From NCBI GenBank assembly GCA_022825595.1, contig JAJDWM010000308.1, forward strand, positions 1 to 34,648: DNA of 34,648 bases, read 5' to 3'. This document shows, piece by piece, positions 1 through 34,648 of the stretch. A model generated the notes under the pieces. The model ran no database searches, had not been told where the DNA came from, and worked only from the letters and a program-made list of their open reading frames with translations. The DNA comes from Bryobacterales bacterium. Lineage in GTDB: Bacteria; Acidobacteriota; Terriglobia; Bryobacterales; UBA6623. The position numbers were made by a program, and so were the translations under genes. Positions within the stretch are counted from its first letter, which is position 1, and each line of letters starts with the position of its first letter.

Positions 1-1221
1 GACTTCGTCCATCCAATGTCCGTCACGGGGGACGTCCGCACGCTCGCAGTAGTGGTCCCACACGGCTCCCGAAGGCATGGAGTGCATCTGCTCAAGCAGC
101 GCTAGGCGCCCGGTGAAGTCACCGCTACGCTCCATCTCCAAGAGCATTGCGCGCGGCTCCAACAGCGCCATCAGCAGGGCCTTGAGCACGGCGCGGCTGC
201 CAATTACCCACGCTGCCACTCGGTTAATGCTCGCGTCGAAGAAGTCGAGCCCTATGTGCACCCGTCCTAAGCAGTCGCCCCTCACGACCTCCTTGGCGAT
301 CTCGCGGACCTCGTCCGAGAGAATCACCACGTGGTCGCTGTCCCAGCGTACGCCCCGGCTAACGTGCAGGAGCAGACGGTCGATCCACAGCAGCACTGCG
401 GAGATCTTGTCTGAGATGGTCTCCGTCGGATGGAAATGTCCAGCGTCGAGGCAAAGGACCTTGCCCCTCGATATGGCGTAGCCCAGATAGAACTCGTGCG
501 AGCCGACCACGTACGACTCGGAACCCAAGCCGAACAGCTTGCATTCCACCGCATCGAGGTTCTCGGAAGGGTCAAGCTGTTCTCGGAAGACTCTGTCGAG
601 CGATTCCGCCAGCCGCTCGCGGGGCGCTTGTCGATCGGCCGGCAGGTCCTTGTAGCCGTCCGGAATCCAGACGTTCGTGACGCAAGCCGCCCCGAGTCTT
701 CGGCCAAAGGAAGCGCCAACCCGCCGGCACGCTTGGCCATGCCGGATCCAGAACCTCCTAACGCCCCGGTCCGCATGGGACAGCGTGAACCCGTCTGACG
801 CTAGCGGGTGTGCGAAGAACGTGGGGTTGAAGTCCATGCCCTGAAGATCCTGCTGCAGTGCCCAGTCGCTCCATCGCGAAAAGTGCTCCGGCAGGAGCTC
901 GTCGCGGCCGACCGTCCGGCCACCTGTCTCCGCATAGATTGCGTGCAGGTTGAGCCGGTGCCGGCCAGGGATCAGCGAGAAAGCCTTCTCAATGTCCTGC
1001 CGTAGTTCATCCGGATTCCTGGCAGCGCCCGGATAAGTGCCTGTAACTGCGAGCCCGCCGCCGATCTCGGATTGGGCGCGCTCGAATCCACGAATGTCGT
1101 CGCCTTGCCAGCAGTGCAGCGACAACGGGACGGAGGCCAATTTGCGGACGGCGGCGTCACAGTCCACGCCAAGGGCCGCGTAGCGCTCTCGAGCTACGAT
1201 GTACTCCGTCGGCGCCGCCAA
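1..1221 (-). CDS. rhaA: L-rhamnose isomerase, C-terminus cut by window edge
   Basis: Converts L-rhamnose to L-rhamnulose, the first step of cytoplasmic rhamnose catabolism; the family uses divalent metal (Mn2+). The frame is open from the left edge to 1221 and reads along the whole E. coli RhaA sequence: SLHCWQGDD near the N-terminus, [76 protein letters not shown] and [19 protein letters not shown]. The His and Asp metal ligands lie in the DAGHFHPTE and GLDFFDAS motifs. About 407 codons are present and roughly 15 C-terminal residues are missing. An in-frame TGA at 1243-1245 limits the start; TTG at 1221 fits the length of E. coli RhaA best. A weak promoter-like TTGGCG-16-TATTCT ends at 1232, which would leave almost no leader, so the start is tentative. 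No other rhamnose gene is visible. Confidence 0.93.
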
Positions 1222-1366
1222 GGTCCAATCAAGAATAGCCGATCAGCACCGCCCGCCAATTGCTCGGTTGAGATGGCCGTTTGCCAGCCCGCAGCAGCCT
1301 TCTCGGCCAGCAAGCACGGACGAGAAGGCCCTCTGTGCGCCTCCGGCGTCAGTACCGTGCTGAATC

Positions 1367-1840
1367 CTATTCCTTGCGGAGTTGCTGCGACAGATAGAGC
1401 CCAAGGCCTGTGTCATCGATGATCTTAAGCTGCGACTCCAGCCAGTCCACGCGATCCTCTTCCTTCAGCAAGATGCGTTCCACCAGTTCTCTGGACGTGT
1501 CGTCATTCGCGGTCGTGCAGGTCGCGACGGCGTCGTTAGCGCAGGCCACGGTTGCGTTTGCCAGGTCCAGGTCATTGATGTGGATCTTCGCCACGTCCTG
1601 TCCTATCGCCATCTTGTAGGTGTCGCGAAGGCTGGGCATGCTCTCCAGGAACAAGATTCGGTCGATCAGCTCCTCGGCAAACACCATGTTCGCGATCGAG
1701 TCCTTGCGAATGTGCCGCGCCAGCCCTTCGTAGCCCCAGTCCAGGCACATGCGGGCGTGTAAGAAGGACTGGTTGATTGTGGTGAGCTGATACTTCAGCA
1801 GCGACTTGAGCGCGGCCAGTGCCTTGGGGTGTCCCTTCAC
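1367..1840 (-). CDS. bfr: Bacterioferritin lacking most ferroxidase ligands
   Basis: Ferritin-like haem protein of the bacterioferritin family (24-subunit iron-storage shell). From GTG at 1840 it has 157 residues, against 158 in E. coli Bfr, and aligns without gaps (TINQSFLHARM, LIDRILFLESMPSL, RVDWLESQL). The frame stays open upstream to 1897, but that extension has no counterpart in Bfr; AAGGAAAG lies about 15 bases before the GTG. In E. coli numbering the haem ligand Met52 is kept, while ferroxidase ligands are changed: Glu18 to Gln, Glu51 to Asn, His54 to Phe, Glu94 to Ala and His130 to Arg. Only Glu127 remains. It therefore resembles the catalytically silent, haem-binding subunit known from two-subunit bacterioferritins, and a ferroxidase-competent partner would be expected elsewhere. 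Separated from rhaA by 145 bp on the same strand. Confidence 0.93.
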   Translation of the reverse strand: MKGHPKALAALKSLLKYQLTTINQSFLHARMCLDWGYEGLARHIRKDSIANMVFAEELIDRILFLESMPSLRDTYKMAIGQDVAKIHINDLDLANATVACANDAVATCTTANDDTSRELVERILLKEEDRVDWLESQLKIIDDTGLGLYLSQQLRKE

Positions 1841-2111
1841 GTTGTTGCCCGGTGCTTTCCTTGGTGGGCTCCGGCCAACGGCCCCGAGCGCCAACACCCT
1901 GAATCATAGCCCAGCGCATCGGTTCGGCTGGCGTCCGTCTCTCATTCCCGGCCCGGGCGCATTCTAGTGCCTCCGGATGCGAGGGCTGCAATCGTCCGGA
2001 CCTCCGTCCCGTTCGCCAAATGGCCCACCTTCGACGAGTTCGCCGATAAGTCGGGCGGCAGTCTGGCCACACCAGTCGAGTTGCCGTCGCAAGCAGGTCG
2101 GAACACCTAGC

Positions 2112-2453
2112 TCATCGCTCGCGGCCAGATCTGACAATCACGATTGCCTCTCGCACCTCCGTGTCGTCGGGCAGGATCTCTGCGGCATTCTGCAGCTGAA
2201 GTTCGGCGCTCTGGTAGTCCCCAGAGTGCCCGTAGACTAGCCCGGAGTTCCTCTGGATTTGCCCGCGGGCCGGGCACGCACCGCATTCCGCGAGAGCCTG
2301 CCGGAACAGCACGAACTGCTCTTCCCACCGTCCCTGTTCCGCCTTCGCAAGGGCGAAATTCCACAATGTGCCGCCCCGGTCCGTATTCTGTCGCTCCGCC
2401 TTCAGTTCCGAAAAGCGCCGCAGGTACGTCTCGCTGCGCTTCTCGTCGGTGTC
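2112..2453 (-). pseudogene. Detached C-terminal part of the upstream TPR gene
   Basis: Directly after the TAA at 2454-2456 the same frame continues as coding-like sequence to a stop at 2112. It reads DTDEKRSETYLRRFSELKAE, then LWNFALAKAEQGRW and ECGACPARGQIQRNSGLVYG, ending near AAEILPDDTEV. This matches the C-terminus of the intact TPR protein at 14782-17361 (LGNFALASANARDW, MCGKCPSRAVLHKNLGLIYA, ASEMLPDDTDI). No start codon with a ribosome binding site is evident at its head. The best reading is that one point change, for example CAA to TAA, cut it from the main gene. A sequencing error or natural readthrough would give the same picture. Confidence 0.75.
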
Positions 2454-4028
2454 TTACAACGGCTGCGCGAGGTTGTAGATGGCTTCCTCGTGCAGCGGGT
2501 CGAGCGATAGCACTTTCTCCCAGCGCTGAACAGCGTCTCGTGTCAGTCCAGCCTCATTCATCGCTAGGGCCAATTCGTGGTGCAGCTGCGGATTCGACCC
2601 GTCGGCCTCGACGGCAGAGCGCAGAACTTCGACCGCTCGCTCGGTATTCCCGGCCTCTCGCTCGATCGAGGCCATCAACTGGAGGGCAGGTACGAAGCGG
2701 CTGTTCAGCCCGATGGCGGTCGCGAGTGCCTCTCGTGCTGTGTCGCGCCTGCCCACATCTCGCAGCGCGCGGCCGCGATTGTAGTGCGCTCGGAATGAGC
2801 CCGGCTCGATGGCTGCGGCATTCTCGAACTCCGCCAGGGCTTCAGAGTGGAGTCCGGACTCCGCAAGCGCGCTGCCCAAGTCGAGCCGCGCCGCGGCTGA
2901 CGATGGTTCCTGCTGGACGATCCACTCAAAGTGTGGCCTTGCCTCTCGGGACCGGCCTAAGCGGGCCAGCACCATTCCAAGAGCCTTTCTCGCACCGGCA
3001 AACTCTGGGGAGACCGTGACAGCGTGATCGATCCTCTCCAGCGCTGCTGCGAAGTCGCCCGCCTCAGCGAGTTTGAGGCCAAGGTTCAAGTGGGCCTCGG
3101 CATACAGCGGATCGAGCGCCGCCGCCTTCTCAAACATCGCCCGGGCCAGACTTCCGGCACCGAGCGATTCGTAGGCCATACCGAGGTTGCCGAGCGCATG
3201 GGCGTGCTCTGGGTCGAGGCGCAGAACTTGTTGGAGCAGATCCTTGGCCTTGGTTGCGTCTCCGGCTTGCAAGCTGGTCTTGGCTTGGTCCACCAGCAAG
3301 TTGACCTGCATCTCGCGCTGTGCTTCCTGCCGGATTGCTGAGAAGGCGGCGAGTTCTCGATATGCCTCGTCGGACCGCCCCAGTCGGGCCAACACCTTGG
3401 CCTTTCGGTAGCGCACGTCCGAGTTGCGTCCGTCCAAATTGGCTGCCTTATCGAGCCAGCGGAGGGCCTGCTCGGGCATGCGCATTTCATCCAGCACAGC
3501 GCCCATGTTCAACAGGGCGTCCGCATGGCCCGGTCTAATCTCGAGGGCTGTTTGCAGCTCCTGCCGGGCTGCCTTCCGTCGCCCGAGGCGCCGGAGCACG
3601 AGTCCGCGGAGGTAGTGCAATTCAAACGATTGGGAGTCCTCTCCCGCCAACGATGCAAACCGCTCGGATTCGTCTAGGGCATCCGTATATTGGTGCAGGC
3701 TCAGCAGCACCATTGCGAGCGCCAAATGAGCTGCTGGTGGCGAGCTGCCTATGCCGATGCCCTTCCTGAGGGCCACTCCCGCTTCCTCGTAGCGGCCTGC
3801 CTCGGCCAGTAGCGTTCCGCGTTCAAGGTACCCTTCGGGCCGGTCCGGGAATTCCGCGACCGCGCGATCCGCTATTCTCAGCGCTGCTTCGGTGTCGCCT
3901 ATCCCACGAGAACGCTGGATGTCGGCCAAGTAGTCGTGGATCGTCTGGGCGTCGCCGCTGGCCGCCGCGACGACGCAAGCGAGGCTTGCTCGCAGACCTG
4001 ACCGCAACGCCCCGCGCAGCACTCCCAC
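2454..4028 (-). CDS. Exported TPR-repeat protein, shortened by in-frame stop
   Basis: A 524-residue protein with a signal peptide at about 1-27 (hydrophobic stretch ending ASGDAQ), then TPR units to the end (for example AHALGNLGMAYESLGAGSLA and AEAHLNLGLKLAEAGDFAAA). TPR arrays are protein-binding scaffolds, here probably periplasmic or membrane-attached. The start is GTG at 4028, 71 bp after the stop of TonB receptor 1 on the same strand, so the two are probably co-transcribed. It is colinear with the second half of the 859-residue TPR protein at 14782. The TAA at 2454-2456 falls inside the conserved region and homology continues beyond it; without the stop the product would be about 638 residues. 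The short form keeps most repeats and may be functional or be an early pseudogene. Confidence 0.85.
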   Translation of the reverse strand: MGVLRGALRSGLRASLACVVAAASGDAQTIHDYLADIQRSRGIGDTEAALRIADRAVAEFPDRPEGYLERGTLLAEAGRYEEAGVALRKGIGIGSSPPAAHLALAMVLLSLHQYTDALDESERFASLAGEDSQSFELHYLRGLVLRRLGRRKAARQELQTALEIRPGHADALLNMGAVLDEMRMPEQALRWLDKAANLDGRNSDVRYRKAKVLARLGRSDEAYRELAAFSAIRQEAQREMQVNLLVDQAKTSLQAGDATKAKDLLQQVLRLDPEHAHALGNLGMAYESLGAGSLARAMFEKAAALDPLYAEAHLNLGLKLAEAGDFAAALERIDHAVTVSPEFAGARKALGMVLARLGRSREARPHFEWIVQQEPSSAAARLDLGSALAESGLHSEALAEFENAAAIEPGSFRAHYNRGRALRDVGRRDTAREALATAIGLNSRFVPALQLMASIEREAGNTERAVEVLRSAVEADGSNPQLHHELALAMNEAGLTRDAVQRWEKVLSLDPLHEEAIYNLAQPL

Positions 4029-4099
4029 GGCACGATAGGGCCCGCAGACCGCGATTGGGCCGCGGGCCCCGTGCTGCTGTTCGATCGACTGGCTTCGGA

Positions 4100-7000
4100 T
4101 CAGAAGTACAGCTTCAAGCCCATCTGGATCTGCCGCGCCCGATTCGCAGTCCGGAGCACTCGTCCGAAGTTTCGGTGGCTCAGGTTGGCTACTGGAGCGG
4201 CGTACTGGGGCGAGTTGAACGCATTGTAGAACTCAACTCGGTACTCGGCCTCGAACCTCTCGCCAGCCCTGAAGATCTTGAAGAACGAGAAGTCGACATT
4301 GTTGATCCCGTCGGCTCTCAGGGTGTTGCGACCGGCATTGCCGAACGTGCCGGTCTGCGGCACGGCGAAGGCGCTCGTGTTGATCCATGCCGCAGGCGTT
4401 GGATTGGAGAGGTTGGGATCACCGACGAAGTCCGGGCGGTAACGGCCGTTCGGCAGGCCTGTCCCGGCGATGTCTCCATTGACATTCGGCGTGTATGGTT
4501 GGCCCGACGTGAACAGCGCCAGCCCGTTGAACTTCCAGCCACCAAGGACGGCTTGTGCTGCCGGGTTCGCGAACTCGAACGGCAATTCGAACGTCCAGTT
4601 CATGTTCAGATTGTGCGTCAGGTCGATTCCCAACAGGCTGCGGTCCATGTTGAAGTTGTAGGGGTTCTGCTGCGAGCAGTTCTCGACGAACCAACCCGTG
4701 CAGCCGATATCGATGGCCTTGGCCCACGTATAGTTGACCATGAACGCCAGCCCACGCGAGAACCTCCGGTTGTATTGGGTCTGCAGGGAGTGGTAGCTGC
4801 TCCGTCCCCAAGAAGTGAGGTAGTTGTTGGCACGGAACAGCGGAAACGGCGCACGTTGGCGAGCTTCTGAACGCCTGCCCGGAGTGAGCGCGACGTTGTA
4901 ATAGGTGCCGAGCGGCAGCCGCCGCGAGCCGGACCCGACATAGTTGACCGAGAGGACCGTCGCTTCGTCGAGTTGCCGCTGGATGCCAAAGTTCCACTGC
5001 ATGGAGTAGGCGTTGTCCATCCGCGGGTCCGAATACCAGGCCCCTTGGTTGTACGGGGTGGCGGTCGGAAGGATCCCGGTGGGTGCTGGATTCTTGGCCG
5101 AGACGTTGGGAATGGTGTCCGCAGGATTCGTGCCGTTCTGAAGCTTCCGACCGACATCTGGCCACGTGTGCCCAAGGTTCTGGGTGTTTTGCGTCACTCC
5201 CGCGAAGTTCTCGAAGAAGACGCCGGATGAGAATCGCAGGGCCGTCCGGTCGTTCAGGCGATAGGCCAAGCCGAGCCGTGGCTGCCAGCTCAGCGGCCAC
5301 GGATCTTGCACGTATCCGTTCGCGGCAACCTGCACCCTGTCCGGGAGGGCCCCGCTCGGGTCAGGCAGGCACGGCGCGACTAGCTTGACTTCGCAGGTGG
5401 GCGGGGCGGCGGTGATCCAGAAGATGCCATCGTTGTAGTCGATGTTCCCGAACTCGACCGTGTTCTCTTCCGGGTTGCCGAACTGGGGCAGGACTGTGCT
5501 GTCCAGCCGCAGCCCGAAGTTGATTGTGAGCTTGGAAGTGGCCTTCCAAGAGTCCTGCGCGAAGTAGGACCACAGCGCACCTCCGCGGGCGCGCTTGTGG
5601 AAGTCGCGCCGGGACCAGGCGTTCGGCACGTTGAGCAGCAGGGACGCGATGGGATGGCCGGTGCTCCCCGGGCTGTCCGGACTGGCAGTGCCGACTGTCG
5701 AGAAGTTGTTGGAGTGGTCGTTCGTCCTGCCGAAGTGCCCGATGATGTTGTACTCCGCACCGAACTTCAAGGTATGGGTCCCGATGATCTTTGTGTAGGT
5801 GCCCTTGTACTGCCAAGTGTCGCTCGTGCGCGTGTAGCCGATGCGCTCCCCGCCGCCAAAGTACTGGGCCACGCCGACGTTGGGAACGTAGGAATCGCCC
5901 CCACGGAACCCGCCCGCAAAGTCCGGGTTCCAGCCCACCGTCGAAATGAACCCGTCCGGGAGGCTGACAAAGTCGTTGCCGGTGTCGCGGATTACGTCTG
6001 TACGTGCGAAGGAGACCTGCAGGATGCTCGATGGGTCGAAGGTGTGGACCCAATTCGCCGCGACGTTCAGGTTGTCGATGTTCACGAAGCTAACGAGACC
6101 CTGCCTGCCTCCCGTACCCGTCCGGTCACTGTTCTGGGCACTGACGCGAACAAAGACGGTGTCGGCATCGCTGAAGCGGTGATCCACACGTCCCGAGTAT
6201 TCCCACTGGTCTAGCGACGTCCCTGTCGTATCCCTCTGGTTCAGGTTGCCTAGGTCAGTGCCGAGATCGACCGGCATCGGGACAGTCTGGTCCAAGTAGT
6301 GCAGGAATCCCTGGTCCAGCCGGCTCTGAGGTATGACGTTGCCGGGGAAGGGGTCCCGGACCGCATTCCCGTCAGGCCCCATGCGTGTCGAATATGGGTC
6401 GAAGATCTGACGCGCCGAGTTGCTCAGGTCTCCCTGCCGATTTGCCGCCGTCGGCACCTGGTAGTTGCGGTTCGCCGGCGTACGGTTAGTGAATCCTTGG
6501 AACGCTCCGAAGTAAAAGGTCTTGTTGCTGACCAGTGGTCCCCCGACTGTGCCGCCGAACATGTTCTGGGCCAAGGCTGCCTTGTCCCTGAGGAACGTGT
6601 CTCGAGCGTCTAGGTTGTCATTGCGCAGGAACCACCACAGCCGGCCGGTGATGTCGTTTGTGCCGCCTTTGCTGACGACGTTGATCACCCCACCTGTGAC
6701 CCCTCCGAATTCGGCTAGGTCGTTGTGCGACTGGACCTTGAACTCCTGAATCGCGTCGATGATCGGCGGAACGGCGTAGGTGCTAGTCATCGTTCCTTGG
6801 TTGTTCACGCCGTCGGTAAGAAACAGGTTGCTCCGATTGTTCTGGCCGTTGATGGACGGGAAGCTGAAGGTTCCGACCGACGTGCTCCCGAATCCCCCCC
6901 GGCTTTGGGCAACGTTGACAGGCGACGCCCCAGGCGAGAGCATGAGCAGCTGGGTGAAGTTGCGCCCGTTCAGCGGCAAGTCGACCACTTGCTGCTCTGT

Positions 7001-7450
7001 CATCGCCGTTCCCAGTTCGGAGGAGGAGGCCTGCACTTGCGCGCCAATCGCTTCGACAGTCACGGACTCGGTCACCGCCCCGACCTCGAGCACGATGTCG
7101 AAAGTGGCAGTCTGGTTGACCGTTAGCACGAACGGCTCGATGGCCGCCGTGCGGAAGCCGTCGGCGCTGGCTTCGATCGTGTAGTATCCCGGCGGGATAT
7201 TGACGTAGACGTAGCGTCCGACCGCATTGGTCTCCGACCGATGCTCGATCCCGGTCTCGACGCTGGTGAGGACTACTTGTGTTCCTGGGACAATGGCACC
7301 CTGCGGGTCCGTCACGGTCCCGTTCACGGCCGAGCTGGATGCTTGGCCGTACGCTGGCGTGTTGATTGTGGCGACTAGCAGCGCCGCCAACGCCGCCGCG
7401 ACGCACCCTCGCAAGCCAGCTGAGAAATGAGCAAGCTGATCTATCTTCAT
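4100..7450 (-). CDS. TonB-dependent receptor 1 (Oar-type)
   Basis: Outer-membrane TonB-dependent transporter or adhesin of the Oar-like group, 1,116 residues. A signal peptide covers about residues 1-36 (ending PAYGQ). A carboxypeptidase-regulatory-like beta-sandwich follows at about 40-125 (AVNGTVTDPQGAIVPGTQVV). The plug carries VVDLPLNGRNFTQLL and FLTDGVNNQG, and a long barrel ends in the aromatic C-terminus LKLYF typical of outer-membrane proteins. The ATG at 7450 has a strong ribosome binding site (AGAGGGG). A TPR gene follows 71 bp downstream on the same strand, and a CRTAC1-like gene diverges across a 131-bp intergenic region. It is a close paralogue of the receptor at 10434-13790 over its whole length. 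The substrate cannot be told; such receptors take up large or scarce substrates such as glycans, peptides or metal complexes. Confidence 0.95.
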   Translation of the reverse strand: MKIDQLAHFSAGLRGCVAAALAALLVATINTPAYGQASSSAVNGTVTDPQGAIVPGTQVVLTSVETGIEHRSETNAVGRYVYVNIPPGYYTIEASADGFRTAAIEPFVLTVNQTATFDIVLEVGAVTESVTVEAIGAQVQASSSELGTAMTEQQVVDLPLNGRNFTQLLMLSPGASPVNVAQSRGGFGSTSVGTFSFPSINGQNNRSNLFLTDGVNNQGTMTSTYAVPPIIDAIQEFKVQSHNDLAEFGGVTGGVINVVSKGGTNDITGRLWWFLRNDNLDARDTFLRDKAALAQNMFGGTVGGPLVSNKTFYFGAFQGFTNRTPANRNYQVPTAANRQGDLSNSARQIFDPYSTRMGPDGNAVRDPFPGNVIPQSRLDQGFLHYLDQTVPMPVDLGTDLGNLNQRDTTGTSLDQWEYSGRVDHRFSDADTVFVRVSAQNSDRTGTGGRQGLVSFVNIDNLNVAANWVHTFDPSSILQVSFARTDVIRDTGNDFVSLPDGFISTVGWNPDFAGGFRGGDSYVPNVGVAQYFGGGERIGYTRTSDTWQYKGTYTKIIGTHTLKFGAEYNIIGHFGRTNDHSNNFSTVGTASPDSPGSTGHPIASLLLNVPNAWSRRDFHKRARGGALWSYFAQDSWKATSKLTINFGLRLDSTVLPQFGNPEENTVEFGNIDYNDGIFWITAAPPTCEVKLVAPCLPDPSGALPDRVQVAANGYVQDPWPLSWQPRLGLAYRLNDRTALRFSSGVFFENFAGVTQNTQNLGHTWPDVGRKLQNGTNPADTIPNVSAKNPAPTGILPTATPYNQGAWYSDPRMDNAYSMQWNFGIQRQLDEATVLSVNYVGSGSRRLPLGTYYNVALTPGRRSEARQRAPFPLFRANNYLTSWGRSSYHSLQTQYNRRFSRGLAFMVNYTWAKAIDIGCTGWFVENCSQQNPYNFNMDRSLLGIDLTHNLNMNWTFELPFEFANPAAQAVLGGWKFNGLALFTSGQPYTPNVNGDIAGTGLPNGRYRPDFVGDPNLSNPTPAAWINTSAFAVPQTGTFGNAGRNTLRADGINNVDFSFFKIFRAGERFEAEYRVEFYNAFNSPQYAAPVANLSHRNFGRVLRTANRARQIQMGLKLYF

Positions 7451-7581
7451 CGTGACCCCTCTTTAGTCGTGTGCCCGGCGGAAACCTGACTCTTGGCTTC
7501 CTATTTCGCTGGCGCCCACCGCCCGCGGCTACAGTGTATCCGATAACGGAGGCGCTTGCGCCAATCAGGAACGAGCTTTTG

Positions 7582-9375
7582 ATGAACCCTTTACGAGGCA
7601 GGGCATGTGCTGATATTCAGTCGCTGTGTTTCATTGGCGTTGCACTGTCCACAATCCCGGGATCGCTGGTCGGCCAAGGGATGGCCGGGGCTGGGAAGCG
7701 GGACCTGCCCTCGATACCGCTGCCGGCCGACTTGACCCCGCCAAAGGTGGACTTCGCGGACGTGGCATCCCAAGCCGGGCTCACGTCCGATTGGCCCGCA
7801 ATCGAGATCTCCCACATGCGCTACCTCCCTGAGACAACCGGAGGAGGTGTTGCGCTGGTGGATCTGAACAACGACGGCCTTCTCGACGTCTTCCTAGTCG
7901 GAACTGGCGGGCAAGGAGCGGACCCTGTCGCCGTGCCGCACTCTGTCTTCCTGAATCGGGGTGCCTTGCGCTTCGAACGTGCGACTCGCGGCTTTTCGGT
8001 CGGGCCGACCGGCTGGGGGCAGGGAGTCTGTGCCGGAGACGCAGATTCCGACGGCTACACGGACCTGTTCGTCACGCACTGGGGCAGGGACGTCTTGCTG
8101 CGCAACTTGGCGGGAGAGGGCTTCCAAGATGAGGCCGTTGACAGGGGTGTGTCCGGTCCGGCCGGACGCTGGAGCACCGGCTGCAGCTTCTTGGACTTTG
8201 ACCGAGACGGGGATCTCGACCTGTTTGTCGCCCACTACGTGGACTTCGACCCGGCAAGCACGCCGCTGCCGGGCGCTGCGCCGCAGTGCGAATGGCGCGG
8301 GGCACCAATACCGTGCGGCCCTCGTGGCCTGGCTGCCGAGTCGATGTCGCTATTCGAGAACAGGGACGGCCTATTCCGAGACGTGACCGAGAAGGCCGGC
8401 GTGAAGACGGCGCGGCGTCATCACGGCCTTGGCGTCGCGGCGGCAGACTATGACGGGGATGGCTGGACGGACGTGTTCGTGGCGTGCGACTCCACGGCAA
8501 ACCTCTACTTCCGGAACACGGGAAACGGCTCGTTTGTCGAGACAGCCCTGCTTGCCGGAGCTGCGTATGACGAAGACGGCCGCGAGCAGGCCGGTATGGG
8601 CGTCGCGGTGGCCGACGCAGACGGGGACGGATCCTTGGACGTGTTTCAGACCAACTTTGCAGCGGACACGAACACCCTGTACCGAAATCGGGGCGACGGC
8701 CGGTTCCGCGACAGCACTGTGCGCTCAGGTCTAGGGACTGTCGCTCGGTATGTCGGCTGGGGCTCAGAGTTCCTCGACGTCGACCACGACGGCTGGCCGG
8801 ACATTCTGGTCGCGAACGGCCACGTCGCGCCCGGTGTCGAGAGCGGGGGAAACGGGGAGACGTTTGCCCAGCCCCGCCAGCTGTTCTGGAATCTGGGCGG
8901 CGGCAACTATCACCCTCTCTCGGATGTTGCCGGCCCCGGGATCGCCGCCAGCCATCCGTCGAGGGGTTCGGCGGTCGGAGACCTCGACAACGACGGCGAT
9001 CTGGAGATCGTGGTCGCGAACATTGAACAGCCGCCGTCTCTGCTGCATAACCGCGCGGAAGGGCTGGGGAATTGGCTGGTCGTTCGGGTGCTCTCACCCT
9101 CGGGTGGCGACGCGATCGGAGCGCGAGTCGCCGTCACGGTCGCCGGCAGGACTCTTGTGTCTGAGGTCCGTAGCGGCGGCAGCTATCTCTCTCAGGGTGA
9201 CTTCCGGCTGCATTTTGGATTGGGTGATGCCGAGTCCGCCACGGTAACTGTGCGCTGGCCCTCGGGCAGTGAGGCCACGGTCGAGGCAGTGCCCGCTCGG
9301 ACATTCTTGGAAATGGACGAGTCCGTTGGCATCGCGGGTGGCACGGCACCGTTCGCCAAGTTGAATCTCGAGTGA
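7582..9375 (+). CDS. Exported VCBS/FG-GAP and ASPIC/UnbV (CRTAC1-like) protein
   Basis: 597 residues from ATG at 7582, chosen over an upstream extension because AGGA lies 11 bases before it and the product then begins with a signal-peptide-like stretch (SLCFIGVALSTIPGSLVGQG). Seven calcium-binding-type repeats follow: DLNNDGLLDVFL near residue 94, then DADSDGYTDLFV, DFDRDGDLDLFV, DYDGDGWTDVFV, DADGDGSLDVFQ, DVDHDGWPDILV and DLDNDGDLEIVV. These form a beta-propeller of the integrin-alpha/FG-GAP type. Residues about 497-580 are an ASPIC/UnbV domain (GARVAVTV, VRSGGSYLSQGDFRLHFGLG, VTVRWPSG). Proteins of this design are secreted or surface-bound and often lie near TPR and TonB genes in Acidobacteriota. 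Its exact role is unknown; carbohydrate or matrix binding is a guess. Confidence 0.93.
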   Translation: MNPLRGRACADIQSLCFIGVALSTIPGSLVGQGMAGAGKRDLPSIPLPADLTPPKVDFADVASQAGLTSDWPAIEISHMRYLPETTGGGVALVDLNNDGLLDVFLVGTGGQGADPVAVPHSVFLNRGALRFERATRGFSVGPTGWGQGVCAGDADSDGYTDLFVTHWGRDVLLRNLAGEGFQDEAVDRGVSGPAGRWSTGCSFLDFDRDGDLDLFVAHYVDFDPASTPLPGAAPQCEWRGAPIPCGPRGLAAESMSLFENRDGLFRDVTEKAGVKTARRHHGLGVAAADYDGDGWTDVFVACDSTANLYFRNTGNGSFVETALLAGAAYDEDGREQAGMGVAVADADGDGSLDVFQTNFAADTNTLYRNRGDGRFRDSTVRSGLGTVARYVGWGSEFLDVDHDGWPDILVANGHVAPGVESGGNGETFAQPRQLFWNLGGGNYHPLSDVAGPGIAASHPSRGSAVGDLDNDGDLEIVVANIEQPPSLLHNRAEGLGNWLVVRVLSPSGGDAIGARVAVTVAGRTLVSEVRSGGSYLSQGDFRLHFGLGDAESATVTVRWPSGSEATVEAVPARTFLEMDESVGIAGGTAPFAKLNLE

Positions 9376-9404
9376 GACCGGAAACCTCAAGTGAGACTGG
9401 AAAC
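9367..9404. repeat. 19-bp imperfect tandem duplication
   Basis: Two adjacent 19-bp units (9367-9385 and 9386-9404) differ at two positions; the shared core is AGTGAGAC-GGAAAC. The first unit contains the stop codon of the CRTAC1-like gene, so the second is a duplicated end plus downstream sequence. Probably a replication-slippage product. Confidence 0.75.
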
Positions 9405-10384
9405 GCAGCATTCGGACAACCAGGAGCGGAGGAGCCGACCATATAGCACGAGCTTAAGCCGTGCGTCATCGAACTGCCGCACCACACCTGCGAGCTCAGC
9501 GTCGCCGAATTGGGGGCCGGAATCAGCGCGAATGCTCCATTCGAGGACTCGGTGAGGGCTGTTCTCCGGCCGATCAGGACTCACCATCTAATGCCTTGGA
9601 ATCGAAGTAGTGCTATGAGCGCTGCCACCAAGTCCGGGGCGGGCTCGCCGAGCTGTCGACCAACAACTGCGGCATTGCACTGATGCCGAGCCCCGGCAAG
9701 GGTTCGGCGAGCTGAGTGCTCTCTGAGCGGCTACGCTGAGTTCCGGCGCCGCCGTGGGCCGTCGGGCCATTTTGCTTGGCGGGCCGGTCACCTCATTACT
9801 ACTGGCCACACCGCTCGGCAGATGGCCCTCCGACTCAGGGGATGGCCCCTGGAAGGCCCCATCACCGGAGAACGCTGACGAGATCGACGACTCTGCGCCG
9901 TGCTGGATGACGCAGTTGGGCCCGGGTTTGGTCGTACGCCAAAGGACTGACTGGCTGGGCCGGGAAGGCAAGGGCCACTGGTCCGAGCGGGACGCTGCTG
10001 AGGTTCAGGCCCAGTCCGAAGAGTTCGGCCTTTGCTTCCACTCCTTGATGTTGCCGCTCGGCCGCCTCATAGACTGCATGATCGGAAGTGCGGACCTCCA
10101 CATCCGATCCACTTGCGCGAGTCTGGCCTCCGTCAGCGCGGCGGCAGGCCCCTTAATCGAGGGGCACTCGTCTTCGAACCTCGCTGTGCAGTGAGTCGCA
10201 AGCGCCCTTGCTGACCCTCGCACGGGCTTCCTTCCCCGGAGTTCCGAGAGGCGCGGAGGTCCCTCCTCTTAACGCTCTTCTGTCCGGGCAAGGCTTGCCA
10301 CGACCTGCGCACGCTCTGAGATGCGGATCCACTGAATCCGACGCCCACAGCGCTGTCTCCTCATTTCGTCCAGCGAAGAGTGCC
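9405..10384. other. Gene-free stretch of about 1 kb
   Basis: No convincing gene. Open frames on both strands (for example 9754-10194 on plus and 9588-9971 on minus) lack ribosome binding sites, domain motifs and a natural residue composition. A minus-strand piece near 9500-9580 reads ADSGPQFGDAEL, which recalls the DxGPxF stretch of integrase-core transposases, but nothing around it supports an insertion sequence. No tRNA-like or CRISPR-like structure was seen. Confidence 0.5.
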
Positions 10385-10411
10385 GCAGCGGGGCTGCGGC
10401 CGCCCCGCTGC
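10385..10411 (-). terminator. Strong hairpin just past TonB receptor 2
   Basis: Perfect 10-bp stem (GCAGCGGGGC / GCCCCGCTGC) with a 7-base loop, beginning 22 bp beyond the receptor's stop. On the minus strand it is followed by GGCACTCTT, not a T-run, so it may terminate weakly, need Rho, or protect the mRNA 3' end. Confidence 0.45.
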
Positions 10412-10433
10412 GAAACGGTCGTCAATCGTGCCG

Positions 10434-13400
10434 CTAGAAGATGAACTTCAATCCCAGTTGGAACTGTCGGGCACGCCGCTGCGTCGCCGTCACGACTCCG
10501 AAGTTGCTTCTACTGAGATTCTGTACCGGGATTGCGAAGTCCGCGTGGTTGAACGCGTTGAATGCCTCGGCCCGGAATTGCAGCTTCATGCCCTCCCGTC
10601 CAGGCAATGGAAAGTCGCGGAATAGGGACAGGTCGAAGTTCGTCACCCCATCAGAGCGCAAGGCGTGTCGGCCCGAGTTGCCAAACGTGAACGGTGCGGG
10701 TGCGCTGAATGCGTCTGTATTGAACCAGCGCGACGGAGTGGGATTGCTCAGGTGAGGCTCCCCGACCTGGTCGGCCCGCATGTAGCCGTTCCGATTGCGC
10801 GTGTTGGCAATGTCGCCACTGACGTTGATGTGGTACGGCCGCCCAGAATAGAGATTGGCGATGCCGTTAATCTGCCAGTTCCCCACGATGTAGTCGGCAA
10901 CCTTACTGCCGGTCGACTTCATTCCGGGACCTATCGGAATCCGGTAGACCCAGTTAAAGTTGAAGATGTGGGTCAGGTCGTGACCCGCCACGCCCTTGTC
11001 ACGGACGTGATCATACGGTGTCTGGGTGGAGCACCCCTCGACGTTGTACCAGCCGTCGCAGGCGAGGTTGATCGTCTTGGACCACGTGTAGTTCACCATG
11101 TAGGTGAAGGCGCGCGATCGCTTCGTCAACTGGAACTGGAAGGCGTTGTAGTTGGCCCTTCCAACGCTGCGCTGCCAGAATGTCGGCACGATGAACGGGT
11201 ACGGGCTACGGTCAGCCGGATCCCCGGGCCCCGGCGTCAGCGCCGTGTTGTAGAAGTGGTCGAGCGGCGCCCGGCGATTCGCTGATCCGACGTAATTCGT
11301 GGAGATCAGCGTGTCGTCCGTGAGCTGGTGCTGGAGGCCAAAGTTCCACTGCATCGAGTACTGGTTCTTAACGCTCGGGTCCGCGTACCATGCCACACGG
11401 TCGAACGGTGTCGGGCCCGGCAGCAGGCCGGCCGGGAAGGGGTTCTTTGCCGAGACCCCGGGGATCGGCCTTCCGCTCGTCGGTGTGTTCAGGTTGCCGG
11501 ACTGCTGCTGGCCGACGTCGGGCCAGGTGTGCCCTTGGGCCTGCATCATCTGGTTCATCCCGGCCCAGCTGTCATAGAAGATGCCACCTGACATTCGCAC
11601 CGCGGTCCGTTGACTCACCCGATAGGCGATTCCGACTCGCGGTTGCCAGTTGTCTGTCCAATCCTCGATCAGCCGCTGCGTGGGTGAAACGCGCACCTCA
11701 TCGGGCAAGCTGCCGTCCGGGGTCGGTATGCAAGGTGCCGCCTTGAGGGCGGCGCACGAGTCGGGCTGTGCCTGGATCACGTATAGGCCCCCATGGACGC
11801 GCTCGAAGTCCGGAGTCCCCGCAAAAATGCCCTTGTCGTCGTACGAGCCGACCCTCGGACTCCACGTCCGGTCGTAGCGCAAGCCGATGTTCATGGTCAG
11901 CTTGGGGGTGACCTTCCAGTTGTCCTGCAGGTAGAACCCTCCGATCGCGCCCCGGTGCAGGCGTTTGAAGAAATCCCGCCGTCCCGCGTTGTTTGGCACA
12001 TTGAGCAGCCATGAAGCAAGCGGACTACCACCGGTGTTGGTCTGAGGATCCGCCGTATTGGCCGGTACGAACTGGACGTTGTGGTCGTTCGTGATGCCAA
12101 AGTGCCGATTCGTGCTGTACTCGGCACCAAACTTCAGTTGGTGGTTACCCATGATCTTGGTGAAGTTCCCTTTGTACGAGTAGATGTCGGACGTGCGGTT
12201 GTTTGCGACTCGCTCTCCCCCGCTGAAGAACTGGCCAACGTTGACGCTCGGTGTCAGAGCGAGGTCGCTCCTGAAGCTACAGCAGAACAGCGGCTCAAAG
12301 CCGAAGCTCGTGGGATCCACGTCACTCGCGAACTCGCTGCCCGTGTCGCGGTTGATGAGCGTCCGACCGAACTGGAACTGAAGGATGCTGGTCGGGCTGA
12401 ACGTGTGGACCCAGCTGGCCCCAATATTCAATGTCCGGACATTGACGAGGCTACCCAGCCCCTGCCGCCCTGCGGATCCCGTCTGGCCGAGGTCCGACCA
12501 GCTCATGCGTCCCCATACCATGTCCCGCGCACTGAAATTGTGATCCCCGCGGACGTTGAACTCGTCTTGGTCCAGGGATGAGTTCGTCGTGTCGAGTTGG
12601 TTGCGGTCGGCAACGCCCGTAGCGATGGGCTTGGGGATCGTTGTCTGGGCGTAATTGACGAATCCGGCATCGAGCCGGGATTGCGGGATCATGTTGTTTG
12701 CGAACGGGTCACGCACGAAAGTACCCGTCGCGGCGTCCTCGCGGGTGGACTGCGGGTCGTAGATTTGGGCCGGCCAGTCGCTGTGGTCTCCGGCCAAGTT
12801 CGCGTCCGTCGGAACGCGGTAGAGGCGGTTTGCAGGTGTCCGTCTCTTGAAGCCCTGCCAGGCGAAGAAATAGAACGTCTTGTTCCGGACGGCCGGGCCT
12901 CCGACGGTGGCTCCATACATGTTCTGCGAGAGAGGCACCACGTTCCTGCGGAAAAAGTTCCTGGCGTCGAAGTTGTCATTGCGCATGAATTCCCACAGCG
13001 TGCCGTGCACTTGGTTGGTGCCCGACTTGGTGACAACGTTGACGATGCCACCCGTTCCCTGTCCGAACTCCGCTTGGTCGTTATGGGTCTGAACCTTGAA
13101 TTCTTGGATCGCGTCGATGATCGGTGGCGTGGCGTAGGTGCTGACCATCGAGCCGTGGTTGATCACCCCGTCGGTGAGGAAGAAGTTGCTCCGATTGCTC
13201 TGGCCGTTCATCGCCGGAAACGCGAACTCGCCGATGGCCGAACTGCCAAAGCCTCCCCGGTTCTGAGAAGTGCTAATTGGTGACGCGCCCGGGGTGAGGG
13301 TCAGCAGCTGGGTAAAGTTCCGACCGTTGAGGGGCAGGTCAACCACTTGGTTCTCGGCCATGACAGACCCCAGTTCGGCAGTCGAGCTCTGCACCTCGGC

Positions 13401-13790
13401 ACCGACAGCCTCCACAGTCACAGTCTCCGCCACGGCGCCAATCTCAAGGGCGAAGTCAAGGGTCGCGGTTTGGTTCACCGCGAGCGTGAACGGCTGGAGC
13501 GAGCTGGTGCGGAATCCGTCCTTGCTCGCCGACAAAATGTAAGTCCCAGGCGTGATGCTGACGAACGTGTATACGCCGACCGAGTTGCTCGCGCTGCGAC
13601 GCTCAACCCCGGTCTCGACGTTCTGTAGGACTAGGTCGGACTCGGGCACGACCGCGCCGGTTGCGTCCCGTACAGTGCCGTTGACAGTGGCAGTAGATAC
13701 TTGGGCCCACAAGTGGCTGGGCGCTACCAGCAAGCACGCCATTCCGAGGGCCAGAGCGATTCCGATTCCCAATGTAAAATGCGATTTCAT
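10434..13790 (-). CDS. TonB-dependent receptor 2 (Oar-type)
   Basis: 1,118-residue outer-membrane receptor of the same subfamily as receptor 1. A signal peptide covers about 1-30 (ending HLWAQ), followed by a carboxypeptidase-regulatory-like domain at about 34-120 (TVNGTVRDATGAVVPESDLV). The plug has VVDLPLNGRNFTQLL, TPGASP and FFLTDGVINHG, and the barrel ends in LKFIF. The ATG at 13790 follows a purine-rich ribosome binding site (GGGGAAGGAAG). A consensus-like promoter lies at 13895-13923, giving a leader of about 100 bases, and a 24-bp perfect palindrome lies upstream of that. The gene is followed by a hairpin and diverges from the TPR gene at 14782. Its similarity to receptor 1 points to duplication and then separate substrate choice. 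Confidence 0.95.
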   Translation of the reverse strand: MKSHFTLGIGIALALGMACLLVAPSHLWAQVSTATVNGTVRDATGAVVPESDLVLQNVETGVERRSASNSVGVYTFVSITPGTYILSASKDGFRTSSLQPFTLAVNQTATLDFALEIGAVAETVTVEAVGAEVQSSTAELGSVMAENQVVDLPLNGRNFTQLLTLTPGASPISTSQNRGGFGSSAIGEFAFPAMNGQSNRSNFFLTDGVINHGSMVSTYATPPIIDAIQEFKVQTHNDQAEFGQGTGGIVNVVTKSGTNQVHGTLWEFMRNDNFDARNFFRRNVVPLSQNMYGATVGGPAVRNKTFYFFAWQGFKRRTPANRLYRVPTDANLAGDHSDWPAQIYDPQSTREDAATGTFVRDPFANNMIPQSRLDAGFVNYAQTTIPKPIATGVADRNQLDTTNSSLDQDEFNVRGDHNFSARDMVWGRMSWSDLGQTGSAGRQGLGSLVNVRTLNIGASWVHTFSPTSILQFQFGRTLINRDTGSEFASDVDPTSFGFEPLFCCSFRSDLALTPSVNVGQFFSGGERVANNRTSDIYSYKGNFTKIMGNHQLKFGAEYSTNRHFGITNDHNVQFVPANTADPQTNTGGSPLASWLLNVPNNAGRRDFFKRLHRGAIGGFYLQDNWKVTPKLTMNIGLRYDRTWSPRVGSYDDKGIFAGTPDFERVHGGLYVIQAQPDSCAALKAAPCIPTPDGSLPDEVRVSPTQRLIEDWTDNWQPRVGIAYRVSQRTAVRMSGGIFYDSWAGMNQMMQAQGHTWPDVGQQQSGNLNTPTSGRPIPGVSAKNPFPAGLLPGPTPFDRVAWYADPSVKNQYSMQWNFGLQHQLTDDTLISTNYVGSANRRAPLDHFYNTALTPGPGDPADRSPYPFIVPTFWQRSVGRANYNAFQFQLTKRSRAFTYMVNYTWSKTINLACDGWYNVEGCSTQTPYDHVRDKGVAGHDLTHIFNFNWVYRIPIGPGMKSTGSKVADYIVGNWQINGIANLYSGRPYHINVSGDIANTRNRNGYMRADQVGEPHLSNPTPSRWFNTDAFSAPAPFTFGNSGRHALRSDGVTNFDLSLFRDFPLPGREGMKLQFRAEAFNAFNHADFAIPVQNLSRSNFGVVTATQRRARQFQLGLKFIF

Positions 13791-13894
13791 GTATTCTTCC
13801 TTCCCCGATCGAGGTCTGCCGAACCCGGGGTGTGACTCGGTTCTAGACTGGGCGACCTTCGCCTGCCGACCCCGTGCTGCCCTCGGGCGGACCC

Positions 13895-13923
13895 AGTGTA
13901 CAGACGCCCTCCGGTACTGTCAA
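13895..13923 (-). promoter_or_regulatory. Sigma70-type promoter for TonB receptor 2
   Basis: On the minus strand TTGACA (13923-13918) and TACACT (13900-13895) are separated by exactly 17 bases, upstream of the receptor start at 13790. This is close to the sigma70 consensus, and nothing else in the leader competes with it. Confidence 0.6.
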
Positions 13924-13976
13924 TCGTGTTTGACGGGTGCTACGACGTGAATTGGACTGAAGGGCCAGACGGCAGG

Positions 13977-14000
13977 TGCAGGCCGATGCATCGGCCTGCA
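13977..14000. promoter_or_regulatory. 24-bp perfect palindrome, possible operator
   Basis: The half-site TGCAGGCCGATG is followed immediately by its exact reverse complement, with no spacer. It lies 54 bp upstream of the -35 box of receptor 2, in the region between that gene and the divergent TPR gene. The symmetry suits a dimeric regulator; it could also be a cruciform or a restriction/methylation hot spot. Confidence 0.5.
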
Positions 14001-14117
14001 GACAGTTGGCCGGGTTGTTGTCAGAGCGCTCGGAGTGGTCTCGTCGTCAGCGTTCAGCTCCGATCACTGAGAGCTCCAGGTTCCCTCGGTAGAACAGCTC
14101 TTCTGATTGCGTGAGCA

Positions 14118-14600
14118 TCATCGGAAGAACCGCGGAAATGTAAAGCCCAGCAGTGTGGATCTCGCCGCCCGCCGTGACCAGTTGCCCGGGAACGTCGTCA
14201 CCATCGGAGGCCTGTGTCCCAGCCCTTGGTGACGAACTATCGCCACTGCAGCAAGCCCTCCCCGCGGTACTATCCCTGTGAGCTGCTCACCCGCTCGGTT
14301 GGGTGCGAGACCTGTACGGTTCGCATCCCTGAATCGCAACTGTCGCAAGCGCGTGCGCAAGCCGAAGAATGCCAAGTCTGAGACGGTTCCGTCGCGGACC
14401 TCACCGAGGCCAGAGCCGAAGTTTGTCAGCTCTGCATCTGGGATCACCCTCGCCCGTGGCGCCATCGATGGTGCCCGCGATCCACTTGGACGAGGTCTGC
14501 GCTTGCAATGAGACCGATCCCGAGACCACCACCACGGCGATCGCAATGGCTGCAAATCAGGGAACAATGGCCAACCAGAGCCGGAGTAAAGGGCCGAACC
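14118..14600 (-). other. Possible decayed exported-protein gene
   Basis: On the minus strand 14550-14498 reads AIAIAVVVVSGSVSLQAQ, a convincing signal-peptide core with an AQ end, but its frame soon stops. A neighbouring frame then continues to 14118 with protein-like sequence (PDAELTNFGSGLGEVRDG, LRQLRFRDANRTGLAPN). This may be a frameshifted remnant of a small exported protein. No family was recognised and no start codon is obvious. The remaining parts of the 13.8-14.78 kb gap, apart from the promoter and palindrome, show nothing clear. Confidence 0.2.
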
Positions 14601-14781
14601 TCTCATGGACTTACCCGAGAATCAAGGCCAACCGCTGGGCCGCGGAGATCGCAATGGTCCGGATGGGCAAGGCCTGTGCGCGCCCGGCGAATCGGTCCGA
14701 AACCCCTGAGAATCGGATGATCGGATGTAGGATATCTGGTGAGCCGTCAATCGGCTGGATCCGCTAGCCGGACTCGTGCAT

Positions 14782-17361
14782 ATGCCGAAGGCAAGGGGCA
14801 CATGGACAGGAAACGTCTATTGGGGCCTGCCGACACTGGCGATCTGCTTCGGAATCAACTCACTGGGCCAGCTTCCGGCGGGCTGCGAGCCGCCTCCAGG
14901 TGCGCGCGAGGCCATGCGCCAAGAGATCTCGGCAGACCTGCTCAACGCCCTTGGAGCCTATTTTGCCCAGCAGGGACAGCCAGCTTGCGCGGTAGCGGCA
15001 TTTCGGGGCGCATTGCGCCTCGACTCGGAGTCTGACGAGACACAGTTCAACCTCGGGCTTGCACTGATCCAGAGCGGAGACCCTCGCGCGGCGACGAACC
15101 ATCTTCAGGAGCTCACTAGGCGATCACCCGGCTTTTTCCAAGGCAGGATGGCCTATGGCACTGCCCTCGCCGAGCTGGGTCAGTTCGAGGCTGCCGCGGA
15201 CGAGTTCGAGTCGGCCCAGAGGCTAGATCCGCAGTCGGTCGATGTCGCGGCCGCACTCGCGGACGCATTGCGGGCTGCAGGTAGGCCGGAGGCCGCGATC
15301 CCCCACCTGCGCAAGGTGGCGGAGTTCCGACCGTACGACTTGGACCTCCAGTTGAATCTAGGCGTCGCCTACGCCGAAGCAGGGCTCCTCGACCGGGCCA
15401 CCGAGGTGCTCGAAGGCGCGACGAGAATGCACTCGCGGGCCGCCGTTGCCCACTTCAACCTCGGCACTTTCTATGCGCGTCAGCAACGCTACGAAGCTGC
15501 CGAGCGGTCGTTGCTGGCGGCACTTGAGATTGAACCGGGCAACGAGCCGGCCCGTCTGGCGCTCGCAAAGGTGCTGGTCCGTTTGCACAGGTACGAAGAG
15601 GCACTGGACAACGCCACACAATACCTTGCGAACCGTCCCCGGCCCTTCGAGGAATTCGATGCCCGCCACGTCGAAGGCGTCGCCCTACGGCAACTGGGTC
15701 GGCTGCAAGAAGCGGAGCGGGCGCTGAAGAGGGCCAATGATCTCAATCCCGACCACGCCGACGTTCGGTACAACCTCGGCTTCGTGTTGTTGCGGCGCGG
15801 TGAACTGGAAACGGCCCGCCTACACCTGGAGAAGGCGAAGGAACTGAACCCGGACAATTCAGACATCCGGTTTCAACTTGCCAACGCCCTGCGGCGGTTG
15901 AGGGAGAACGAGGCGGCCAAACTCGAATTCGAGGAGTTCGAGCGGCAAAAGCAGTCCGGCCAGCACCAGAACGAAGCGTCGATGATCGCAAACCAGGCGA
16001 ATGAGCGGCTCCATCTGGGCGATGCGCGGGGCGCAGCGGAGCTCTACCAAGAGGCGCTAGACTTGGGCGGCGGCACGGCGGAAGTCTACTACAACCTTTC
16101 GCTTGCCTTGGGCCAGATCGGTCGCAGCGATGAGAAGCGAACCGCGTTGGAGCAGGCGATCGCGCTCAAGCCGGACATGTACCAGGCACACAACGACTTG
16201 GGCCTGGAGTATCTGGGAACCGGACACATCCCAGAGGCCCGGACCGCATTCGCCAAGGCATTGGACCTGAATCCCGACTTCGCCGAGGCGGCCAACAATC
16301 TCGGCTTCCTGGTGGCCCAGCAGCGTCATCTGGACGACGCAGTCGAGCTCTTCAGGAGGGCGATCACCCTCAAGGAGGACTACGCGAGGGCATACCTCAA
16401 CTTGGGCCTTGTGATGGCCGATCAAGGCAAGCTCGCCGATGCCGAGAGCACGATCAGGACGGCCTTGGCATTGGCTCCTGAGGATGCGCGGATCCGGACA
16501 TCGCTCGGAATGGCGCTGGCGCGATTGGGGCGCTCCGGTGAAGCGATCGAAACATTTCGGGCGGTCGTCGCGAGCACTCCGAACTCCGCCGAGGCTCACA
16601 TGAACTTAGGCATCGCGCTGGCCGACCAGTACGACCTCGAGGCGGCGTTGGCGTCCTTCGCAACGGCGGTGGATCTGGCTCCGACATCTCCGTCGGCACG
16701 CTACAACAAGGGCCGAGTGCTCTACGACCTTGGCCGACACGACGAGGCCCGCCGAGACCTTGAACTCGCTGGCGCCATATCCGAGGCCATGTACCTGCTG
16801 GCGTTGATCGAGAAACAACGGGGAAGCCAAGAGCGGTCTCGCGAGTTGCTGATCCGCTTGGTGGAGGCGGATCCCCGAGATGCCGACGCGCTCTACCAGC
16901 TAGGCCTCAACTATTCGCGATCCGGAGATCCTGCGACTGCGGCGCAGTATTGGGAGAGAGCGGTTGCGGTTGACCAGAACCACGGACAAGCTCTCTACAA
17001 TCTGGCTCGAGCCCTGCGGCATGTGGATCCGGAAGAGGCCCAGAAGTACGAGGCAAGATTCCGCCGGCACCGGGAGGAGCGACGTATCACCGACCAAGTT
17101 GAGACGCTCGGGAACTTCGCGTTGGCATCCGCCAACGCACGGGACTGGCCTCAGGCAATCGAGCAACTTCGGGAGGCGATCGAGATGTGTGGCAAGTGCC
17201 CGAGCCGGGCCGTTCTACACAAGAATCTTGGCCTCATCTATGCGCGCTCAGGGGAATTGGAACGGGCCGAATCCGCACTCCGGTCGGCGTCCGAGATGCT
17301 CCCCGATGATACGGACATCGAGAGATCCCTAGAGCTGATCAGCGGCTATCGGCAGCAGTGA
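14782..17361 (+). CDS. Large exported TPR-repeat protein
   Basis: 859 residues from ATG at 14782; a GTG two codons earlier is the alternative, but CCGGA spacing favours the ATG. The N-terminus has a hydrophobic, signal-like stretch (LPTLAICFGINSLGQLPAGC). It is followed by about twenty TPR units through residue 850, such as SDETQFNLGLALIQSGDPRA, HADVRYNLGFVLLRRGELET and ARAYLNLGLVMADQGKLADA. TPR solenoids mediate protein-protein contacts, here presumably in the periplasm. The C-terminal part carries MCGKCPSR, a Cys-Gly-x-Cys-Pro motif also present in the interrupted TPR gene at 2112-4028, to which this protein is colinear. It diverges from TonB receptor 2 and lies 361 bp before the cytochrome operon on the same strand. 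The lipobox-like PAGC is not a good match for a lipoprotein. Confidence 0.9.
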   Translation: MPKARGTWTGNVYWGLPTLAICFGINSLGQLPAGCEPPPGAREAMRQEISADLLNALGAYFAQQGQPACAVAAFRGALRLDSESDETQFNLGLALIQSGDPRAATNHLQELTRRSPGFFQGRMAYGTALAELGQFEAAADEFESAQRLDPQSVDVAAALADALRAAGRPEAAIPHLRKVAEFRPYDLDLQLNLGVAYAEAGLLDRATEVLEGATRMHSRAAVAHFNLGTFYARQQRYEAAERSLLAALEIEPGNEPARLALAKVLVRLHRYEEALDNATQYLANRPRPFEEFDARHVEGVALRQLGRLQEAERALKRANDLNPDHADVRYNLGFVLLRRGELETARLHLEKAKELNPDNSDIRFQLANALRRLRENEAAKLEFEEFERQKQSGQHQNEASMIANQANERLHLGDARGAAELYQEALDLGGGTAEVYYNLSLALGQIGRSDEKRTALEQAIALKPDMYQAHNDLGLEYLGTGHIPEARTAFAKALDLNPDFAEAANNLGFLVAQQRHLDDAVELFRRAITLKEDYARAYLNLGLVMADQGKLADAESTIRTALALAPEDARIRTSLGMALARLGRSGEAIETFRAVVASTPNSAEAHMNLGIALADQYDLEAALASFATAVDLAPTSPSARYNKGRVLYDLGRHDEARRDLELAGAISEAMYLLALIEKQRGSQERSRELLIRLVEADPRDADALYQLGLNYSRSGDPATAAQYWERAVAVDQNHGQALYNLARALRHVDPEEAQKYEARFRRHREERRITDQVETLGNFALASANARDWPQAIEQLREAIEMCGKCPSRAVLHKNLGLIYARSGELERAESALRSASEMLPDDTDIERSLELISGYRQQ

Positions 17362-17665
17362 GACTCGGCGTGTGAGGAGCAGTCTCGCTTCCGCCAAGAC
17401 ATAGGGCCTATCGAGCCGTCGGATGGCTCGGGACAATCGCCTGAGCCCTGCACGGCACCGGAAGTGCTTCGAGGGTTTTCGCGACGATGGCGGAGACTAT
17501 CTCTCCAACAGGGCTTCCGGGCGCATTCTGGGTTGGGTGATGGCGGGGCCGCGACGAGCGTTGTGGGCTGGCCTCTTGGCATTGAGACCACTGCAGAGCC
17601 TGTCCGCGGTGGGAGGTGCTTGGCTAGGGGCGAGCCCGTTGGAGGTGTGGACGCCAGCGCGTTCC
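17362..17665. other. Gap between TPR gene and cytochrome operon
   Basis: The frame of the downstream cytochrome stays open back to 17423, but the extra 100 codons have no cytochrome-family features, and a promoter-like sequence lies inside them. Taken here as non-coding leader or intergenic DNA; no other gene or RNA structure was seen. Confidence 0.5.
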
Positions 17666-17694
17666 TTGCAGCCTCCTAGGCTCTTTGGTACGCT
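17666..17694 (+). promoter_or_regulatory. Possible promoter of the cytochrome operon
   Basis: TTGCAG (17666-17671) and TACGCT (17689-17694) are 17 bases apart, 28 bp before the GTG chosen as the operon's first start. This supports the shorter gene model. The boxes are only moderate matches to the sigma70 consensus. Confidence 0.35.
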
Positions 17695-17722
17695 CGGGGC
17701 GCTCACGGAGCAACGGCTATAC

Positions 17723-20056
17723 GTGTATCTGAATTGCCCAGTTCGTCGGCTGGCGGCGGTCTTGGTTGCGGCTGTCGGTCCCCTCTCCGCGATCGGTGCG
17801 GAACCGCACAGAGAACTGGTAGACAGCTACTGCGTCGCGTGCCACAGCGAGTCGCTGCGAACCGCGGGACTCGCGCTGGACGAGCTGGCGGCTAGGCCGA
17901 TAGATGAGGACCGCAGCGCTTGGGAAACCGTAGTCCGGAAGCTGCGCGGCCGCCACATGCCCCCCGTCGGCCTTCCCCGTCCAGATGAGGCCACGTACGC
18001 ATCCGTGGTCGTGTGGCTTGAGGAGCAGCTGGACGCTGCGGCGGCCCGGAACCCGGATCCGGGCCGGACCGAGACCTTCCGGCGCCTGACCCGCACCGAG
18101 TACCGGAACGCAATCCGAGACCTGCTGGAGTTGGATGTCGATTTGTCGACCGTTCTGCCGCGCGACGAGTCCAGTTCGGGGTTCGACAACATAACTGTCG
18201 GAGACCTCTCGCCAGCCTTGCTGGAGGCCTACGTGGCCGCCGCCGACAGCATCTCGCGCTTAGCGCTTGGACGCCCCGTGCCGACACCAGAGGTCCGGAC
18301 CTTCAAGATGAGGCCCGACTTGACCCAAGAGTGGCCCGTGGAGGGATTACCGCTCGGGACGCGAGGCGGAACGTTGGTGAAGCACACCTTCCCCGTGGAC
18401 GGGGACTACGAGATCATCGTGCGTCTCGCTCGCGACCGTGACGAGCAGATCGAGGGACTGCGTGTGCCGCACCAGCTCGACCTGCTTCTGGACGGCGAGA
18501 GGATCCGCCTGTTCGATGTCCTGCCGCCCCGGCGCGTCGGCGATCACGACGACGTCGACCAGCACCTGCGTGCGCGCCTCCCGGTCCGCGCCGGGACACG
18601 GGAGATAGCGGCGACGTTCCTGAAGCAGCCTTGGAGTGTGCTCGAGACGGACCGGCTGCCATATCAGGCCCACTTCAACGTGTACCGGCATCCCCGCGTC
18701 CAACCCGCGGTGTACGAGGTCACGATCATGGGACCGTACGGGCCCACTGGTCCCGGTAACACCGCCAGCCGCGAGCGCATCCTGACTTGCGGTCCCGATT
18801 CCGACGATGGGCCGGAGGGCTGCGCCAAGGAGATCGTGGCGAATGTGATGCGCCAGGCGTTTCGACGGGAAGTCACCGCCTCTGACCTTGAGGGGCCACT
18901 GGAGTTCTTTCGGGACGGCCTTGCCGAGGGTGGGTTTGAGGCGGGGATCGAGATGGCGCTGTCGTCGATTCTGATAAGCCCCGACTTTCTGTTCCGCATC
19001 GAGCGCGACCCGCCAAGTGTCGCCCCTGGTACGCCCTATCGGCTCAGCGATGGCGAGATCGCCTCACGCCTGTCGTTCTTCCTCTGGAGCAGCATCCCAG
19101 ACGAGGAGTTGCTGGACGCCGCGAGATCAGGCCAGCTACGGAATCCTGAGATCTTGGGGGGCCAGGTTCGCAGGATGCTCGCGGACACGCGTTCATCGGC
19201 GCTCCTGACCAACTTTGCCGCACAGTGGCTGCACCTGCGCAATTTGGATGCGGCGGAGCGGGACATGCGGCTCTTCCCCAGCTTCGACGACAACCTCCGC
19301 CAGGCGATGCGGCGTGAGACGGAGCTGTTTCTCGACAGCGCCATCCGGGACGACCGCAGTGTGCTGGACCTGCTCTCGGCGGACTACACGTTCCTGAACG
19401 AGCGGCTCGCGCGGCATTACGGTATCCCGCACGTATACGGCAGTTGGTTTCGAAGGGTTGACTTGGGGCAGGGCAGTCGCCGAGGGGGATTGCTCCGTCA
19501 CGCGAGCATCCTGACCGTCACCTCCTACAGCACGAGGACTTCGCCCGTGATCCGCGGCCACTGGATACTGGAGAACCTGCTAGGAGTCCCGCCTCCGCCT
19601 CCGCCTTCCGAAGTGCCGGCGCTCGAGGACCAGCCGATTGCGGCTGGATTGTCAGTACGAGAGCGGCTCGAACGCCACCGCGCTGACCCCGCATGCGCGA
19701 GCTGCCACGCGCTGATGGACCCCGTGGGCTTCGCTCTGGACAACTATGACGCGGTTGGGCGCTGGCGGACAACTGACGGCGATGCTCCGGTGGATGCCGT
19801 AGGGAATTTCCCTGGCGGGCCGACCTTCGAAGGCCCAGATGGCCTCGAAAAGGCGATTTTGGAGCGGTCCGACCTGTTTGTGAACGCCCTGGCGGAGAAG
19901 CTCCTGACGTATGCTCTAGGCAGGGTTGTTGGGCCGCTTGACGCACCGGCTGTTCGGAGGATCGTTCGGGAGGCGAGCGAAGACAAGTTCCGCTTTTCCT
20001 CGCTCATACTCGCGGTGGTCAAGAGTGACCCATTCCAGATGAGGAGAACGCGATGA
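17723..20056 (+). CDS. DUF1592-family (DUF1587/1592/1588/1585) c-type cytochrome
   Basis: 777 residues from GTG at 17723 (GGAG 12 bases upstream), beginning with a signal peptide (LAAVLVAAVGPLSAIGA). A CVACH haem c motif lies at residues 37-41 and a second, CASCH, at about 658-662, so it should be a periplasmic dihaem protein. Between them are the usual domains of this family: DUF1587 (FRRLTRTEYRNAIRDLLELD), DUF1595 (AFRREVTASDLEGPLEFFRD), DUF1592 (YRLSDGEIASRLSFFLWSSI) and DUF1588 (RRGGLLRHASILTVTSYSTR). A C-terminal DUF1585 (LLTYALGRVVGPLDAPAVRR) completes the order known from Planctomycetes and Acidobacteriota. The function is unproven; oxidation of a sugar-like or other organic substrate is often suspected. 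Its stop overlaps the start of the DUF1552 gene by 4 bp. Confidence 0.92.
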   Translation: MYLNCPVRRLAAVLVAAVGPLSAIGAEPHRELVDSYCVACHSESLRTAGLALDELAARPIDEDRSAWETVVRKLRGRHMPPVGLPRPDEATYASVVVWLEEQLDAAAARNPDPGRTETFRRLTRTEYRNAIRDLLELDVDLSTVLPRDESSSGFDNITVGDLSPALLEAYVAAADSISRLALGRPVPTPEVRTFKMRPDLTQEWPVEGLPLGTRGGTLVKHTFPVDGDYEIIVRLARDRDEQIEGLRVPHQLDLLLDGERIRLFDVLPPRRVGDHDDVDQHLRARLPVRAGTREIAATFLKQPWSVLETDRLPYQAHFNVYRHPRVQPAVYEVTIMGPYGPTGPGNTASRERILTCGPDSDDGPEGCAKEIVANVMRQAFRREVTASDLEGPLEFFRDGLAEGGFEAGIEMALSSILISPDFLFRIERDPPSVAPGTPYRLSDGEIASRLSFFLWSSIPDEELLDAARSGQLRNPEILGGQVRRMLADTRSSALLTNFAAQWLHLRNLDAAERDMRLFPSFDDNLRQAMRRETELFLDSAIRDDRSVLDLLSADYTFLNERLARHYGIPHVYGSWFRRVDLGQGSRRGGLLRHASILTVTSYSTRTSPVIRGHWILENLLGVPPPPPPSEVPALEDQPIAAGLSVRERLERHRADPACASCHALMDPVGFALDNYDAVGRWRTTDGDAPVDAVGNFPGGPTFEGPDGLEKAILERSDLFVNALAEKLLTYALGRVVGPLDAPAVRRIVREASEDKFRFSSLILAVVKSDPFQMRRTR

Positions 20057-21384
20057 TCGTCACCAAGAAGACACTGCCGCGGCGCACCGTATTGCGCGGG
20101 ATCGGCACGTCTGTGGCCCTGCCACTGCTGGATGCGATGGTTCCGGCCATGACCGCACTTGCGGCCACGGCGGCCACCCCGGTGCGGCGCCTCGGATACA
20201 TCTATGTTCCGATGGGATCCGACGTCAAGCGCTGGACTCCGCCGCGGCAGGATTCGCTCGCCGAGCTCTCGCCGATCCTGCGGCCCATCGAGCCACACAA
20301 GGACCATGTCACGGTCTTGACGAACATGGAGCTGCGCAACGCCTACCCTGGCACGCACGCAACCTCCAACTCGGCCTACCTGAGCTGTGCCAAGGCCAAA
20401 CTGACGGAGAGCACTGACTATTACTTGGGCACGACCGTCGACCAGATTGCCGCAAGGGAGATTGGCCAGGATACGCCTATCCCGTCACTCGAGCTCGGTA
20501 TGGACATGCTCGATGTTGTCGGACAGTGTGACGACGGATTTGCCTGCGTCTACCAGAACAACCTCTCGTGGTCTTCCCCGACGACTCCGCTGCCCTATGA
20601 GGCGCACCCGCGCAACGTCTTCAACCGGCTCTTCGGTGAGGGCACGCCAGAGCAGCGCGCCCGGGCGCTGCGGAAGAAGGCCAGCATGCTCGACCGCTTG
20701 CGGGGAGACATCGCCCGTCTCCGGCGAGAGCTCGGCACTGGCGACTTGATGAAGGTTGAGCAGTATCTCGACAGTGTGCGGGAGGTCGAGAGACGCATCC
20801 AGATCGCCGAGGCCGGCATCGAGGACGCGCCGCAGCCTGACATCGAGCGGCCCGCCGGAGTTCCGGCGAAGTACGCCGATCATGTGCGCCTGATGTTTGA
20901 CCTGCAGGTGCTGGCAATGCAGGCCGACCTGACGCGCATCATCACGTTCCAGCTCGCGCGGGAAGGCAGCACGCGCAGCTATCCCGAGGTTGGCGTGACG
21001 GAGCCGCACCATCCTCTGACGCACCACGGCAACAATCCGGAAATGGTGGCGAAGGTAGCCAAGATCAACGAGTACCACGTCTCGCTGTTCGCGTATCTCC
21101 TCGGCCGTCTCAAGTCCACGCAGGACGGGGACGGCTCGCTGCTCGACCACTGCATGTACCTCTACGGGAGCGGAATGGGCGATCCCAACAAGCACGACCA
21201 CGTCAATCTTCCGATCATGGTCGCCGGTGGCGGTGCAGGCCGGCTCAAGGGCGGCCGTCACATCCGCTACGAGCGGGGTACGCCTCTGGCCAATCTTCAC
21301 CTGACATTGCTGGAAAAGGTTGGCGTGCGGATGGACTCTTTTGCGGACAGCCATGGCAAGGTGGAGGAACTGCTTTCCATATGA
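20053..21384 (+). CDS. DUF1552 protein with Tat-type signal
   Basis: 443 residues. The N-terminus PRRTVLRGIGTSVALPLLDA is a twin-arginine-like signal, implying export of a folded, possibly cofactor-bearing protein. The rest follows the DUF1552 pattern: YIYVPMGSDVKRWTP, TVLTNMELRNAYPGTHATSN, a central coiled-coil-like helical stretch (RALRKKASMLDRLRGDIARL), TRIITFQLAREGSTRSYPEV, HHPLTHHGNNPEMVAKVAKI and MYLYGSGMGDPNKHDHVNLP. The layout recalls the alkaline-phosphatase-like DUF1501 family, and conserved His/Asp residues could bind metal, but no activity is established. It starts at ATGA overlapping the cytochrome stop and ends at ATGA overlapping the ankyrin gene, so translation of all three is probably coupled. 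Confidence 0.93.
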   Translation: MIVTKKTLPRRTVLRGIGTSVALPLLDAMVPAMTALAATAATPVRRLGYIYVPMGSDVKRWTPPRQDSLAELSPILRPIEPHKDHVTVLTNMELRNAYPGTHATSNSAYLSCAKAKLTESTDYYLGTTVDQIAAREIGQDTPIPSLELGMDMLDVVGQCDDGFACVYQNNLSWSSPTTPLPYEAHPRNVFNRLFGEGTPEQRARALRKKASMLDRLRGDIARLRRELGTGDLMKVEQYLDSVREVERRIQIAEAGIEDAPQPDIERPAGVPAKYADHVRLMFDLQVLAMQADLTRIITFQLAREGSTRSYPEVGVTEPHHPLTHHGNNPEMVAKVAKINEYHVSLFAYLLGRLKSTQDGDGSLLDHCMYLYGSGMGDPNKHDHVNLPIMVAGGGAGRLKGGRHIRYERGTPLANLHLTLLEKVGVRMDSFADSHGKVEELLSI

Positions 21385-22967
21385 CCGCGACCAAGCCCCG
21401 CGGCGGCTTTGATTCCAGCCTGCGACTCTTGGTCTGCACTGTTGGCCTGCTTACCGTCGCCAATGGGGCCATGGCTGGGGAGAGCGCCCTGCCGGACGCG
21501 GCCCAAGCTGGCAACAGCCAGATGGTGCGGACGCTGCTGGCAGGCGGAACCGACGCGAATTCGGTCCAGCGAGATGGCACCACGGCGCTGCATTGGGCAG
21601 CGAGAAACAACGACGCGTCCACTGCGGCTGCGGTCCTCAAGGCCGGAGCAGATGCCAATGCGCGCAATCGGTATGGGGTCACTCCGCTGAGCTTGGCCTG
21701 CACGAACGGCAGTGCGATCCTCGTGAGCTTGCTCTTGGATGCGGGCGCCGATCCAAACGCTGCACTGCCTGGCGGCGAGACACCGCTGATGACTGCAGCT
21801 CGCACTGGGCGGTTGGCCCCTGTTCGGGCTCTACTTGTCGCAGGCGCCGACCCGCATGCCACCGTCCAAGGGATGGGCCGCCAAGAGGGGGCGGGGGCGA
21901 ATTATTACCTAGCCCGACTCAGAGACCCGACGATACACGACTTCCGCCCAGATTCAGACCAGACTGCCTTGGTCTGGGCGGCGGCAGAGGGTCATGCAGA
22001 AGTGATCTCGGAGCTCATCGAGTTTGGTGCGGAGCATCGATTCGCCCTCCAGTCGGGCTTCACGCCGCTGCTGTTGGCAGTGCGCGGCGGTCATGTCGAT
22101 GCGGTCAGGGCGTTGCTGGAGGCCGGTGGGGATGTGAACGAGCGGATTGCTCCCGGCATTGACTGGCGCCACCCGGGCTACGACGCGAAGCTGCGGCCCA
22201 GCGCCACACCCTTGCACGTAGCGGTCGAGAACGGGCACTTTGAGCTGGGTGCCTATCTCCTCGAGGCGGGAGCGGACCCCAGTGCGGCTGACCGCGAAGG
22301 ATATACGGCGCTTCATGCTGTACCCGCCGCGCGTCGTGTGCCCCTGGGGGATGCCGATCCTGTGCCCAAGCCCACCGGCACCATGTCCAGTCTGGATTTC
22401 GTGAGAGTGCTGGTTGCCGCGGGAGCAGATCCGAACGCTCGGCTGAGTGGCACGGGCATCGTGAACCGGGGTGCTGTTGTGCTCGGGCCGACTGCCTTAC
22501 TCGGGGCCGTTCAGACTGGCGACGTTGAGCTTGCGAAAGCCCTGGTGGAGGTCGGTGCCGACCCACTGGCGAAGGACAACCAAGGCCGGACGGCAGTCAT
22601 GTTGGCCGGGTCCAGGACCGGCGAGGCGATAGAGGTAAACCAGCTGATCGACCTGTTGCTCGGCTGGGGTGTAGACATCGACGCTGTCGACAAGAACGGC
22701 GAAACTGCGATGCATGCCGCCGCGTACCGGGACCGCCCGGAGACCATCAAGTTGCTCGCCCGGCGGGGGGCCAGCGTGAGTGTCTGGAACCGCCCGAATC
22801 GGCACGGATCGACTCCGCTACTAATTGCCGCCGGATACCGAGGATCCGCCAGTTTTCGTCCTCAGCCGCGTGCGGAGGCGGCAATTCGCGGAGTCATGGC
22901 CGAGAGCGGCATCGACCCGCCCCCGGTGCTTGCACCGCCGGTTCAGCCGGCTCGAGCCGGGTATTGA
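21381..22967 (+). CDS. Exported ankyrin-repeat protein
   Basis: 528 residues with a signal peptide at about 1-32 (LRLLVCTVGLLTVANGAMAG). Ankyrin repeats run almost to the end: DGTTALHWAARNNDASTAAA, YGVTPLSLACTNGSAILVSL, GETPLMTAARTGRLAPVRAL, SGFTPLLLAVRGGHVDAVRA, SATPLHVAVENGHFELGAYL and GETAMHAAAYRDRPETIKLL. Ankyrin repeats bind other proteins; the signal peptide places this one in the periplasm. It is the third gene of the operon, overlapping the DUF1552 stop by 4 bp, which points to a structural or protective partner of the cytochrome/DUF1552 pair. A host-directed effector is less likely given its place in the operon. Confidence 0.92.
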   Translation: MTATKPRGGFDSSLRLLVCTVGLLTVANGAMAGESALPDAAQAGNSQMVRTLLAGGTDANSVQRDGTTALHWAARNNDASTAAAVLKAGADANARNRYGVTPLSLACTNGSAILVSLLLDAGADPNAALPGGETPLMTAARTGRLAPVRALLVAGADPHATVQGMGRQEGAGANYYLARLRDPTIHDFRPDSDQTALVWAAAEGHAEVISELIEFGAEHRFALQSGFTPLLLAVRGGHVDAVRALLEAGGDVNERIAPGIDWRHPGYDAKLRPSATPLHVAVENGHFELGAYLLEAGADPSAADREGYTALHAVPAARRVPLGDADPVPKPTGTMSSLDFVRVLVAAGADPNARLSGTGIVNRGAVVLGPTALLGAVQTGDVELAKALVEVGADPLAKDNQGRTAVMLAGSRTGEAIEVNQLIDLLLGWGVDIDAVDKNGETAMHAAAYRDRPETIKLLARRGASVSVWNRPNRHGSTPLLIAAGYRGSASFRPQPRAEAAIRGVMAESGIDPPPVLAPPVQPARAGY

Positions 22968-23804
22968 GGCGCAACCGTCTACGAGGATTCCCAGTCCTCT
23001 CCGCCTGACTGGCCGGGCCTCGGGCTTGGTGTTCGAGCCCGGCCTTGGGGATGGCTGCCCCTTTGCTCCGTACCGTCGCCGACGGTCTCCTTGGAATCGC
23101 TGACCAGTGAGCGGTACACCTGATCGGATCGTCGTAGGAAGCCGATGGACCGCAAGGCAAGAGGCCTTGGCCCAATCGTGTTCGCGGACTGTGCCCGTGC
23201 GACCCGCTGCCTGACGGTGAATAAGGCCCCGAAGATATCCGGCCCAGGACGGTCGCGCGCGGCTTGTCGGATAGACGATCTATTGCTCATGTAGGAGTAC
23301 AGGATCGTCCCGTGCGTCACCAGTGGCGGTCAGGCACTGGCTATTGGGTATTCAGTCACGAATGGGTAGCGACGATGCCCGGGGTGTTGTCTCAGCGTTC
23401 GGGTGGGACGGATCCGGATCCTCCGTGGCCGGCCTGCGGACCTGTGCAATTCCTGCCGGGGTTGGCGGCGTGATGCGTCCCACTCCCCGTCTCGTGCGCG
23501 TAGATTGGGGTCGCGCGAGCTGGATCAGGGATGCGCTTCCAAGCAGTGCTGGTCTGGTGATGGCCGGGGTTGAGAGTAGGCGTGCCCCCTGCTGGACCGC
23601 TTGTGGTCGAGAGCGATGACAGGACCACGAGCGCGGCTTGCCCCTGCGCCGCTCTCACTCGCTGCGTAACTCTGTCCGCAACCCGGTAGGAAGTTGCTGC
23701 TGGCCCGGCATCGGCCTGTGATACACATCCAGCGGCGATAATCGCGCTTGCGTGCACAAGGCGCGAGCGTGTCGCTGGGGCGGGGTGCGGCCCAGCCGCC
23801 CGGG
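22968..23804. other. Gene-free stretch after the ankyrin gene
   Basis: Apart from the hairpin at 23011-23044, no gene is supported. Open frames on both strands (for example 22979-23320 and 23392-23757 on minus) lack family motifs and ribosome binding sites. No RNA gene was recognised. From about 23870 the composition becomes visibly richer in A and T, marking the edge of the island that follows. Confidence 0.5.
23011..23044 (+). terminator. Hairpin downstream of the cytochrome operon
   Basis: GGCCGGGCCTCG pairs with CGAGCCCGGCC around an 11-base loop, leaving one bulged base, 43 bp after the ankyrin gene's stop. It is very GC-rich but followed by TTGGGG instead of a T-run, so it is a likely 3'-end structure and not a textbook intrinsic terminator. 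Confidence 0.45.
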
Positions 23805-24518
23805 ATGGAGAGGCGGGCCCCTGAACGTGATGAGGGGATCGGTCCCAATGCGCGGATCATATCTCAGAGGATCCTGCGATATTCCCATATATGTTGGTCG
23901 ATTCGCGTCAGTCTGCTTGCCAGTCTCCGGAATATACGCTATATCAATAGTGGAATTCCGAAAGATAGTGAAGAAGATCTGCTTCCCACGATCTGGAAGC
24001 CGTGGATGGGCGATGAACTAGTTGCATCGCGCGTACCCGTCACGACACCCACACGGTACGTCTCGTTCCGAGCGGCCTTGAATCTCCGGTTGCCTGGGGA
24101 GCACACAGGAGATTTGCACAGGACCGTCTTCTTCTACACTGCGGCCGACAACCCCTATACCCTGAAGCTTGCCGGGCCGGGCGGATTGTGTGATTCGACT
24201 CCAAGCCTCGGGAGCAAGGGCGTGCGGGACATGGCGGACCTCCTAGTAGTCATCGATGTCATTCCCGAAGGTGCTGGTCCAGTCTGGGTAGCGAACCACT
24301 ACCAAGCAATCACAGACCTTGTTCTCGGGGATGTGACCGATCTTCGATGTACATTCATCCCGAGGGTCGCACCGGTCTATACCATCAACCAGTGGTTGGA
24401 CACAGAGGAGCAGATCGAGCATTTGGTTCAGGAGTACCTAGTGCCACTGACCAGCCAGCTTCCACCAAAGGAAAGAGAAGTTCACGAAAAATGGCTTCCG
24501 ACCGTAGTGTGGCCCTGA
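23805..24518 (+). CDS. Unrecognised protein next to an AbiEii-like remnant
   Basis: 237 residues if started at ATG 23805, where no ribosome binding site is visible; the frame is open from 23748 and the true start may lie further in. The first 50-60 residues look unnatural. From about GIPKDSEEDLLPTIWKPWMG onward it reads as a folded, soluble protein (RYVSFRAALNLRLPGEHTGD, KLAGPGGLCDSTPSLGSKGV, GPVWVANHYQAITDLVLGDV, INQWLDTEEQIEHLVQEYLV), with no signal peptide or membrane segment. I cannot name the family. The DNA is visibly AT-richer than its neighbours, a sign of transfer. A fragment resembling an AbiEii-type nucleotidyltransferase follows at once in the same frame, so it may be the partner gene of such a system. 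That role is inference only. Confidence 0.6.
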   Translation: MERRAPERDEGIGPNARIISQRILRYSHICWSIRVSLLASLRNIRYINSGIPKDSEEDLLPTIWKPWMGDELVASRVPVTTPTRYVSFRAALNLRLPGEHTGDLHRTVFFYTAADNPYTLKLAGPGGLCDSTPSLGSKGVRDMADLLVVIDVIPEGAGPVWVANHYQAITDLVLGDVTDLRCTFIPRVAPVYTINQWLDTEEQIEHLVQEYLVPLTSQLPPKEREVHEKWLPTVVWP

Positions 24519-24590
24519 ATCGTTCAATATGTTCTCAAGGGGGGCACTGCCTTAGCAATTGCCTATAACTTGATGACCAAGACACTCTAG
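24519..24590 (+). pseudogene. Fragment resembling an AbiEii/AbiGii nucleotidyltransferase
   Basis: After the TGA at 24516-24518 the same frame continues for 23 codons to a TAG, reading IVQYVLKGGTALAIAYNLMT. The stretch LKGGTALAIAYNL is very like the nucleotide-binding KGGTAL motif of AbiEii/AbiGii-type nucleotidyltransferase toxins. The N-terminal part that should precede the motif and the rest of the catalytic domain are absent, so this is at most a deletion remnant. Confidence 0.4.
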
Positions 24591-24688
24591 TCCGAACATG
24601 GCTCGCTGTAGGCGGTCCAGTCACGGATCCTTGGCATCTTCGCCAGTATTGGCATCGGCGCTGGTATGATGCGACGCGACCAAAGCGG

Positions 24689-25627
24689 TCAACGGCTGGC
24701 CGCCAACATTGAACGCGCCAAGCCAATATGCACGCCGAGCGTCAGTGCGTCGTAGTGGTTAAAGAAGGTTTCGAAGCGAAAGCGCTGCCGCACTCCGTTA
24801 TCGTCTGAAAGCACTAGTTCCGACTCCCCGATGCGTCCGCCCCAGTAATCTGGCTTGCAATAGGCCGCGATCTGCTTGAACAGTTCGTCCTCCTGTACGC
24901 CCTTGAAGTGCCGTGCGAAGGCCGGCGACCGAACGAAATGTTCCCGGCGCGTTGCTAGCTCAGGGTTGTCGCACACCGGCTCTACGCTCGGATACCGAGT
25001 GATCAAGCCTACGATTGGACGTCCCCGAGACGCGGATTCCACCAGCCGATAGAAGGTGGTGGTGATCGAGTTGCCGAACAATCTGTGCAACTCCAGAACG
25101 GTGTCGATGGACGGCTCTCGCGAGCGCGCTTCGTCAAGAAAACGGTCGCCCAAGAAGAGTAATCTGGCGGCTGCGAAATTGGCCTCGTTCTCGATCCGCC
25201 GACGACACTCCGGCGAAAGAGTGTGCCGGTTGTCGCCGAAGGCAGCATTGCCGTGCCATGGGATCAGCGTATGCCCGATCTCATGTGCCTCGCTCCAGCG
25301 ATGCTTCTTGTCGGGCAGTTTTGGATCGAGGAAGATGCTTCGCCACTTCGACAGGTATAAGGCGCTGAGATCGAACCTGCGAATCGCCTCGATGAGCAAG
25401 AGCTGACGCCTGTAGACGTGCATTGTGGAGACCATGATCTTGGAAACGGCCTCCAGCGAGAACTCCTTGTCATCGGTCGGATAGAAGCGGAGCTCAAGCC
25501 CGAGTAGCCGCCGCACGGTGGCTAGGTTCAATGGCGGCTCGGGGTTGCCGAGCTTTCGCAGAACAAGATCCACTCGCTCGGCGATGTCCGTGCCAGGCTT
25601 CCGAGCGATGAAGTGGTTGCGGATCAC
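24689..25627 (-). CDS. ImmA/IrrE-type (M78) metallopeptidase
   Basis: 312 residues from GTG at 25627. Residues 115-119 are HEIGH, the zinc HExxH motif, inside WSEAHEIGHTLIPWH, and the probable third ligand is the Glu of ENEANFAAARLLF near residue 148, the arrangement of ImmA/IrrE peptidases. In that family the enzyme typically cleaves a DNA-binding repressor of a mobile element or stress regulon, or acts in a toxin-antitoxin pair. The frame stays open upstream to 25849, but that stretch includes an inverted copy of the gene's own 3' part and is unlikely to be translated. No helix-turn-helix domain is visible in the protein and no repressor gene is adjacent. It runs opposite to the genes on both sides. 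A 45-bp coding segment is repeated in inverted orientation 15 bp before the start. Confidence 0.83.
   Translation of the reverse strand: MIRNHFIARKPGTDIAERVDLVLRKLGNPEPPLNLATVRRLLGLELRFYPTDDKEFSLEAVSKIMVSTMHVYRRQLLLIEAIRRFDLSALYLSKWRSIFLDPKLPDKKHRWSEAHEIGHTLIPWHGNAAFGDNRHTLSPECRRRIENEANFAAARLLFLGDRFLDEARSREPSIDTVLELHRLFGNSITTTFYRLVESASRGRPIVGLITRYPSVEPVCDNPELATRREHFVRSPAFARHFKGVQEDELFKQIAAYCKPDYWGGRIGESELVLSDDNGVRQRFRFETFFNHYDALTLGVHIGLARSMLAASR
24870..24914 (-). repeat. Inverted repeat, left arm (inside M78 gene)
   Basis: 45 bp that match 25643-25687 exactly in inverted orientation. Here it encodes RHFKGVQEDELFKQ of the peptidase. Flanks on both sides differ between the arms, apart from scattered matches. 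Confidence 0.95.
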
Positions 25628-25642
25628 AGCCCATCTTACGAT

Positions 25643-25687
25643 ACGGCACTTCAAGGGCGTACAGGAGGACGAACTGTTCAAGCAGAT
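25643..25687 (+). repeat. Inverted repeat, right arm (before M78 start)
   Basis: Exact inverted copy of 24870-24914, ending 15 bp upstream of the peptidase GTG. Read on the plus strand it encodes the same RHFKGVQEDELFKQI, followed by AKSGGT and a stop, so inversion between the arms would fuse it in frame to the peptidase. Confidence 0.95.
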
Positions 25688-25869
25688 TGCAAAATCCGGA
25701 GGAACCTGAAACCTGAATCCGCAGCAAAACGAATGCCCAGTCCGGGCCAAGACGAACACTCGGGCCGATCGCGCCAAAGACTTGGGATCTATCCTCATGG
25801 GATAGCGGACGGCGTTGCGATGCGAGGAACGAGGACTCCGCTTCTCCACGTATCAAACACGAATTAAGA

Positions 25870-26175
25870 ATGATGGCAAGAGTAAGAACAGCCATGAAGA
25901 GAATTCTCGAAATCTTGCGGCTGAGCGATGACCAAGGTCTGTCGCAGTTCGAGGCGCTGATCGCACAGAATTTGAATGCAGGTCAGTCGCGAATGGCTGC
26001 CCGTGGTCTGTACGATCTTGCCTTTTTGGCAGAGCGATATGGAGATGCGCTCTGATACGACCAGATCCGGCATTCGGAATCCCTCTCAAGAGACTTCGAG
26101 CTGTTTGCGGAAAGGTACGAACCTGCATCCTCCGATGACAAGACCCTGTCTAGGATTACAACCGCCGCAGACCGG
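25870..26175 (+). pseudogene. N-terminal part of split pentapeptide-repeat gene
   Basis: ATG at 25870 opens a frame reading MMARVRTAMKRILEILRLSD and MAARGLYDLAFLAERYGDAL before TGA at 26053-26055. Beyond it the same frame goes on without a break (YDQIRHSESLSRDFELFAER) into the pentapeptide-repeat ORF. A single change such as TGG to TGA would explain this; the joined product would have about 270 residues. The head has no recognised domain and looks helical. It is divergent from the M78 gene across about 240 bp. Confidence 0.6.
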
Positions 26176-26682
26176 GTGCTGGCCTTTCGCATTGCCGTCT
26201 TGGACCAGATGCAGCATCGCGGATTTGGCCGCATTGGGGAAGTTGAGCAGGCAATTCCGGAAGGGAAGACGATGGCGGAGGTCTTGGCAGAGCATAAGGC
26301 TTGGCACGACACCAATGGCAGGAAGGGCCAAAGGGCCGTGTTGAGGCACTTCGACTTCACGGGTCGACACCTCTGCGGCCTCAACCTCGACCGGGTAATC
26401 CTCATCCGACCAAACTTCACTGGAACGGATCTTCGAGACTCATCTCTGCCGGGGGCAGTCCTGCACAACCCAATCTTCGACGGCACAGATCTGACGGGCG
26501 TGGACGCGACGGGAATCGAAATCCGCAGAATCACCATGCGAAAGGCTCGAATGGGGCCCAGCACTCTGGGGATCGCGGAGACCTTGGCGGAGGAACACCG
26601 ACGTGTCCATCCGACGCAGTCCTTCAGCTACACGCCCCAACGCATCCCTGTGCGCGACCGTGAGTATGGTCCATCCCGATAG
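26176..26682 (+). CDS. Pentapeptide-repeat-like protein (3' part of split gene)
   Basis: 168 residues if started at GTG 26176, but homology of frame suggests the true gene began at 25870. The middle contains short pentapeptide-type runs (DFTGRHLCGLNLDRVILIRP, NFTGTDLRDSSLPGAVLHNP, IFDGTDLTGVDATGIEI), which fold as a right-handed beta-helix. In other proteins such helices mimic DNA or act as binding scaffolds. The tail (RRVHPTQSFSYTPQRIPVRD) is not recognised. With the TGA upstream, the gene is either a pseudogene or expressed as a shorter form from an internal start. Confidence 0.6.
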   Translation: MLAFRIAVLDQMQHRGFGRIGEVEQAIPEGKTMAEVLAEHKAWHDTNGRKGQRAVLRHFDFTGRHLCGLNLDRVILIRPNFTGTDLRDSSLPGAVLHNPIFDGTDLTGVDATGIEIRRITMRKARMGPSTLGIAETLAEEHRRVHPTQSFSYTPQRIPVRDREYGPSR

Positions 26683-27029
26683 GACAGGGTAGGGAACCTC
26701 GGGGAAGAGCCTTGGCCCCGCCGGCAGAGTGAAGGCCCAGTCACTTCGGAGTATTTCCCTGGCACTCCTGAAGGGTGACATCGCTGACCGGTGTCGCAAT
26801 AGCCGGCTGGGACCGGACACCTGCGGAGGGTGAGGATTCCAGCGCTGCGCACTCGCTTCTCTCGCCCAAGTTGACAGCGGTTGCGTCCGACTTGGAGAAT
26901 CGCAATAGAACCAGATGGCTGGATTCTTGGTTGGTCACGGCGATGTTGCCCGGCGTGAACCCGGACGGGTCCGAGACGGGGCGGGTGGTCCAAGTCAAGC
27001 CGTAGCATCGCGACCGGGTGCGGACTGAA
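26683..27029. other. Short gap before the flavoprotein gene
   Basis: No gene is supported. TTGACA at 26871-26876, followed 18 bases later by GAGAAT, is a weak promoter candidate for the gene at 27030. Small open frames on both strands show no family motif. Confidence 0.45.
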
Positions 27030-28031
27030 ATGTCAAGACGGTTTCCCAAGCCCATGCGGACGCCGATCTGCCGGGCAATCGGCATTGATTATCCGGTCCT
27101 GCAGGCCGGCATGGGAATGGTCGCGCAAGCCCGACTGGCTGCTGCAGTTTCCGAAGCGGGCGGATTAGGCGTGATAGGCACTGGCCTCAGCATGATGCCC
27201 GACGAACTGCGTGAGCAGATCCGTGCGGTCCGAAGCGCTACCCGCAAGCCGTTCGGCGTCGACATCCTGTTCGCCACGGTCCGTGCCGAGGGAAGCTCGG
27301 TCCTCACATACACCGAGAACGTCAGCAGACTCATCGATGTCACGCTGGAGGAACGGGTCGCGGTCTTGGTGTCGGGGCTGGGGAGTCCGGAGGCCGCCGT
27401 GCCTGATGCACACGACCGGGGAATCTATGTTATGTCCGTGATAGGGGCAGAGCGCCATGCGAGGAAGGCCGTCGCAGCTGGCGTCGATGCCGTAATCGCT
27501 TCCGGTCGGGACGGAGGCGGTCACGTCGGTTCCGTTGGGACGGCGGCGTTAGTGCCTGCCGTCGTGACCGCTGTGGACGTGCCCGTGGTGGCAGCTGGGG
27601 GTCTGGCCGATGGCCGCGGTTTGGCAGCCGCGCTCATGTGGGGAGCACAGGGTGTTTGGCTTGGAACTCGCTTCATCGCCACCAAGGAGGCCGCTGCGCA
27701 CGCGACATACAAGGCGAGGATAGCCTTGAGCGATACTTCGGCAACGACGGTGACGAAGGCTCACAGCGGCAAGCCTTGCCGCTTGATCCGCAATTCGTTC
27801 ACGAACTTCTGGTCGGAGAGGGAGGATCAAATCCAGCCGTATCCGAGGCAGGCCCTTGAGGTCGGAAACCCCGCTTCGGTGAGAGGGCGGCTAGAGGGTG
27901 ATGACGAGTGGGGAGTGCTGCCTGCGGGCCAGAGTGTGGGGCTGGTCGGCTCGGTCCCGCCCGCGGGCAAGGTTGTTCACCAGACTGTCCGGGAAGCTCG
28001 GGCCGCAATCGCGGCAGGCTCGCACTGCTGA
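27030..28031 (+). CDS. Nitronate monooxygenase-like FMN flavoprotein
   Basis: 333 residues from ATG at 27030; a GTG at 27018 and an ATG at 27054 are alternatives, none with a strong ribosome binding site. The fold is the FMN-binding TIM barrel of nitronate monooxygenase (2-nitropropane dioxygenase) and FabK: PVLQAGMGMVAQARLAAAVS, AGGLGVIGTG, ASGRDGGGHVGSVGTAALVP, VPVVAAGGLADGRGLAAALM and GAQGVWLGTRFIATKEA. The His of GGGHVG matches the family's catalytic histidine, and the GGLADG loop should hold the FMN phosphate. Likely a cytoplasmic oxidoreductase detoxifying nitronates; many relatives have other or unknown substrates. It lies upstream of the thiamine-diphosphate enzyme on the same strand, with a 477-bp gap. 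Confidence 0.9.
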   Translation: MSRRFPKPMRTPICRAIGIDYPVLQAGMGMVAQARLAAAVSEAGGLGVIGTGLSMMPDELREQIRAVRSATRKPFGVDILFATVRAEGSSVLTYTENVSRLIDVTLEERVAVLVSGLGSPEAAVPDAHDRGIYVMSVIGAERHARKAVAAGVDAVIASGRDGGGHVGSVGTAALVPAVVTAVDVPVVAAGGLADGRGLAAALMWGAQGVWLGTRFIATKEAAAHATYKARIALSDTSATTVTKAHSGKPCRLIRNSFTNFWSEREDQIQPYPRQALEVGNPASVRGRLEGDDEWGVLPAGQSVGLVGSVPPAGKVVHQTVREARAAIAAGSHC

Positions 28032-28508
28032 GGAACGCTCCCTCCCCGAGTGGCCTCAGGTTGAGGAGGATCTTTGCGGAGTCCGTTAGGCTAGGCGCTC
28101 CGCGTGGATTTCTTCCGCTGACCTGGCAGATTGCAAGCGCTGGAGAGGATTCGCCCCACTGCGCCGCCTTGGCAAGTTTCATCCGTCCCGAGATCCACCG
28201 GCGTGCCCATTTGCTCGCTGCCCGTACCAATAGCGGCCTCAGGATTGCGGTGGCTCCCGGTTGCCGGTCTTGCCGTTCTCAACGGACGCCGCAATCGTGT
28301 CTCCGGACAGTCGTGGGGCCGTCCACGAGCAATACCAGAACGTAGGCAACGGGCACGCTTTGTTCCCGATCAGGCTTCAGGATCCGTAAACCTCGTTCGG
28401 TACGCAGGGACGCGAACTTCAGGCGTCGCGTCGCTACGATGTAGCGGTGCACTCCTTGCGGCCCATAGAGGTCCTCCTCCGTCCGCCCCCGAGGATCCCG
28501 AGGATCCG
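28032..28508. other. Gap between flavoprotein and ThDP enzyme genes
   Basis: The downstream frame is open back to 28131, but those 126 codons do not resemble the enzyme family and are treated as non-coding. Near the end two 9-bp copies of CCGAGGATC (28489-28497 and 28498-28506) lie in tandem; the second provides the ribosome binding site of the next gene. No RNA structure was recognised. Confidence 0.5.
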
Positions 28509-30149
28509 ATGAAGGTATCCCGCGCCATCGCAAAGATGCTCAGGGAGGAGGGCGTGGAACGCCTATTCGCCTATCCGATCAATCCGGTCATTGAGAGCTG
28601 CGCCGAAGAGGGCATACGCCCGGTGGTCGTCCGACAGGAGCGGACGGGACTGCACATGGCCGAGGCGGTCGGTCGTCTCAGTTCGGGACGGAGGGTCGGA
28701 GTCTTCAGCATGCAGCACGGTCCCGGAACCGAGAACGCGTTCGGCGGAATCGCCCAAGCGTACAGCGAGTCGGTTCCCTTGGTCGTGCTGCCGGCGGGCT
28801 ACGGGCGGGCCCGGACAAATGTCCCGCCAAGCTTCAGCTCGCTCGTCAACTTCCAGCACGTCACCAAGTCCGTGGAGCAGGTCACTCTGGCTTCCGAAGT
28901 TCCGAACGCGATCCGGCGGGCCTTCACACAGGCAAAGAACGGGCGGCCCGGGCCATGCTTGGTCGAGCTGCCATGGGACCTGCTGCTGGAGGATTTCCCA
29001 GGAGATCTGAGCTACAGCCGGTCGATCCGCACGCGCTGCGGTCCCGACCCGGACGCCGTGCGCGAGGCGGCCAGGATTCTCGTCGCCGCCACGCGTCCGG
29101 TCATCTACGCAGGGCAGGGCGTTCACTACGGCCGAGCTTGGCCAGAGCTCCGAGAACTCGCCGAACTGTTGGAGGCTCCAGTCACCACCAGTATCGAGGG
29201 CAAGAGTGCCTTTCCCGAGAAACACCCGTTGTCGCTGCAGTCGGGAGGGCGCGCGTACTCGAAAGAACTGGACGAATTCCTCGCGAGGGCCGACGCGGTC
29301 TTTGGCATCGGAGCGAGCTTCACGCAGACCGTATTCGGAATCCCTTGGCCGAAGTACCTCGGCAAGCCGGCCGTGGTCCAATCCACCATTGACACCGCGG
29401 ATCTGCACAAGGATGCGGTGATCGACGTGGGTCTGGTCGGCGATTCCCGGCTCGTGCTGACTTCTCTGATCGAGGAGATTCGGAGCTTGCTTCCAGGGCC
29501 GCGAGGGCGACTCGCCTCCGTCGCGGCCGAGATCTCAACGCTGCACGGCGCCTGGCGCGGGCTCTGGAGCAAGAAGCTCGGTTCCGCGAGCGTCCCGATC
29601 AACCCCTACCGCGTCATCCGCGACCTTGAGGCGACCGTTGACGTTGGCAACACGATAATCACCCACGATGCCGGTAGCCCTCGGGATCAGCTGACCCCGT
29701 TCTGGCGGACATCGACGCCGCTGAGCTACATCGGATGGGGGAAGACTACACAGCTGGGCATGGGATTGGGGCTCGCCATGGGCGCCAAACTCGAATGTCC
29801 GGACAAACTGTGCATCAACTGGTGGGGCGACGCGGCGATCGGCTTCACGGGAATGGACTTCGAGACCGCGGTCCGGGAGCGAATACCGATCCTCTCCATC
29901 CTCTCGAACAATTTCTCGATGGCGATCGAGATCCCCGTGATGCCTGTCGCGACCGATCGGTACGGCAGCACGGACATATCTGGGAATTACGCCGATCTCG
30001 CGAAGGCGTTGGGTGGGTACGGGGAGCGGGTGACCGATCCCAACGAGATTGTCCCGGCAATCCGACGCGGAATCGCGAAGACGGAGGAAGGAATCCCAGC
30101 CCTGCTGGAATTCATCACTTCCAAGGAGCTGGAAATCTCAAGATTCTGA
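28509..30149 (+). CDS. Thiamine-diphosphate enzyme, acetolactate synthase family
   Basis: 546 residues from ATG at 28509, which has GAGG 5 bases upstream. The three domains of the family are in order. The pyrimidine-binding domain covers about 1-170, with the cofactor-activating Glu in VVVRQERTGLHMAEAVGR and QHGPGTENAFGGIAQA after it. The central domain lies at about 190-330 (ARILVAATRPVIYAGQGVHY). The pyrophosphate-binding domain lies at about 370-530 (ITHDAGSPRDQLTPFW; WWGDAAIGFTGMDFETAVRE ending ILSNN, the GDx...NN cofactor motif). Such enzymes decarboxylate or ligate 2-keto acids. No regulatory small subunit and no branched-chain amino-acid genes are nearby, so a catabolic or specialised role is more likely than isoleucine/valine synthesis. 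The exact substrate is unknown. Confidence 0.9.
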   Translation: MKVSRAIAKMLREEGVERLFAYPINPVIESCAEEGIRPVVVRQERTGLHMAEAVGRLSSGRRVGVFSMQHGPGTENAFGGIAQAYSESVPLVVLPAGYGRARTNVPPSFSSLVNFQHVTKSVEQVTLASEVPNAIRRAFTQAKNGRPGPCLVELPWDLLLEDFPGDLSYSRSIRTRCGPDPDAVREAARILVAATRPVIYAGQGVHYGRAWPELRELAELLEAPVTTSIEGKSAFPEKHPLSLQSGGRAYSKELDEFLARADAVFGIGASFTQTVFGIPWPKYLGKPAVVQSTIDTADLHKDAVIDVGLVGDSRLVLTSLIEEIRSLLPGPRGRLASVAAEISTLHGAWRGLWSKKLGSASVPINPYRVIRDLEATVDVGNTIITHDAGSPRDQLTPFWRTSTPLSYIGWGKTTQLGMGLGLAMGAKLECPDKLCINWWGDAAIGFTGMDFETAVRERIPILSILSNNFSMAIEIPVMPVATDRYGSTDISGNYADLAKALGGYGERVTDPNEIVPAIRRGIAKTEEGIPALLEFITSKELEISRF

Positions 30150-30498
30150 TGCCCTAGCCGAAAAGGGAATGGGCCGGACATCACCATCGGCGGCGGACCA
30201 ATCCTCGGGGCGAGTCTCTCCGTTCAGGATCGCAGCGTGCGATGTGTGCGACCGCGATTGGAGGCGCCACAGGCACACGACCGGACCGGCGTACCAGAGC
30301 GGGAGCCGCGATCAAGGCAGCCCGGCAATTCTCATCTGTGGGTATCGGCCGACGTGCGTCCGAGATGGGCACTCACGCGCCTGATCGGCAGCAGAGGTTT
30401 CCGAACGGGAACCGCCGGTCTTCGAGCCAGCCGGCCCCCGCATCGGTTGCTGAGGTCTGAACAGCCTCCCCTCAGCGGCCTCCCGGAGTCTGAAATGG
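30150..30498. other. Gap between convergent genes
   Basis: Lies between the plus-strand ThDP enzyme gene and the terminator of the minus-strand TonB receptor. Open frames here overlap one another on both strands and show no family motif or ribosome binding site. Nothing else was seen. Confidence 0.5.
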
Positions 30499-30528
30499 AA
30501 AAGGCGGGCACCCCAAGAGGTGCCCGCC
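30499..30528 (-). terminator. Intrinsic terminator of TonB receptor 3
   Basis: Perfect 10-bp stem GGCGGGCACC/GGTGCCCGCC with a 6-base loop, followed on the minus strand by TTTTCC. It starts 27 bp beyond the receptor's stop. Confidence 0.85.
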
Positions 30529-30555
30529 GATTGGTTGGTGCGCCTGCGAACTCGT

Positions 30556-33500
30556 CTAGAAGACCCACTTCAGGCCGAATTGAATCCGGCGCGGCTCGCC
30601 CGCCGTGTTGATCGTTCCTGCGGCCGGCCTACCGATGGAGGTGTTCGGCCGTCCGAAGACGGGTGTATTGGTGAAGTTGAAGGACTCGAACCGGAACTGG
30701 ATGTAGTCACCCTCCCAAGGCAGGGCAAACCTGCGCGCTAGGGAGAAGTCGACCGCCGTCGTTCCGGGTCCCCATATCAGGTTGCGGCCGGCGTTGTCGA
30801 TAACCCCTGGCTTGCCGGGCACGATCGCGTCGGTGTTGAACCAGCGGTCGATCGTTCGCTGGCCCACTGGCAGGTTAATGTCCCCGGCCACATCGCCGCG
30901 GTTTGCGCCACCCACGTTGGTGGTGTTTTGGTTGAACGAGTGGCTATCCGGCGTCCCTCCGAGAAAGTTCAGGATTCCGCCGATCTGCCAGCCCCCGAAG
31001 ATCCATGAGCCGGGGCCTGACTCCAGCCGGCCTTTTCCTGGCCCGAACGGAAGCTCGTAGACAATGCTTGTGACGTATGCCAAGCGCCGGTCTAGGGAAG
31101 CGTTTCCCCGTTCGATGGACTGGTCGTAGGTGAACCGCTGTTGGGAGGTCGTGCCCGTGGTCAGGTTCTCGTTGATGACGTCGATGTTGTGGGCCCAAGT
31201 GAAGGAGCTCAGAAACGTCAGCCCGCCCGTGAATCGCTTCTCGCCCTTGATCGTCAGCGAGTTGTAGTTCTGGTTCAGGTAGTTTCCTCCGCGCATGTTC
31301 ACATTGTTGAAGTAGTCGCGGTTGCGGCGCCTCTGGTGTTGGATCACCGGATCCGGGGTCATCGGACGGTTGATGTTCATCGCACTCGGAATCTGGTTCG
31401 TCGCTGTTCCGTTGTAGCCAATCGTCAGCAGGGTGTTGCCGGGCAGCTCGCGCTGGAGGTCGAAGAACCACTGTCCCGCGTAGAATTGCGGCCAAGTTCC
31501 GTCCACAACCGTGTTTACGCTCAAGCTGCGGCGCGGAAGGCCGGTGCGGCTGGCCACGGGAAACCCTTCTTGGACGATGAAGTTGCTGACATCGCGCCCC
31601 TGCGGGAAAGTCAGCTCGTTCGAGAACGGCGGGCCCGTAAAGAAGCGTGCCGCCTGACCCTGCACGATGTCGTGCTCGCCGAAGAAAATGCCAGCGCCCG
31701 CTCGCACGACAGTCCTGTCGTTGATCCGATAGGCGATCCCCAAGCGAGGTGCGAAATTGTTCAGGTCCGGGTCGCCTCCGGTGTCGGATCCGTCGGTCGG
31801 TCGCCTGAAGAACTGCAGGAAGTCGTCCCCGGTGAATCCCCCCCGGTTCGCCGGAAGGCGCTCTTCCGCGCTAATGGTGCGACCATTGATCTCCGAGATG
31901 AAGTTGCCGATCGTGGTGTTGAGGGTGTGGCTGTCCGGATCGGGGAAGTGAGGCAGTCCGAAGATCTCGTAGCGCAGGCCGAGATTCAGGGTGAGGCGAG
32001 AGGTCACCTTGTAGTCGTCCTGCACGAAGAAACCGTAGTAGTTGGCCACGTACTCCTCTCCGTTCGGCCATCCCCAAACACCGTTGGATGCCCAGCCCAG
32101 GACCATGTCCGCGACCGAGTTCCCGGTCGCTCCGCGGCTTGCGGGACTCTGAGGCGTCTCCGAAGTGAAGACGCCGTTGAAATCGAACCGGCCGCGGCGG
32201 AACCGTGAGGGCGACCGTGGGATCTGCGTCCGACGGTACTCAATCCCGAACTTGATCGTGTGGCTGCCCTTGACGATCGTGAAGTTGTCCGAGATCTGGA
32301 GGTTGTCCATCTTGTTGACGTTCGGCCAAAACGCCCGCGGACCGAGGTCCCGGAAACCAGAAGGCCGGGACAGCGCGTAGCCGTGGTTCAGGCCGTCGTC
32401 GAGCGTGTCGCCCGGGGCACCCTTGACGCCGAACTGTTCGTTCATCGGCTCGGTGATCGGGATGTCGAAACGGGTCGGGAAGAAGGTGTAGCCGAAGCGC
32501 AACTCGTTGAACATAGTGGGCCCAAACGTGGTGTTGAGCGCCGAGGCCCAGTTGTCACCCGGAAGATCGATCGTCTGTCCGACGCCACCCACCGCCGGCA
32601 GCGGCAGCGGTCCGTTCTGGAGCACGAACTCGTCGCGGATCGAGTACCGGGCGAACCAACGGTTCGCGTCGTTGATGTTGTAATCGATGCGGAGGTCGTA
32701 CTGATTGTGGTCTATCGTGTCCGACGGCGAGTAGAAGTAGTTGTTGCGCAGGTTCTCCCTGCCGGGAATGTTCGGCGCCGGATAGTTGGCCAGCAGCGCC
32801 ATCGACACAGGATCGAAGCGTGTCGCGGGGATCATGAAGTTCGGGAACGCTGAGCGCGTGCCCTCGTTCAGCGTCCCGGGATCGTAGATCCGGCGGTCCG
32901 GATCCGGCTGCATCGAGAAGTCGCCGCCTAGCGCCGACTGGCTCGGAACGGAGCTGGTGAAACTCTGGCCCGCTCGATTCTTGGTGCCTTGGAAGCTGAA
33001 GAATCCGAAGAGCTTGTTGCGGATGAAGGGTCCTCCGAATGTGCCTCCGTACTGGTTGCGCCGCAGCGTGGGCTTGGCCGCACCGGTCCGATTGGCCATG
33101 AAATTCGTGCCATCTAGCTTGTCGTTACGGATGAACTCGAACAGCGAGCCGTGGAACTCGTTCGTCCCCGTCTTGGTGCTAACCAGCACCTTGGCGCCCA
33201 TCCGATATCCGTACTCGGCAGACGTGTTGTTCGTCACCACCTTGAACTCGCCGACGGCATCGACCGATGGCTTCGTCGCCTGCGCCTGGAAGCCAAGAGC
33301 TCCGCCGGAGTTGCGCGACGAGTTGTCGGCACCGTCTAGCAGCACGTTGGTCTGTGCCGCGTGCATCCCGACGGCCAAGATGCCGCCTTCGCCACCCATC
33401 ACGCCGTCGTGCCTAGTGCCTTTTCCCATCTCGCGGGAGGGCAGCACGCCGACGGTGAACTTTGCCAGCTCCAGGTAATTGCGCCCATTGAGCGGCATCT

Positions 33501-33924
33501 CGAGGATCCGCTTGGAGTCGATGACTTGGCCGACCTCGGTCTTCTCCGACTGGATCAAGATTGCCGCTGCGCTGACCTCGACCGTCTCCGTGACTGAGCC
33601 GACCGACATTGCACAGTCGATCCGCATGGTCTGCTGAACTTCCAGACGGACCTCTGAGAACTCCTTGCTGGCGAAGCCGTCCGATGAGCACACCACGGAA
33701 TATAGGCCTTGGTTGAGGCCGGGCACCGAGAAGAAGCCCACCTCGTTGGTGGTCACGTCACTCTGCGTGCCAGTTTCGAGGTTCGCAACGGCGACTTGGG
33801 CCCCTGGAATCACCGCACCTGTGTCGTCGGTGACCGTTCCTTGAATCGTTCCGCTGGTCTGCGCGAATCCCAAGCCCAGCGAGAGGATTCCCGCCCCGAG
33901 TAGGCGGAGAGTCAGATTTGTCAA
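30556..33924 (-). CDS. TonB-dependent receptor 3 (Oar-type, divergent)
   Basis: 1,122 residues from a TTG at 33924, supported by a strong ribosome binding site (AGGGGG, about 8 bases upstream) and a signal peptide running straight from it (LLGAGILSLGLGFAQ). A carboxypeptidase-regulatory-like domain lies at about 25-105 (GTIQGTVTDDTGAVIPGAQV), then the plug (EMPLNGRNYLELAKFTVGVL, VLLDGADNSSRNSGG) and a barrel ending LKWVF. The plug insert (MGKGTRHDGVMGGEGGILAV) and barrel differ from receptors 1 and 2, so it belongs to another branch and probably takes another substrate. A consensus-like promoter stands 65-93 bp before the start and an intrinsic terminator follows, so it can be transcribed alone. 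A TPR gene precedes it on the same strand. Confidence 0.95.
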   Translation of the reverse strand: MTNLTLRLLGAGILSLGLGFAQTSGTIQGTVTDDTGAVIPGAQVAVANLETGTQSDVTTNEVGFFSVPGLNQGLYSVVCSSDGFASKEFSEVRLEVQQTMRIDCAMSVGSVTETVEVSAAAILIQSEKTEVGQVIDSKRILEMPLNGRNYLELAKFTVGVLPSREMGKGTRHDGVMGGEGGILAVGMHAAQTNVLLDGADNSSRNSGGALGFQAQATKPSVDAVGEFKVVTNNTSAEYGYRMGAKVLVSTKTGTNEFHGSLFEFIRNDKLDGTNFMANRTGAAKPTLRRNQYGGTFGGPFIRNKLFGFFSFQGTKNRAGQSFTSSVPSQSALGGDFSMQPDPDRRIYDPGTLNEGTRSAFPNFMIPATRFDPVSMALLANYPAPNIPGRENLRNNYFYSPSDTIDHNQYDLRIDYNINDANRWFARYSIRDEFVLQNGPLPLPAVGGVGQTIDLPGDNWASALNTTFGPTMFNELRFGYTFFPTRFDIPITEPMNEQFGVKGAPGDTLDDGLNHGYALSRPSGFRDLGPRAFWPNVNKMDNLQISDNFTIVKGSHTIKFGIEYRRTQIPRSPSRFRRGRFDFNGVFTSETPQSPASRGATGNSVADMVLGWASNGVWGWPNGEEYVANYYGFFVQDDYKVTSRLTLNLGLRYEIFGLPHFPDPDSHTLNTTIGNFISEINGRTISAEERLPANRGGFTGDDFLQFFRRPTDGSDTGGDPDLNNFAPRLGIAYRINDRTVVRAGAGIFFGEHDIVQGQAARFFTGPPFSNELTFPQGRDVSNFIVQEGFPVASRTGLPRRSLSVNTVVDGTWPQFYAGQWFFDLQRELPGNTLLTIGYNGTATNQIPSAMNINRPMTPDPVIQHQRRRNRDYFNNVNMRGGNYLNQNYNSLTIKGEKRFTGGLTFLSSFTWAHNIDVINENLTTGTTSQQRFTYDQSIERGNASLDRRLAYVTSIVYELPFGPGKGRLESGPGSWIFGGWQIGGILNFLGGTPDSHSFNQNTTNVGGANRGDVAGDINLPVGQRTIDRWFNTDAIVPGKPGVIDNAGRNLIWGPGTTAVDFSLARRFALPWEGDYIQFRFESFNFTNTPVFGRPNTSIGRPAAGTINTAGEPRRIQFGLKWVF

Positions 33925-33988
33925 TTAAGTACCCCCTGAATAAGACGGGTTCGAACGCCCTGACGCGGACGAACCCCAAACTGCGCCT

Positions 33989-34017
33989 ATCGTACCGCCT
34001 TAGCCACAAACGGTCAA
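33989..34017 (-). promoter_or_regulatory. Sigma70-type promoter for TonB receptor 3
   Basis: On the minus strand TTGACC (34017-34012) and TACGAT (33994-33989) are spaced by 17 bases, just past the stop of the upstream TPR gene. The spacing and boxes resemble the promoter of receptor 2. Confidence 0.6.
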
Positions 34018-34029
34018 CGTTGCTCGGGT

Positions 34030-34648
34030 TCAGCGCGTGTCGCGTGCCAAAGCGCGGAAGCGGTCGGCCGCCGACCTGGCAAGCCCCCCAAGGCCAATCT
34101 GCCTGTATACTCTGGCCAGCGCGTAGTGGATTCGAGGGTCGTCCGGGCGCTCCCGGCGGGCCGTTTCCAGAACCGTCCTTGCAGGGCCCAGTTCCTTCAT
34201 CTTTGCAAGCACGATGCCGAGCTCAACGAGCGTGCTGACATGCCGAGGGTCGGCCGCGGTCGCGGCCTGCAGCGCTGCTCTGGCTGCCCTAAGGTCGCCG
34301 AGGTCGTGAAGCATGCTTCCAAGGTGATAGTGTGGCCATGGTGATTGCGCGTTCCTGCGTTCGTTTAGCGCGATGGCCGCTCTGTATTCTGCCTCTGCGG
34401 CCTCCGTCTGCCCAAGGCCTTCCAGACATTGCCCGAGCAAGTCGTGCGCCTCCGGGAGGCTCCGTGCCCGCTCGAGCGCGCTGCGGAGTTGCTCCGCGCC
34501 CGCAAGAAACCGCTGTCCCTCGTAATGCAGCCTAGCTAGGGCGAGCCGATAGCGGGGCTGCGCAGGCTCAGAGTCGACAAGAGTCTCCAGTTCTGCCCTG
34601 GCCCAATGGCTGCGGCCTAGGCGCAGGTGGGCAGTGGCGAGCAGAAAG
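34030..34648 (-). CDS. TPR-repeat protein, N-terminus outside the window
   Basis: The frame is open from the right edge to the stop at 34030, giving the last 205 residues. TPR units are clear: FLLATAHLRLGRSHWARAEL, EAHDLLGQCLEGLGQTEAAE, PHYHLGSMLHDLGDLRAARA, STLVELGIVLAKMKELGPAR and IHYALARVYRQIGLGGLARS. It is shorter in repeat spacing and not closely similar to the two other TPR proteins, and it lacks their Cys-Gly-x-Cys-Pro motif. It lies 105 bp upstream of TonB receptor 3 on the same strand, the third TPR/TonB neighbour pair in the window. Whether it has a signal peptide or an N-terminal catalytic domain cannot be seen. Confidence 0.85.
   Translation of the reverse strand, partial: FLLATAHLRLGRSHWARAELETLVDSEPAQPRYRLALARLHYEGQRFLAGAEQLRSALERARSLPEAHDLLGQCLEGLGQTEAAEAEYRAAIALNERRNAQSPWPHYHLGSMLHDLGDLRAARAALQAATAADPRHVSTLVELGIVLAKMKELGPARTVLETARRERPDDPRIHYALARVYRQIGLGGLARSAADRFRALARDTR

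Follow-up and report, generated by a model that had tools for sequence, protein, structure and literature searches.

A probable ferroxidase-dead, haem-binding bacterioferritin subunit conserved alongside a complete bacterioferritin in a Bryobacterales clade

The present study analyzes a bacterioferritin (Bfr) gene in a 34,648-nucleotide stretch of Bryobacterales DNA, hereafter the window, which is the entire contig C128 of a 6.0 Mb assembly (796 contigs, 87.8% complete). The gene probably encodes a ferroxidase-dead, haem-binding subunit, and a second Bfr with a complete set of ligands is encoded on another contig of the same genome, a pairing that recurs throughout a clade of 12 genomes. The reading we favor, to which we give a probability of roughly 0.57, is that the dead subunit is a bacterial analogue of the ferritin L-chain and co-assembles with the full Bfr into mixed cages. 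That the two chains co-assemble, that haem is bound, that the dead subunit has no ferroxidase activity, and that it has a tuning role are all things that we infer from the residues and from mixed cages known in other organisms.

The bacterioferritin gene lies at 1367..1840 on the minus strand, with a GTG start at 1840 and a stop at 1367-1369, and its 157 aa product begins MKGHPKALAAL; the assignment draws on TIGR00754, PF00210, a residue table, an AlphaFold2 model, and PDB superposition. The protein scored 157.2 bits against a cut-off of 125.55 on the NCBIfam bfr equivalog TIGR00754 and 72.8 bits on PF00210, and when aligned by MAFFT with E. coli Bfr (taken from NC_000913.3) it was identical at 62/157 positions with no gaps over 157 residues. 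An initial annotation, made from the sequence of the window, had claimed on a gap-free alignment that Met52 and Glu127 were kept while Glu18, Glu51, His54, Glu94, and His130 were all replaced, and this was borne out: relative to E. coli Bfr the changes are E18Q, E51N, H54F, E94A, and H130R, leaving E127 as the one remaining ferroxidase ligand of six, together with the haem ligand Met52. Further changes are Y25 to S and, at the inner-surface site formed by H46 and D50, H46 to K and D50 to A. The ligand loss could have proved illusory had a structural alignment placed the acidic and histidine residues elsewhere in the centre. The AlphaFold2 monomer (mean pLDDT 95.3, built from 36 sequences) matched 1bcf, the E. 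coli Bfr structure, at 1.0 A across 157 residues with Z 25.1, and because the superposed ranges are identical (1..157 on 1..157) the residue register is sound and the ligand positions are undisplaced in the model. Among the matches listed for this model, 50 solved PDB entries had Z of 24-27. The protein thus scores as a Bfr on the curated model and lacks the intrasubunit di-iron centre (E18, E51, H54, E94, E127, H130) expected of one; judged from its residues, descent and fold make it a Bfr, yet it does not belong under the catalytic ones. The label "bacterioferritin" that the curated equivalog model gives to the gene despite the lost catalytic site is a warning for annotation.

The gene had also been described as standing alone with no second bfr, which is correct within the window and incorrect for the genome. 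A PF00210 search of the assembly found exactly one additional ferritin-fold gene, on contig C274, and this was the second Bfr with intact ferroxidase ligands for which the initial annotation had advised a search. Its product has 162 aa, with E18, E51, H54, E94, E127, H130, and also Met52 all present, and is 44% identical (69/157) to the window Bfr. A xylose-isomerase-like TIM-barrel gene adjoins this full Bfr (L001 1150-2064). The further suggestion that haem binding and ferroxidase work are split between subunits in the published manner did not hold up, since the catalytic partner keeps Met52 in 13/13 full copies from the 12 paired genomes, and haem binding has therefore not been handed to one subunit. 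Besides Met52, the full partners carry F19, H23, and I/M26, so that their haem site may differ. Where the dead and full bfr genes share a contig they are 70 kb to 0.9 Mb apart. The single-contig genus genome, G008, has two full Bfrs (L039, L044) plus the ligand-poor one, with the second full gene situated 3.6 Mb along the contig.

Relatives were searched in 61 genomes, comprising the window's own and 60 others. A ligand-poor Bfr together with at least one full Bfr occurred in 11/11 genus genomes examined, with 66-95% identity to the window protein in the 10 relatives, and a genome from another genus of the same family (G014) also carries such a pair; these 11 genus genomes and G014 make up the clade of 12 members. 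Across 257 genomes of the order, a profile built from the clade scored 278-321 bits in the 12 clade genomes and never exceeded 203 bits in the others, and the next-best matches that were inspected (from G015, G017, and G011) were full Bfrs. Every one of the 12 members has lost 3 to 5 of the six ligands and kept Met52, so that the profile of a non-catalytic, haem-binding subunit proposed by the initial annotation is backed by sequence across the clade. Read in the order E18/E51/H54/E94/E127/H130, the ligand positions are QNFAER in the window's genome and its nearest relative (G007), ENFAER in eight others, ENFSER in G008, and EKHGEY in G014; loss of E18 is thus confined to the first two genomes, and E18 is kept in 10/12 members. 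The pattern N51/F54/A or S94/R130 occurs in all 11 genus genomes examined while 133/157 distinct Bfr rows gathered keep all six ligands, which argues that the pattern is not due to chance; those 157 rows were found with the window protein or the clade profile and hence are no random sample of Bfrs. By the Nei-Gojobori method, dN/dS among the ligand-poor genes had a median of 0.12 and a maximum of 0.29 (61/66 pairs finite), compared with a median of 0.09 among the full genes (78/78 pairs finite), and these low ratios indicate that the ligand-poor gene is under purifying selection and has been maintained.

The G014 copy (L015 1501-1968) has kept E18, H54, and E127, with E51 changed to K, E94 to G, and H130 to Y, and it carries Ser25. 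By its residues it resembles an intermediate, and it may capture the ferroxidase site partway through a stepwise loss; residual metal binding is conceivable for this member because of the three ligands kept. In the same order and another family, one genome (G042) contains a distant Met52-bearing Bfr-like row (L051) of 30% identity with E94D, E127K, and H130N, and has two full Met52-bearing Bfrs elsewhere. This row, which entered neither the trees nor the count of 12, is perhaps a second, separate case of ligand loss with the haem ligand kept. Two other rows (L084, L093) each have one changed ligand, E127, and were not classed as ligand-poor. Members of the order with two Bfr matches include G454, G489, and G552.

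The side of the protein concerned with haem is conserved. L19, I22, N23, F26, I49, M52, A55, and E56 are invariant in 12/12 clade members, and these are positions that we take to be haem-facing. Ferrochelatase was present in all four genomes in which it was sought, so haem presumably can be made. At the dimer face, residue 30 is arginine in 12/12 ligand-poor members and glutamate in 13/13 full partners and in 6/6 full Bfrs from other genomes of the family. Salt bridges in the haem dimer of P. aeruginosa BfrB join Arg30 to residues 56 and 60, and the Arg30-Glu60 bridge also occurs in the haem-binding SoBfr2 of S. oneidensis, as described in a section of PMC12120770. The conserved Arg30 of the dead subunit fits haem-bearing homodimers.

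Phylogenetic analysis used a quick tree of 157 rows and a careful tree of 68 rows from which eight trait columns and 89 rows were omitted. In both trees the ligand-poor clade formed one branch (100/100 in the careful tree) and nested among Bfrs of its own family, the latter with moderate support (88/92, and 86/72 at the next fork, in the careful tree). A single clade with the proteobacterial haem subunits that were gathered was rejected by the AU test at p 0.017, a value to be taken as indicative since the test was set up after the quick tree had been seen, and on this result kinship with those subunits was ruled out as a candidate explanation. The test did not reject (p 0.057) an arrangement with the ligand-poor clade as direct sister of the full partners. 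The dead subunit most likely originated within this Bryobacterales family when a Bfr paralogue diverged, as the sequences suggest, and given the rejection of a common clade and the placement inside its own family, the ferroxidase loss is most likely independent of the proteobacterial one.

Bacterioferritins with two kinds of subunit are known, and the closest likeness is to the TD type, represented by SoBfr12 of S. oneidensis (PDB 9IIG) and Bfr1/Bfr2 of M. gryphiswaldense MSR-1, in which a Met52-bearing chain with lost ligands is combined with a separate ferroxidase chain. According to parts of PMC12120770 and PMC6529640, the haem chain in these two species has reduced or lost ferroxidase function and the catalytic chain is without Met52; SoBfr2 has V94, K46, and D51 (PMC12120770), and MSR-1 Bfr2 has several ferroxidase-site residues mutated (PMC6529640). 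The difference is that TD-type genes are in tandem and their catalytic subunit lacks Met52, whereas in Bryobacterales the partner has kept Met52 and the genes are dispersed. The contrast was also evident when named genomes were scanned with the clade profile. Within the best 80 of 130 matches there were ten Pseudomonadota loci with a ligand-poor, Met52-bearing Bfr (three to six of six ligands changed), and among these best 80 of 130 a Bfr with six ligands and no Met52 adjoined the ligand-poor gene in 10/10 loci, and Arg30 was present in 10/10 of the tandem haem subunits; two of the ten (L112 and L128) are near-identical Silvimonas genes. A Met52-less Bfr neighbor was found at 0/12 Bryobacterales loci (flanks of at most 3 kb, shortened at some loci where the contig ended), and there was no second Bfr of any kind in flanks up to 3 kb of the 12 clade loci, so the tandem arrangement is lacking there.

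The DSD type, such as LsBfr1/LsBfr2 of Lysobacter soli, is alike in that two unlinked genes serve one presumed or shown cage. Its catalytic chain is haem-free, lacks Met52, and is Ftn-like, and no PF00210 match in the 12 genomes is of this kind. FtnA/BfrB of Pseudomonas aeruginosa is reportedly a comparable case of a two-gene cage, and the Acinetobacter baumannii Bfr/Ftn complex 9bts may be compared, by its entry title, as a two-gene cage with an Ftn chain. With homo-Bfrs (E. coli Bfr, P. aeruginosa BfrB, Azotobacter vinelandii Bfr) the window protein shares fold, length, Met52, and the haem-side residues, and it differs from them in being without E18, E51, H54, E94, H130, and Y25. To the vertebrate ferritin L-chain it is similar in outline, that chain being isostructural with a catalytic sister chain and having no ferroxidase site (from part of PMC7762939); unlike the L-chain, the window protein belongs by sequence to the bacterioferritins and has a haem ligand, and its co-assembly is putative. 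Searches of PMC full text, among them searches on bacterioferritin in Acidobacteria, Bryobacter, or sponge, brought up no description of a Bfr without ferroxidase paired with a Met52-bearing partner, which is no proof of absence.

Under the favored reading, a Bfr paralogue whose ferroxidase ligands decayed and whose Met52 and haem side were held would join the full Bfr of contig C274 in mixed 24-mers. Fe2+ would be oxidised solely at the full subunits, and the dead subunits would supply part of the shell and of the cavity surface, along with haem sites through which electrons could reach the core. Haem would be possible in every dimer, unlike in the published hetero-Bfrs, and the mixing ratio of the subunits would set ferroxidase density with haem density unchanged. 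The PF00210 complement of the 11 genus genomes consists of these Bfrs only, save for a Dps-like gene in G005 (7% contamination), so the full Bfr is the one available partner for a mixed cage. Precedent comes from passages of PMC12120770, where different Bfr and Ftn subunits co-assemble on co-expression, and of PMC6529640, where M. gryphiswaldense Bfr2, which is missing several ferroxidase residues, assembles but shows little ferroxidase activity. Against the mixed cage speaks the low identity of the partner, only 44%. The charges at the dimer face, with E30 of the partner meeting E56/D60 of the dead subunit, may disfavor mixed dimers; homodimers can share one cage, as in SoBfr12 (PMC12120770, in part). 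Joint regulation of the dead and full bfr genes is unproven because the genes are unlinked. More broadly, and with somewhat less than even confidence, we propose a third class of two-gene Bfr, in which the cage is haem-complete, ferroxidase alone is lost from one paralogue, the density of oxidation sites is tuned, and the haem reductant is something other than Bfd.

The main rival explanation, which we consider unlikely though well ahead of the others, is that the dead subunit assembles into a separate homo-24-mer, haem-loaded and without ferroxidase, acting as a haem store, redox hub, or slow iron store beside a homo-Bfr. The unlinked genes are consistent with this, as is the dimer face, whose charge differs from that of the partner (R30 vs E30) and is like that in haem-binding Bfrs that pair with themselves. 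M. gryphiswaldense Bfr2, without a ferroxidase centre, was mostly oligomeric when expressed alone, as reported in a portion of PMC6529640, and on this precedent the dead subunit need not have a partner. However, PMC12120770 describes the S. oneidensis haem-binding subunit alone as yielding no iron-storing complex, and ferritin-family subunits with similar interfaces as mixing readily, both of which count against a separate cage. It is improbable that the site is altered but active, with E127, E18 (in 10/12 members), H87, and D114 binding Fe or Zn for slow oxidation or regulation. H87 and D114 are indeed invariant in 12/12 clade members and rare in full Bfrs (10/123 and 6/123, respectively), and in the helix register of ferritin folds H87 would presumably lie near S25, one layer from the old site; but five of six ligands are gone from the window protein, including both histidines and the bridging E51, Y25 has been lost too, and R130 adds positive charge at the old site.

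A very improbable account is that the protein is the haem subunit of a hetero-Bfr of published type, tandem or dispersed, shared with or acquired from Proteobacteria, and that its haem-free partner was missed. The best PDB match by both sequence and structure was chain M of 9iig, the SoBfr12 cage, though it was tied with ordinary Bfrs; we take this chain to be SoBfr2 because the aligned letters show D51, M52, and V94. This account is difficult to reconcile with a partner that has Met52 in 13/13 copies and is not in tandem, or with the AU result against a clade shared with the haem subunits of Proteobacteria. A PF00210 search of the 12 genomes (the window's own being 87.8% complete) gave no Met52-less Bfr and no Ftn, the Dps-like gene of G005 being the one match besides these Bfrs, and G008, with one contig and 98% completeness, points to no Met52-less ferritin chain. 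Least probable, and hardly to be entertained, is a decaying or misassembled gene without function. The window's genome is fragmented and incomplete, but the frame is open with dN/dS near 0.1, and both the position before rhaA and the ligand pattern are conserved in 11 genus genomes, one of them a single contig. A pseudogene or an assembly artefact was ruled out on this conservation and on purifying selection.

Downstream of bfr is rhaA, encoding L-rhamnose isomerase (1..1242, minus strand, cut by the contig end; PF06134, E 2.4e-194). The two genes are within about 0.6 kb of each other in 9/12 clade loci and 2.4 kb apart in G001, and in G002 and G005 the ligand-poor bfr is less than 450 bases from a contig end; rhaA was not found in the flanks of the other Bfr loci examined, those flanks being only 0.3 to 3 kb. 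The rhaA-bfr linkage is conserved in the clade, and a functional tie is a candidate only. Upstream of bfr are a 524-aa TPR-repeat protein (2454-4028), a large outer-membrane beta-barrel protein with a carboxypeptidase-regulatory domain (4100-7450; PF25183, PF13620), and an FG-GAP repeat protein with an ASPIC/UnbV domain (7471-9375). Long frames similar in size to that of the beta-barrel protein are found at 10434-13790 and 30556-33924, and a PF25183 protein is also upstream of bfr in L061. At 20053-22967 a DUF1552 (HXXSHH) protein is followed by a 528-aa ankyrin-repeat protein, the stop of the former overlapping the start of the latter.

The absence of a bacterioferritin-associated ferredoxin (Bfd), noted at the outset for the window, extends past it, with no Fer2_BFD match in the window's own genome (87.8% complete) and no stand-alone Bfd above the family cut-off in the 12 genomes (11 genus genomes and G014). 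Those Fer2_BFD matches above the cut-off in the genus and G014 were all inside long open frames (738-1,087 aa); the one frame that was scanned is a NirB/NirD nitrite reductase. Two matches in G006 were below the cut-off (E 0.0025, in 134 aa with an internal stop, and E 0.009, in 193 aa). A nearby bfd gene, which is a tendency of hetero-Bfrs and no strict rule, was likewise not found in the 12 genomes.

If the proposed third class is real, the Bryobacterales pair would mean that bacteria re-invented the system of H- and L-chains independently. The tandem hetero-Bfrs published so far trade haem against ferroxidase, in whole or in part, between their subunits, as portrayed in sections of PMC12120770 and PMC6529640, while in the Bryobacterales pair ferroxidase seems to have been given up and haem retained. 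The pair would thereby separate the two losses, and may offer a natural system for an L-like chain in a haem cage.

Follow-up and report, generated by a model that had tools for sequence, protein, structure and literature searches.

A perfect inverted repeat at an M78 peptidase gene of a Bryobacterales bacterium, probably the scar of an IS21-interrupted gene copy

Two exact copies of a 45-bp sequence in inverted orientation, one within a gene for an ImmA/IrrE-like metallopeptidase and the other just before its start codon, raise the question of whether the gene can be flipped or whether the repeat is the trace of a past rearrangement. An earlier note, made from the sequence alone, had allowed for both, a phase-variable switch or a relic. 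The locus lies in a stretch of DNA of 34,648 nucleotides (the window), which is contig C128 of a bin comprising 796 contigs and 88% complete (genome G000). Among public genomes, bins of uncultured Bryobacterales are the closest to it.

The peptidase gene and the inverted repeat

The gene is located on the minus strand (24689-25627) and codes for a protein of 312 amino acids, which matches Pfam family PF06114 (E 5e-7, 30 bits versus the cut-off of 22) and carries the HEIGH motif, a zinc-binding motif of the HEXXH type; in both respects it is a member of the M78 (ImmA/IrrE-like) metallopeptidases. It differs from other ImmA/IrrE proteins in that its subfamily is limited to one Bryobacterales genus among the relatives searched, being found in some members of this genus only (61 relatives), and in that no adjoining gene for an HTH partner was identified at this locus. 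The open frame extends upstream to 25849, and the conserved start is a GTG codon (25625-25627) common to four species. The orthologues are 89-92% identical, start at the same position, and are full length and in the present orientation in all four species. The dN/dS ratio of 0.20-0.22 in all pairs, including that of G000 and its sister G007, indicates that the full-length gene in its present orientation is still under purifying selection after the rearrangement discussed below. Elsewhere, G001 and G002 contain C-terminal scraps of the same gene family, and G008 has a broken copy with stop codons.

Arm 1 of the repeat (24870-24914, minus strand) is ordinary coding sequence of the M78 gene, ACGGCACTTCAAG...AAGCAGAT in the gene sense, and it is nearly unchanged in G005, G001, and G007, regardless of whether arm 2 is present. 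Arm 2 (25643-25687, plus strand) is its perfect inverted copy, and three more bases extend the repeat to 48 nt at 98%. Given the size and G+C content of the window, ca. 8e-18 such pairs are expected by chance, the longest chance inverted pair being expected to reach about 15 bp. Arm 2 is separated from the GTG start by a gap of 15 bp, the native leader of the gene (25628-25642, minus strand), which is common to G005 and G001. An inversion between the arms would keep the reading frame, as the plus-strand frame across arm 2 runs ...RHFKGVQEDELFKQIAKSGGT-stop, and the last 59 of the 312 residues would be replaced by AKSGGT and a stop codon, giving the alternative end FKQI-AKSGGT-stop. The earlier note had described the repeat, its distance from the start codon, and the arithmetic of the in-frame swap correctly.

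Within the leader region (25628-25642), a ribosome-binding-like stretch, GAGAAGGG in G005 and G001, is changed in G000 and G007 (GTAAGATGGG, GTAGGATTAG), and given this change the rearranged M78 gene may be translated less well.

The IS21 remnant and the sister genomes

The sequence abutting arm 2 on its outer side was overlooked in the earlier note. Arm 2 ends at 25687, which is the last base before the left end of an IS21-family element (25688 to ca. 25947, plus strand), beginning with TGCAAAATCCGGAGG... and followed by the start of istA (MKRILEILRL..DQGLSQ). The left boundary, TGCAAAAYCCGG, is identical at four places, namely in the window, at the orthologous locus of G007 (contig C63), and at two further places in G007 (contigs C278 and C31), and the flanks upstream of it are unrelated except for those of the two orthologous copies. 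In C278 the left end continues into an istA-type frame matching the NF033546 family (transpos_IS21) with an E value of 3e-18, while the M78 locus of G007 itself matches it with an E value of 2e-4. The 53-amino-acid istA remnant of the window has no family match of its own, and is counted as IS21 because of its 85% DNA identity to the C278 copy. The left end comprises repeated CTGAATCCGGA units similar to the L1/L2 repeats known from IS21 ends (PMC10122671), and a similar end, TGCAGATTCCGAAGG, precedes istA of an IS21 element in G004. The shared boundary, the NF033546 matches, and the repeated units together identify the region as a decayed IS21-family left end, a truncated remnant rather than an intact IS. 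Like the istA/istB elements of this family, it is inserted in gene sequence and has repeated units in its left end, with an istA-type frame behind them, but it differs from an intact IS21 in that no more than ca. 260 bp of this end are left: a genus-wide pattern scan revealed no inverted partner (right end) close to the locus, and istB was absent from the ORFs scanned. The AKSGGT tail of the flipped form arises because this IS21 end is read in frame.

A general tendency of this IS to sit beside inverted copies of nearby sequence was also considered and rejected, as no such copy is adjacent to the left end at C278 or C31. C278 also contains a 63-nt inverted repeat with 82.5% likeness (L041:834-896 and 4454-4516), which precedes the IS21 left end there by about 190 bp.

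A search for the repeat in related genomes, as proposed in the earlier note, showed that G007 has arm 2 at the orthologous locus, with an identical junction to the IS end. There the two arms are mismatched at 7 of 45 positions, and arm 2 carries an in-frame stop codon; arm 2 of G000 differs from that of G007 at 6 of 45 positions, which is about the neutral divergence. Arm 2 is absent from G005 and G001, though the M78 gene and its 3' flank match. These two genomes share the leader up to ca. 25649, within a few bases of the inner edge of arm 2, and then continue into a different upstream sequence of their own. The rearrangement junction, at the upstream edge of the leader, reads TGCCGT in the window versus TGACGT in G005 and G001, a short microhomology, and both arms of G000 carry CAGAT where G005 and G001 have CACAT. 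G006 and G008 contain more distant M78 homologues without an inverted arm.

Origin of the repeat

The most probable reading, to which we assign a probability of about 0.72, is that the inverted repeat is the scar of an inverted partial copy of the M78 gene that was interrupted by IS21. In the ancestor of G000 and G007, an IS21 element would have inserted directly behind ...FKQI of another copy, or a copied piece, of the gene, lying head-to-head with the intact one. A deletion at a short microhomology (ACGnCAC) would have taken away the remainder of this copy, stopping about 15 bp short of the start of the intact gene, and the IS would then have decayed, leaving 45 bp of the copy between the leader of the intact gene and the IS21 left end. 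In G000, arm 2 would have lost its differences from arm 1 at a later time, gene conversion between the two being the most likely cause. The IS21 end with its exact boundary at arm 2, the distribution of arm 2 among the sisters, and its decay in G007 are observed; the order of events and the second copy are what we infer, since a scan for further parts of the head-to-head duplicate beyond the 45 bp, or for the right end of the IS, yielded nothing in the vicinity of the window. The components themselves (an IS remnant, a gene scrap, and conversion between repeats) are of kinds already known.

Arm 2 might also have arisen without any second copy, if replication, next to an IS21 end that was already there, switched strand within the gene and so produced a 45-bp inverted copy. 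The short length of the arm and the microhomology at its inner edge would fit such a template switch, as would CAGAT in both arms, which implies that the source resembled the local gene. However, the outer edge of the arm is the exact terminal base of the IS. An IS that inserts into a gene copy yields such an edge directly, while a template switch would hit it only by coincidence; the switch of template is therefore unlikely, and a less likely origin than an IS21-interrupted second copy. An artefact of assembly, which a bin as fragmented and incomplete as this one might bring to mind, has next to no probability, as G007, a public bin with a name of its own (isolate RHO3_bin_37), has the same junction of arm 2 and IS21 at the orthologous locus, and 45 bp is shorter than typical reads.

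The perfect identity of the arms requires an additional step in the history of the scar, a recent conversion or an inversion. As G000 and G007 show a neutral divergence of ca. 0.16 per site, the value for the gene being ca. 0.064, about five differences (4.9) would be expected between the arms of G000 since the split from G007, while there are none in 45 positions (P ca. 0.007, from a rough rate and a single genome). Moreover, two positions of arm 2 in G007 carry bases also found in arm 1 of G001, as if an older state had been lost in G000. The identity and these G001-like bases suggest that arm 2 of G000 was recently rewritten from arm 1, by gene conversion or a rare inversion; conversion is the simplest route, and a crossing-over, which may also have occurred, would have flipped the gene. 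On such grounds, unprogrammed recombination may be added to the scar: pairing of a general or replication-slippage type would convert arm 2 to arm 1 and rarely invert the gene, with no selection for a switch. The contrast between identical arms in G000 and seven mismatches in G007, together with the six differences between the two copies of arm 2, favours this addition, but it comes from one genome, 45 bp is short for homologous recombination, and the identity could be due to chance at the 1% level, so that the proposal is a tentative one, with odds slightly below even. Should the recent homogenisation be confirmed, the 45-bp arms would offer a modest case from nature of conversion acting on inverted repeats of very short length.

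A programmed, phase-variable inversion would involve a site-specific recombinase acting in trans and flipping the gene body, so that the 312-residue protein would alternate with one of 259 residues ending in AKSGGT. The perfect arms with their homogenised appearance in G000, the in-frame alternative end, and ten serine-recombinase matches elsewhere in the genome accord with it. Nevertheless, patterns of both flipped junctions were found in none of the 11 congeneric genomes, a result upon which this was rejected as the main reading, and no recombinase family was matched among the main ORFs of the window that were scanned, in line with the earlier note. Genomes that lack arm 2 contain arm 1 all the same, as plain coding sequence, and the arms do not behave as conserved recombination sites, arm 2 having decayed in G007 and being missing from G005 and G001; the alternative C-terminus, in turn, is the IS21 end in frame. 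Programmed inversion is thus very unlikely. The locus shares with invertons two short perfect inverted repeats and an inversion that keeps the frame and recodes the C-terminus, but differs from them in having no dedicated recombinase nearby, no second orientation among the 11 genomes, arms not conserved in the sisters, and a repeat explained by the IS scar (a search of a limited literature collection with the term 'intragenic invertons' found no paper). Equally improbable is that a repeat made by IS21 was turned into an intragenic inversion switch, its arms being kept identical by recurrent flipping between full-length M78 and a truncated form with an IS-encoded C-terminus. Of the two possibilities raised in the earlier note, the relic gains support from the IS21 boundary, the absence of arm 2 from two sisters, and its decay in G007, while the switch is not supported.

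The same note had proposed that the mRNA leader, which would include arm 2, could pair with the 3' coding region. Complementarity is perfect in G000, and such pairing might control expression, but in G007 seven positions are disturbed with no compensation in arm 1, and in G005 and G001 the gene is under similar selection with no arm 2 at all, which makes a functional RNA pairing highly improbable. The best explanation is that the intact gene works in its present orientation, with no programmed switch. The locus shows that a mobile element and a broken gene copy can leave debris with the look of a designed inverted repeat, complete with an alternative end in frame, which calls for caution in scans that identify invertible genes from inverted repeats alone.

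The neighbourhood of the locus

Most congeneric genomes contain diverged relatives, and frequently several of them, of the neighbouring gene (23770-24526), which codes for 256 amino acids. In G007 this gene flanks the M78 gene and the IS remnant on the opposite side, the block having been moved. Pfam has no match for the neighbour (23748-24518) or for the gene located upstream in G005. An integron-cassette origin of the swapped gene order was rejected, as inspection of the borders by eye showed nothing like an attC core. A gene for a pentapeptide-repeat protein (26176-26682) lies downstream of the IS remnant, while in G007 the region adjoins the 256-amino-acid neighbour instead. It is also of note that the 35-kb window encodes three long outer-membrane beta-barrel proteins, which are paralogues and carry carboxypeptidase-regulatory-like domains (4100-7450, 10434-13790, and 30556-33924), the first two genes sharing a 171-nt stretch that is 71% alike.
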